Shown here one piece after another: positions 1 through 44,860 of a stretch of DNA of 44,860 nt. The stretch is from an uncultured Lentisphaerota bacterium (GTDB lineage Bacteria; Verrucomicrobiota; Lentisphaeria; Oligosphaerales; CAITYL01). The stretch covers positions 1 through 44,860 of the forward strand of contig CAITYL010000090.1 in the NCBI GenBank assembly GCA_903896595.1. Reading direction: 5' to 3'. How positions within the stretch are numbered: position 1 is the first letter of the stretch; each line of letters begins with the position of its first letter. The notes below the pieces were generated by a model that saw only the letters and a list, made by a program, of their open reading frames with translations, was not told where the DNA came from and searched no databases. The position numbers and the translations under genes were made by a program.

Positions 1-240
1 CATCGTCCTCCAGTTGCTTGGCCAAACGGGAGACACGCATGGTATTGTCGGAGCCGGCAGTGCTGTTCTTCAGTTCCTCAACTACCCCGTTATCAACCGC
101 CGCCACCAACGCCGCACGCTCGCCCCGGCACTCCGGGCACAGGTCGGCGAGAAGGCCTTTGAGCGACGCCCGTGTCAGCTCTTGGCCTTTGAGCGTCAGC
201 AGCGCCCCACGTGCCTTGCGTCGTGTTGTTGTCGAGTCAT
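1..240 (-). CDS. Hypothetical protein, N-terminal 80 residues, cut by window edge
   Basis: The reading frame opens with ATG at 240-238, directly after the TGA of the upstream kinase (243-241), and stays open to the window edge. I do not recognise it. It begins MNDSTTTRRKARGALL, is basic at first, then has one CPEC pair near residue 37 and an acidic helical stretch. The stop-start junction means it is translated with the kinase, so it is probably a fourth or fifth component of the TerY-phosphatase-kinase operon. No function can be assigned from 80 residues. Confidence 0.6.
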
Positions 241-1554
241 TCATTCCCAGATGATCACTCCGTTCGTTCCGCCGCCGAAAACGATTTTTAGCCCGTTCTT
301 CAGTATGGCACTACGGCCAGGGGGAACTTGATTTTCGGCACCTTCGGTTGTCCGGCTTATCCATGCGGCTTGACTGAGGTTTTTCAGCCCCCAGATGGAG
401 GGGTTTTGCGGGTGCTGACTGATTTCTGCAAGCGGGACGGTGAAGTCATAGCGACTTCTCAATCCCGACAAATGGTGGGGGTAAAGCTTGGTGTCGTAGT
501 TGATCGCGACTTGGCAGAGGCCGTTGATGTCGATTCTAAGCGGCGGACTCAGCACCTTTCGACAGTGCCAGCACACCGCGCCTGGGGTTGCTGGGTCGTA
601 GAAGTTCTCGCGTTTGCAGGTGGAGCAACGGAATACTGAGTCGCGCATGTGCGACAGTGCTTGACGCCATTGGCTTTCGAGGACCCGGCCGTTCTTGGGA
701 TCGCGTATGCCATCGGTGAACGTCTTCTCGAACAGTTTCTTGACGGCGGCCGGGTAGATGGGCCAGTAGGCAATCGCATTATCGTGGATGCCGGCAACCG
801 GTGCGTTTGAACTGTCGGTAGGATGAAAGATAAAAAGTGCATCACTGCCGTATAATTTTTTCATGGCCTGTTGATCCAAGCAATGAATAAGAGACTCCTT
901 CTTGCCGTCAAGCGGATGGGATCGGAACAGCATCATGAAGAGGAGGACTGCCAGGGAGAAGCGGTCGGTGTCAGTGCTTGGTTGCGCCTCTCCCCGCACA
1001 ATTTCCGGGGCCATGAACCTGGGGGTGCCGAGGACCGTAGCCGTGCTGCCGTTAACGCAGACATTGTCATTGTCACAGATCAGGATGTTCCCGGTGCCGG
1101 GATGGAAAAACACGTTCCCCCAGTTGATATCCTGATAACACAGCCCTTTGGAGTGGAGAAGGTGCATGCTGTCGGCAAGTCCTATGCATGCCGTGCATAA
1201 CGCATAAAACGTTGGATCCATCCTCCCGTTTAGCAGGTCGGTGAGCCCTTTGTATTCCCGAGGACGAAGATCCATTACATAACCGAACCCCGCGGAGTCT
1301 GGGCTGGTGGCTCGCTCAAGAGGCCAAAGAAACCGCGTGGAGGGCGGCGCCATCCGGGAGAGGGTGTCGATTTTTTCGGCCTGTTCGGAGGTGGAGGTTT
1401 CCGGGTGGTACCATTTCAAAGCAAAGTCACCGCTGGAAGCGTTGACCCCGTAGACCTCTCCCTGGCCGCCGCCTCCGATGAAATCTTTCACCGCATAGTT
1501 GCTGCCGCTTGTGGATCCCCGAACTGAGGCTCCGCTTTTGAAGAGCTGATTCAT
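241..1554 (-). CDS. Ser/Thr protein kinase with C-terminal zinc ribbon and FHA-like tail
   Basis: A 437-residue eukaryotic-type protein kinase, the kinase member of a TerY-phosphatase-kinase triad. The glycine loop is GGGGQGEVYG (27-36), the ATP lysine is in FALKW (K47), the catalytic loop is CYQDINWGN (D142, N147), the metal Asp is in ILICDND (D161) and the APE motif follows at 182-184. Catalytic residues therefore look intact, although HRD is YQD and DFG is DND, as is usual in this divergent subgroup. A zinc ribbon follows (Cys 310, 313, 328, 331). The last about 100 residues contain an IWGLKNLS segment and a PPGRSAILKNG segment typical of FHA-like modules. Start: the ATG at 1554 overlaps the phosphatase stop as ATGA; a longer frame to 1584 exists but the overlap favours 1554. 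It would phosphorylate partners that the PP2C protein resets. Confidence 0.92.
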   Translation of the reverse strand: MNQLFKSGASVRGSTSGSNYAVKDFIGGGGQGEVYGVNASSGDFALKWYHPETSTSEQAEKIDTLSRMAPPSTRFLWPLERATSPDSAGFGYVMDLRPREYKGLTDLLNGRMDPTFYALCTACIGLADSMHLLHSKGLCYQDINWGNVFFHPGTGNILICDNDNVCVNGSTATVLGTPRFMAPEIVRGEAQPSTDTDRFSLAVLLFMMLFRSHPLDGKKESLIHCLDQQAMKKLYGSDALFIFHPTDSSNAPVAGIHDNAIAYWPIYPAAVKKLFEKTFTDGIRDPKNGRVLESQWRQALSHMRDSVFRCSTCKRENFYDPATPGAVCWHCRKVLSPPLRIDINGLCQVAINYDTKLYPHHLSGLRSRYDFTVPLAEISQHPQNPSIWGLKNLSQAAWISRTTEGAENQVPPGRSAILKNGLKIVFGGGTNGVIIWE

Positions 1555-2924
1555 TTTAGTCCGCTTCCTGAGCAGTTGCAGCACCCTTGTCTGTTTTTTT
1601 CTGGTTTCTGGCTTACATCATCTCGATTCGACAAGGGCGGCTGAGACGTATGCGAAAACCAATTGCGGTTCCCTGCAAAAGCACCAACCCCAACCCCCAA
1701 GGCAAAAGCTCCCAAGGCTCCCAATACCACAACCATGATGCAGACGCACCCGAATGGGCCAAAGCAAGAGCCCCATGAGATCGATAACGCTGTGCGATGC
1801 GGCGTATCGGGTGGCACGAATCCCCCTCGGGTCAAGATCGGGGGCTCATCGTTGGCATGCGCCCGCCTGTCTTTGTCACAATCCTGGTCGCATGGCAGGG
1901 CGGCGCGGTTGCCGGATTGAATGTCTGCGGGTTCACGGTGGGATACGTCATGGTTCGCCCTATAGAGGACACCCACCGTGACATCGTCGCCGCTGCCCTG
2001 TTCGGAAGCGGATCTGAGCCAGCCGCGGAGACGGGACCGGGTGTTCAGTTCACCGTCTTCTCCCTTTGACAAGATGCCGTGAATGTCGCTGACGGCCTTC
2101 AGGAAGCCCTCGGGTTGGCTGAAAGAGTTTGGATACCCGTCCGTAGAGAGCATGAGCAATTTTGGCGGATGACCAGACCATACCTGAAATTTGGATCGGA
2201 AATCCGGTAGCGGGTTGACGCCGCAGAGTGATTTAGTCTCGTTGGCGATCTGCTCCGGATCGTGATCGAAGACGAGTTCCGCGTCTCCGGCATCGGTCAA
2301 TGCGACCATGTCGCCGTCACCAAGCTGGAGAAACAAACCGAACTTATCGGTGATCAGACCAACAAGAAGGGTGGCACCATAAGGTTCCCGTTCCTCTTTG
2401 GACAGGAATACGTTCGGGGTACTTGGTAACACTGTCCCCGTTCCGCCCTCCGTACCGGCGGTTTCTCCGACAGCCACGGCCGTTACGGATTCGCTTGCCT
2501 CACCGTGCTTGGCCGTCGCGAGCGGGTCCCGTGCCAAGTCGGCTTTGATCTTCTCATTCCATCGCACAAATATGCTTCGGGCGACCCGGCCGTCCTCCAA
2601 TAGCAATTTGATTTCCCTGATCTGATCTGCCGTAGATCCGGTACGCCCGGCCAATTCTTTCATGACCTCCATTGCTGCATCGACGGCAAACTGCGAGCCA
2701 CGGTCGCTACGAAAGCATTTCGTACTACCATGACCGTCAGAGACTGCCAGTGCGACACTTTTCGCCACCGTATCGGGCCAGTAGTCCAGGCTGTCCTGAT
2801 TAGGGAGATCATGCCGTACATGCGAGGCACCGCGGACACTCTCCCCCAATGCCATCCAAGTCATGGGATTGATAATATCAGCGGTTTTCGGCAAGAGACT
2901 GCTGACGGTGTCAGAAGACGTCAT
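1551..2924 (-). CDS. PP2C-type Ser/Thr phosphatase with C-terminal membrane segment
   Basis: A 457-residue PPM/PP2C phosphatase. Metal and catalytic motifs are visible in order: VSDGHGS (61-67), LQLGDGDMV, LMLSTDGYPNSF and SGDDVTVGVL, so the two-metal site appears complete. After the catalytic domain comes a polar linker and a strongly hydrophobic Gly/Ala-rich segment (CIMVVVLGALGAFALG), which should anchor the protein in the membrane with the catalytic domain in the cytoplasm. It lies between the VWA gene (overlap about 14 bp) and the kinase gene (ATGA overlap). Start ambiguity: ATG 2924 (MTSSD) or ATG 2936 (MEIPMTSSD); the frame is open further to 2987 but that overlaps the VWA gene more deeply. 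Expected role: to dephosphorylate substrates of the neighbouring kinase. Confidence 0.9.
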   Translation of the reverse strand: MTSSDTVSSLLPKTADIINPMTWMALGESVRGASHVRHDLPNQDSLDYWPDTVAKSVALAVSDGHGSTKCFRSDRGSQFAVDAAMEVMKELAGRTGSTADQIREIKLLLEDGRVARSIFVRWNEKIKADLARDPLATAKHGEASESVTAVAVGETAGTEGGTGTVLPSTPNVFLSKEEREPYGATLLVGLITDKFGLFLQLGDGDMVALTDAGDAELVFDHDPEQIANETKSLCGVNPLPDFRSKFQVWSGHPPKLLMLSTDGYPNSFSQPEGFLKAVSDIHGILSKGEDGELNTRSRLRGWLRSASEQGSGDDVTVGVLYRANHDVSHREPADIQSGNRAALPCDQDCDKDRRAHANDEPPILTRGGFVPPDTPHRTALSISWGSCFGPFGCVCIMVVVLGALGAFALGVGVGAFAGNRNWFSHTSQPPLSNRDDVSQKPEKNRQGCCNCSGSGLK

Positions 2925-3627
2925 CGGTATTTCCATTGCTCGGATTCGGTGGGGTGGGGACATTGATATTGGCCGCCGACGCACCAACCGGTGTCGATGG
3001 CGGTGCGCTCGCGGCCTTTATTACTGCGGTGGATGCCCACTTGATCAAAGCCACGAGCTGATCGGCGTTCTGTGCCTGTAAGAGACAACGGGCTTCTAAT
3101 TCCTTATTTCCAATGAACTTGCGGAGAATATCCTCATCAGCATCATTGCCAATGGCAATGGCAATGCGGATTGCCTTTTTTCCCCAGGGCCGGCTCAACA
3201 GTTCATCGACCGCGGATGCCGCGTCGTCTGTGGGCTGTCCGTCGGTGATCAGGACAATGACCGGAGGTAATGCGCGCTGTTCCATGGGCGGCATCTTGAG
3301 CTGATCGGCCACCATCCGGATGGCAGCCCCCATGAGCGTGGTACCTTCCGGTTGCAGATCGTTCCAAACGAACGATTCCACGGAAGTTGGGCTGCCAATG
3401 TGCCACTCGGCGCGGTCGGAAAACTTGACGACTCTAACTAGGAGATCCACGCCCGGTTGGCCGTCCGCCTCGGCGATCATGAAAGGGATTGAATCGCGAA
3501 CGGCCTGGTTCAACGCCTGGATCTTGCCGTTCTCAGACATTGAGCCGGAGCAATCACACAGGTAAAAGAAATGCAGTGGCCGTTTGGCCATAGCTCCACC
3601 AGGGGTGTTGATGCTTGTGCTGGCCAT
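2911..3627 (-). CDS. terY: TerY-like von Willebrand factor A domain protein
   Basis: A 238-residue single VWA domain with a low-complexity Ala/Pro/Asn tail. The MIDAS metal site is readable: DCSGSMS (25-31), a Thr in EGTTLMG, and LITDGQPTDD. The short length and placement before a PP2C phosphatase and a zinc-ribbon kinase match TerY of the TerY-phosphatase-kinase triad described in comparative work on Ter stress-response systems. VWA domains of this kind bind a divalent metal and a protein ligand; the ligand here is unknown. An AAAGGT ribosome-binding site sits about 7 bases before ATG 3627, and a second in-frame ATG (MAKRPL) is at 3591. Cytoplasmic: no signal peptide. Confidence 0.9.
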   Translation of the reverse strand: MASTSINTPGGAMAKRPLHFFYLCDCSGSMSENGKIQALNQAVRDSIPFMIAEADGQPGVDLLVRVVKFSDRAEWHIGSPTSVESFVWNDLQPEGTTLMGAAIRMVADQLKMPPMEQRALPPVIVLITDGQPTDDAASAVDELLSRPWGKKAIRIAIAIGNDADEDILRKFIGNKELEARCLLQAQNADQLVALIKWASTAVIKAASAPPSTPVGASAANINVPTPPNPSNGNTDDVF

Positions 3628-3685
3628 GTTTTACCTTTTCGTTTTTAGTGCGTTGGTGTTGTTTAGCTCAAACCCTGACACAAAA

Positions 3686-4843
3686 TCAGTTTCGCGCATG
3701 AACCACGACTCGGAGTCGTCCGATCTTCAACGATTCGCCGTCCCCAAGTGTCCGTTGGGCTCCCGTCGTGTCGGTGAAGATGATCCTGCCGTCCCGCATG
3801 ACGATGCCAGCGGCCCGTTCCGGCAATTCTTTGATGAAGATTTGGCTGCGTCCGCCGCCAAACCAGACGGGTTCAATGCCAAGGGTAACGGTGGTCTTTT
3901 CGTTTGGCCCCCAGAAAATCTCCGCATAGGCCGTCCTAAACACCGCCTCAGTGACGGTAATCGCAAGCCCGACAGCCGCACCGATGATGCCGATACCCAC
4001 CATTCTTGAGAAACCTCCGGCGATGGGACTGGATGATTGCATAATCACATTCAGCATCACAAATGCACCACCACCCACGACACCACCGAGCAGCCCGGCA
4101 ACTGCGCCTTTGAACTTGCCAAGGTTCGGGATGCTGAAAGACAACAACAGACCAATCAGCATGCCTGCGATCCCCCAGCAGGCAGGCCTGAATACGTTTT
4201 CGCGCAAGGAATCATTTTGCACTGGTAAGGAAAAAAATGCTTGTGCTATGGCGCCAGACACGAATCCACAAAGGGCGCCTTTCCATAGCCCGTTGACGAC
4301 CACCCATAAAGAGATTGGGGGACGCCGCGCGTATGCTTCGTTGGCCCCAAGAATCGCAGTGGTAATGCCGATGCACCAAAGGAGTCCCCAAAAGCCCGTA
4401 TATAATACAAGGGCGATAAATGTTTGCTGCCCACTCGCGTCGTGGTTCATGATCACTTCGGATACTAGATCCCCAATCGCGCCGCCGACCAATCCGGCAA
4501 TCGTGAACAACATGAGTTTGTTGCCGACAAGAGCAGCAGGAAAGACTCCCACGGCTCTTGTCGGGGTAACGTTCTCTGGAGGACGGGAAACTGGTGGTGT
4601 AGTTGTTCCCTCTGCCGTCCTAGGCGAGCGACGCTCCGCTGGTGGCGGCTGGCGCGCCGGAGGCGGGGGCATGGGCAACGCAATATTCGCGAAGGCGGGG
4701 ACCTGCGTTATTGGTAGCCAGTTGGTCTTATCCTGCGATATTTGGCAATCAGAACTGACCTGACCCAACTCAAGCATTTTCTGTAGCCGCTCCTCATTTA
4801 GCGGCCCCAAAACTTTCCCCTTTAACTGAACATAATACGTCAT
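3686..4843 (-). CDS. GYF-domain multi-pass membrane protein with FHA-like C-terminus
   Basis: A 385-residue protein. Residues 1-50 (MTYYVQLKGKVLGPL, then LPITQVP) form a GYF_2 domain. A proline-rich linker follows, then about six hydrophobic segments with many small residues (for example LFTIAGLVGGAIGDLV and GAVAGLLGGVVGGGAFVML). The C-terminal 60 residues (GGGRSQIFIKELPERAAG, then GESLKIGRLRVVV) look like a divergent FHA-type beta sandwich. FHA domains bind phosphothreonine, so this protein could be a membrane target of the downstream kinase. Start: ATG 4843 has a strong GGAGGGG ribosome-binding site 7 bases upstream; an open extension to 5014 runs through a palindromic repeat and is not coding. 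58 bp separate it from the VWA gene. Confidence 0.8.
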   Translation of the reverse strand: MTYYVQLKGKVLGPLNEERLQKMLELGQVSSDCQISQDKTNWLPITQVPAFANIALPMPPPPARQPPPAERRSPRTAEGTTTPPVSRPPENVTPTRAVGVFPAALVGNKLMLFTIAGLVGGAIGDLVSEVIMNHDASGQQTFIALVLYTGFWGLLWCIGITTAILGANEAYARRPPISLWVVVNGLWKGALCGFVSGAIAQAFFSLPVQNDSLRENVFRPACWGIAGMLIGLLLSFSIPNLGKFKGAVAGLLGGVVGGGAFVMLNVIMQSSSPIAGGFSRMVGIGIIGAAVGLAITVTEAVFRTAYAEIFWGPNEKTTVTLGIEPVWFGGGRSQIFIKELPERAAGIVMRDGRIIFTDTTGAQRTLGDGESLKIGRLRVVVHARN

Positions 4844-6201
4844 GACGCTACCCCTCCCGTTCCGATGATTTCCCGCCCGATCAAGACAAAAAGAAGAGCG
4901 CGGACTCCACGTCCGTGCCTCCGCTGAAGGGCTGGTACACCCCGGAATGGAAGCAACAAACGAGGAGCCGCGCCCAGGTGGGCGCGCTCCTCGCAGGTGC
5001 CGTTTCCATTCCATTGAAAAGTACCAGTTTTCAGCGAAAACGATGGCTGCGATGAACGCACATCTATGATTCCAAAATCGGTGAACGAGTTTGGAATATT
5101 TATGGAGGCGAAGGTGGTTTTGGGATCAGACGATAACTTCCTTGGTTCTGCTTTGGCTTGCTTGTTTCTGGGCGGCACTTGCCCGGTCCCCCCGAACAAC
5201 GGCGCCCAATGGCTTGTACAGTAATTCCCCGCAACCGGGTTTGCCAAGTCGGCTTCATTTTTCGGTTTTTGCCGTGTATCCTCCCGTACGTGGCGCTCAG
5301 CGGCGACCCGTTGCGGTTCGGTTAGACCACGCAAGAACAGTAGGTGCGTTTCTTGCTCGATCTCACGCACGGAGACGCGGAACTGCGCGGGCGTTTCATG
5401 GCCGGTGACGTCCTGGGGCACGATGAACGCCTGGATCTCGGGCGCGCCGGTGCGGCTGTCCCGGACGTCAATCCGGTAAAACTTTTCAGGAACGGCTTCA
5501 CCGCCCGGCAGGCGCCGTGGATGCTCGCCGTAGACCGGGCCGGTGATGACCCACACGGAACGGTCGGGCTGCCCGGCATCACGTGTATCGAGGTCTTCGA
5601 TCCGCGCCCAGAGTTCCCGGTTGAGCGCGGGGCGCTGGGGCAGGATGTTGGTCATGAGAAAAGTCTCGACCTGGGCGTCCGGGCCGTAGCAACAGGTGAT
5701 CAGCCGGCTCGGGGCCAGGTGTCCCCGGTCGAAGCCGGAAGCCGTGTAATCGTCGGGCTGCGGGGAATCCGGAACCCGCGGATCGGCGGTGAAGTGGCGG
5801 GGCCGGGGGGGCACCGGGTAAGCCGCGCTGGCGGAGGCACGGAAGGCCACCCAGGCCGGGCCTTTGCGCTCAGGGCAGTAACCGGCGGAATAGCCGGTGT
5901 TGTCCAAGACAATCAGGGTGTAGGCGAACTCCGGGCCGGGTAGCGGCGCGCCGGCATAGTACCGGCCCGTGCCGCCAGTGACCGGCACGGATGCGGACAC
6001 CGCAGCCAAGGCCGAAGCGGGTGCCGGGGCGGCGGGCATTGGCGCGAGAACCGCGCCTATGACGGTGTGGCAGGCCAAGGCAGCCAGTGCCGCCAGGTAC
6101 AGCGTTCGGCGCAGGATTAAGGCGGCTATGAGGTTTGCTTGCGGCGGGTTCAAAATCACGGGAGTTTTCTTTTTGTAGACGGAATCTTTTTGACCCGTCA
6201 C
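4840..6201 (-). CDS. Secreted DNA/RNA non-specific endonuclease (NUC1/DRGH type), odd C-terminus
   Basis: A 453-codon frame. A hydrophobic signal segment (LYLAALAALACHTVIGAVLA) is followed by a NUC-type nuclease domain. The signature SGFDRGHLAPS carries the catalytic His of the DRGH motif, MTNILPQRPALNRELWARIE carries the metal-binding Asn, and VWVITGPVYG is the usual following strand. This family cuts single- and double-stranded DNA and RNA with Mg2+, generally outside the cell. The domain ends well before the stop; the last about 65 codons read through the 115-bp palindrome and a terminator-like hairpin and are probably not a conserved part. The stop overlaps the GYF gene start (ATGA, 4840-4843). 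Start is uncertain: GTG 6201 or GTG 6159, because a palindrome TGACCCGTCA (6191-6200) shared with the ftsI-like leader would be inside the longer form. Confidence 0.78.
   Translation of the reverse strand: MTGQKDSVYKKKTPVILNPPQANLIAALILRRTLYLAALAALACHTVIGAVLAPMPAAPAPASALAAVSASVPVTGGTGRYYAGAPLPGPEFAYTLIVLDNTGYSAGYCPERKGPAWVAFRASASAAYPVPPRPRHFTADPRVPDSPQPDDYTASGFDRGHLAPSRLITCCYGPDAQVETFLMTNILPQRPALNRELWARIEDLDTRDAGQPDRSVWVITGPVYGEHPRRLPGGEAVPEKFYRIDVRDSRTGAPEIQAFIVPQDVTGHETPAQFRVSVREIEQETHLLFLRGLTEPQRVAAERHVREDTRQKPKNEADLANPVAGNYCTSHWAPLFGGTGQVPPRNKQAKAEPRKLSSDPKTTFASINIPNSFTDFGIIDVRSSQPSFSLKTGTFQWNGNGTCEERAHLGAAPRLLLPFRGVPALQRRHGRGVRALLFVLIGREIIGTGGVAS
4884..4918 (-). terminator. Terminator-like hairpin inside the 3' end of the endonuclease frame
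   Basis: On the minus strand an 8-bp stem (4911-4918 with 4898-4905, one G-U pair, 5-base loop) is followed by a T-rich tract (TCTTCTTTTTGTC). It would separate endonuclease transcripts from the GYF/TerY operon. It may also be part of the repeat described next. Confidence 0.45.
4922..5036. repeat. 115-bp nested palindromic element
   Basis: Four inverted-repeat arms nest around one centre. CGCTGAA (4922-4928) pairs with TTCAGCG (5030-5036). CTGGTAC (4932-4938) pairs with GTACCAG (5021-5027). GGAATGGAA (4944-4952) pairs with TTCCATTCC (5004-5012). The core arms GAGGAGC-C-GCGCCC (from 4962) and GGGCGC-GCTCCTC (ending 4992) have one bulge and a 4-base loop. Arms are separated by unpaired segments of differing sequence. 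It reads like a dispersed repeat or a structured RNA and lies inside the 3' end of the endonuclease frame. Confidence 0.72.
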
Positions 6202-6202
6202 T
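6188..6202 (-). promoter_or_regulatory. Operator-like palindrome near endonuclease start
   Basis: TTTTGACCCGTCACT here matches TTTTGACCGGTCACT at 9271-9285 upstream of the FtsI-like gene in 14 of 15 bases. The core TGACCSGTCA is palindromic, as expected for a repressor site or a repeat edge. Confidence 0.35.
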
Positions 6203-6271
6203 CACGTTCCGGGCTCGGATGTTTGCGGGTCCAGGTCTCCGCCTCACGCACTGTCCCAGTGAATCTTCAAC

Positions 6272-6327
6272 GCAGGCAGGATTGCCTGCTTCACGTTGCC
6301 GACAGGCAAGAGTGCCTGTCTCACGTT
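6272..6327. repeat. Two tandem short palindromic repeat units
   Basis: Unit one (6272-6297) and unit two (6301-6327) each contain a small inverted repeat (GCAGGCAGGATTGCCTGC; GACAGGCAAGAGTGCCTGTC) followed by TCACGTT. A third unit is at 7916-7942. They lie in the gap between the endonuclease and ftsQ-like genes and look like REP-type intergenic repeats. Confidence 0.75.
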
Positions 6328-6363
6328 ACCCCTTATGTCGGCGGGGGTGGCGTTTTGTAACAG
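6328..6363. repeat. Dispersed repeat family B, copy 1
   Basis: A 36-bp block with ATGTCGGCG in the middle and TTTGTAACAG at the end. Near-copies are at 7801-7837 and 11829-11863. All three are intergenic; this one abuts the FtsQ-like stop codon. Confidence 0.7.
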
Positions 6364-6370
6364 CGGTACC

Positions 6371-7234
6371 TCACGGCAGCACCGGAATATTGACCCGGTA
6401 GGTGGCGTCAATGAAACCGGTGGGCTGCTGGGCGTGCGTGCGGTCACGAAGGATTGCCTCGACCCGCTGCAGGGCCTCATCCATGTCAGAGGGCTTCGCC
6501 GGCAACACCAATTGTGCGTGCTCGCGGAGAATGCCGTGATGGTGCAGATGGACCCGCAAGGCGGCACGGTCATAGTCGAGCTGAATCACGTCCACATCGA
6601 AATAGCTGCCATAGGGGCGGATGGCGATGAAGCGCAGGAATTGCAGGGCGCCGAGCACCATTTCATCGTGGCACTGGACGCCGATGCGCTGCTGCTGGCC
6701 ATTGCGCACGCCGAGGATGAGCGGCAGGGCTTGGAGCCTGGGGTCGGTCCGGGCTGGCATTACCCAGCCGTCACTATCCACCAGGCACAGGCTGCGGCCC
6801 TGATACTTGGCCACGGGCACGCGCGCATCGACTTCGACCACGAGCGTGTCGGGCAGACGCAGCCGCAACCGGGCGTCGGCCACCATCACATAGCTCCGCA
6901 GGTCGCGGCGCAATGCGCGCAGATCGAGCATGAACAGGTTCTTTGCCCCGGCACGCACCCCGAGCCGGGTTAGGCGGGCGGTGATTTCGGCCGGCTGCAT
7001 CTGGCCGGTGACCTTCACCTGTACCTTCATCAGGGTGAAGTGGGGGTTGTTGGTGAAAAACACCCCCCGTAACGCGCCCCAGCCAACCCACAGGCCGACG
7101 GTCACGGCCAGGATCGCGACACACCAAACCCCCAACCGCAACAGCGCGCGGCGCCAGCGCCCTCCCGGTTTTGTCGCGGCACCCCGTAACGGCGGGTGCG
7201 CCGGCAATCCGTCTTTTTTCTTTTTGGTCCGCAT
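6371..7234 (-). CDS. ftsQ: FtsQ/DivIB-like POTRA cell-division protein
   Basis: A 287-residue single-pass membrane protein. A basic N-terminus (MRTKKKKDG) is followed by one transmembrane helix (about residues 33-55). A POTRA domain (FTLMKVQVKVTGQMQPAEI, then LPDTLVVEVDARVPVA) and the FtsQ beta domain (LCLVDSDGWVMP) lie in the periplasm. FtsQ links early and late divisome proteins and partners FtsB/FtsL and FtsI. It is followed at 6371 by repeats and preceded by a small coiled-coil gene (21-bp gap) and an FtsI-like gene, so a divisome-like trio is encoded, but there is no ftsA, ftsZ or mur gene beside it. It may be a second, accessory copy or a rearranged dcw fragment. Confidence 0.78.
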   Translation of the reverse strand: MRTKKKKDGLPAHPPLRGAATKPGGRWRRALLRLGVWCVAILAVTVGLWVGWGALRGVFFTNNPHFTLMKVQVKVTGQMQPAEITARLTRLGVRAGAKNLFMLDLRALRRDLRSYVMVADARLRLRLPDTLVVEVDARVPVAKYQGRSLCLVDSDGWVMPARTDPRLQALPLILGVRNGQQQRIGVQCHDEMVLGALQFLRFIAIRPYGSYFDVDVIQLDYDRAALRVHLHHHGILREHAQLVLPAKPSDMDEALQRVEAILRDRTHAQQPTGFIDATYRVNIPVLP

Positions 7235-7255
7235 ACTGGGGTTATCCGTTTACAG

Positions 7256-7759
7256 TCACCGTCTCATGCTTTCCATCCGCCGATCCCACTCCATTTGTTG
7301 CACCTTGTTTTGCAACTCCCGCATGTCGTTCTGTCTTTGTTGTTCAGTTAATCGTTTTTGTATATCGGCTGCCCCGTTGGTGCTGGATGGAGGCGTGGAC
7401 GGGATCACCCGCCACTGGACGGCCCGTTGCGGGGCCGGCGCGGGGGCGGGCCGGTTTTCCGGCGCCAGCGCCCGGCCGTCCGCGCGGTTCTGTTGCAGTT
7501 GCCGGACCTTGCGCAGTTTGGCGCGATAGCCATCGGCGACATCTTGACTGCCGTCCGCATATTGCTCAATCAGTCCCGTCAATTCATCGGCGCGGGCCTC
7601 CAGGGCGGCGTCCGACAGGTCATGGATGGTCTGCCGTGGGGCTGCGGGTTTCCAGGCATCCGGGATCAAGTGGCGGTCCACGGCCTGGGCGGCGGCACTG
7701 GTCAGCAACAGCACCAACAGGGAGCGGAGCACGGCGCGCGGCAGGATGAATGATGACAT
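7256..7759 (-). CDS. Small secreted coiled-coil protein
   Basis: 167 residues with an N-terminal signal peptide (ILPRAVLRSLLVLLLTSAAAQA). Two helical charged segments (residues about 45-90 and 135-167, the latter rich in Gln, Arg and Glu) flank a proline-rich linker. No enzyme motif is seen. It sits between the FtsI-like and FtsQ-like genes. In a division cluster this position and coiled-coil character recall FtsL/FtsB, but those have a membrane anchor rather than a cleavable signal, so that is only a weak analogy. AAAAGGAG lies 8 bases before ATG 7759. Confidence 0.72.
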   Translation of the reverse strand: MSSFILPRAVLRSLLVLLLTSAAAQAVDRHLIPDAWKPAAPRQTIHDLSDAALEARADELTGLIEQYADGSQDVADGYRAKLRKVRQLQQNRADGRALAPENRPAPAPAPQRAVQWRVIPSTPPSSTNGAADIQKRLTEQQRQNDMRELQNKVQQMEWDRRMESMRR

Positions 7760-7800
7760 GGGATGTCTCCTTTTCTGTTTGCGGATGGACGGCGGGGCAA

Positions 7801-7837
7801 CACCCTCTATGTCGGGGCGGGCAGCGCTTTGTAACAG
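7801..7837. repeat. Dispersed repeat family B, copy 2
   Basis: Shares CTATGTCGG and CTTTGTAACAG with copies at 6328-6363 and 11829-11863. It lies in the 188-bp gap between the coiled-coil gene and the FtsI-like gene. Confidence 0.65.
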
Positions 7838-7915
7838 GCGGAGCGTCGCGGGCGCGATACCGTCGCTTGGCTACAGCAGGCTGGCCGTTCTCGGGCGGGC
7901 GGGTGACGGCCCCCG

Positions 7916-7942
7916 GACAGGCGAGAGTGCCTGTCTCACGTT
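7916..7942. repeat. Short palindromic repeat unit, third copy
   Basis: GACAGGCGAGAGTGCCTGTC followed by TCACGTT, one base different from the unit at 6301-6327. It ends 6 bp before the FtsI-like stop codon. Confidence 0.7.
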
Positions 7943-7947
7943 CTTCA

Positions 7948-9255
7948 TTACCGCGCCGGTTTCAGGGCGGGCAGGGCCTGGCTGGCGATCCGGCTGAAAG
8001 CGGGGGCGGCAACCAGGCCGCCGGAATCGTCGCCTTGGGATGGCGCATCGACGATGACCAGCAGGACAAAGGCGGGGGCGTCGGCCGGGACATAGCCGAT
8101 AAAGCTGGCGACGCATTGGTCCACATCGGCGCCGTGCTCGACTTTTTGGGCGGTGCTGGTCATGCCGGCAACGGCGTACCCGGCGATGGCGGCCTTGGGC
8201 GCGGTACCGCCCGCCTGGGTGACCAGTTTCAGTGCTTCGGTGATCCGGGCGGCGGTTTCCGGCTTGATGACCCGGCCCTTGGGCGTAAAGGCAAGTGGCG
8301 TGACGGTGCCGGTCTTGGAATTTTCCAGACGCGCCGCCAGATGCAGTTGGGGCATGACACCGTTATTCGCCAGGGCGCAATAGGCCTGCACCATCTGCAA
8401 CGGGGTGACGATGAGTCCCTGGCCAATGGCAAAGCGACTGACGGACAGGCCGTCCCAGTCCTTCAGCTTTCGGTAGATGCCCGATGACTCGTTGTCCAAG
8501 TCAATGCCGGTGGGCTGGCCAATGCCAAAGGCGCGGAATGTCTGGTCAAGCCGCTCTTTGCCCATGAGAATGCCGATCTTGGCCGTCCCGATATTTGAGG
8601 ACGTTTGGATGATGTTGCGCACGGGTAGAACGCCGTAGTTATGGCTGCTGTCGCGCAGGGGCCGGCCGGCGTAGGACCATTCCCCGTTTTCACAATCGAA
8701 AGTCGTGTTCAGGGTGACGGCGCCGGCGTCCAAAGCCCCGGCAACGGCAAGTGCCTTGATGACGGAACCGGGCTCGAACCCCGCGCTGAGGATGGGGTTG
8801 GAACTGCCCGCCGCGGTTGATGTTTTGGCTTTGGCGGCATCCGGGGCGGCATGATAGGCCATGGCCAGGATGGCCCCGGTGCGCGGCTCGGCCATGATGG
8901 CATAGGCCCCCTTGGGTTGATAGGTGCGTGTCAGGGAATGAAGCTCATCTTCCACGATCTTTTGCAGGTTGGCATCGAGGGTAAGGCGAAGGTGGTTGCC
9001 CGCGCGCAGGGTCATATCGTAGGTCTTTTCGAGGCCGCCAATCCCCGTGCCAGCGGAGTCCACTGAGCCGACAAGCGCGGCCAGTGACGGGGATAGGGGC
9101 GTGTGGGAACCGGCCGTTCCGCCGGGGATGGCGACCGACAGCGGAATCCCGTTCCGGTCAAAAATCTGACCGCGTTGGGCGGCGACGGCATGGCACCCGA
9201 GCAGGGCGGTGGCCGTGCAGAGGATCAGGTTCCGGCGGATGACGGGGTAATTCAT
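7948..9255 (-). CDS. Short FtsI/PBP2-like transpeptidase with altered KTG motif
   Basis: 435 residues against about 550-600 for class B penicillin-binding proteins. It keeps a signal/anchor segment (LILCTATALLGCHAVA) and the RGQIFDRNGIPL motif that opens the pedestal domain, then goes almost directly into the transpeptidase domain. Active-site motifs: SVIK in GFEPGSVIKALA is the nucleophile motif SxxK, and SSN in IIQTSSNIGTAK is SxN. The third motif is VAGMTSTAQKV, where the usual KTG is replaced by MTS. That Lys is normally needed for catalysis, so the protein may be inactive or very divergent. Start ATG 9255 has GGAAG about 10 bases upstream; an open extension to 9906 is not supported. It belongs with the FtsQ-like gene downstream. 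Confidence 0.8.
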   Translation of the reverse strand: MNYPVIRRNLILCTATALLGCHAVAAQRGQIFDRNGIPLSVAIPGGTAGSHTPLSPSLAALVGSVDSAGTGIGGLEKTYDMTLRAGNHLRLTLDANLQKIVEDELHSLTRTYQPKGAYAIMAEPRTGAILAMAYHAAPDAAKAKTSTAAGSSNPILSAGFEPGSVIKALAVAGALDAGAVTLNTTFDCENGEWSYAGRPLRDSSHNYGVLPVRNIIQTSSNIGTAKIGILMGKERLDQTFRAFGIGQPTGIDLDNESSGIYRKLKDWDGLSVSRFAIGQGLIVTPLQMVQAYCALANNGVMPQLHLAARLENSKTGTVTPLAFTPKGRVIKPETAARITEALKLVTQAGGTAPKAAIAGYAVAGMTSTAQKVEHGADVDQCVASFIGYVPADAPAFVLLVIVDAPSQGDDSGGLVAAPAFSRIASQALPALKPAR

Positions 9256-9270
9256 GACTGGGGTACTTCC

Positions 9271-9285
9271 TTTTGACCGGTCACT
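9271..9285 (-). promoter_or_regulatory. Operator-like palindrome before FtsI-like gene
   Basis: TGACCGGTCA (9274-9283) is a perfect 10-bp palindrome 19 bases upstream of the ATG. The surrounding 15 bases match the endonuclease leader at 6188-6202. Confidence 0.35.
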
Positions 9286-9377
9286 TTCGCGCACAGGAAA
9301 GCGCGTCGTTGGAGGCGGGTCTGCCCGTCCCGCTTCCGCCTTGCATGATGTCTCATGGGGTACAGTCCTTCGCTTGG

Positions 9378-10682
9378 CTATGGTTGGCCGGCCGGCACAA
9401 CGACGCGAAGTCCCACTCGCCAATTCAGGGAGTCTGGGCCACGCTGGTTTCGGCGCGCTGACCGGCACATCTGGTCGCAACCAAAGTGCCTCCCGCCGCG
9501 ATACACGCGGTAGATGCTCGCGGCCGCCCCCTCGGGATCTGTCACCGCGCCGGCCGGATACGGCCCATACAAGTCCGCACACCACTCCCACACATTGCCG
9601 TGCATGTCGTACAACCCCCAGGCATTTGGTTCTTTTTGCCCAACCGAATGCGTCGTTCTCTTGTCCCGTGCCCAGCCCATGGTGTCCAGTTCCCCCGTCC
9701 CGGCGTAGGCCCCCGTCGTCCCCGCCCGGCAGGCATACTCCCACTCCGCCTCCGTTGGCAGGCGCATTCCGTTGCCCGCCTTTTGGCAGAAGGCCTGGCA
9801 CTCCACCCAGCGAACCTGCTCCACCGGCGCGTCGTCGCCGACACCCTTGAATTCGGACGGATTCGCCCCCATGATCCGTACCCATTGTTCCTGCGTCACC
9901 TCGCACCGGCCCAGGTAAAAGCCGTTGGAGATCGTCACCTGGTGCTGGACCTCGTCATCTTCCCGGCCAGCCTCGGACACCGGTGAGCCCATCACGAACG
10001 CCCCCGGCGCGATGTACACCAATTCGATCCCCGTCGCCTCATGGACAATTTCACTGGCCCAGCCCGAGGCCACCGTACCGCTCATGGGAATGGGCGAGCA
10101 ACCGCCGGGGACCCGGCCGGGAGGCGGTCCGCCCAAAGCGTTGGCGGACTCCGCCAACAGGCGCCGCGCCGGAACATTGCCAACCGCCCATTTCCGTGCC
10201 AGCAACGCTTCCGTCCGGACCGTCTGCCAGTCACCACGGGCCTTGGCTGCTTCCGCGTCCTGTAATACCACCCGGGTCGCCGTCCGCCGGTCCGCCTCGC
10301 GTTTGGCGTCGGTCGCCTCCCTGACCGTACAGGGCAGGAGGTAGCATGCCTTGCTATAGGCGCACGCTCGGGTGGCGGCATCTTTGCCCGCGGCCTCCCG
10401 CAAAATCTCTCTCGCCCAGCTCCTGTCGCCATACTGCTCCAGCAGCCCGGACGCCACCTGGCTCAGGGCCGCTTCATACTTGGCTTTTTCCGCTGCCAGC
10501 CATTGTTGGTCCTGATGCCAGCGCCAGCCCCACGCCGCGCCCGCGGCCAGCAGCCCCAGCCCCGCCAGCAACAACAACGAAATGCCGGCCCAGAAGTGGC
10601 CGCGCGATGCCGGCACCAGGGGCGGCGGCAGTTCTCCAGGAATAAACGCGGTGACGGGTTCCTGATTTTCTGGCAGTTTCAT
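9378..10682 (-). CDS. Membrane-anchored SUMF1/formylglycine-generating-enzyme-like protein
   Basis: 434 residues. A proline-rich N-terminus and one transmembrane helix (ISLLLLAGLGLLAAGAAW, about 33-50) are followed by a helical spacer of about 150 residues and a complete SUMF1-type domain. Domain landmarks are FVMGSPVSEAGREDDE, RCEVTQEQWVRIMG, RLPTEAEWEYACRAGTTG, WGLYDMHGNVWEWCADLYG, YRVYRGGRHF and NWRVGLRVV at the end. True sulfatase-activating enzymes use a Cys pair; most PVC paralogues do not have confirmed activity and may be lectin-like or hydroxylase-like. No sulfatase gene is nearby, so the substrate is unknown. The gap to the next gene upstream is 22 bp, suggesting co-transcription. 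Confidence 0.85.
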   Translation of the reverse strand: MKLPENQEPVTAFIPGELPPPLVPASRGHFWAGISLLLLAGLGLLAAGAAWGWRWHQDQQWLAAEKAKYEAALSQVASGLLEQYGDRSWAREILREAAGKDAATRACAYSKACYLLPCTVREATDAKREADRRTATRVVLQDAEAAKARGDWQTVRTEALLARKWAVGNVPARRLLAESANALGGPPPGRVPGGCSPIPMSGTVASGWASEIVHEATGIELVYIAPGAFVMGSPVSEAGREDDEVQHQVTISNGFYLGRCEVTQEQWVRIMGANPSEFKGVGDDAPVEQVRWVECQAFCQKAGNGMRLPTEAEWEYACRAGTTGAYAGTGELDTMGWARDKRTTHSVGQKEPNAWGLYDMHGNVWEWCADLYGPYPAGAVTDPEGAAASIYRVYRGGRHFGCDQMCRSARRNQRGPDSLNWRVGLRVVVPAGQP

Positions 10683-10704
10683 CGTTTTTTCTTTTCGGTT
10701 TTTG

Positions 10705-11775
10705 TTACCAGCCGCCGTTCACTTTCTTTTCCAAGTTCTGCATTCGCCGTTCCCGGTCGTTCTGAATCTGCTGCTGAAGCATCTCAGGAGACGAGTGTTG
10801 GTTGGCAAAAACGAAGCCAGGGGATAAGCCGCCCTCAGGCTGGACCGAGACGTTCATCAACTTGCCGCCCGGAATGCCCAAATGACGAGCCGCCTTTTCA
10901 AAGGCCTTGGCTATTCCCGGGTCAATGCCGGGAGCGCTGGTGAAGCCGCCCCGCTGATTTTTTGCAATAGCATTTTTTGTCTGCTTCATATTGCGTTCCG
11001 CCTCCAGTTTGGCTAGCTCGTTTTTACGTTCTTCTTCTTCCCGGACCAGTTCGAGTTGGCGCTCTTTTTCGCTTTTGGCCAGTTCAATGCGGTTCAACTC
11101 GGCGTCACGGATTGCCTGCGCTGACTTGGCTTTAACGACCTGCGCCCGGTATGCGTCCGCCGCTTTTCTGTCATACCCGAATGCAACCTGGACCTCAAGC
11201 GGAAGCTGCTCAAATGCGATTTTTTTCAGGCCGTCCACGGTCTCAAGGGTCAAGCCGTCAGGATCTTGCTTCGCGACCTTCGACAGGTCGTACAGTTTGC
11301 CGTCTGAGGCTTTGACCAAACGGGATGATGACGCCGCCGCCGCTTGTGCTTCAGCTTTCTTCCGGGCAATCAGGGCGCGCCGAATGTACTTCTCCACCAT
11401 TTCATCGTGCTTGGCTTGAAACACGTGGGCCTGCGAGTCCTCATCAATGTCCATGGGGACAACCCAGACCGACCCCACCCGCACGCCTGCTGGACTGACC
11501 TGCATCAACCGGCCTTCAACGACGCGGCTTCGCACCAAGAACCGAACCTTGTCCCCGATCTGCTGCATCCGGTACTTCTCTTCGGCTTCACGCCGCAGGG
11601 CATCGTCAGTGGGTTGGGATATGGCTTGGCGCTCCCCTGCCGGGGCGTTTTGGCTTTGTGCCTGGCCCGAGCCGGTGGCAAACAGCAGGACCACGCCGGC
11701 CACCACGGGGGGCAGGCGCCATCCCGAGGTAATCACGGTTCGTGATCCAGCATGGTGTGGCGTGAAGGGATGCAT
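10705..11775 (-). CDS. Secreted coiled-coil protein with SHD1-like segments
   Basis: 356 residues. A signal peptide (VVAGVVLLFATGSGQAQ) is followed by a segment VRFLVRSRVVEGRL. A later segment, DGLTLETVDGLKKIAFEQLP followed by FGYD, has the pattern of PVC proteins in which a DGxxxxxxGxxKIxFxxLP block precedes a YGYD block. A long charged coiled coil follows (about 205-260, rich in Glu, Lys and Arg), then a Gly/Pro-rich tail. Start ATG 11775 has AAGAGG 8 bases upstream; the frame is open to 11817. Function unknown; probably periplasmic and co-transcribed with the SUMF1 gene. Confidence 0.75.
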   Translation of the reverse strand: MHPFTPHHAGSRTVITSGWRLPPVVAGVVLLFATGSGQAQSQNAPAGERQAISQPTDDALRREAEEKYRMQQIGDKVRFLVRSRVVEGRLMQVSPAGVRVGSVWVVPMDIDEDSQAHVFQAKHDEMVEKYIRRALIARKKAEAQAAAASSSRLVKASDGKLYDLSKVAKQDPDGLTLETVDGLKKIAFEQLPLEVQVAFGYDRKAADAYRAQVVKAKSAQAIRDAELNRIELAKSEKERQLELVREEEERKNELAKLEAERNMKQTKNAIAKNQRGGFTSAPGIDPGIAKAFEKAARHLGIPGGKLMNVSVQPEGGLSPGFVFANQHSSPEMLQQQIQNDRERRMQNLEKKVNGGW

Positions 11776-11828
11776 GCGATAACCTCTTAACCGCGGGGGT
11801 GGGTGACCTTGTACCACAAGCGGGCACT

Positions 11829-11863
11829 ACCCCTTATGTCGGCGAGGACGGCGGTTTGTAACA
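11829..11863. repeat. Dispersed repeat family B, copy 3
   Basis: Closest to copy 1: both begin ACCCCTTATGTCGGCG and end GTTTGTAACAG or TTTTGTAACAG. It lies in the 257-bp gap 11776-12032, where apart from this and the following terminator nothing is seen. Confidence 0.7.
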
Positions 11864-11966
11864 GGCAGGAGTTTGACGGCATGATCGGAAGCTCGGTGCA
11901 ACTGCATCCGAGGGGCTCCATCGGCAAGGACGGGCGATCCAGGCCTCTGCCGTCTGACCGGTAGCT

Positions 11967-12013
11967 AAAAAAAGCCGGTAGGAGGGTCCCTTGCGAGGGA
12001 CACCTGTACCGGC
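11967..12013 (-). terminator. Rho-independent terminator at the end of the accessory module
   Basis: On the minus strand GCCGGTA (12013-12007) pairs with TACCGGC (11980-11974). An inner TCCCT/AGGGA stem gives a stacked hairpin, followed by seven Ts (11973-11967). It ends transcription of the gene stopping at 12033. Confidence 0.82.
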
Positions 12014-12032
12014 GCATTGGCCTGTGTCGCTG

Positions 12033-12449
12033 TCAGGCAATACTTGCCCCATCCGCTTTGTTCAGCGCGGCGAAGCTCGCATCAACGGCCGTGAGCGCCG
12101 CCTGCCGGTCCGCTGTGCGCGGGTCGGGGCACTCCAGGAACTCGGACAGCGCGTCATGGAGTTGCCGGCAGGCCCTGAGCAAAGCAGGGGCGGCAGTACG
12201 CAGTCGGGTTTGCCGGGCGGTTGTCCGGCCCCGCTGCGCCCGCTTCCGTGGCCCGCCGAACACCAGGGACTGGTAGGCGTCTCCGTCCGTGTCGAGTTTT
12301 ATGCGGCTGCTCTCCGCGCCGTCCGTGTCATAGTCGCGGACTTCGACCGCAACGCCCGGCGGCACGTCGGACGCGCCCTGGATGGCGCCGGCCCGCAGGT
12401 AGAGCACGACCCGCTTCGGGCACCGCCACTTTCCCGGTTTCGTTGTCAT
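12033..12449 (-). CDS. Hypothetical protein, last gene of accessory module
   Basis: 138 residues, not recognised. The N-terminal half (VVLYLRAGAIQGASDVPPGV, then AVEVRDYDTDG) looks like a short beta-rich domain of the sort seen in small phage or plasmid proteins. A basic Arg-rich patch (GPRKRAQRGRTTARQTRLR) follows, then a helical tail (ALLRACRQLHDALSEFLEC). The ATG overlaps the upstream stop by ATGA (12446-12449), so it is coupled to the preceding gene. Confidence 0.65.
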   Translation of the reverse strand: MTTKPGKWRCPKRVVLYLRAGAIQGASDVPPGVAVEVRDYDTDGAESSRIKLDTDGDAYQSLVFGGPRKRAQRGRTTARQTRLRTAAPALLRACRQLHDALSEFLECPDPRTADRQAALTAVDASFAALNKADGASIA

Positions 12450-12820
12450 GGTCCGTCCTCCTCTTCCTGTCTGGCCTGTGCCTCTTCCACCACGTCACTG
12501 AACAGGCTTTCGATGGCGGCGTTGATCTCGGCCCAGCTGATGCCGGTGCTGGCGTCCGTATTATCCTGGACCTCCTTCAGCACCTGCCGCTTCTGGTCAT
12601 CGGTCAAGGTCTCGGCGGGCACATTGAAGTGGTCCTCCAGCGCGGTGCCGACATCGCCAATGTCCCAGATGCTGGTGATGCGGTCCTTGTCGGGCAGTTC
12701 CGGTTCGACCACTGCCCATGCGGCCCGCAGCTCCGCCGCCTGATCAGGCGACAGCACGCAGCCGCCGGCCGACGCCTGGAAGAATTGACCAAGGACGGCT
12801 GTTGCTTGGGGTAGGTTCAT
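12446..12820 (-). CDS. Hypothetical acidic protein
   Basis: 124 residues, strongly acidic at the C-terminus (VVEEAQARQEEEDGP), predicted all-helical; no recognised family. AAAGGAAA lies 8 bases before ATG 12820. It overlaps the upstream zinc-ribbon gene by 77 bp in another frame and the downstream gene by 4 bp, so packing here is phage-like. Confidence 0.65.
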   Translation of the reverse strand: MNLPQATAVLGQFFQASAGGCVLSPDQAAELRAAWAVVEPELPDKDRITSIWDIGDVGTALEDHFNVPAETLTDDQKRQVLKEVQDNTDASTGISWAEINAAIESLFSDVVEEAQARQEEEDGP

Positions 12821-13175
12821 GGTTCAATTTCCTTTCTGTAAGGTTGATGTATTCGGTCAACACGAACACCTCTGTCCAGTGCGAGCCGCAATCCAGGCAC
12901 TCGACCTCCCGGCGGACATCGCCGCCGGTGTCATCGAAGCCATGCCCCTCAATGATGTCGGAACCGCACTGCGGGCACTGCTTGTTGCGGCGGTCGCGTT
13001 GTCGGGCCTTCCCCTGACAGGCTGACGACTGTTCCAGCTCTGCCAGGGCCGCACGCAGGCGTCGGCCCAACACTGGCGCGTCCCGGTCATCATCGTCGTC
13101 CCAGCGGGCGGCCAGGTCGCGAAGCACTTCGGTTACGCGGTTCATCATGGGCGGTTTCCGTCTTTGTTTTTTCAC
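12744..13175 (-). CDS. Small zinc-ribbon protein
   Basis: 143 codons from GTG 13175 (AAAGG about 10 bases upstream), or 134 from ATG 13148. An N-terminal helical part (VTEVLRDLAARWDDDDDRD) is followed by a zinc ribbon with CPQCGSD and CLDCGSHW, four Cys in two pairs, of the kind found in small nucleic-acid-binding proteins. The final 25 codons overlap the next gene and may be poorly conserved. Role unknown. Confidence 0.65.
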   Translation of the reverse strand: MKKQRRKPPMMNRVTEVLRDLAARWDDDDDRDAPVLGRRLRAALAELEQSSACQGKARQRDRRNKQCPQCGSDIIEGHGFDDTGGDVRREVECLDCGSHWTEVFVLTEYINLTERKLNHEPTPSNSRPWSILPGVGRRLRAVA

Positions 13176-13194
13176 GGGATATGGGCCTTTCTTT

Positions 13195-13443
13195 TTACCT
13201 GTGTCTCACACGTTCTTGCATGGGTGCCGGCGGAAATGCCTTCACCTCGCGGGTCTTGTTCCAGTGGTCAGTGGTCTGGATCATCTGTGAGGCGACCGCG
13301 CGCGTCGGGGTGAAGTATGCCCCGCCACCATCCTGGCCAACGACCAGCCAGTCATGGGTCAGCGGGTTCTGCTTCGCATAGACGTCGCTGGAGCAGCCGT
13401 CAACCACGAAGACGATGTCCTTGAACGTTTGGGTCACGCTCAT
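13195..13443 (-). CDS. Small hypothetical protein
   Basis: 82 residues starting MSVTQTFKDIVFVVDG, with GGGAYFTPTRAVASQMIQ in the middle; not recognised. GGGAGC lies 6 bases before ATG 13443. The last 15 codons (EVKAFPPAPMQ) match the DNA of the 13665-13937 gene tail but in a shifted frame, suggesting a one-base indel after duplication. It overlaps the upstream gene by 44 bp. Confidence 0.6.
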   Translation of the reverse strand: MSVTQTFKDIVFVVDGCSSDVYAKQNPLTHDWLVVGQDGGGAYFTPTRAVASQMIQTTDHWNKTREVKAFPPAPMQERVRHR

Positions 13444-13645
13444 TTTTTAGCTCCCTATTCAACGGACACTGAGAGGGCTCAAAGCCGAAACAGCGGTCCA
13501 GGCCGGGGCCGGTTCCGGGACGGTTGCGGCAACCGGCCGACAGTACCGGCGGCTGTGCTGGCGATGACACGAACGTCTTATGCGGGCAGTCCGGCTCCGA
13601 GATCAGCCAGGACCTGCCCGCGACGGCAATGATTGCGTCAGGCAT
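13400..13645 (-). CDS. Small hypothetical protein with strong RBS
   Basis: 81 codons, MPDAIIAVAGRSWLISEPDC, then a Cys/Pro/Arg-rich stretch. AAGGAGG sits 9 bases before the ATG, which is the main reason to accept it. Scattered Cys residues (EPDCPHK, AGCRN, DRCFG, SQCPL) could bind a metal. The tail overlaps the next gene in another frame. Confidence 0.55.
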   Translation of the reverse strand: MPDAIIAVAGRSWLISEPDCPHKTFVSSPAQPPVLSAGCRNRPGTGPGLDRCFGFEPSQCPLNRELKNERDPNVQGHRLRG

Positions 13646-13664
13646 AAAGGGCGTCCTCCTTGAA

Positions 13665-13937
13665 TCATTTTAGGTTCGGTGCGTTGTCCCAGGCGCATAG
13701 GGCGCCGGCGGAAATACCTTTCACCTCCTCGCCTCGCGTAAGCCTTAACACTTCTTCAGAAACCGTGCCCGTGATCCAGTTGAAGCCGCACGTTTTCCGC
13801 TCCTGATGGATAAGCTCGATAGCGTCATCCACCGTTGGCGTCGGGTCGTACGGCTTTGGGCACGGTCCGTACTTCAGAATTCGGGCTATGCTTAGAGCAG
13901 ACTCCGTGGTGACATCTTCGTGGTATGGATGTTTCAT
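13665..13937 (-). CDS. Small hypothetical protein with AWDNAP tail
   Basis: 90 residues from ATG 13937, which has AGGAGG about 4 bases upstream; the open frame to 13988 is ignored. The middle has DDAIELIHQERKTCGFNWI. The C-terminus AGALCAWDNAPNLK is almost the same as that of the neighbouring 13975-14748 gene (AGALCAWDNAPSLK), encoded by a 35-bp identical DNA block. Unknown function. Confidence 0.62.
   Translation of the reverse strand: MKHPYHEDVTTESALSIARILKYGPCPKPYDPTPTVDDAIELIHQERKTCGFNWITGTVSEEVLRLTRGEEVKGISAGALCAWDNAPNLK
13676..13710. repeat. 35-bp direct repeat, copy 1 (partner 14013-14047)
   Basis: A 35-bp block starting TCGGTGCGTTGTCCCAGG and ending GGGCGCCGGCG is identical at 14013-14047. 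Both copies encode the AWDNAP tail of adjacent small genes on the minus strand, so it is probably a tail duplication or gene-conversion tract. Confidence 0.85.
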
Positions 13938-13974
13938 AGACCTCCTAACAACTCGTGCCGAGCCAACTGCCGGC

Positions 13975-14748
13975 CTACTTTCGATCATGGCTGAGTGTTT
14001 TTTTCTTCAGGCTCGGTGCGTTGTCCCAGGCGCATAGGGCGCCGGCGATCTGATGCATGCCGTGGTACACGGTCTCGCCGTACATGGCATCGGTCTCTTG
14101 CGGGACTTGCCGGCGGTAGACCTTCGGGAACAGCTGGCCCGCCCGGAACCCGGCGGCGGGCAGTTTCAGCACGCCTACCCCTGCCGGGTGGCGGTAGAAG
14201 AGCTGGGTGCCCTGGCGTTCCACCGTGCCACCGTCAGCCAGCGTGACCAGGCCGGGATCATGCGCGGTCAACCGGTGCAGCGTGGCCGCAAGGTTGAGGG
14301 CGCCGTCATGGCCATCACGGCGCAGGACCATGCCCAGGGCGATGTGTTTCAGGGCCACGTTCAGGCCGACATCACCGCACGGGCCGGGCTCCTGCTCGGG
14401 GGCATCGTTCCAGGCCACCAGGCCCGCCACCAGTTCCTGGCGGTATTCCTCGGCACCCGCGCGAGTGTCGAACGGCCAGTGGCTCTCCGTCTGCTCGACG
14501 CCCGTCATACCGCAGGGGAGCACGATGAAATGCCGCCCGATACGAAAGTACGGCTGGCGCAACCGCGACGTGTAACGCTCGTCTTCATAGCTGCGGATCT
14601 GCGGCCCGTGAGTGACAACGCTGTACGGATGGTGCCGGTCAATGGCCAGCAGCGTCATGGTCACGTTCCAGTAATCGTCTCCGGCCGGCGGCTGCCGGTC
14701 AGGGCGGACTTCAATGTCCGCCTCGATGTGGGATAGTTTCAGGTTCAT
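13975..14748 (-). CDS. Hypothetical protein of the accessory module with repeated AWDNAP motif
   Basis: 257 residues starting MNLKLSHIEADIEVRPD (AAGGA 7 bases upstream of ATG 14748; the frame opens at 14796). Not recognised. It holds the tail motif AGALCAWDNAPSLK and an internal near-copy AGLVAWNDAPEQ about halfway, so the protein may be two related halves. The middle VALKHIALGMVLRRDGHDG is amphipathic. It overlaps the phosphoribosyltransferase gene by 38 bp. Confidence 0.65.
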   Translation of the reverse strand: MNLKLSHIEADIEVRPDRQPPAGDDYWNVTMTLLAIDRHHPYSVVTHGPQIRSYEDERYTSRLRQPYFRIGRHFIVLPCGMTGVEQTESHWPFDTRAGAEEYRQELVAGLVAWNDAPEQEPGPCGDVGLNVALKHIALGMVLRRDGHDGALNLAATLHRLTAHDPGLVTLADGGTVERQGTQLFYRHPAGVGVLKLPAAGFRAGQLFPKVYRRQVPQETDAMYGETVYHGMHQIAGALCAWDNAPSLKKKTLSHDRK

Positions 14749-15271
14749 TGGTTTTTCCTTGTTTGGTACGGGCGTAAACCAGCCCGCGGATTTCATTGTT
14801 CAATACCTTGGCCGTCGCCCGGCGGCAGGCTTCCAGCGTGGCGCCGGTGCAGCAGACATTGTCCACCAGGTACAGCACGGCCTGCCCGTAACCGCGAGGG
14901 ACTGCAACGGGCTTGGCCGTCACCCTGATCTGGCCGGCGGTGAACCGGTGCCGGTTGTCCCGGTCCCGCTGGCACTGGCTTTCCCGGGGAACGCCCTGAA
15001 GCAGGTCAAGGACAACCGTCTCTGGCTTGCGGCGCTGGATGGCGGCGCACAGGGCATGGTTCCTGATGGTGTGGCCGCTGGAACCAGGTACTGGCACCAA
15101 CAGGCAGCGGCAAGACCGGATCTTGCCGGCCATGGCCAGCGCCGCCATGGCGCGGGCCTGCGGATCATCTTCCTTCAGCGCGTGGCTGATGGTGCGGACA
15201 CCGGTCTCGTACGGCGTGAGTCCCGGCTTCTCCCGCCGGCTGACATAGAGCCGGGCATGTTTGATCTTCAT
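14711..15271 (-). CDS. Phosphoribosyltransferase-fold protein (ComF-like)
   Basis: 186 residues. The PRPP-binding loop is readable as VLYLVDNVCCTGATLEAC, matching the type I phosphoribosyltransferase pattern in which acidic residues precede TGATL; here the second acidic residue is Asn (DN instead of DD). An upstream LLVPVPGSSGHTIRNHAL segment fits the strand and loop before it. ComF-like proteins of this fold occur in DNA uptake and in mobile elements. AAAGGAG is 5 bases before ATG 15271. A terminator follows the upstream neighbour at 15315-15368, so this gene probably starts a separate transcript. Confidence 0.75.
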   Translation of the reverse strand: MKIKHARLYVSRREKPGLTPYETGVRTISHALKEDDPQARAMAALAMAGKIRSCRCLLVPVPGSSGHTIRNHALCAAIQRRKPETVVLDLLQGVPRESQCQRDRDNRHRFTAGQIRVTAKPVAVPRGYGQAVLYLVDNVCCTGATLEACRRATAKVLNNEIRGLVYARTKQGKTNEPETIPHRGGH

Positions 15272-15314
15272 GGAACTCCTTTCACTGGTTCGGGTGTGAC
15301 GAGCATTTTTAGCT

Positions 15315-15368
15315 AAAAAAAAGGCCGGCACGTGACGGCCCCGGTTACAGGGTCAACACGTGCCGGCC
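15315..15368 (-). terminator. Rho-independent terminator
   Basis: A perfect 12-bp stem (GGCCGGCACGTG, 15323-15334, with its complement at 15357-15368) is followed on the minus strand by eight Ts (15322-15315). It lies 19 bp after the stop of the small membrane-protein gene. Confidence 0.88.
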
Positions 15369-15387
15369 AGGGGCGGTGGTCAGGGCA

Positions 15388-15627
15388 TCAGGCCATGAGT
15401 TTTCTGGCGAGCATAGCCAACACACCCACGATCACGAGGTTCTCCCACGAGGAGAACATCCAGGCGATCAGCCAGATGATGGCCAGGGCCAGGACGATTC
15501 CCACGATGATGGTCATGATGACGGAATCACCGCCACCGCCGCCACCACTGCCGTTACCGCGCCCCGAGCCGCCGCCGCCGGGAACATGTACCACGTCCCC
15601 GCCGCGCGCCCACATATGCCTTCCCAT
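15388..15627 (-). CDS. Small Gly-rich single-pass membrane protein
   Basis: 79 residues from ATG 15627, preceded by GGAGGTGAT, an ideal ribosome-binding site. A Gly-rich linker (GGGGSGRGNGSGGGGGG) leads into a hydrophobic region (VIMTIIVGIVLALAIIWLIAW) and a second weaker one (LVIVGVLAMLA). Similar small Gly-linker membrane proteins occur in phage and plasmid modules as holin-like or pore proteins, but nothing here proves that. It lies between the nuclease gene and a terminator. Confidence 0.68.
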   Translation of the reverse strand: MGRHMWARGGDVVHVPGGGGSGRGNGSGGGGGGDSVIMTIIVGIVLALAIIWLIAWMFSSWENLVIVGVLAMLARKLMA

Positions 15628-15658
15628 ATTTATCACCTCCCTCCTATCGGCCGCGGGT

Positions 15659-16525
15659 TTAGGCGGCCAACGCGAGATGATAATGGGAGCGGTTGCGTTC
15701 CCGGTGCCAGGACCGGCAGGCCAGGCTCCACTGGCAGTCGGCACAGGCGAAGCTGCACTCGGCCGGCAGGAAGTGCTCATGCCTGACCATGCGCTCGATC
15801 ACCCGCACCATCTCGCCCAGGCGCCGGAACTGATCAGGATCACGGACGGTCAGGTAATGCTCCACTGCCGGCACCTTGGTCTTGGTGACGACATCGAACC
15901 GGAATAGTGCATCCTTCGGGTGGCCCATTTTCTGCCAGGCATACAGGTAGCAGGTGGGCTGGAGATCGGTCCTGACCTTGCTGTCCGGCCAGCGTCTGGC
16001 GGCGGTTTTCCAGTCCGCGATGATCGGCCTGGCCTTGACCTCGACCACGCAGTCGAACTCGCCGATTAGCGACTTGTCCAGCTCCTCGCCGTCGGCATCT
16101 TCCAGCCGCACAGAGAAGGCCGGGCTGACCTCCAGCACCCGCTCCGCCGGGTCAAAACTGGACATCCAGGCCGTCAGCATCAACTGGCCCTGGGCGACGC
16201 GCTCGCTGAACGTGCCGTCCTCCGGGTCGAACTTGACCTTGGGCTCGGCCAGCTTCACGGCCTGGGTCAGCAGTTCCTGGTACAGGTCTAGGACCGCCTG
16301 TGGCTTGTACGCCTTGCCGTCCTTGCGGCACCCGGCCACGAAGGTGGCGGCCTGGTGAAACACCTTGCCGAGCACCAGGTTTGCCGGGGTGAACTGGGGC
16401 GGCTGCCGGTAGACGTAGTTGAACGCCCATTGCAGGCTGCACACGTTCAGGAACCCGTTGATGCTGGAGTAGGACCAGTGCGGCGTCTTGCGCAGCACGC
16501 TCAGGGTCGGGGGCGGCGCGCTCAT
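15659..16525 (-). CDS. RecB-family PD-(D/E)XK nuclease with Fe-S-type cysteines
   Basis: 288 residues. A GKVFHQAA motif (the His of motif I) is followed by GEFDCVVEV and PIIADWKTAAR, which give the Asp, Asp and Lys of the PD-(D/E)XK site. LQPTCYLYAW is the QxxxY motif of RecB-like enzymes. The C-terminal CSFACADCQWSLAC cluster with an early Cys (FLNVCSLQW) has the spacing seen in Cas4/AddB-type 4Fe-4S exonucleases. This class resects DNA ends for recombination. Its stop-start overlap with the next upstream gene (ATGA, 16522-16525) and proximity to RadC and DUF932 genes suggest a recombination module of a mobile element. No Cas genes are nearby. Confidence 0.83.
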   Translation of the reverse strand: MSAPPPTLSVLRKTPHWSYSSINGFLNVCSLQWAFNYVYRQPPQFTPANLVLGKVFHQAATFVAGCRKDGKAYKPQAVLDLYQELLTQAVKLAEPKVKFDPEDGTFSERVAQGQLMLTAWMSSFDPAERVLEVSPAFSVRLEDADGEELDKSLIGEFDCVVEVKARPIIADWKTAARRWPDSKVRTDLQPTCYLYAWQKMGHPKDALFRFDVVTKTKVPAVEHYLTVRDPDQFRRLGEMVRVIERMVRHEHFLPAECSFACADCQWSLACRSWHRERNRSHYHLALAA

Positions 16526-17010
16526 GCGGCCACCCGCTCCGCCGTCCGGGCGATCTCATCGAAGTTGTCGATGAAGCTGGACGCCTGCTTGCGGCTGAGG
16601 TCGCCGACCGCCGGCACCTTGAACGCCTGGGTAGCCAGGGCGTTGAGCCCCTTCAGGTCGATCCGGTGCCGGACCCCAAGGTCGGTCAGGAACTTGATCT
16701 GCGGGGGTGAGGCTTTGATCGTGGCCTTCTGCTGGCCGTTGCTATTGGCCTGCCCGCCCTGGTTCTGGGCGGCGGGCGGGTTGGCCGGCTGGGGGCTGGC
16801 GGCAGCAGGGGCGACGCTGTGACCGTTGCGCAGTTCGCCTTCGACGCTGTCACGAACCAGCGTGAAGGTCTGGTGAATGCGGCTCTGGAGCTGTTCCGGG
16901 GTCAGGCCGTCGGGCAGTTCCACCTCGACGGCGGCATGGAACGACTGTGACGAGAAGTCAGCGCCGGGGACCGGCACCTTTTTCGAGAACGACGCATTGA
17001 GTTTCAACAT
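16522..17010 (-). CDS. Hypothetical protein coupled to the RecB-like nuclease
   Basis: 162 residues: MLKLNASFSKKVPVPGADFS, then an N-terminal domain, a Gln/Ala/Asn-rich linker (about 68-96) and a helical C-terminal domain (LSRKQASSFIDNFDEI). The two-domain layout and the 4-bp overlap with the nuclease gene make it a candidate partner such as a DNA-binding or annealing factor, but I see no diagnostic motif. AGGATC lies a few bases before ATG 17010. Confidence 0.68.
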   Translation of the reverse strand: MLKLNASFSKKVPVPGADFSSQSFHAAVEVELPDGLTPEQLQSRIHQTFTLVRDSVEGELRNGHSVAPAAASPQPANPPAAQNQGGQANSNGQQKATIKASPPQIKFLTDLGVRHRIDLKGLNALATQAFKVPAVGDLSRKQASSFIDNFDEIARTAERVAA

Positions 17011-17125
17011 GGAAGGATCTCCTGGTTTTTGGTTTTAGGTACAAACAGGTTTGGAAAAGGCAGGGGCACGGGGAAGGGAACAACCTTTCCTCAAAATGTT
17101 TTCTCTTCCCCGCATACCCACCGTC

Positions 17126-17833
17126 TCACGCCAACTCGAAGAGCTTGGCCAGGGTGCGGTAGCAGCGGTCGGCGCAGGCGGGGCTGTAGCTCTTGGCCTG
17201 CTCGGTGAAGCTGTTGTACAGGCTCCACCGGTTCGGCTCCGCGAACTCCGCATGGGGCGGGTTCCAGAAGCCGTCCAGTACCGGCAGAATGTCACTGCCG
17301 GGAATGGCCCGCATTTCCGCCGCGCGCACCACCAGCAGCCGGGCACTGTCCTCGCCCACGGGCTGGGAGCGCAGGCGGGTCACGCCCAGCTCCAGCCGCT
17401 CGTACTGCATGGTCAGGACTTGGAACGTCTGGCCGACCAGCGACTGGATCTCCATCCGGTTGGTGTGTTTCCGGTACAGGACCGTCTCGCCGCCAAAGCA
17501 AAGATTGTCGCAGACCAGGATTGACAAGCCGGCGGTCAGTCCAACGGCCAGGCTCTTGTCGTGGCTGTTGCGAAAGCCCAGGGCGCGGGTGAAGTCTGGC
17601 CGGCCTTCGGGATGAAACCGCAAGACGCCGAACAGCTTGGACCCGGACGGGTTCATGCCGTACTGCTCACTGGCGATCTGGTAGCCGTAGTTCTGCGCTT
17701 CCCGGGTCACCAGTTCCGCGATCTGATGATGCGGGACAGGGTGCCAGGTGGCGGTCGGGTCGGGGGTCGGCACGTCCCGGAGCTGTTCCCGTGTGACATG
17801 CTCGGACCCGCAATGCAGGATAAGTCCGTTCAT
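17126..17833 (-). CDS. DUF932 (phage/plasmid-related) protein
   Basis: 235 residues. GFRNSHDKSLAVGLTAGLSI and LVCDNLCFGG are typical of the DUF932 family found in phages, plasmids and ICEs, usually near recombination and anti-restriction genes. AAAGGAT precedes ATG 17833. The 115-bp gap to the next gene downstream (17011-17125) holds an imperfect inverted repeat (GGGGAAGGG against CTTCCCC) and nothing else. The function of the family is not established; association with DNA recombination is inferred from neighbourhoods. Confidence 0.8.
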   Translation of the reverse strand: MNGLILHCGSEHVTREQLRDVPTPDPTATWHPVPHHQIAELVTREAQNYGYQIASEQYGMNPSGSKLFGVLRFHPEGRPDFTRALGFRNSHDKSLAVGLTAGLSILVCDNLCFGGETVLYRKHTNRMEIQSLVGQTFQVLTMQYERLELGVTRLRSQPVGEDSARLLVVRAAEMRAIPGSDILPVLDGFWNPPHAEFAEPNRWSLYNSFTEQAKSYSPACADRCYRTLAKLFELA

Positions 17834-17864
17834 CTGAGGTATCCTTTCGTTTGGGGATGTGATT

Positions 17865-18013
17865 GGGAACCCCCTTTTAAGGAAAGGCGGTTCCCAAGCC
17901 CTCCGTCAAACCTTTTTGCTTCCTTTGCGGAGGCCGCGTGCGGACCCCCGCAACAAGCAACAAAAGTTTTGGGAAGGGGTTTGGGGAGCACCCTTTTTCA
18001 AAAGGGTGGCCCC
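17865..18013. repeat. Intergenic inverted repeats between clamp and DUF932 genes
   Basis: Two hairpins occur in this 149-bp gap. GGGAACC (17865-17871) pairs with GGTTCCC (17889-17895). CACCCTTTT (17989-17997) pairs with AAAAGGGTG (18000-18008). The whole stretch has the look of the dispersed intergenic repeats common in GC-rich Gram-negative genomes, and the second hairpin may attenuate minus-strand transcription. Confidence 0.55.
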
Positions 18014-18027
18014 AACATCATCGTCGA

Positions 18028-18399
18028 TCAGAAGCCAACGGCTTCCTTGAGCTTGGCAATGGCCTGGGTCTTGGCGTCGATCTCCCGGCCACGGGCCTTG
18101 TAGAAGCGTTCGACCGCGCGCACCTTCTGGCGCAGGTTCCGGATGCTTTCCTGCACGGCGGCGTTCTTGTCATAGACGCCGTTCAGATCCGCCATCAGTT
18201 CCTCGACCGGATTGATCGCCGGGTTGAACTGCAACGGGGGCCGGCCGATGACGGCCTCCGGCGCCGCGGACTCCGCAACGGGGGCGGTGTCAGTGACGGG
18301 CGCGGGCTCGGCAACGGGGGCGGTCACGGGCGTGTCAGGGGTGGACACCGGGGCCGGTTCGGCGGCGGTGGTGGTGACGGATTCGGGTTTCGTTTTCAT
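18028..18399 (-). other. Possible internal translation start giving a separate 123-residue protein
   Basis: Inside the clamp frame, ATG 18399 (MKTKPESV) is preceded 7 bases upstream by AAAAGGAAG, as good as the start sites of neighbouring genes. The codons of that site encode the EKEDP linker. Either two genes fused when a stop codon was lost, or both a full and a short product are made. Confidence 0.5.
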
Positions 18400-19599
18400 G
18401 GGATCTTCCTTTTCGGGTTGTGCTACTGGGAAGGCGGCGTTGAACGTCTGGTTGACGAAGCGCGTGATGCTGCCGAGCTCTTCACGCCAGGGCATCTGGA
18501 TGTAGATGGCCCCGGCGGCGCTATCGGAGCGCAGAGGCGAGTAGGCGTCCGCGATCCGTATGCGATGGCATCCGCCGCTGAGCCCGTCCACGAAGAACGG
18601 CGCCCAAAGGGCACAGATGACCGGCTTGGTCACGGTGGCCGTCGACCGGGCCAGCACCAGGTACGGGACCTGGCCGTCTGGCGTGGGCTTGTCCGCGCTC
18701 AGGATGACCACCTTGCCGTTGTTCACGTAGAGGACGATCGTGTCCCGGCCCGCCTTGTGGTCGGTGAACTGGGTGACCGCCTCACGGATGGCGGGCAGAT
18801 CCTCGGGAGCGACTTGCACCTCGCCGGCCCACTGCATGTTCTCGCCGGGGATCACCTGTTTGTAGTTGGGGTAGGCGCCGTCGGGGCACTGGCACTGGTA
18901 GGTCCAGCGGCCGGCATCAATCCGGACCCGGAAACAGGTATTGGTTTTGGTGACGGCAATGGCGCCGGTCTCCGCCTCCAGCAGGCCATTGGCCAGCACC
19001 TTGCTGTCCGGCAGTGCGACCGACTCCAGGTCGGGCAGGCCGTCCACGGGCTGGATCATCAGCCGGCGGCCGTCCGTGGCCACCAACGTCTTGTCCTTGC
19101 CGTCCAGAAAGACACTGGCCAGCATCCGCCGGGCGGGGTCAGGGCTGACCGCCGGGAGCGTGGCGCGGTAGGCGGCCAGGAACGGGACCGGCTTGAACGC
19201 GGCGCCGGCGGCGGTTTCCAGCGGCGACGGGAAGTCCGCCACCGGCAGCGCCTCGAACACATGGGGCACTTCGCGGCCGTCAACCTGTACCGTTTCGACC
19301 ACCTGTTCGCCGTCGGTGTGGAAGCTGGCCGGGGTGTCTTTCTTCAGGGTCGTGGCCAAGCGCCTGATCTCGCTGAAGGCCAGCAGGAACGCCTGCGGCC
19401 CGGCGGCATCGGTCAGGCTGTCGCCCGGCAGGTGCAGGGTGAGGGTCTCGTCCAGGTCGGTGGCGGTCGCCGTCAGGAGACCGTCCTCGTGCCGGAACAG
19501 CACGCACGTCAGGGCGGGCATGCAGGACTTGTTGGCGATGACCTTGCCGAAGCCCTTGTGCATCAGCTTGAGATCGTTGAGAGTGATGGTGATCTTCAT
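18028..19599 (-). CDS. DnaN-like sliding clamp fused to a C-terminal Ala/Pro-linked helical domain
   Basis: 523 residues. The first about 380 resemble the DNA polymerase III beta clamp: MKITITLNDLKLMHKGFGKV, the CVLFRHEDGLLTATATDLDE strand pair, TLVATDGRRLMI, and the YIQMPWR ending that matches the clamp C-terminus. A linker then runs through EKEDP into MKTKPESV, an Ala/Pro/Thr-rich stretch, and a charged helical tail (IRNLRQKVRAVERFYKARG). AAGGAA lies 7 bases before ATG 19599; the open frame to 19842 overlaps radC and is not used. A clamp apart from dnaA/dnaN core genes suggests an element-encoded replication or repair factor. Confidence 0.8.
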   Translation of the reverse strand: MKITITLNDLKLMHKGFGKVIANKSCMPALTCVLFRHEDGLLTATATDLDETLTLHLPGDSLTDAAGPQAFLLAFSEIRRLATTLKKDTPASFHTDGEQVVETVQVDGREVPHVFEALPVADFPSPLETAAGAAFKPVPFLAAYRATLPAVSPDPARRMLASVFLDGKDKTLVATDGRRLMIQPVDGLPDLESVALPDSKVLANGLLEAETGAIAVTKTNTCFRVRIDAGRWTYQCQCPDGAYPNYKQVIPGENMQWAGEVQVAPEDLPAIREAVTQFTDHKAGRDTIVLYVNNGKVVILSADKPTPDGQVPYLVLARSTATVTKPVICALWAPFFVDGLSGGCHRIRIADAYSPLRSDSAAGAIYIQMPWREELGSITRFVNQTFNAAFPVAQPEKEDPMKTKPESVTTTAAEPAPVSTPDTPVTAPVAEPAPVTDTAPVAESAAPEAVIGRPPLQFNPAINPVEELMADLNGVYDKNAAVQESIRNLRQKVRAVERFYKARGREIDAKTQAIAKLKEAVGF

Positions 19600-19712
19600 G
19601 GTCGGATTCCTTCTTTTTGGTTGAGCGGTTTTGGGGTTGGGTGGTTGTGGGGTTGAGGGGACAGGGAAGCAACGGATGTGGAGCGGAACGTGGCCATTGG
19701 CGGGGAGCCGGG

Positions 19713-20450
19713 TCACATGAGCCCGCCTTGGCGCAGGCTGAACCAGGGCCGGGGACAGGCCGGGGTGCGCAGGCCGAGCACGACATGATCGAGTACTTCG
19801 ATCCCGACCACCTTGCCGGCGGCAACCATGAGCCGGGTGCATTCAACGTCCTGGGGCGACGGTGAACAGTCGCCGCCGGGATGGTTATGGACCATGATGA
19901 TCCGGGTGCAGTTGGTCCGAACCGCTTCCCGGAACACCTCTCGGGCATGCACCTGGCTGCGGTCAACCAGGCCAATGGTACACAGGACATCACGCAACAG
20001 CTTGTGCCGGCTGTCGAGCAACAGCACATGCATTTCCTCCTGAGCCTTATCGCGCAGGGTCGGCAGCATGTACTCCGCCACCTCTGCCGGCGTCCCCATG
20101 TGCGGTTTGTCGTTCCCGACATGCTGTTGCAGGCGCCGGCCCAAGTGCATGGCGGCTTGAATGGCGCAGGCGGTGGCCTTGCCCACGCCCTTGATCTTCA
20201 GCAGTTCCGCCAGCGGCACCGTGGCCAGCTCCCGCAGACTGCCGAACATGGTCAATAGTCGGCGTGACAGGCCCAGTGACTGCTCGGGCGTCTTGTTGCC
20301 CAGCACCAGGGACAGCAGCTCGCCGTCCGACAACGCCTCCGCCGAGGCGTCCATCAGCCGCTGGGCAGGCTGTTCCGAGGTCGGCAGGTACGGGAAATCG
20401 GATGGGGTGGGCGGAGGCAACAGGGTCAGCAGTGGGGTGAGGTTTGCCAT
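19713..20450 (-). CDS. radC: RadC-family (JAB/MPN) protein
   Basis: 245 residues. An N-terminal helix-hairpin-helix (KIKGVGKATACAIQ) precedes a JAB domain with the metal motif HNHPGGDCSPSPQD (HxH, then Ser and Asp). That is the full UPF0758/RadC pattern. RadC-like genes are frequent in ICEs, plasmids and phages next to DUF932 and nuclease genes; the older assignment to recombination repair is not proved. AAGGAG lies 7 bases before ATG 20450. It is the first gene of the accessory module, right after the tandem terminators of the preceding gene. The 113-bp gap to the clamp gene shows nothing. Confidence 0.88.
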   Translation of the reverse strand: MANLTPLLTLLPPPTPSDFPYLPTSEQPAQRLMDASAEALSDGELLSLVLGNKTPEQSLGLSRRLLTMFGSLRELATVPLAELLKIKGVGKATACAIQAAMHLGRRLQQHVGNDKPHMGTPAEVAEYMLPTLRDKAQEEMHVLLLDSRHKLLRDVLCTIGLVDRSQVHAREVFREAVRTNCTRIIMVHNHPGGDCSPSPQDVECTRLMVAAGKVVGIEVLDHVVLGLRTPACPRPWFSLRQGGLM

Positions 20451-20481
20451 GAATTAACTCCTTTTTTAAGGTTTTGGGCAC

Positions 20482-20523
20482 AAAAAAGCCCTGGCCAGGT
20501 CCGATGAGGGACCTGGTCAGGGC
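20482..20523 (-). terminator. Rho-independent terminator 2 (downstream of PHP-GT gene)
   Basis: A 15-bp stem (20488-20502 with 20509-20523, one G-T pair) and 6-base loop are followed on the minus strand by TTTTTT (20487-20482). Confidence 0.88.
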
Positions 20524-20526
20524 AAG

Positions 20527-20555
20527 AAAAAAGGCTCTCAGCAGAGCTAAGAGCC
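20527..20555 (-). terminator. Rho-independent terminator 1 (downstream of PHP-GT gene)
   Basis: A 10-bp stem (GGCTCTCAGC 20533-20542 with GCTAAGAGCC 20546-20555, one mismatch) is followed on the minus strand by TTTTTT (20532-20527). With the next hairpin it forms a tandem terminator that isolates the lipid locus from radC. Nothing is seen in 20556-20736. Confidence 0.85.
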
Positions 20556-20736
20556 CACGATCAAGTTATTATGCCAATGTCACCGGCGGGATTTAAGGGT
20601 GGCCAGTCTGGGGAGCGGGAACAGCCACAGTACTGCTTCTCAACCACGCCGCCGCCACCTTCAGCCGGGCGGGGGCAGGGGCGGGGTGTCGCTCACGCCG
20701 TAGTCGAACTCGATCCAAGGGTCGGCAGTGGATGGG

Positions 20737-23208
20737 TCATGCAATGTCCATGGCAAGGGTGGCGGCGGCGGTGGGGTCGGATTGGATGTGGCGATAGGCG
20801 GACGGATCCGTCGACGCCTCGACCGGACTCCACAACCCTTCCAGCACGGCGTCCCAGCTGGCGTCCTGGGCGTTTTTCAGGGCGCGTGTTCGAAGGATGG
20901 CGTGCAGGCGCGGATCCTCGCATAGCCGCCGCATGGCGTCCCCGAAGGCCGCCGGGTCATCGATGTTGATCACCAATCCCGAATCATGGACGCGGACGAT
21001 TTCTTGGGGGCCGCCGCGGTCGGTCACAATCGCCGGCAGGCCGCACGCCTGGGCTTCAAGGACGACATTGCCGAAGGTGTCCATGGCACTGGGGAAGGCG
21101 AACGCGTCGGCGCTGGCATAGGCGTTGGCGAGTTCCTCGCCATGGAGGAACCCGGTGAAGGCCACTGGCAGGTCTTGGCATTCCAACCTCAGTTCCTTTA
21201 GCAATGGCCCATCTCCCACCACCGCCAGGCTGGCGTTGATGCCCTGGGCGTGGAGTCGGCGGAACTGGTCCACCAGAAGCCGCAGATTTTTGTCGGCGGA
21301 AACCCGGCCCACGTAAAGAAAGGTGAACCCCGCGGGCAGGCCGCGGGCCGGCCAGAACCCGGCGGTGCGCCGTTCCGGGGCGAACAACGCGGTGTCGACT
21401 CCACGCGGCATGACCGTCAGCTTGTCCGGGGCGAACCCATTGGCGGTCAGGTGGCGGCGGTAATACTCGCTTGGCACAAATACCGTGTCGAGCTGGCCGA
21501 AAAACCACTGCATGTACCCCCAGGTGAGCTGTTCAATGGCTTCATCGTGGGTCAGGCAGCGGATGAGCAGCGGGAAGTCGGTATGGTAAATGCCGCGAAC
21601 CCGCAGACCCAGCAGACGTCCCGCCGCCAGCGCCGCCAGGCCGAGGGGGCCGGGCGTGGAGATGATCACTTCCGCAAACTTTTGTTCCTCAAAATACCGC
21701 AGCACGTCGAGGAAGGGCGGAAACACCATCTCCTGCATGTCGTATTCCGGCAGCGCAAAGGTGCCCACGGGGGTAAAGTTTTTCAGGTCCAAATCAAGTG
21801 CCGGGGGCGACGACAGGCAGGTGACGATCGTGAGTTGTCGCCCCTTGGCCTTGGACAGGGTGCCCAAGATCTGGATGGTCCGGGCCACGCCGTTGATATC
21901 GGAAAAGGTGTCGGTGACCCACGCCTTTTTCTCACTTGGCTGCGCCAGGTGTTGAGTGGCGGGGAATTGCCTGGCCACCGCCTGCAGGAAGCTTTCGTCC
22001 TTGTGTTGGGCGGTAAAAGCGGCCCAGTAGGGTGCGACGCTCAGGGCCAGCGGCCCGAGGGCGGCCGCGCTTTGGATGCTTTCCACAATCTCGCCCCGGC
22101 GCAGGCTGTCCACGAAGCGTCGGCAAAACGCATAGCCCAACTGGTGGGCAAGTATGGCCGCATGATCGAAGGTCCGTTCTTCACGCGGAGTGGGGGCGGT
22201 GCTGCACGTGCCGAGCAGCTGACGGATTTCCTGGATCAGCCAGGTTTCCGTGGTGGAACCGGGGCGCTGCCGAAACCACCGCATCTTCTCCCACAGCGTC
22301 CGGGCGGCGTCGCCGAAGGAGAATCGCTTGGGTTCCGGCGGTGTGATCAACCGGCCAAGCAGGGCGCCGAGCAACCCGCCGCCGGTTCCCGCCGCCATCC
22401 GTTGGGTGCAGAATTGGTACGCCGTGTGGTACAGACTGTGGGCGAGCTTGAGGCTGGTGCCGTTGGCGCCGGCCGCTTCGTGATCACCGCGCCGGAGATG
22501 ATCCAAAAAGTCCAGCACAGTCGCCGCCGGGGGGGTGGCGGTGTAGGTGTTGGCCAGGTAGAGGCCGCTGTGATCGTCGCTGCCGCCCGTGAGCGTCTTC
22601 ATCCAGGGTTGCTTCCCTACCGGTTGAATGCCATGATGATCGGCCATCTTGGCGATCAGTTCCGGGGTCAGGTTGCGGAGCACGGCGGTCGCCAGGTCAT
22701 TGGCCCGTGGGTGCCGTGACCCGTTAATGCCTTCAAAGCGGTTGAACAGCAGCAGCAGCTTCTCCACATGTTCGACCGTCAGCCGGCCATTGACCCGGAA
22801 CAGCGGATGGGCAATGCTGTGAATGATCTCCTGGCCGACCAGATAGTCACGGAATTCATAAATGTTGGCGCGGACGTGTTCGAGGTCGTGGAACTGCGCC
22901 TCGGTGATCCCGGAGACCACGCAATGGATCTTGCAGGCGTCCTCGGGAAAGTACGTGGTGATCTCCGCCGAGAGAAAGACCTTGGGGCGGTCGGCGATCT
23001 CCAAAACGCCGCGGAGGGAGTTGTGGTCGGAGATGGTGACAAAGTCCATGCCCTTGGCCAGGCAGCGCTGATAGATCTCCGCCGGTTCCGTGAAGCTTTC
23101 CGGGGCGCCGATCCGGCGCAGGAACCATTCGCTTGGCCGGTCGGAATATCGACTATGCACATGCAGGTCGGCTTTGGCCAATCGTGACGTGTCTGAATGC
23201 GGGATCAT
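20737..23208 (-). CDS. PHP-domain / GT4 glycosyltransferase fusion
   Basis: 823 residues from ATG 23208 (GGAAGGAG 6 bases upstream; the open frame extends to 23262). Residues about 12-230 form a PHP metallo-phosphoesterase domain with ADLHVHSRYSD (H16, H18, D23), FVTISDHNSLRG (D61, H62) and GGSDDHSG. A helical middle region leads to a GT-B glycosyltransferase: WVTDTFSDINGVARTI (acceptor loop), VPSEYYRRHL, VMPRGVDTALFAPE, FLYVGRVSADKNLRLLVDQF and MDTFGNVVLEAQACGLP (EX7E-type motif with Asp first). GT4 enzymes of this type glycosylate lipids. Next to an ornithine-lipid-type acyltransferase and PstS, a role in replacing phospholipids with glycolipids fits. The PHP part might remove a phosphorylated head group (inference). 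Confidence 0.87.
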   Translation of the reverse strand: MIPHSDTSRLAKADLHVHSRYSDRPSEWFLRRIGAPESFTEPAEIYQRCLAKGMDFVTISDHNSLRGVLEIADRPKVFLSAEITTYFPEDACKIHCVVSGITEAQFHDLEHVRANIYEFRDYLVGQEIIHSIAHPLFRVNGRLTVEHVEKLLLLFNRFEGINGSRHPRANDLATAVLRNLTPELIAKMADHHGIQPVGKQPWMKTLTGGSDDHSGLYLANTYTATPPAATVLDFLDHLRRGDHEAAGANGTSLKLAHSLYHTAYQFCTQRMAAGTGGGLLGALLGRLITPPEPKRFSFGDAARTLWEKMRWFRQRPGSTTETWLIQEIRQLLGTCSTAPTPREERTFDHAAILAHQLGYAFCRRFVDSLRRGEIVESIQSAAALGPLALSVAPYWAAFTAQHKDESFLQAVARQFPATQHLAQPSEKKAWVTDTFSDINGVARTIQILGTLSKAKGRQLTIVTCLSSPPALDLDLKNFTPVGTFALPEYDMQEMVFPPFLDVLRYFEEQKFAEVIISTPGPLGLAALAAGRLLGLRVRGIYHTDFPLLIRCLTHDEAIEQLTWGYMQWFFGQLDTVFVPSEYYRRHLTANGFAPDKLTVMPRGVDTALFAPERRTAGFWPARGLPAGFTFLYVGRVSADKNLRLLVDQFRRLHAQGINASLAVVGDGPLLKELRLECQDLPVAFTGFLHGEELANAYASADAFAFPSAMDTFGNVVLEAQACGLPAIVTDRGGPQEIVRVHDSGLVINIDDPAAFGDAMRRLCEDPRLHAILRTRALKNAQDASWDAVLEGLWSPVEASTDPSAYRHIQSDPTAAATLAMDIA

Positions 23209-23254
23209 GATGGCTCCTTCCGTGGCCTGGGCAACGCCAGAAGGTGGACGCGGC

Positions 23255-23316
23255 CCCGCCACTACTTAATACCAGCATACATGTGGTTGGTTAGGGCTTC
23301 ATGGGGAATTGGTTAG
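23255..23316 (-). promoter_or_regulatory. Pho-box-like array and promoter for the PHP-GT gene
   Basis: Read on the minus strand, CTAACCAA (23316-23309), CCCATGAA (23305-23298) and CTAACCAA (23294-23287) are each separated by 3 bp, an 11-bp period. A TATTAA hexamer follows 15 bases later. Three 8-mers with 3-bp gaps is the layout of cyanobacterial Pho boxes; identity as such is inference. Confidence 0.5.
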
Positions 23317-23356
23317 AAAATGATGAGCGGTGATTTGATGCAAAATTCATGGATCG

Positions 23357-23381
23357 CTCACCACCGCCTAACCGGCCGGTT
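23357..23381 (+). promoter_or_regulatory. Pho-box-like pair upstream of OlsF-like gene
   Basis: CTCACCAC (23357-23364) and CTAACCGG (23368-23375) are 11 bp apart. The second overlaps a perfect 12-bp palindrome, AACCGGCCGGTT (23370-23381). They lie 74-92 bp before the ATG. No clear -10 hexamer was found. Confidence 0.35.
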
Positions 23382-23448
23382 TTACAGTCAGGAGGGTGGC
23401 GGCATTGCATGACCTCCTAACACGCCGAATCTTTAGGGAGACGCGCAC

Positions 23449-25356
23449 ATGATTCATTCCACGAAACCGGTCACCGCGGCGGCCCGACGCGGGTTTTCCC
23501 TCTTCTCGTCCCCTTGGCGGTGGCGTTCCCTCATGCCGAAGCCGTGGTTCCTTCCCGCAGGAGCGCCCGCCCCGGTTTCGGAGGACGTCTTTGCTTCTGG
23601 TTCCGGTCCATGGTCCGCCACCGGCGCGGATATTTTTCCGGCGGCGTTGGCGGCGTTCGGCCTGCAGGGCGAGGTGCCCGCGGTGGCGGCGGCCCGGATT
23701 CCGGCGGCCGGGCCGTTGGTTGTGGTGGTCAATCAGCCGTTTGACTTGGCCGCCTGCGTGGTTTTGGGTGCTTTCCTGCAACCGGTCAGACCGGACTTCA
23801 AGGTTTGGAACGGACATCAGCTCGGTTACTGGCCGGCCCTGAACCGGTACTGGCTCGGGGAGGCGGGAGGGCCGGCCGACGCCGGGCGACGCAACCAGTT
23901 GCGACTCATGAAACAAGCCCTAGCTTGGGTTCGCGCCGGCGGCGTGCTCGTGGTGGCGCTGCCGGGAGAGGAACGGCAACTGCCGTTGCGTTCCGTCGCG
24001 CCCGCGGTCCGCCGGATTGACCAGTTGCTGACCCGTTTGGTTCGGCGTACGGAAACCGCCGTGCTGCCAGTGTATATCCCCGGCCGCGGGCACTGGAAAC
24101 GCCCGGCCGTGGAGGCGTGGACGTCACCAGGATGGGAGAACACGTCGTTCCGTGGGGGCGAACGTATTCCGCGATATCGCGTTCCCGTGCGGGTTGGCGC
24201 CCTCCTGTCCCCGCTGCGGCTGGCGGCGCTGGCCACCGGTCCGGCCCTGATTCGGCATCTGCGGTTGCGCACCTACATGCTTCAGGGTTGCCAGGGGCCG
24301 GCCGCATCGGTTCCGGTTCGCGCCCGGTTCCAGCTGTTCCGCCGGCCGGCCGGGCAACCGCTCACCCCGGTGATCACTCCGATTTCCGGCGCCGCCGGAC
24401 AAGGGGAATTGGATGCCTTGCCGCCAGACCAGTGCTTGAGCGTCGGCGGTGAAACCGAAGTCTGGTATGCCACGGCCGGCCAAATTCCCCGGTTGTTGCG
24501 GGAAATCGGGCGGTTACGGGAAGTGACGTTCCGGCTGGCCGGGGAAGGGACTGGAAACCGCCTGGACCTGGACCGGCATGACGCCCATTATCTCCACTTG
24601 CTGGCGTGGAACCGGGAACACCAGGAAGTGATCGGCGCCTACCGCATGGGGCAGACCGACGTCATTCTGCCACAGTTCGGAATCAACGGGTTGTACGCCA
24701 ACTCCCTGTTCCATTTCCGGCGTGGCGTGGTGGAGGCGTTGGGACCCGCCCTGGAACTGGGCCGTTCCTTTGTCCGGCCTGAATATCAGCGGAACTTCAC
24801 GTCGCTGCTGTGCTTGTGGAAGGGGATTGGGAAGTTCGTGGCCCGGCACCCGCGCTATCGCCACCTGTTTGGTCCGGTGAGCATTTCCGACCACTATTTG
24901 CCCGTGTCCCGGCATCTGCTCGCCGCTTTTCTGCAAACCCGTCACGGTTTGCCCGCGATGGCCCGGGCGGTCCGGCCCCGCCATCCTTTCCGGGCGCTGG
25001 CCTGGGGTGGTGTCAGTATTCGGCGGGGCGCCGACGATTTTTTGGACTTGGACGAGGTGTCGCAGGTGGTGGCCGATCTGGAGGACGATGGCAAGGGGGT
25101 GCCGGTCCTGGTCCGGCAATACCTGAAACTGGGTGGGCGCATGATTGACTTCAATCTCGATCCAAAATTCAGCAACGTGTTGGACGGCTTGGTGTTGGTT
25201 GACCTTATGCGCACGGCGCCGCCGCTACTGGAAAAATATCTGGGCCGAGAGGGTGCGGCCATTTTTCGCCAGTATCAGCAGAGCCAGGGGCACGAGACGG
25301 CCGCCACCGCCGTTCCAAAAGGAGGACGAATTATCCGAACAATAATCAAGCGCTAA
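23449..25356 (+). CDS. OlsF-like two-domain acyltransferase (PlsC-like + OlsB-like GNAT)
   Basis: 635 residues. The N-terminal half has the layout of a PlsC/OlsA O-acyltransferase, but the motif normally read as NHPFG followed by Asp is NQPFDLAACV (residues 95-104): both His and Asp are gone, so this half is probably inactive. The C-terminal half is an OlsB/hemolysin-type N-acyltransferase: FRLAGEGTGNRLDLDRHDAH, HQEVIGAYRMGQT, GPALELGRSFVRPEYQRNF, LFGPVSISDHY. OlsB N-acylates ornithine, the first step to ornithine lipids; fused OlsA-OlsB order is known as OlsF. No signal peptide, as expected for a membrane-associated cytoplasmic enzyme. ATG 23449 has GGGAG about 9 bases upstream. The last 13 codons lie in the 71-bp repeat. 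Confidence 0.8.
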   Translation: MIHSTKPVTAAARRGFSLFSSPWRWRSLMPKPWFLPAGAPAPVSEDVFASGSGPWSATGADIFPAALAAFGLQGEVPAVAAARIPAAGPLVVVVNQPFDLAACVVLGAFLQPVRPDFKVWNGHQLGYWPALNRYWLGEAGGPADAGRRNQLRLMKQALAWVRAGGVLVVALPGEERQLPLRSVAPAVRRIDQLLTRLVRRTETAVLPVYIPGRGHWKRPAVEAWTSPGWENTSFRGGERIPRYRVPVRVGALLSPLRLAALATGPALIRHLRLRTYMLQGCQGPAASVPVRARFQLFRRPAGQPLTPVITPISGAAGQGELDALPPDQCLSVGGETEVWYATAGQIPRLLREIGRLREVTFRLAGEGTGNRLDLDRHDAHYLHLLAWNREHQEVIGAYRMGQTDVILPQFGINGLYANSLFHFRRGVVEALGPALELGRSFVRPEYQRNFTSLLCLWKGIGKFVARHPRYRHLFGPVSISDHYLPVSRHLLAAFLQTRHGLPAMARAVRPRHPFRALAWGGVSIRRGADDFLDLDEVSQVVADLEDDGKGVPVLVRQYLKLGGRMIDFNLDPKFSNVLDGLVLVDLMRTAPPLLEKYLGREGAAIFRQYQQSQGHETAATAVPKGGRIIRTIIKR

Positions 25357-25388
25357 CGAGGCCCGCACAATCACGGAATAGAGTCTCT
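25318..25388 (+). repeat. 71-bp repeat copy 1 with Pho-box-like array and -10 hexamer
   Basis: 67 of 71 bases equal 29414-29484. Inside, 8-mers with 3-bp gaps follow each other: TTATCCGA (25331), ATAATCAA (25342), CTAACGAG (25353) and CGCACAAT (25364), then TAGAGT (25379-25384). The first part is also the 3' end of the OlsF-like gene. It lies 139 bp before the pstS start and is the likely pstS promoter. Confidence 0.75.
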
Positions 25389-25527
25389 TCACGCAACCGC
25401 CCGGCGCCGGCTCGCCCCGTGGCACATCGGCGGCGCGGGCCTTTTTCCGGCGATCTTGGCGGCGTCCGGACTGTGCGTGTGAAGCACCGCCCGAAGCGTC
25501 CGCAAACCACCCAGGAGCACTGCCACA

Positions 25528-26589
25528 ATGAATGCCATGCAACACGGAGTCGCTTGGGTAATGCTGGCCGCAACGGCGTGTTTTTCCGCCTGCTGGGCGG
25601 CTGGAACCGATGACATCCTGACGGGGGCGGGCGCCACCTTTCCGGCGCCCCTGTACACCCGCTGGTGTGACCTCTATTTCCGGCAAATCGGCATGCGGGT
25701 CACCTACGATCCGGTCGGCTCCGGCACCGGGATCAGCCAGTTGTACGCCAAAACCGTCGACTGGAGCGGTTCCGACGCCTTCATCGCCGACGAGGATCTT
25801 ACCTCCACCTCCGCCCCGCTGGTTCACATTCCAACCTGCCTGGGCGCCGTGGCCATCATCTGCAACGTTCCCGACGCACCAGAAATCAACCTGACAGCGG
25901 CGCTCCTGGCGGACATTCTCCGCGGCCGGATCACCCTGTGGTCCGACCAACGGATTGCCGCCGTCAATCCGCAGCGGCACTTTCCAGATCTTGCCATCAC
26001 CGTGGTCCACCGTTCCGATGCCAGTGGCACCACCTTCATCCTGAGCGACTATCTGACCAAGGCCGCCCCCTCGTGGCGAAACTCACTGGGCCGCAACCGC
26101 CAGCTTTCCTGGCCGGTCGGCCTGGGGGTCGGCGGCAGCGAAGCCGTCGCCGCCATGGTTGGACGGATTCCAGGGGCCATCGGCTACACGGAAATGACGT
26201 ACGCCAAAAAGACCGGCATGCCCTGCGCCCGGATGCAAAACCGGCAGGGGGAGTTTCTGGCCCCCTCGGTCGAGACCATCATGGCCGCGGCACAGATCGA
26301 CCTTCCGACTGATACTCGCGTTTATCTGGGCGACACTCATGCCCCCCACGGCTATCCCATTGCCAGCTTCACTTGGGTCGTCTGCTATCGCGAACAGAAC
26401 TATGACCAACGGTCACGGGAACACGCCCGGCAACTCGCCAAGCTGCTGTGGTGGATGACCCACGACGGCCAACGCCAGATTGGCGGCCTGTCTTACGCGC
26501 CACTGCCGGATCCGGCCGTGAAGCACGCGGAGACCGTCCTGCGTTCCCTCACCTACAACAACCAATCCCTCCTGGAACATTTTCCGTGA
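25528..26589 (+). CDS. pstS: PstS-type phosphate-binding protein
   Basis: 353 residues. A signal sequence (GVAWVMLAATACFSACWAAG), possibly with a lipobox at one of the Cys, is followed by the PstS opening LTGAGATFPAPLYTRW. DPVGSGTGISQL and VHRSDASGTTFI are the two loops that hold phosphate oxygens in PstS. SWPVGLGVGGSEAVAAMV and AIGYTEMTYA complete the fold. It binds phosphate in the periplasm. No pstC, pstA or pstB is in the window, and the next gene is a sensor kinase whose GTG overlaps this stop (GTGA). A sensory rather than purely transport role is therefore possible. AGGAG lies 10 bases before the ATG. Confidence 0.88.
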   Translation: MNAMQHGVAWVMLAATACFSACWAAGTDDILTGAGATFPAPLYTRWCDLYFRQIGMRVTYDPVGSGTGISQLYAKTVDWSGSDAFIADEDLTSTSAPLVHIPTCLGAVAIICNVPDAPEINLTAALLADILRGRITLWSDQRIAAVNPQRHFPDLAITVVHRSDASGTTFILSDYLTKAAPSWRNSLGRNRQLSWPVGLGVGGSEAVAAMVGRIPGAIGYTEMTYAKKTGMPCARMQNRQGEFLAPSVETIMAAAQIDLPTDTRVYLGDTHAPHGYPIASFTWVVCYREQNYDQRSREHARQLAKLLWWMTHDGQRQIGGLSYAPLPDPAVKHAETVLRSLTYNNQSLLEHFP

Positions 26590-29090
26590 AACGACACGCA
26601 TTTCCCCTGCTTTTGGGAATGGTCCTCATGGCGGCAGCCACCGCTTTGGCCGAACCGGAGGTGCGGGTCGGAACCTATGATTTCCGTCCCCTGATGCAAA
26701 CCCGCGCCGGCGACGCCGACGGCGGCCTGTTTCCCGGCCTGCTGGCCGAGATCGCCCGGACCGAAGGGTGGAAAATCCGCCTGATCCCCGGCAGTCTGGA
26801 GGACGGCTGGGCCAGGCTAGCCAAAGGCGAGATCGACATCCTCGCCGCGGCCCCCTACGCCAAAAGCCGCCCCCCCCCGGTTGTCTACTCGAAGGAATCG
26901 GTGTTCTCCACGTGGGCACAGGTCTATGTGCCACACCGGCAACGGTTGGAGACCGTGCTGGAGTTGGGCGGCAAGACCGTCGCCGTATGCCAGAACGATC
27001 CCTATGCCGCGGAACTGGCGAACCTGACCGGCGGCTTTAGCATCACCTGCACCCTCGTACAGTGCAAGAGCAATGCGGACGTGCTGAATGCCGTAAGCCG
27101 GAAATGGGTGGACGCGGGAGTGGTGGACCGCCTGTATGGCAGCCGATACGAAAGACTGTATGCCGTCACGCGCACGTCCGTGCTTTTCGCCCCGATGGAC
27201 CTGCGTTTCGCCGCCGGCCAGGGCCAGGCCGTTCCCCTGCTGCACAGCATCGATTACGCCCTGCGCAAAATGAAGGAGGATCCGCATTCCGCCTATTACG
27301 CACTCGTCAACCACGCGCTGGGCCAGGAAACCGAAACGGAACGTACCGGATGGCCGCGGCTGGCGCTGGCCGGCCTGGGCGTACTCGGACTGAGCGCGGC
27401 TTGGATCATCATCCGCCTTCGCCGCCAAGTCGTGCAGACCGCCGGCAAACTGACGGAAAAAGAACACGTTCTGAAGGTGGAAATCCTTTCGCGCCGGCAG
27501 GCCGAAAGCAATATGCGGGAGTTCAGTCAGTTGCTGGAGAGGGTGTTCGGCACCCTGCACGACGGCATCCTTGTCCTCGATCCCAAGTGGCAGACGATCA
27601 TCCGTGCCAACCCGGCGGCAACGACCATGTTTGAAGCCCGCGACGACGACGCGTTTTTGGCCACCGCCCCGCCAGATCTTTTTCCCTCGCCAGAAACGTT
27701 TGCCGCCTTCACCCGGAACGTCACCGACGGCATTACCGGACAAGGATTCGCGCGCCTCGACCTCCAGTTGTCCCGCCACGACCGCCGGCTTTTTCCGGCC
27801 GAAATGGTGGTCTCTCCGGTCCTGGACGGCCAAAAATGCCCCATTTGCCTGGTCGTCGTCATCCGCGACACCACGGCGCAGGCGGCGGCGCTGGCCGCCC
27901 TTCAGGAAAGCGAAAAACACCTCCGGCATGCCCAGAAGATGGAGGCCCTGGGCACCCTGGCGGGAGGCATCGCCCACGATTTCAACAACCTGCTCATGCC
28001 GATCCTCTGCGGGACAGAAATCCTCCTGGCCGACGAACCACCGGCAAGCCCGCGGCAAAACGAACTGGAAAGCATCCGTGAGGCCGGCCTGCGGGCGCGG
28101 GATCTCATCAAGCAAATCCTCCTCTTCAGCCGCCCCATGGAGGGCGATTGCCAGCCACTGCAAGTGCGGCCCGTGATGGCGGAGGTGCTCAAGTTTCTAC
28201 GCTCCACCCTGCCCGCCACCGTGGAAATCCGGAAGACTGTCGCGGCAAAAAACGACTGGGTGCTGGCAAACCCGGTGCATATTCACCAAGTCCTGCTCAA
28301 CCTATGCACCAACGCCGCCCATGCCATGCGCGAAAAAGGCGGCGTATTGGAGGTTGGGCTGCAAAATTTTGACGGCACTCCCCACGGCATCGCGGGCAAT
28401 GTCCAGCCACTACCCGGACGTTATATCGTGCTGTCGATCTGCGACACCGGGCACGGCATGGACCATACTCTGATGGAGCGTATCTTCGACCCGTTCTTCA
28501 CGACCAAGAAGACTGGCGAGGGGACCGGCATGGGGCTGTCCATCGTCCACGGCATTGTGCATCGTTGCGGCGGCTGCATCGCCGTGAAAAGCGAGGTCGG
28601 ACGCGGCTCCGTTTTCCGCGTGTACTTGCCCGCCACCGCCCCTCCCGACAAAACGGCCGCCCTGCCGGCGGCGGACCTCACTGCCGGAACCGAACGCCTC
28701 CTGATCGTTGACGACGAAGCCGCCCTCGGCCACGCCTTGAAACGCTCCTTGGAACGCCTCGGGTACCAGGCGGTCGTCTGTCCGGACGCTGCCCATGCGC
28801 TCCACCTCTTCCGCCAGACCCCAACGGCATTCGACAGGGTCATCTCCGACCAAACCATGCCCGGCATGACGGGAACGGAGCTGGCCCGCGAACTCCGCCG
28901 TATCCGCCCCGACATGCCGATTATTCTTTGTTCCGGATACAGCGACGTGTCGCTCCAAGAGACGGCCCGACAAGCCGGCGTTCAGGCCTTCATGCACAAG
29001 CCGTTTTGTGCCAAAGAACTGGCGGCCGTCATGCAGCGTCTCGCCAGCCAGGCGCCGCCGCCCCTGCAACCGGCATGCCTGCCGGGGTGA
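26586..29090 (+). CDS. Hybrid histidine kinase with periplasmic SBP_bac_3 sensor domain
   Basis: 834 residues from GTG 26586, overlapping the pstS stop by 4 bp. A signal segment (FPLLLGMVLMAAATALA) precedes a periplasmic solute-binding type 3 domain (about 24-250) and one transmembrane helix (257-277). A coiled linker and a PAS domain follow. The HisKA H-box is LAGGIAHDFNNLL (H464). The ATPase has NLCTNAAHAM, the G1 box SICDTGHGMD, FFTTKKTGEGTGMGLSIVHG and GRGSVFRVYLP. A C-terminal receiver has LLIVDDE, the phospho-acceptor in VISDQTMPGM (D755) and MHKPF. No output domain: it must pass phosphate to a regulator elsewhere. Coupling with pstS suggests sensing of phosphate, bound PstS or an amino-acid-like ligand. 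Confidence 0.9.
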   Translation: MKRHAFPLLLGMVLMAAATALAEPEVRVGTYDFRPLMQTRAGDADGGLFPGLLAEIARTEGWKIRLIPGSLEDGWARLAKGEIDILAAAPYAKSRPPPVVYSKESVFSTWAQVYVPHRQRLETVLELGGKTVAVCQNDPYAAELANLTGGFSITCTLVQCKSNADVLNAVSRKWVDAGVVDRLYGSRYERLYAVTRTSVLFAPMDLRFAAGQGQAVPLLHSIDYALRKMKEDPHSAYYALVNHALGQETETERTGWPRLALAGLGVLGLSAAWIIIRLRRQVVQTAGKLTEKEHVLKVEILSRRQAESNMREFSQLLERVFGTLHDGILVLDPKWQTIIRANPAATTMFEARDDDAFLATAPPDLFPSPETFAAFTRNVTDGITGQGFARLDLQLSRHDRRLFPAEMVVSPVLDGQKCPICLVVVIRDTTAQAAALAALQESEKHLRHAQKMEALGTLAGGIAHDFNNLLMPILCGTEILLADEPPASPRQNELESIREAGLRARDLIKQILLFSRPMEGDCQPLQVRPVMAEVLKFLRSTLPATVEIRKTVAAKNDWVLANPVHIHQVLLNLCTNAAHAMREKGGVLEVGLQNFDGTPHGIAGNVQPLPGRYIVLSICDTGHGMDHTLMERIFDPFFTTKKTGEGTGMGLSIVHGIVHRCGGCIAVKSEVGRGSVFRVYLPATAPPDKTAALPAADLTAGTERLLIVDDEAALGHALKRSLERLGYQAVVCPDAAHALHLFRQTPTAFDRVISDQTMPGMTGTELARELRRIRPDMPIILCSGYSDVSLQETARQAGVQAFMHKPFCAKELAAVMQRLASQAPPPLQPACLPG

Positions 29091-29252
29091 ACTTTTTGCA
29101 TCCCGTATCACCGTTAGAAGCTAATTGCATCCGCGGTGACGTGGCGGCCCCAAACGACGACGTTCGGGCGTCAGCAAAATTTATAACCGTTTAATATAAA
29201 AATAATTGCGATGTTTTTTTGTGGTTTTTTTGAACCGGGGCGATTAGCGAAA

Positions 29253-29271
29253 CATTAACCAAAATAGCACG
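29253..29271 (+). promoter_or_regulatory. CATTAACC motif in AT-rich leader
   Basis: CATTAACC (29253-29260) followed by ATAGCACG (29264-29271) at 11-bp spacing. CATTAACC recurs at 41145-41152. The surrounding 29091-29413 is gene-free and AT-rich from 29160 to 29310; besides this motif I see nothing in it. Confidence 0.35.
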
Positions 29272-29413
29272 AACCGGTACTTGACGGTAATCAGACATAA
29301 ACAATTGGGGGGTAAACTAGTCCTTGTACAGTCGGGTTTCGTTCAACCGCCGGGCGAGTGAGGACCGGACCCAAAAGGCGGACCGAATCCCGGCGCCACC
29401 AGGGCAAAAACCG

Positions 29414-29484
29414 AAAGGAGGACGAATTATCCGAAAAATAATCAAGTGCTAACCAGGCCCGCACAATCGCGGAATAGAGTCTCT
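29414..29484 (+). repeat. 71-bp repeat copy 2 with Pho-box-like array and -10 hexamer
   Basis: Four mismatches from 25318-25388. The 8-mers are TTATCCGA (29427), ATAATCAA (29438), CTAACCAG (29449) and CGCACAAT (29460), then TAGAGT (29475-29480). It is entirely intergenic, 116 bp before the secreted-protein start at 29601. Conservation beyond the coding use of copy 1 argues for a regulatory role. Confidence 0.75.
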
Positions 29485-29600
29485 GGTAGCGATGCGGAAT
29501 CCGTCCGCCGGCCCGGTTCCTGGAAATGGTGACCCGGGGCGGGGACGGAAGAAGTCGAGCCATGACCACCAACCACAACGACAGGGTAACAGGAGAAGAT

Positions 29601-30644
29601 ATGAAGTTCAAAAAACAAACCAGGAAAGTAGTGACGGCGTTTCAAGCCGCCGTTCTGCTGGTGATGGCCGCCCACTCGGCCAGCGCCGTCGGCGGGTACA
29701 ACGAAATCGCCGTGCTTGCAAACTCGGACGCGTTTATCTCCGTTCCGTTCACCAAGACCGCCGAGGGCGCGTTCACGGTCAGTGCCGTGACGGGTGCCGT
29801 CGTGACGGTTTCCAACACGTTGACGACGGACGCCTACGCCCCCGTTGACGGCAACGCCCGCTACTATGTGCGCCTCACCGGCGGCACCGCCAGCGAAGGC
29901 CTATGGAGCAGCATCAGCGCGAACGGGACGCACAGCTTCACCCTGGCCAACGCCACCGTGGCGGCCAAGGTAAGCGTGGGCGACACGTTCACCGTCTACC
30001 CGCACCAGACGCTTGCCTCGTTGTTCCCGGCCGGCCGTGAAGGGGTCTCCTTCATTACCGCCGGTGACGAGGGGCTCGATCCGGCGGCCACGGTCGTCCT
30101 CGTCAAAGACACCCAAGTGGGCACCGACAAGGCTGCATCCCAGGTGTGTTCGCACTTGGGGCAATACGGCTGGTACGATGGCGCCGGCACTCCGGTCAAT
30201 GATTTGGCGTTAGAACCCGGCACCTTCATCCAGATCCGCAATGCGGATGAAGCGAAAGCACTCGACATCTTCGTGTCCGGCGACGTTCCGGACACCAAGC
30301 TGGCGTCCGCTCTCGTCACCAGCGCGAGCGACAATGACCTGTACTTGGTCAACCCCTTCCCGGTGGATGTCCGTTTGGGCCAACTGGGATTGGAGAACTG
30401 GGCGTCATCCGAGGATGCAGCCACGTTCGGCGGCCTGGTTCTGCTGTACGACAATGCCGCGGCCGGAACCGACAAGTCGGCCAGCACCATTTGTTTCTAC
30501 CTGACCGGTGGCGACAACAACTGGTACGATGGGGACGGCACCAATGCCAATTCCCTTGTGATTCCCGCCGGCATGGGCGTGGTGCTCCGCGACTCCAGCG
30601 GCGTGCCCGGCAATGGCGTTTGGACCGTAAATAAACCGTACTGA
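29601..30644 (+). CDS. Secreted TIGR02597-like protein
   Basis: 347 residues from ATG 29601 (AGGAGAAG 6 bases upstream; the frame opens at 29526). A signal peptide (AFQAAVLLVMAAHSASA) is followed by a two-part beta-rich body. Landmarks are EIAVLANSDAFISVPFTK near the start, ARYYVRLTGGTASEG, FTVYPHQTLASLFP, TDKAASQVCSHLGQYGWYDG and the parallel TDKSASTICFYLTGGDNNWY, then a final GMGVVLRD. That pattern is what I know from TIGR02597-family proteins of Verrucomicrobia. It starts a plus-strand run of secreted proteins. Function unknown; probably extracellular or outer-membrane. Confidence 0.78.
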   Translation: MKFKKQTRKVVTAFQAAVLLVMAAHSASAVGGYNEIAVLANSDAFISVPFTKTAEGAFTVSAVTGAVVTVSNTLTTDAYAPVDGNARYYVRLTGGTASEGLWSSISANGTHSFTLANATVAAKVSVGDTFTVYPHQTLASLFPAGREGVSFITAGDEGLDPAATVVLVKDTQVGTDKAASQVCSHLGQYGWYDGAGTPVNDLALEPGTFIQIRNADEAKALDIFVSGDVPDTKLASALVTSASDNDLYLVNPFPVDVRLGQLGLENWASSEDAATFGGLVLLYDNAAAGTDKSASTICFYLTGGDNNWYDGDGTNANSLVIPAGMGVVLRDSSGVPGNGVWTVNKPY

Positions 30645-30667
30645 CAAAACAAAAAGGAAAACGTACC

Positions 30668-31297
30668 ATGATTGCAAAGAAAATGATGCTCGCCTCGGCG
30701 GTAGTGATGGCCGGTGTGGCGGCCGAGGCCGCCTTTGTCACGGTCGCTCCAGTCGTCTCGTATGCGTATGAAAAAGACAGCATGACTCAGAAGTTCGACG
30801 CCGGGCAGCTTTATCTGCTGGTGGCGGACACCAATGGTGACGGGTTCGGCATCAACCATGACGGTACGATCGGCCCCGGCTTCGCCTTGGGCGCGGACGA
30901 CCTAGTGCTGAAGGCGCTGAACACCGTTTCGAGTCCCGGTGCTTACCTCGGGCAGCTTCGGCCGAACGCCACCGGGCTGACATTGGACGGTGTCCAAGGC
31001 GAGCTGGACGGGAAGTTGAGTACCGGCGACAAGTTCGGGATCTTCTTCTTCGACAACCTCAGCACGACCGACTATGCCTCCAAAACATTGAATGGCGGCG
31101 AGTGGTACGGCTTCTACACCCGGAACGAGTTCTCGGTTCCGGCGGCCGGTGCCAGTTACGTCTCCTCGTTTGCCGGACAGGCCCTCACGACAGACCAGCA
31201 GGTGATTCCCGAGCCGGCGTCGTTCGTAATGGCGCTGCTTGGTGGCGTCCTGGCCTGCCTCCCGCGTCGCAACCGCAACCGTCAGCTATCCGCCTAA
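30668..31297 (+). CDS. PEP-CTERM sorted secreted protein
   Basis: 209 residues. A signal peptide (KKMMLASAVVMAGVAAEA), a beta-rich domain (GQLYLLVADTNGDGFGIN, PNATGLTLDGVQG, LSTGDKFGIFFFDN, GGEWYGFYT) and a PEP-CTERM tail: VIPEPASF, a hydrophobic helix (VMALLGGVLACL) and PRRNRNR. PEP-CTERM proteins are processed by exosortase, which is not in this window, and exported to the outer surface or matrix. The same domain is found at the N-terminus of the repeat protein starting at 42599. AAAAAGGAAAA precedes the ATG. Confidence 0.88.
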   Translation: MIAKKMMLASAVVMAGVAAEAAFVTVAPVVSYAYEKDSMTQKFDAGQLYLLVADTNGDGFGINHDGTIGPGFALGADDLVLKALNTVSSPGAYLGQLRPNATGLTLDGVQGELDGKLSTGDKFGIFFFDNLSTTDYASKTLNGGEWYGFYTRNEFSVPAAGASYVSSFAGQALTTDQQVIPEPASFVMALLGGVLACLPRRNRNRQLSA

Positions 31298-31339
31298 CCA
31301 TCAAAAAAGAAATTGAAACCTCAAAAGGAAATTAAGCTC

Positions 31340-33076
31340 ATGAAAAAAACAACCCTCGCGCTTATGGGCATGGCCGCGGCCATCGCCGGCACCGGCATCG
31401 CCCCGGCGGCGACCGTCACGGTGTCCAATGACATCACGACCTCCACCACCTGGTCGGCCAGCAACGTGTACGACATGACGAAGCAGATCTACGTCAAGCC
31501 GGGCGCGACCCTGACCATTCAGGCCGGCACCGTCTGCAAAAGCGCCGGCGGCGGCAGTCTGGCGGTCTGCAAAGGCGCCAAGATCTACGTCAACGGCACA
31601 GCGGCGCACCCGGTCATCATGACCTCCGAAGCGGATACCATGACCGGTTGGCGCGAAGCCTGCACGGAGTGGGGCAATCTGACGATCATGGGCAAAGCCT
31701 TGATCTCCGGTTCCCACTTCGCCGGGGTTCCGTACGTCCGGCCCGGCACGGCTCTCACGAACACCAAGGTGCCCGACGGCACCAACGTGCGGCAAATGGA
31801 AGGGCTGACGGCGGCGTATGCCGGCGACCCGAACGTGATGTACGGCGGTAACGACGACAACGACAACAGTGGCGCGATCCACTACCTGTCGCTCCGCTAC
31901 GGCGGCAAGGTGCTGGGGCTCACCAACGAGCTGAACGGCCTGTCCCTGGGCGGCATTGGCCGTGCCACGGAGATCGATCACGTCGAAATCATGAACAATG
32001 TGGACGACGGCATCGAAATCTGGGGCGGCACGGTCAACCTGAAATACATCAGCATCTGGAATGTCGGCGATGACAGCTTAGATGTTGACCAGGGCTGGCG
32101 CGGCAAGGCCCAGTTCGGCCTGATTGTGCAGGGCAGCAGCGCCAATGCCACGCAGGGCTCGGGGGTGGGTGACAACGTATTTGAGGTTGACGGCGCGGAG
32201 GATAGCGACGCGCAACCGGTGACCTCGGCCTGCATCTACAACTTCACCTGCATTGGCCAGCCCGTGGTTGGCGACCAGGGCACGGCGTGGCGTGACGGCG
32301 CCCGCGTCCAGTATCGCAACTGCATTTGGATGGACTTGGGCGAGGCGCTCGTCAAAAACGACAACGTCGATGGTGATGGCGCGCAGGGGTATGGCCTCAA
32401 CGGCACCCTGACCTTTGCTCAAATCTGGACGACGGCGTACAACAGCTACTCGCAGGTCAACAAAGGCACGTTGAACGCGGCGGGCTTGGCGAGCCTTTAT
32501 CAGGCGCAGAGCTCGGGCAAGATGGCGGAGATCAAGGACAGTGTGTTCTACAATAACCTGTTCGCGAGCGCCTACACCGCGGCGGACACCGCGGGCGTGC
32601 GCGCCGCGGCCAACAATAACGTGACCGCCTCCAGCAGCCCGATCAAGAGCCTCACCCGCGGTACGGCGTTGACCCGGGCAGGCGGCAGCCTCTATCCGGT
32701 CACCAACGTGGATCCGCGCGCGGCCAACGATGCGGTCGCCAGCGTCGCGGCAGCGCCGGCCGACGGGTTCTTCTCCCCGGCCAACTATCGCGGCGGCTTT
32801 GATGCCGATGTGAACTGGCTGAAGGGCTGGACCGCCGCCGATGCCTATGGCATGCTGGCCGCCAGCAGCTCCGAGACGGCTTCCGTTCTTGAGCTGACCG
32901 CGACGACCTTCTACCAGACGACCGTGGGCGCGAACTACAAGGTTCAGTCCTCGACCGACATGGTCAACTGGGCGACGGATGCCACGGTGGTCGGCGACGG
33001 CACCATCAAGTCGGCGACCGACTTGGCCACGCCGAACTCCACCAAGAAGTTCTATCGCGTGCTGGCCGTCCAATAA
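31340..33076 (+). CDS. Secreted beta-helix-like protein
   Basis: 578 residues from ATG 31340 (AAAAGGAAA upstream; the frame opens at 31313). Signal peptide TLALMGMAAAIAGTGIAPAA. The N-terminal half has parallel-beta-helix style rungs (IYVKPGATLTIQAGTVCKS, GAKIYVNGTAAHPVIMTS). A repeated D/N/G-rich region follows (VEIMNNVDDGIEIWGGTVNL, then DDSLDVDQGWRGK), which may bind Ca2+. The C-terminus (ANYKVQSSTDMVNWATD, then FYRVLAVQ) is the YxVQSSTDxxNW module common in Verrucomicrobia secreted proteins. Followed by a terminator at 33097. Confidence 0.72.
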   Translation: MKKTTLALMGMAAAIAGTGIAPAATVTVSNDITTSTTWSASNVYDMTKQIYVKPGATLTIQAGTVCKSAGGGSLAVCKGAKIYVNGTAAHPVIMTSEADTMTGWREACTEWGNLTIMGKALISGSHFAGVPYVRPGTALTNTKVPDGTNVRQMEGLTAAYAGDPNVMYGGNDDNDNSGAIHYLSLRYGGKVLGLTNELNGLSLGGIGRATEIDHVEIMNNVDDGIEIWGGTVNLKYISIWNVGDDSLDVDQGWRGKAQFGLIVQGSSANATQGSGVGDNVFEVDGAEDSDAQPVTSACIYNFTCIGQPVVGDQGTAWRDGARVQYRNCIWMDLGEALVKNDNVDGDGAQGYGLNGTLTFAQIWTTAYNSYSQVNKGTLNAAGLASLYQAQSSGKMAEIKDSVFYNNLFASAYTAADTAGVRAAANNNVTASSSPIKSLTRGTALTRAGGSLYPVTNVDPRAANDAVASVAAAPADGFFSPANYRGGFDADVNWLKGWTAADAYGMLAASSSETASVLELTATTFYQTTVGANYKVQSSTDMVNWATDATVVGDGTIKSATDLATPNSTKKFYRVLAVQ

Positions 33077-33096
33077 GGTCCCGAATCCGCCCCCCG

Positions 33097-33137
33097 ATCG
33101 GATGGCAGCGGCGATGGCGCCCTGCCATCCGATTTTC
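33097..33137 (+). terminator. Rho-independent terminator
   Basis: A perfect 12-bp stem (ATCGGATGGCAG 33097-33108 with CTGCCATCCGAT 33122-33133) is followed by TTTT and a pyrimidine tract. It ends the secreted-protein transcript 20 bp after the stop. Confidence 0.85.
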
Positions 33138-33164
33138 CCCTTTGATTATAACGTGAGGTGTTTG

Positions 33165-34406
33165 ATGCACGCCAACTTCATCCGCAGTTTCCTCCTGCCG
33201 GCTGGCGCGTCCCTGTTGCTGGCCACCGCTGGTTGCCACCGTCCGCCGGACAAAACGATGGCCGTCGCGCTGCCGCAGCCCGGCCCGGCGGCGGACCGGC
33301 CGTTGCCAGCGTATCAGACCCAGTTGCTCGATCTGGCCCTGGCCACGGCCACCGCAATCCCGGTGATTCCGCACCTCAAAGACCGGTCGCGGGCGCAGGA
33401 AGCCGTGGTGACGGCTTGTCTTGAACTCGGCCAACCGCAACGCGCCCTGGCCGGCATTGAAAAAATGGAGGACTGGCGCCGCGGCGCCGGTTATGCGGAC
33501 TACGCGTTTTACTGTGCGCGACACGGCGACCCGAAAGAAGTGCCACACTATTTGCAGCTCGCCAATCAAATTGCCGAAGCCACCGAAGATTGGCCACGGG
33601 ACTGTATCCGAGTCAAAATCGCCCAGACACACGCCTGGCTGGGACAGCACTCGCAGGCTGAACAATTTGAGCAGGGCATTGACGCTTCCCAGTCGGGCAA
33701 AGTGGCCCGGATGAGGGCCATGCGTTGTGATGACGCCGCGTTCGAGACCCAGACGAAGGCCTTGGATGTTTTGATGGCGACGGGAAATTTCGACAGCGTG
33801 AGAAATGCGCTGGAATCGTACACCCAGCTCTTTGACCGCTTTTACGGCGACGTGAAACGGCGCGGGCAAGTGGAAGCCAAGATCAAAGCCGCGTGGCGCC
33901 CGCTGCCCGTGTTCATCCGGGTGAACCTGCTGATGGCGATGGCCGGCTCCGCGCTGGATCATGCGGACCAGGGCCAGGCGCTGCTGCTGGTTGATGAAGC
34001 CCGGCGGATGCTGGATGGCCAGTCGCTTCCCTTGGAAGAGGATATCCCGTTGATGGCAAAATTGACCGGACTGCGCTTCCGGGCCGGCGAGATCCGCAAG
34101 GCACATGCCGAAGCGGATGCCCTGCGCGCCCGCTATGACGCGGAAAAAACCATGATCGTTGAGATTTACCGGGCGGGCACACTGCGTTCCCTGGCGGAAG
34201 CGTACCAAACACTCGGCGACCGGGCAACCGCGCTGGCGATGTACACGCAGGCCATTGACGCCGGGGTGCAAAACCCCAATTCCCGGCCGCGCGCGGAAGA
34301 CTTGTCCGCCACCTGCGTTTCCATGGCGGTGCATGCCGTGCGACCGGATGCCGGGCTGTGGGCCCGGATGCGCGCCATCCGGACAGCGTTGGCGGACCCG
34401 TGGTAA
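33165..34406 (+). CDS. TPR-like lipoprotein
   Basis: 413 residues from ATG 33165 (GAGGTG about 5 bases upstream; the open frame from 32979 overlaps the previous gene). Signal peptide with lipobox LLLATAGC. The body is all-helical with tetratricopeptide-like pairs (QEAVVTACLELGQPQRALAG, AGTLRSLAEAYQTLGDRATA, LAMYTQAIDAG). Probably an outer-membrane or periplasmic scaffold for the TonB receptor system that follows. No enzyme motif. Confidence 0.75.
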   Translation: MHANFIRSFLLPAGASLLLATAGCHRPPDKTMAVALPQPGPAADRPLPAYQTQLLDLALATATAIPVIPHLKDRSRAQEAVVTACLELGQPQRALAGIEKMEDWRRGAGYADYAFYCARHGDPKEVPHYLQLANQIAEATEDWPRDCIRVKIAQTHAWLGQHSQAEQFEQGIDASQSGKVARMRAMRCDDAAFETQTKALDVLMATGNFDSVRNALESYTQLFDRFYGDVKRRGQVEAKIKAAWRPLPVFIRVNLLMAMAGSALDHADQGQALLLVDEARRMLDGQSLPLEEDIPLMAKLTGLRFRAGEIRKAHAEADALRARYDAEKTMIVEIYRAGTLRSLAEAYQTLGDRATALAMYTQAIDAGVQNPNSRPRAEDLSATCVSMAVHAVRPDAGLWARMRAIRTALADPW

Positions 34407-34544
34407 GGCTTGGGCGGGCACGGGAGAATGAAACAGGAGTTTCTGAACACTGCACACCGAACACCCGGCCGGCAAAATGAGGTTTTGCAAGCGCCTCGTT
34501 ACACACTCAACTTGCGCCGCCATCGAACGCGAAAAACCACTAGT

Positions 34545-37500
34545 ATGCCATCATTTTCCAAGCGGTTTAAAGCCATGTTTTGGGTACGCTCGCGGCGCGC
34601 GTTACGCCGCTGGCTCCGGCGACGGGGAATTCGGTTCACGTCGCCGTTCGACACGGTTACGGTGTTCCGGGTGGCCAGCGGCGTGGTGCTGCTCGCCACC
34701 GCGACGGTGGCGGCGCAGCAGCCGGTGGGGTCGATCCGCGGCTCGGTGCGGGACGCGGATTTCTCCATGCCGCTGGTCAGCGCCCAGGTGTCCATTGCGG
34801 AAACCGGGGAAAAGTGCGCCACCACCGAGGATGGCACGTTCGTTTTTGGCAAGGTGCCGCCGGGCAGCTACACCCTGCTCCTGGCCAAAGACGGCTATAC
34901 CCGGCAGGTGCAACCCAACGTGGTGGTGGCGCCGGGACAGATGACGGACGTGGAAACCGCCATGACCGGTGAATTCACCGACATGGACGAGTTTATCATC
35001 AAGGACTTGAATCTTGATGGCGGCACGGATGCCGGCTTGCTGACCTTGCGCGCGGAAAGTCCGGCGCAGATGAACTCGGTCAGTTCCAGCATGATCAGCC
35101 GGGCGGGCGCCAGCGATGCCGCCGCCGCCCTGAAACTGGTCTCGGGCGCGACGGTGCAGGACGGCAAATACGCCGTGGTCCGCGGCCTCCCGGGCCGTTA
35201 CGTCAGTTCCCAGATGAACGGGGTCCGGTTGCCCACGGCGGACGCGAACAAACGCGCAGTGCAACTCGACCAATATCCCGCGGTGCTGATCCAGAGCATT
35301 CAAGTCAGCAAAACCTTTACTCCTGATCAACAGGGTGATGCCTCCGGCGGCGCCGTGAATTTGGTGCTTAAGGGCATTCCCGATGAGACGGGCGTACAAT
35401 TCAAGGCCGGCACCAAATACAACACCCAGGTGACGGGACGGGACGATTTTCTTACCGCCAAGGGGGACGGCATGAATTTCTGGGGCGAGAGCACCGGTAG
35501 CCAGGCAAGACCCATCGATGGCAAATCCCAAGGGGCCGTGGGAGTGTCCCGCACGGAGTCGCCGATCGACAGCGACTGGTCGCTGACCGCCGGCGGCAAA
35601 AAGCAGGGCGGCGACGCCAAATTTGGCGGCTTGGCCAGCCTGTATTACAAGCGGGACAGCGCGTTTTGTGACAACGGGGTCAACGATAAATACTGGGTCA
35701 AAAAACGCGGCGACCCGATGACCCCGCGCTACAGCCAGGGAACGCCAGAGGATGAAAATTTCAAAACCTCGCTGTTTGACGTGACCACCGGCAGCGAAAA
35801 AATCCAGTGGGGCGGCTTGGGCGCCTTGGGAGTGGAAACCGAAAAACATTCACTGGCCTTGCTTTATATGCATACCCAAGTGGGGGAGAATACGGCTATG
35901 CTGTCCGAAGACACGCGCGGCAAAGCCTATTTTTTTCCGGGATATAAGGTTAACAATCCGGACCATCCCGGCAATCAGAATCCGCAAGCGGCGCCTTATC
36001 TGCGCACCGAAGCGTTGGAATACACCGAGCGGACCACGGACACCTTACAAGTGAAGGGGACACATGTGTTGCCAACCCCGGAGTTCAAGCTTGGCACCTT
36101 TTTCGGCCTGTTGGAACCGGAACTGGACTGGACGGTGGCCCAAAGTGCCGCCGGTTTCAACAGTCCAAACAAGCGGTTGTTCGGTTCGATGTGGGTGCCG
36201 GAACACCTTGAAAGTAGCTGGCCGCCCGGCAGCCCGCCGACCTCGATTCCCGCGACTTACTACCCCTATAAGCCCGCCGCCAACTTTACCATGGGCAACG
36301 TGCAGCAGGTCGCGAAAGACATCAACGAGGACAGCGGGCAATTTTTCATCAATGGCAAACAACCGTTTGAGCAGTGGAGCGGCGACCGCGGCTATTTGAA
36401 ACTGGGCGTGTTCTATGACCAGGTGGACCGCACGTACGACCAGGAGTCCTTCAGCAACCTGAACGACAACAGCTCGTACGAAGGCAAGTGGAACGACTAC
36501 TGGAGCGCGGCATGGCCAAACCAGAAGCACCGGATGAGCCCGGTGAATATCGACGTGGATTACACAGGCAAACAAAAGATTTTTGCCGACTATGCCATGC
36601 TGGACCTGCCGCTGTGTCCGTACCTCAATGTGATCGGCGGCGCCCGGTATGAAACCACCGACCTCAGCATTGTCAACTCACCCGACAAGGGAGTGACATG
36701 GATCGACAAGGGGCAGGAGGTCGTGCTGAAGCCCGGCGATGCCGATGTGGCGTTCAAGCAAAAGGATGTCTTGCCGGCACTCGAGTTGGTCATTAAACCG
36801 ATCAAGCAAATCGAGTTACGGCCGTCTTACAGTGAAACGGTGGCCCGCCAGACCTTCAAGGAATTGTCGCCCATCCAGCAGACGGAATACCTTGGCGCCG
36901 ATGTGTTTATTGGCAACCCTGAGTTGCAGATGAGCGCGGTAAAAAACTACGACCTGCGTTTGGATTACACCCCGTATGAGGAAGGTTTGGTCTCGGTTTC
37001 CTGGTTCCGGAAAGACATTACAGATCCGATCGAATATGTGCAACGCTACGCGACCAATGTCGGGTCCTACACCACCGCCGTGAATTACCCGGAGGGCACG
37101 CTGACCGGTTATGAAATCGAGGCGCGGCAGAAAATGGAGATGTTCTGGGATCCACTCAAGGGGCTGACCTTGGGCGCCAACGCCACCTTTATCCAAGCCA
37201 CGGTGACCCTGCCGGAAGACGAAATCAAGAAATTTGCGTTGATCAAGTTCCCGACCGATGAGCGGGACATGATGAACACCCCGGAATACCTCTACAATCT
37301 ATTCATGATGTACGACTTGGATGACAAAACGCAGTTTTCCATTTTTTACACGGTGCAAGGCGACACGCTGGTGGCCGGCGCCGGGGCTCAGGGCGAGTAC
37401 ACTCCGGATGTCTATGCCAAGGAGTATGGCACCCTCAATCTGACAGTATCCCGAAAACTTGGCAAGTACTGCAAGTTGTCGTTTCAAGCCAAGAACCTGC

Positions 37501-37613
37501 TGAATCCGGAAATTCAGGAAGTGTACCGTTCGCCATACGTTGACGGCGACACGGTCAAAACCTCCTACACCAAAGGCATCGAATTCCAGATCAGCTTGGG
37601 GGTGGAGTTTTGA
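34545..37613 (+). CDS. TonB-dependent outer-membrane receptor
   Basis: 1022 residues from ATG 34545; the start is uncertain (frame open from 34410, weak ribosome sites). A basic N-terminus and signal segment (VFRVASGVVLLATATVAAQQ) are followed by a carboxypeptidase-regulatory-like beta domain (SIRGSVRDADFSMPLVSAQV, DGTFVFGKVPPGSYTLLL). The TonB plug follows (SRAGASDAAAALKLVSGATV, YAVVRGLPGRYVSSQMNGV), then a long beta barrel ending in the aromatic residue of IEFQISLGVEF. It imports a substrate too large for porins using TonB energy. The substrate is not visible; the neighbourhood hints at a phosphorylated compound (inference). It heads the operon with DUF3450, ExbB, ExbD and TonB. Confidence 0.9.
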   Translation: MPSFSKRFKAMFWVRSRRALRRWLRRRGIRFTSPFDTVTVFRVASGVVLLATATVAAQQPVGSIRGSVRDADFSMPLVSAQVSIAETGEKCATTEDGTFVFGKVPPGSYTLLLAKDGYTRQVQPNVVVAPGQMTDVETAMTGEFTDMDEFIIKDLNLDGGTDAGLLTLRAESPAQMNSVSSSMISRAGASDAAAALKLVSGATVQDGKYAVVRGLPGRYVSSQMNGVRLPTADANKRAVQLDQYPAVLIQSIQVSKTFTPDQQGDASGGAVNLVLKGIPDETGVQFKAGTKYNTQVTGRDDFLTAKGDGMNFWGESTGSQARPIDGKSQGAVGVSRTESPIDSDWSLTAGGKKQGGDAKFGGLASLYYKRDSAFCDNGVNDKYWVKKRGDPMTPRYSQGTPEDENFKTSLFDVTTGSEKIQWGGLGALGVETEKHSLALLYMHTQVGENTAMLSEDTRGKAYFFPGYKVNNPDHPGNQNPQAAPYLRTEALEYTERTTDTLQVKGTHVLPTPEFKLGTFFGLLEPELDWTVAQSAAGFNSPNKRLFGSMWVPEHLESSWPPGSPPTSIPATYYPYKPAANFTMGNVQQVAKDINEDSGQFFINGKQPFEQWSGDRGYLKLGVFYDQVDRTYDQESFSNLNDNSSYEGKWNDYWSAAWPNQKHRMSPVNIDVDYTGKQKIFADYAMLDLPLCPYLNVIGGARYETTDLSIVNSPDKGVTWIDKGQEVVLKPGDADVAFKQKDVLPALELVIKPIKQIELRPSYSETVARQTFKELSPIQQTEYLGADVFIGNPELQMSAVKNYDLRLDYTPYEEGLVSVSWFRKDITDPIEYVQRYATNVGSYTTAVNYPEGTLTGYEIEARQKMEMFWDPLKGLTLGANATFIQATVTLPEDEIKKFALIKFPTDERDMMNTPEYLYNLFMMYDLDDKTQFSIFYTVQGDTLVAGAGAQGEYTPDVYAKEYGTLNLTVSRKLGKYCKLSFQAKNLLNPEIQEVYRSPYVDGDTVKTSYTKGIEFQISLGVEF

Positions 37614-37657
37614 ACAAACATAAATTCAACTCGGATGATGAAAGGACACCTGCGATA

Positions 37658-38422
37658 ATGAAACGATCGGCATGGATGACCGCGGCCTGGATGACCGCGA
37701 CCTTGGGCTGGGCTGGCGCGGTGATGGCGCAATCCGCGGACGACACCGAACGGGCGGCGGCGGAAAAATGGATCGAAACGCGTCATGTGATCTCGCTGGA
37801 ACAGCAGGATTGGCGGTTGGGCAAGGAATTGCTCACGGACCGGGCGCGGGTGTTGGAGAAGGAGTTGGCGACGGTCCGGGAAAAAACCACCCAGGCCGCC
37901 AGCGAGACGGCCGAGGTGGACCGGAAACTGGCCGAGGCGCGGGCGCGCAATGACCAGCTTATCGCGGCCGAAACGCGGATGCGGGAGGCCGTAACCGTTC
38001 TCGAAACGCGCCTGCCCGGATTGCTGGCCCGCACCCCGGAGCCCGTGCGCGAACGCATAAAACCGCTGATTCAGCGCCTGCCGCAGAACCCGGCGGAGAC
38101 CAAGATCAGCCTGCCGGAACGCTTCCAAAACGTGATCGGTATTTTGAACGAAATCGGCAAGGCCAATGGCGAGGTGACGGTGGCCACGGAGATGCGCACA
38201 CTGGCCGATGGCCGCCCGGCCGAGGTCAAAACGCTCTACATCGGCTTAGGCCAGGCTTATTATGTGAGTGCCAAGGGCGAGGCCGGTACCGGCCGGCCCG
38301 GCGCCGCCGGGTGGGACTGGCAACCCGCCAACGGCTTGGCCGCCAGCGTCACCGAGGCCATGCAGATCATGCAAAACAAGGCCACGCCGCACTTTGTGCC
38401 GTTACCCGTCAAAATACCCTGA
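37658..38422 (+). CDS. DUF3450-like periplasmic coiled-coil protein
   Basis: 254 residues from ATG 37658 (GAAAGGA about 11 bases upstream). An alternative TTG 37610 overlaps the receptor stop. Signal peptide WMTATLGWAGAVMA. A long coiled coil (about 35-125, REKTTQAASETAEVDRKLAE) is followed by a globular C-terminal part (EVKTLYIGLGQAYYV). DUF3450 proteins occur directly upstream of ExbB in TonB operons of Shewanella and Vibrio type and probably work with the ExbB periplasmic domain. Confidence 0.8.
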   Translation: MKRSAWMTAAWMTATLGWAGAVMAQSADDTERAAAEKWIETRHVISLEQQDWRLGKELLTDRARVLEKELATVREKTTQAASETAEVDRKLAEARARNDQLIAAETRMREAVTVLETRLPGLLARTPEPVRERIKPLIQRLPQNPAETKISLPERFQNVIGILNEIGKANGEVTVATEMRTLADGRPAEVKTLYIGLGQAYYVSAKGEAGTGRPGAAGWDWQPANGLAASVTEAMQIMQNKATPHFVPLPVKIP

Positions 38423-38493
38423 GTTATTTCACCCATGAAAATCCCCGCGTTTTTTGCGTTCGTTGCGGTGAATCAAGCCGTTGGCGACCGCCG

Positions 38494-38558
38494 GTTGTCC
38501 CGGCTTCAGCCAGTGGGACCACGACGGGACCAACCGCCCCGCCTGAAGTCGGGACAAC
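38494..38558. repeat. Intergenic inverted repeat
   Basis: GTTGTCCCGGCTTCAG (38494-38509) pairs with CTGAAGTCGGGACAAC (38543-38558), one mismatch, 33-base loop. It resembles dispersed REP-like elements seen in Verrucomicrobia and Lentisphaerae. It lies in the 176-bp gap before exbB, which is otherwise empty. Confidence 0.65.
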
Positions 38559-38598
38559 GAACCCAACCATCCCGTACCACAAAAAAGGCCATACTACC

Positions 38599-40083
38599 AT
38601 GAAAATCCACCACACCCTTGGAATGTCCATCCTGGCCGCGACGAGTTGGTTACCCGGCGGGCCGGTCACCGCGCAGGCCGCCGAGGCCGCAACGGTGGCG
38701 ACGACCGTGTCCGCGGCGGTGAACACGGCGGCCGGCGGCATGCGGCAGCAGCTCGAAACCAGCGTCAAGGAGCTGGTGGCGGTGCGCGCGGTCATCGGCA
38801 ATGAAAAAATTCCCCTGGCCAAGACGATCAGCCGTTTGGAGGATCAACTCGTTGATGCCCGCCGCGACTATGACAAAGCCCGCCGCGCCAGTGGCGTGCG
38901 CAGTCTGGACTTGAACAATCTTGAAGTTGGCGCCAAAGCGCTGCAAGACGAAGTAACCTATATCACCAGCTTGATGGACGAGTATGCCCGCACGTTTGAG
39001 GGGCGCCTCCACGTCAGCGAAACCGCCATTTACCGCACGGTACTGGAAAGCGCGTTATTGGCGCCTCAAAACAAAGACGCCAGTCCGACCCAGAAGTTCA
39101 ACCAGCAACTCGCGTTGGTGGAGGCGTCAACCCTGCGTCTCAACCAGTTGATCGGCGGCAAGCGGTTCGACGGTTCGGCCGTGGCCCCGGATGGCACCAT
39201 TGACCACGGCCGGTTCGCCCTGATCGGCCCGGTGGCTCTGTTCGCCACCACCGACGGGCGCCTGTCCGGGCTGGCGCTCGCCCAAGCCGGTTCCAACAAG
39301 CCCGCCATCCATCCGCTGGTTGAAAAGGGGGTGGACGCCCCGCTCGCGAGCATGGTGCTGACCGGCGCGGGCATGCTGCCATTTGACCCGACCATGGGTG
39401 GCGCGCTCAAGGCGCTGATCGCCCGTGGCAACATGTGGGGCTATTTCAAGCAGGGGGGTCCGATCATGTGGCCGTTGCTGGCGCTGGCAGTGCTGGCCAT
39501 CACCGTGATCCTCGAACGGTTGCTGTTTCTCGCGCTCGAAAAAAAGCGCCGCAACCACACGGCGGTGGCGGAGATCATGGGCGCCTTGGAAAAAGGGCGG
39601 CCCGACGATGCCATTCGCGCGGGCCAGAACGTCAAGGACTTCGTGGCGCGCTGCCTGGTTTACGCCTTGAGCCACCGTAAAAAGTCCCTCTCCGACGCGC
39701 TCATGCGCTCGGCGGCGCAGGAAATGATGCGCTATACGCGCGGCATCTCGTTGCTCGACACGGTCGTGACCATGGCCCCGCTGCTGGGTCTGCTGGGCAC
39801 GGTGACCGGCATGATCTCGGCGTTCGGCATGATGGGGGGCTCGGAACTGGGCGCCCCGACCGCCATCACCGGCGGCATTGCCGAGGCGCTGATCGCCACC
39901 ACCTTCGGTCTCGGCATCGCGCTGACGGCGTTGGTGCCACTCAATTTTCTGCACGCCCGCTGTGAGGGTGCCCGCCACGAGATGGAGGACGCCATGAGTC
40001 ACCTCGAGCTGTTAATGAAGCCGATCACGGACGCCGAAAACACCCAGCAGCCGCAGGTGGCCCTGAACGGAGGTGGAAAATGA
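38599..40083 (+). CDS. exbB: ExbB/TolQ-family proton channel with large periplasmic N-terminal domain
   Basis: 494 residues from ATG 38599 (the open frame from 38311 crosses an intergenic repeat and is rejected). Signal peptide, then a coiled-coil periplasmic domain of about 250 residues similar in kind to the DUF3450 neighbour. The MotA/TolQ/ExbB domain has three membrane segments (about 286-308, 384-408, 430-451): MWPLLALAVLAITVILERLL, APLLGLLGTVTGMISAF, ALIATTFGLGIALTALV. It forms the proton channel with ExbD that powers TonB. The stop overlaps exbD by ATGA. Confidence 0.9.
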   Translation: MKIHHTLGMSILAATSWLPGGPVTAQAAEAATVATTVSAAVNTAAGGMRQQLETSVKELVAVRAVIGNEKIPLAKTISRLEDQLVDARRDYDKARRASGVRSLDLNNLEVGAKALQDEVTYITSLMDEYARTFEGRLHVSETAIYRTVLESALLAPQNKDASPTQKFNQQLALVEASTLRLNQLIGGKRFDGSAVAPDGTIDHGRFALIGPVALFATTDGRLSGLALAQAGSNKPAIHPLVEKGVDAPLASMVLTGAGMLPFDPTMGGALKALIARGNMWGYFKQGGPIMWPLLALAVLAITVILERLLFLALEKKRRNHTAVAEIMGALEKGRPDDAIRAGQNVKDFVARCLVYALSHRKKSLSDALMRSAAQEMMRYTRGISLLDTVVTMAPLLGLLGTVTGMISAFGMMGGSELGAPTAITGGIAEALIATTFGLGIALTALVPLNFLHARCEGARHEMEDAMSHLELLMKPITDAENTQQPQVALNGGGK

Positions 40084-40487
40084 AAGTCCAAGCCTATGCC
40101 TTCAAACGGTCGCGGATTGAGATTGTCCCCCTGATCGACGTCATTTTTTTCTTGCTGGCGACGTTTATCATGGTCTCCCTGTCAATGACCAAAAACCAGG
40201 GGTTGCAGGTGCAATTGCCCGGGGCGAGCACGGCGGCGAAGATTGATGACCGCGAAAAGGCGGCCACTCTGACCGTCCGGCAGAACGGCGAGGTCTATTT
40301 CAACAAGGACAAGGTGACCGTGGCGCAACTGCCGTTCAAGCTCCAGACCTACAAAGCCGGCGCCAAAGATCCCAAGGTGGTGGTCAGTGGCGAAGCCAAT
40401 GCCGACTTTCGCTTCGTGGTCGCCGTGCTGGACGAGGCGCGCAAGGCGGGCATTCTGAAAGTTGGCATTTCAACGGAGAAGAAATGA
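40080..40487 (+). CDS. exbD: ExbD/TolR-family protein
   Basis: 135 residues. One N-terminal membrane helix with the key Asp: IVPLIDVIFFLLATFIM. The periplasmic domain has the ExbD pattern ATLTVRQNGEVYFNKDKVTV and RFVVAVLDEARKAGI. Overlaps exbB and tonB by 4 bp on each side, so the three are translated together. Confidence 0.92.
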   Translation: MKVQAYAFKRSRIEIVPLIDVIFFLLATFIMVSLSMTKNQGLQVQLPGASTAAKIDDREKAATLTVRQNGEVYFNKDKVTVAQLPFKLQTYKAGAKDPKVVVSGEANADFRFVVAVLDEARKAGILKVGISTEKK

Positions 40488-41131
40488 AAGCTGCGCCGAT
40501 CGCGTGTTTCTTGGCCGCCGTGCTGATGTTGGCGGGCTTCCTGCTTTTCGGCGGGTTGTTGCTGTTTCCCCAGCATAGCGCCCGGAAAGCGGCGCTGGAG
40601 GACGTCGCCATTGAGGAGGAGGCCAAACCGGAGAAGCCGGAAGAAAAACAGGCCAAGGAACTTGAGGTTGAGAAACGCGAGCGGCCGGAGGAGGCGCCAC
40701 CGGAATTGAAGGAGACGGCGATGCCGCTGGACCTGTCGCAACTCGAGATGGCGCTCAACCCTGGCGATGGCGATGGGATCGGCGGCGATTTCGCCGTCAA
40801 ATTGTCCGTGGCCACGGCCAGCGGCAGCATTCAAGCGGGTGAGGAAATTTTCTCACTCGCCGATCTGGATCAGGAACCGCGCGTTGTTTTCCAGCCCGCG
40901 CCTCAGTATCCGCCCGAATTGAAAAAGAAAAAAATCCAAGGCACTGTGCATGTTCTGTTCATGGTGGAAAAAGACGGCCGCGTGAAGGATCCCAAAATTC
41001 AGAAATCCGACCAGGCCGAATTTGACACTCCCGCGATCAATGCCGTGAGACGCTGGCGGTTTGAGCCAGGGAAACGGAATGGCCAACCGGTTCCCTTCCG
41101 GATGCGCGTGCCGTTGACGTTCGCGCTGTAA
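40484..41131 (+). CDS. tonB: TonB-family energy transducer
   Basis: 215 residues. An N-terminal membrane anchor (IACFLAAVLMLAGFLLFGGL), a Glu/Lys/Pro-rich periplasm-spanning region (about 40-75) and a C-terminal TonB domain: QPAPQYPPELKKKKIQGTVH, VLFMVEKDGRVKDPKI, AINAVRRWRFEPGKRNGQPV, VPLTFAL. Carries ExbBD energy to the receptor encoded upstream. Confidence 0.92.
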   Translation: MKAAPIACFLAAVLMLAGFLLFGGLLLFPQHSARKAALEDVAIEEEAKPEKPEEKQAKELEVEKRERPEEAPPELKETAMPLDLSQLEMALNPGDGDGIGGDFAVKLSVATASGSIQAGEEIFSLADLDQEPRVVFQPAPQYPPELKKKKIQGTVHVLFMVEKDGRVKDPKIQKSDQAEFDTPAINAVRRWRFEPGKRNGQPVPFRMRVPLTFAL

Positions 41132-41144
41132 CGGATTGACCAAA

Positions 41145-41189
41145 CATTAACCGAACCATCACACCAAGCAAATAGACGGCGTCTAGAGT
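41145..41189 (+). promoter_or_regulatory. Pho-box-like motif and -10 hexamer before the TPR gene
   Basis: CATTAACC (41145-41152), then TAGAGT (41184-41189), the same hexamer as in both 71-bp repeats. TTAACCGA (41147-41154) sits 37 bp before TAGAGT, the same offset as ATAATCAA in those repeats. The GTG start is 34 bp downstream of TAGAGT. Confidence 0.45.
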
Positions 41190-41222
41190 TACCACATAGA
41201 CGCACGCCATGGAGAAAAAACA

Positions 41223-42596
41223 GTGACGAGCAGAACGTTGATAACGATGGCGGTCCTGATGATCGGAGCGCCAGTGTGCCTTGCCCAAGGCACCTCGGTG
41301 GACAGCTCTGCCTTCTGGAACGATCCCTCCTTCCAAAAGGCGTTCATGGGCTCGTATGGCATGCGGGCGGAGATCGAGCCGCGCGTCACGACCCTTGAAA
41401 AAGAGCAGATGGACAAGGTCATGAAACTCATGAGCGAGAACGAGGGCACTACCAAGGCGATTGATCTGCTCACGAAAAACATCAAGCCCGCCGCCAGCGC
41501 GGTATTTGACTTCACGCTCGCCAATCTGCAGTTTCAGGAAAACCGGCTGCCGGAAGCGGTGACGGCGTATCAGGCCGCCATCCGGAAATTTCCGAGCTTC
41601 CAGCGCGCCTACAAAAATCTGGGGTTGGTCGAAATTCGGCAGGGGCATTACGAGACCGCCATCGATCCCTTGACCAAAACCCTCGAACTGGGTGGGGGCG
41701 ACGGGCAAACCTACGGCCTGCTGGCCTATGCCTATGCCATGACGGAACAGTATGCCGCCGCCGAAAGCGCCTACCGGCTGGCGGTAATGCTCCAACCCAA
41801 AATTCTTGATTGGCAAATGGGGCTCTGCCGAATGAGTTTTAAACAGCAAAAGTTCGGAGAGGCCATTGCGCTGTGCGACGAACTGCTGCGCCGGGAACCC
41901 GGTAAGGCGGACTATCTGCTCTTGCAAGCCAATGCGTACCTTGGATTGAAGCAGCCGATGAAGGCGGCGGAGATTTTTGAACTACTTGACCTGTCGGGAA
42001 AAACGCCGGTCGCCGCCCTGCACACGTTGGGCGACATCTACATGAACGAGGGGTATGCGGACCAGGCCGCCGAGGCCTACGCCCGGGCCATGTTCCGCGA
42101 TCCCAAGGTGGACGCCGGCCGCCAACTCCGCAATGTCGAAGTACTGCTCAGCCGCGCGGCGTATCCGGCCGCCGGAGAGCTGCTTAAAAAGGTCAAGACG
42201 AAATTGGGCGGGGCGATGACGGAAGAGCAGCGCAAACGCACGCTCAAGCTCGACGCGCGCCTCGCGGCCGCCCGGAATGAGGCGGGTGAGGCACAGGTGA
42301 AAATCCTGGAAACTCTCATCACGCTTGATCCGTTGGACGGCGAGACGTTGATCCTGCTCGGGCAGTATTATGCGGCCACCAACCCTGAAAAAGCCACGTT
42401 CTACTACGAGCGCGCGGAAGGCATTGAAAAATACGAGGCCGACGCGCGGCTGCGGCATGGCCAATTACTGGTCAAGAGCGGTAAATATCAGGATGCGTTG
42501 CCGTTGCTGAAGCGCGCCCAGGAAATCAAGCCGCGGGAAAATGTCCAACGTTACATCGAACAGGTCGAGCGTGTCGCCAAAGCGAAAGGCAGTTAA
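41223..42596 (+). CDS. Secreted TPR protein of the TonB cluster
   Basis: 457 residues from GTG 41223 (GGAGAAAA about 9 bases upstream). Signal peptide TLITMAVLMIGAPVCLA. At least eight TPR-like helix pairs, for example AYKNLGLVEIRQGHYETAI, LLAYAYAMTEQYAAAESAYR and EDALPLLKRAQEI-type endings. TPR genes close the DUF3450-ExbB-ExbD-TonB operons of several phyla; here a separate promoter seems to be present. Confidence 0.85.
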   Translation: MTSRTLITMAVLMIGAPVCLAQGTSVDSSAFWNDPSFQKAFMGSYGMRAEIEPRVTTLEKEQMDKVMKLMSENEGTTKAIDLLTKNIKPAASAVFDFTLANLQFQENRLPEAVTAYQAAIRKFPSFQRAYKNLGLVEIRQGHYETAIDPLTKTLELGGGDGQTYGLLAYAYAMTEQYAAAESAYRLAVMLQPKILDWQMGLCRMSFKQQKFGEAIALCDELLRREPGKADYLLLQANAYLGLKQPMKAAEIFELLDLSGKTPVAALHTLGDIYMNEGYADQAAEAYARAMFRDPKVDAGRQLRNVEVLLSRAAYPAAGELLKKVKTKLGGAMTEEQRKRTLKLDARLAAARNEAGEAQVKILETLITLDPLDGETLILLGQYYAATNPEKATFYYERAEGIEKYEADARLRHGQLLVKSGKYQDALPLLKRAQEIKPRENVQRYIEQVERVAKAKGS

Positions 42597-42598
42597 CC

Positions 42599-44860
42599 AT
42601 GAACGCAAAAAAAACCAAACAGCCCGTCATGAGTATCAAGAACGTCTGGCTTGCCATGGCGTTGTTGATGGCCGGCTTGGCGTCCCATGCCGCCACAGTC
42701 ACGATTGCGCCGACCATCTCGTACATGTACCAGCAGGATGGAACCACGAAGCTCCAAGGCAATCAGCTTTACTTGCTGGTGGCTGACACCAATGGCAATG
42801 GTTTCGGAGTCGACGGCACCGGCACGATCGGCCAAAATTTCGTCCTGGGGGCGGACGACAACGTGCTGCGAGCCTGGGCGTCGCCTTCCTCTCCCGCCCC
42901 TCTGGTTGGGCAGTGCAAGCCGAACGCCACCGGCCTGACGCTGGACGGTGTCCCTGGCGCGACGGACGGATTGCTGAGCACCGGCGATGCCTTTGCAATT
43001 TACTTTTTTCAAGACGTCACCCTGGCTGATTACCAGGCCGGCTTGCTGTCGGGGGGCTCATGGTACGGTTTCTACACCAAGGCATCCTTTGTTGTTCCAT
43101 CGGCCGGCGGCAGCTTCACGGAAGCGGTGCCAAGTCAGACCAATGTCGTCAACTTGCAGGTCGCCGGGGGCGGATCCTATACCCTGAACGTGACTTCCAG
43201 CGGCGCGGCGGGCGTCGCCATCACCAGCGCCACCGGGCATGGTGGCACCACGGATTACAGCCTGGGCAGCCTGGCCGCCGGTACGGCGGTGGAACTGACC
43301 GCTCCTGTCATTCCCGGTTATACCTTCACCGGCTGGACCGACGCCGCCACCTCCGCCGATGCGACTATCAATTTGACCATGGACAACGACAAGACGGCCA
43401 CCGCGAATTACGCGGCGGCCAGCTATACCGTGACCTTTGAAGCGCAGGGCGGCACCGCCGCGAGCCCGGCCTCCAAGAGCGTGACCTTTGACGCCACCTA
43501 CGGCACCCTGGCGACCACGACCCGCGCCGGCTACAGCTTCGCCGGTTGGTGGACCGCCGCCGGCGGCGCCGGCACGGAAGTCACCGCCGCCACGACGGTT
43601 GCGATCACCGCGGCCCAGACGCTGTACGCCAAGTGGACCGCCGCCAGCTATACCGTGACCTTTGACGCGCAGGGCGGCACCGCCGCGAGCCCGGCCTCCA
43701 AGAGCGTGACCTTTGACGCCGCCTACGGCACCCTGGCGGCCACGACCCGCACCGGCTATACGTTTGCCGGCTGGTGGACCGCCGCCGGCGGCGCCGGCAC
43801 GGAAGTCACCGCGGCCACGACGGTTGCGATCACTGCGGCCCAGACGCTGTACGCCAAGTGGACCGCCGCCAGCTATACCGTCACCTTTGACGCGCAGGGC
43901 GGCACCGCCGCGACCCCGGCCTCCAAGAGCGTGACCTATGGCGCGGCCTACGGCACCCTGGCGACCACGACCCGCGCCGGCTACAGCTTCGCCGGCTGGT
44001 GGACCGCTGCCGGCACGGAAGTCACCGCGGCCAGCACGGTCACGATCGTCGCGGCCCAGACGCTATACGCCAGGTGGACGGCGGCCAGCTATACCGTGAC
44101 CTTTGATGCGCAGGGCGGCACGGAGGCGAGCCCGGCCTCCAAGAGCGTGACCTTTGGCGCGGCCTACGGCACCCTGGCAGCCACGACCCGCACCGGCTAC
44201 AGCTTTGCCGGTTGGTGGACCGCCGCCGGCGGCGCCGGTACGGAAGTCACCGCCGCCACAACGGTTGTGATCACCGCCGCCCAGACGCTCTACGCCAAGT
44301 GGACGGCGGCCAGCTATACCGTCACCTTTGACGCGCAGGGCGGGACGGCGGCGAGCCCGGCCTCCAAGAGCGTGACCTTTGGCGCGGCCTATGGCGCCCT
44401 GGCGACCACGACCCGCACTGGCTACACCTTTGCCGGTTGGTGGACCGCCGCCGGCGGCGCCGGCACGGAAGTCACCGCGGCCACAACGGTTGTGATCACT
44501 GCGGCCCAGACGCTCTACGCCAAGTGGACGGCGGCCAGCTATACCGTCACCTTTGACGCGCAGGGCGGCACCGCCGCGAGCCCGGCCTCCAAGAGCGTGA
44601 CCTTTGGCGCGACCTACGGCGCCCTGGCGACCACGACCCGCACCGGCTACAGCTTTGCCGGCTGGTGGACCGCCGCCGGCGGCACCGGCACGGAAGTCAC
44701 CGTCGCCACGACGGTTGCGATCACCGCGGCCCAGACGCTCTACGCCAAGTGGACGGCGGCCAGCTATACCGTCACCTTTGACGCGCAGGGCGGCACCGCC
44801 GCGACCCCGGCCTCCAAGAGCGTGACCTTTGGCGCGACCTACGGCGCCCTGGCGACCACG
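42599..44860 (+). CDS. Large surface protein with InlB/Listeria-Bacteroides B-repeats, 3' end missing
   Basis: The frame opens at ATG 42599, two bases after the TPR stop, and has no stop in 754 codons to the window end. A signal segment (VWLAMALLMAGLASHAA) is followed by a domain (about 35-180) paralogous to the PEP-CTERM protein at 30668: both share QLYLLVADTNG, PNATGLTLDGV and WYGFYT. Then comes one divergent InlB-type repeat (YTLNVTSSGAAGVA, GYTFTGWTDAA). Six full and one partial 75-residue units follow: YTVTFDAQGGTAASP, GYTFAGWWTAAG, AQTLYAKWTAAS. These beta-grasp repeats build stalks of surface adhesins. The C-terminal anchor is beyond the window. Confidence 0.85.
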   Translation, partial: MNAKKTKQPVMSIKNVWLAMALLMAGLASHAATVTIAPTISYMYQQDGTTKLQGNQLYLLVADTNGNGFGVDGTGTIGQNFVLGADDNVLRAWASPSSPAPLVGQCKPNATGLTLDGVPGATDGLLSTGDAFAIYFFQDVTLADYQAGLLSGGSWYGFYTKASFVVPSAGGSFTEAVPSQTNVVNLQVAGGGSYTLNVTSSGAAGVAITSATGHGGTTDYSLGSLAAGTAVELTAPVIPGYTFTGWTDAATSADATINLTMDNDKTATANYAAASYTVTFEAQGGTAASPASKSVTFDATYGTLATTTRAGYSFAGWWTAAGGAGTEVTAATTVAITAAQTLYAKWTAASYTVTFDAQGGTAASPASKSVTFDAAYGTLAATTRTGYTFAGWWTAAGGAGTEVTAATTVAITAAQTLYAKWTAASYTVTFDAQGGTAATPASKSVTYGAAYGTLATTTRAGYSFAGWWTAAGTEVTAASTVTIVAAQTLYARWTAASYTVTFDAQGGTEASPASKSVTFGAAYGTLAATTRTGYSFAGWWTAAGGAGTEVTAATTVVITAAQTLYAKWTAASYTVTFDAQGGTAASPASKSVTFGAAYGALATTTRTGYTFAGWWTAAGGAGTEVTAATTVVITAAQTLYAKWTAASYTVTFDAQGGTAASPASKSVTFGATYGALATTTRTGYSFAGWWTAAGGTGTEVTVATTVAITAAQTLYAKWTAASYTVTFDAQGGTAATPASKSVTFGATYGALATT
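43421..44860 (+). repeat. Tandem 225-bp coding repeats
   Basis: Units begin (AGCTATACCGT) at 43421, 43646, 43871, 44087, 44312, 44537 and 44762. All are 225 bp except the third, 216 bp, which lacks nine bases (GGA codons in the AAGGAGTE segment). Units are nearly identical in DNA, so copy number can vary by recombination and an assembly could collapse here. Confidence 0.93.

Follow-up and report, generated by a model that had tools for sequence, protein, structure and literature searches.

We propose that a PstS protein encoded in the window (the whole analysed stretch of 44,860 nucleotides, from a bacterium of the Lentisphaerae/Verrucomicrobia group) is a dedicated periplasmic phosphate receptor, or co-receptor, for the hybrid histidine kinase encoded next to it, and not a subunit of an importer. 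PstS would dock on the periplasmic sensor of the kinase and signal through it. We consider this reading probable, with appreciable room for others, because of the exact overlap of the two genes, the lack of importer genes beside them, recurrence of the pair with two sensor folds, a separate importer PstS, retention of the phosphate-binding residues together with loss of positions conserved in importers, phosphate-starvation genes in the neighborhood and precedents of SBP-dependent kinases. External phosphate sensing is usually reduced to the flux through PstSCAB and to PhoU acting on PhoR. If our assumption is true, a PstS freed from the importer and linked to a hybrid kinase of its own would separate phosphate sensing from transport. 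No published description of a PstS-kinase pair was found in the literature searched (subscription papers were outside its scope). The pair consists of the following features:

25528..26589, + strand: pstS, encoding the kinase-linked PstS of 353 aa, which has a signal peptide and keeps all eight residues that bind phosphate in E. coli PstS
26586..29090, + strand: hybrid histidine kinase gene, 834 aa, with signal peptide, Venus-flytrap sensor, TM, PAS, HisKA, HATPase and REC
26586..26589, + strand: GTGA overlap of kinase GTG start and pstS TGA stop, read directly in the sequence
26652..27350, + strand: periplasmic SBP_bac_3-type sensor domain, residues about 23-255 (AlphaFold pLDDT 92.6, pTM 0.86)
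27357..27419, + strand: transmembrane segment, residues about 258-278 (hydropathy; one TM)
27531..27884, + strand: PAS domain (PF13426/PF08448)
27948..28637, + strand: HisKA and HATPase_c (PF00512, PF02518), phospho-acceptor H464 at 27975-27977
28701..29030, + strand: C-terminal receiver domain (PF00072), phospho-acceptor D755 at 28848-28850

The kinase GTG occupies 26586-26588 and the pstS TGA 26587-26589, from which we infer translational coupling of the two genes. The overlap had been pointed out in a sequence-only reading of this DNA, and open reading frames, coordinates and overlap all proved exact. The same reading saw no Pst permease or ATPase genes beside the pair; indeed, none for PstC, PstA or PstB occurs among the annotated window genes. 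It also credited the kinase with its own periplasmic SBP_bac_3 domain and a terminal receiver. The receiver, with D755, does form the C-terminus, and the sensor is a single SBP_bac_3-type flytrap with a confident model, even if its Pfam score of 17.4 bits stays below the 26.4 cut-off (the ortholog kinase scores 29.1 bits, above it). The sensor model matches glutamine/arginine-binding (amino-acid-binding) proteins and the kinase sensor 3h7m with TM about 0.8 (Foldseek), and the sensor-domain profile matches BvgS and EvgS (hmmsearch).

The window PstS scores 286.6 bits against the TIGR00975 equivalog (cut-off 205), and its best PDB matches are E. coli-type PstS structures (phmmer, E 1e-65). The phosphate-contact residues T10, F11, S38, D56, R135, S139, G140 and T141 are all identical in it. 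They are kept in 10/10 kinase-linked PstS proteins, the sole exception being one T-to-S change in the Verrucomicrobiota genome G179. The window PstS is not encoded with PstC-PstA-PstB; importers sit on other contigs with other PstS. Outside the window, the same genome harbors three other PstS, PstC/PstA-type permeases, PhoU and PhoB-PhoR (the last on contig C327), and a separate PstS is encoded with importer genes. These other PstS are of other types and share 19-22% identity with the window PstS. The window kinase, being a hybrid with a flytrap, does not have the architecture of PhoR with an adjacent PhoB. The sequence-only reading had called for a genome search for pstCAB and phoU; pstC/pstA, phoU and phoB-phoR are on other contigs, and no importer genes are beside the pair. 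Because PhoR/PhoU machinery and importers are present elsewhere in the genome, the pair would be an addition to the usual route. The earlier suggestion of a direct sensory pair that would differ from this route is supported in part: such a pair is our best reading, but it would not be a substitute for PhoR/PhoU. No cognate response regulator is encoded next to the kinase. An orphan PhoB-like regulator was considered as its partner and rejected, since both PhoB-like regulators in the genome adjoin their own PhoR-like kinase.

The distribution of the pair is sparse and recurrent. Lentisphaerae RIFOXYA12_64_32 (G005) carries it inside a pst/betaine-lipid locus (PstS 54%, kinase 46% identity), with a 2-nt gap TGAACATG between the genes and with phoU-pst and btaA-btaB as neighbors. 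In G179 (44%/33% identity), stop and start overlap as TGATG. Six genomes of UBA6106, a class of Deltaproteobacteria, encode PstS with a 4HB_MCP-HAMP hybrid kinase, whose sensor appears to be an all-helical four-helix bundle; olsF and pstBBAC-phoU are found nearby. A second PstS with pstSCAB is kept in at least two of these genomes (G411 and G421), and in G448 the importer PstS is probably separate from the kinase-linked one. As in known SBP-dependent sensor kinases, the SBP is distinct from that of the importer (in the window's own genome, G411 and G421; the two fall into separate clades) and its gene adjoins and overlaps that of a kinase with a periplasmic domain, the overlap suggesting co-expression. 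Neither of the two same-family genomes sampled has the pair, and it is missing from nearly all of the order. PstS was also met in viral contigs and plasmids, as general PstS.

Kinase-linked PstS proteins carry a sequence signature. Among 53 importer PstS, 90 positions show a conservation of at least 85%, and ten kinase-linked PstS were compared at these. Within the pair PstS, each lineage has lost ten of the 90, and six are lost in common (K18, N32, Q34, I36, G40 and G138, E. coli numbering), an overlap with hypergeometric P of 6e-5 if the losses are independent. At twelve marker positions, the mean number of importer-type matches is 0.6 in pair PstS, 9.4 in importers and 9.2 in other importer-less PstS. 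The tree sets the kinase-linked lineages apart; as a single clade is compatible with the AU test (p 0.16), the common signature may reflect descent, not convergence. We see even chances that these proteins form a kinase-dedicated PstS subfamily, which lost six importer positions with the phosphate site intact and serves hybrid kinases with two sensor folds as a phosphate receptor independent of transport, in at least two bacterial lineages.

The two genes might also be ordinary Pho-regulon neighbors. PstS would then be a spare scavenging SBP feeding PstCA encoded elsewhere, and the kinase, merely its operon partner, would sense an amino-acid-like ligand. The PstC/PstA-type permeases on other contigs would suit such a role. 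PstS adjoins only 3/30 aligned kinases of the window kinase's sensor family, so the flytrap can function in its absence. Further, the Arg/Asp pair for amino-acid binding in the SBP_bac_3 fold is kept in the window sensor and in G005, so the sensor may have its own ligand. Against this, the UBA6106-class kinase lacks a flytrap and is still paired with PstS, while the importer PstS of the same genome adjoins pstCAB. The loss of positions conserved across importer PstS and the low identity to the other PstS of the genome do not fit a spare importer subunit either, and we find the explanation unlikely. The direct PstS-kinase sensory pair, as suggested by the sequence-only reading, remains the best account in view of its recurrence with two unrelated sensor domains, the separate importer PstS and the signature. 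It is weakened by the many family kinases that do without PstS, by the absence of the pair from close relatives and by the failure to find a cognate response regulator or an E. coli-type Pho box; binding and the phosphate signal are its predicted elements.

The neighbors of the pair are phosphate-starvation genes, namely those for an OlsF-like protein and a PHP/glycosyltransferase fusion and a downstream TonB-dependent receptor operon:

20737..23262, - strand: PHP-domain/glycosyltransferase fusion, probable phosphate-free glycolipid synthase
23449..25356, + strand: OlsF-like bifunctional ornithine-lipid acyltransferase (NF052615 OlsF 259 bits, below 620 cut-off; PF13444)
25315..25388, + strand: copy 1 of a 74-nt direct repeat (3' end of olsF and leader), ahead of pstS
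29411..29484, + strand: copy 2 of the 74-nt direct repeat (93%), ahead of the next gene
29526..30644, + strand: TIGR02597 family protein (159.8 bits; likely start 29601)
31313..33076, + strand: repeat-rich exported protein, whose counterparts in relatives (50-72% identity) are encoded by the first conserved gene of the TonB-receptor operon
34410..37613, + strand: TonB-dependent receptor (PF00593, PF07715)
37610..38422, + strand: DUF3450, TtpB-like (PF11932; PMC6957404)
38311..40083, + strand: ExbB/TtpC-like proton channel (PF01618; true start probably downstream)
40080..41131, + strand: ExbD and TonB (PF02472, PF03544)
41223..42596, + strand: TPR protein in TtpD-like position

The PHP/glycosyltransferase fusion shares 50% identity with the G005 copy, which adjoins btaAB and the pair, and the OlsF-like protein 36% with the OlsF adjoining the UBA6106 pair. 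The protein encoded at 31313..33076 gave a poor structural model (pLDDT 59). In a search for E. coli-type Pho boxes in front of the pair, the lipid genes, pst and related loci, only weak sites beat shuffled sequences (lowest p 0.035 among 17), and an Rfam scan of 20000-44860 returned nothing. The 74-nt repeat was rejected both as an RNA element, its leader part folding no better than shuffles, and as a genome-wide operator, with two copies only in the genome even when three mismatches are allowed.

The receptor operon (29.5-42.6 kb) invites a further explanation, in which the receptor would hand phosphate or a phosphorus compound to PstS as the periplasmic carrier of the TonB-dependent system, and the kinase would regulate this system without contacting PstS. 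A Bacteroidetes contig with receptor, 31313-like protein and PstS of window type in a row is in favor of it, as is the position of the operon after a PhoB-like regulator in Kiritimatiellae-like genomes. Yet the operon is not near the pair in G005 and the UBA6106 class, and in G179 the two lie on different contigs, which leaves this explanation a slim chance. That the SBP senses a non-phosphate oxyanion such as arsenate, in the manner of ArrX and its kinase, we hold for very improbable: ArrX and AioX are SBPs that do pair with kinases to sense arsenic oxyanions, and arsenate and phosphate are both ligands of ArrX (PMC5908839), but they belong to a PhnD-like subfamily and not to PstS, the window PstS has all eight phosphate contacts, its neighbors are phosphorus-sparing lipid genes and no arsenic genes are among the annotated window genes.

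A possible mechanism of phosphate reception by the pair is as follows. PstS and kinase would be made in a fixed ratio owing to the GTGA overlap, and PstS, given its canonical site, would bind phosphate with high affinity. Either apo or holo PstS may then dock on the periplasmic sensor of the kinase, which is the flytrap here and the four-helix bundle in UBA6106, and switch kinase versus phosphatase activity. The signal would pass from H464 to D755 and on to a response regulator encoded away from the locus, directly or via an Hpt protein. Its probable targets, judged by their association with the pair, are the neighboring phosphate-sparing genes, i.e. the OlsF-like and PHP/glycosyltransferase genes and the receptor operon. 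Operating in parallel with PhoR/PhoU, the pair would thus signal external phosphate independently of transport flux. As PstS is tied here to a kinase instead of an importer, and the arrangement recurs elsewhere, some cells may sense outside phosphate without importing it. With such a pair, one could ask directly whether a kinase can be driven by phosphate occupancy of PstS and nothing else, and the signature could flag sensory PstS that pipelines now annotate as importer subunits.

Among known systems, LuxQ is a hybrid kinase. TorS is a hybrid as well, like the window kinase, and its sensor is all-helical, as that of the UBA6106-type kinase appears to be. TorT-TorS, LuxP-LuxQ and XylFII-LytS are SBP-dependent sensor kinases (PMC6321045), in which a periplasmic SBP is encoded with a membrane kinase having a periplasmic domain, as in the window; the window differs from them in that its SBP belongs to the phosphate-importer family as a PstS, the kinase has its own flytrap and no cognate response regulator is alongside. 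With BvgS and EvgS the window kinase shares the SBP_bac_3-type periplasmic sensor, PAS, HisKA, HATPase and REC (PMC8534201), but it has one flytrap instead of two in tandem, ends after REC without the further receiver/Hpt relay, and has an SBP gene attached. PhoR/PhoB with PstSCAB-PhoU has phosphate limitation as a common theme; its PstS works through importer and PhoU, whereas the window pair has no adjacent importer and a hybrid kinase with a large periplasmic sensor. In AioX/ArxX/ArrX-AioS, an oxyanion-binding SBP dedicated to sensing is encoded with its kinase (PMC5908839), but that SBP is PhnD-like and serves arsenic oxyanions, while the window has a true PstS with a phosphate site. Finally, PstS of P. 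aeruginosa docks directly on the sensor domain of the membrane receptor CtpL to give a low-phosphate signal (PMC6321045), much as we propose for the window kinase; CtpL, however, is a chemoreceptor using the PstS of the importer, whereas the window encodes a histidine kinase with a dedicated, diverged PstS.

A dedicated pair, in which PstS would bind phosphate and dock on the kinase sensor, is the best-supported reading of this locus. The GTGA overlap of the two genes, and both sets of coordinates, were found as the sequence-only reading had stated:

25528-26589, forward strand, pstS
26586-29090, forward strand, hybrid histidine kinase gene

The window PstS is a genuine family member (TIGR00975, 286.6 bits vs a cut-off of 205) and its nearest solved structures are E. 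coli-type PstS (E 1e-65). In the kinase, a signal peptide, a periplasmic domain and a single transmembrane segment are followed by PAS, HisKA (H464), HATPase and the expected terminal receiver (D755). The SBP_bac_3 domain ascribed to it stands as a fold: its Pfam score is below the cut-off in the window and above it in the ortholog, but the confident model (pLDDT 92.6) resembles glutamine/arginine-binding proteins and the known kinase sensor 3h7m (TM ~0.8). BvgS and EvgS are among the proteins found by profile search with this domain.

No Pst permease or ATPase is encoded among the annotated window genes, in agreement with the earlier claim that none lies beside pstS. The proposed search for pstCAB and phoU in the own-genome assembly (5.8 Mb, 92% complete) found permeases and PhoU on other contigs:

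C327, PhoB, PhoR, porin, PstS, PstC-like permease
C342, near copy of the C327 region, including PstS
C41, PstS-PstC-PstA
C345, PhoU

The pair is thus an addition to complete-looking phosphate machinery. Judged by sequence, it is built around a PstS of different type, since the three further PstS (one each on C327, C342 and C41) are only 19-22% identical to that of the window. No response regulator partner for its kinase was identified in the genome, both PhoB-like regulators of which adjoin PhoR-like kinases. The presumed departure from the PhoR/PhoU route would hold for the pair as best read, but PhoB, PhoR and PhoU do exist elsewhere in the genome. The PhoBR/porin/PstS/PstC region occurs in near-identical copies on separate contigs (C327, C342 and C173; loci L005, L006 and L275); either the region is truly duplicated or the assembly mixes strains.

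The pair is sparse in relatives. A kinase with this sensor occurs in 10 of 60, with PstS beside it only in Lentisphaerae bacterium RIFOXYA12_64_32 (G005; PstS 54% and kinase 46% identical to the window). Among 388 genomes of the phylum, pair-type PstS stands out in the own genome and in the Verrucomicrobiota genome G179 (E 1e-202 and 1e-192; next 1e-114), where PstS and kinase genes overlap again (TGATG). Non-conservation had been named beforehand as evidence against the pair; it recurs in G005 and G179, but most kinases of the sensor family lack an adjacent PstS. The G005 pair is flanked by a phoU-pstSCABB cluster on one side and, on the other, by two genes of betaine-lipid synthesis, btaA (DUF3419) and one for a btaB-like methyltransferase; next come a PHP-domain/glycosyltransferase gene sharing 50% identity with the window's copy and, further along, a second pst cluster with porin.

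Searching 84,980 genomes for window-type PstS gave 62 loci, in most of which PstCAB follows. In Deltaproteobacteria UBA6106, a hybrid kinase follows PstS instead and an OlsF gene lies on its other side; the sensor of this kinase lacks a Venus-flytrap domain and consists of a four-helix bundle plus HAMP (PF12729, PF00672). Such pairs occur in 6 of 46 genomes of the class to which UBA6106 belongs (G411, G421, G422, G423, G426 and G448, in the last on two contigs); in G411 and G421, and probably in G448, another PstS from this family adjoins pstCAB. In a PstS tree with long branches, the kinase-linked PstS from this class group together (100/99), separate from its importer PstS (100/99), and those of the window and G005 make up a second clade (95/91). 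A single clade for all pair PstS is not rejected (AU test, p 0.16), so one origin with transfer is possible.

Eight residues contacting phosphate in E. coli are kept in all ten pair PstS, with one T-to-S change, in G179. When 90 positions at least 85% conserved in 53 importer-linked PstS were screened, each pair group had lost ten, six of them common to both (K18, N32, Q34, I36, G40 and G138; P 6e-5 on the assumption of independent groups). Shared descent would also yield the common losses. Mean match to the E. coli residue over twelve positions is 9.4 in importer PstS, 9.2 in other importer-less PstS and 0.6 in pair PstS; because these twelve were picked from a smaller set, on data overlapping the comparison, the broad test carries the weight. 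Whichever their origin, kinase-linked PstS are a recognisable class, with the ligand site intact and formerly constrained positions altered.

The chief rival holds that PstS is a spare Pho-regulon scavenger and that the kinase uses its own flytrap to sense an amino acid; the ligand-binding Arg and Asp of the flytrap are indeed kept in the window and G005 kinases. Against it count the UBA6106 pairs, which have no flytrap, and the losses at importer-conserved positions; on these comparative grounds the direct sensory pair originally proposed is favoured.

Upstream of the pair lie a divergent PHP/glycosyltransferase gene and a gene for an OlsF-like bifunctional acyltransferase; in Desulfovibrio alaskensis, low-phosphate growth requires OlsF and a lipid glycosyltransferase (PMC5193443). 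Downstream, an operon (29526-42596) encodes a TIGR02597 protein, a PEP-CTERM protein, a repeat-rich exported protein (31313-33076, forward strand), TPR, TonB-dependent receptor, DUF3450, ExbB, ExbD, TonB and TPR. It is kept in Kiritimatiellae-like genomes (loci L264-L271; 45-72% identity for the repeat-rich protein and receptor), but none of the genomes sampled from the order of the window showed it. A PhoB-like regulator precedes it in G061, G134 and G087 (best model TIGR02154; 257-259 bits in the two scored, just under the 296 cut-off), accompanied by a PHP/glycosyltransferase gene (G134) or a Ppx/GppA-like one (G061); a Bacteroidetes contig carries receptor, repeat-rich-like protein and window-type PstS together. 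The lipid genes and this company show a consistent association with phosphate starvation and are presumably regulated accordingly, and the operon is a candidate phosphate-regulated outer-membrane uptake system.

Several further features were observed. A 74-nt direct repeat (93%; 25315-25388 and 29411-29484), present in only two copies in the genome, flanks the pstS-kinase unit; its first copy spans the final codons of the olsF-like gene. The repeat could represent a duplicated promoter/leader or an insertion scar. A protein of ~577 aa (L270:3423-5159 and L178:2221-3954, both reverse strand; 43% identical between two phyla) sits near the phosphate-linked operon or near PHP/glycosyltransferase and PstS genes, and has no Pfam match (L178 copy) and no NCBIfam match (L270 copy). 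An exported family of ~210 aa, function unassigned, adjoins the operon's PhoB-like regulator (L264:2327-2989, L267:6151-6789, L270:5320-5940). Elsewhere in the window are:

241-3627, reverse strand, consecutive genes for Ser/Thr protein kinase, PP2C phosphatase and von Willebrand A domain
12000-19842, reverse strand, run of small genes resembling plasmid or phage cargo, including PD-(D/E)XK nuclease and DUF932 proteins
42599-44860, forward strand, gene with many 75-aa InlB-type repeats, continuing past the contig end; its 5' region in part repeats a stretch of the PEP-CTERM gene 30668-31297 (72% over 121 nt)

Docking of binding proteins on kinases, as proposed for the dedicated PstS-kinase pair, is established for TorT-TorS, LuxP-LuxQ and XylFII-LytS (PMC6321045), and AioX/ArrX provide an oxyanion precedent (PMC5908839). 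In P. aeruginosa the docking protein is PstS itself and its partner a chemoreceptor, CtpL, which it contacts at the helical sensor domain (PMC6321045), whereas here the partner would be a kinase sensor.
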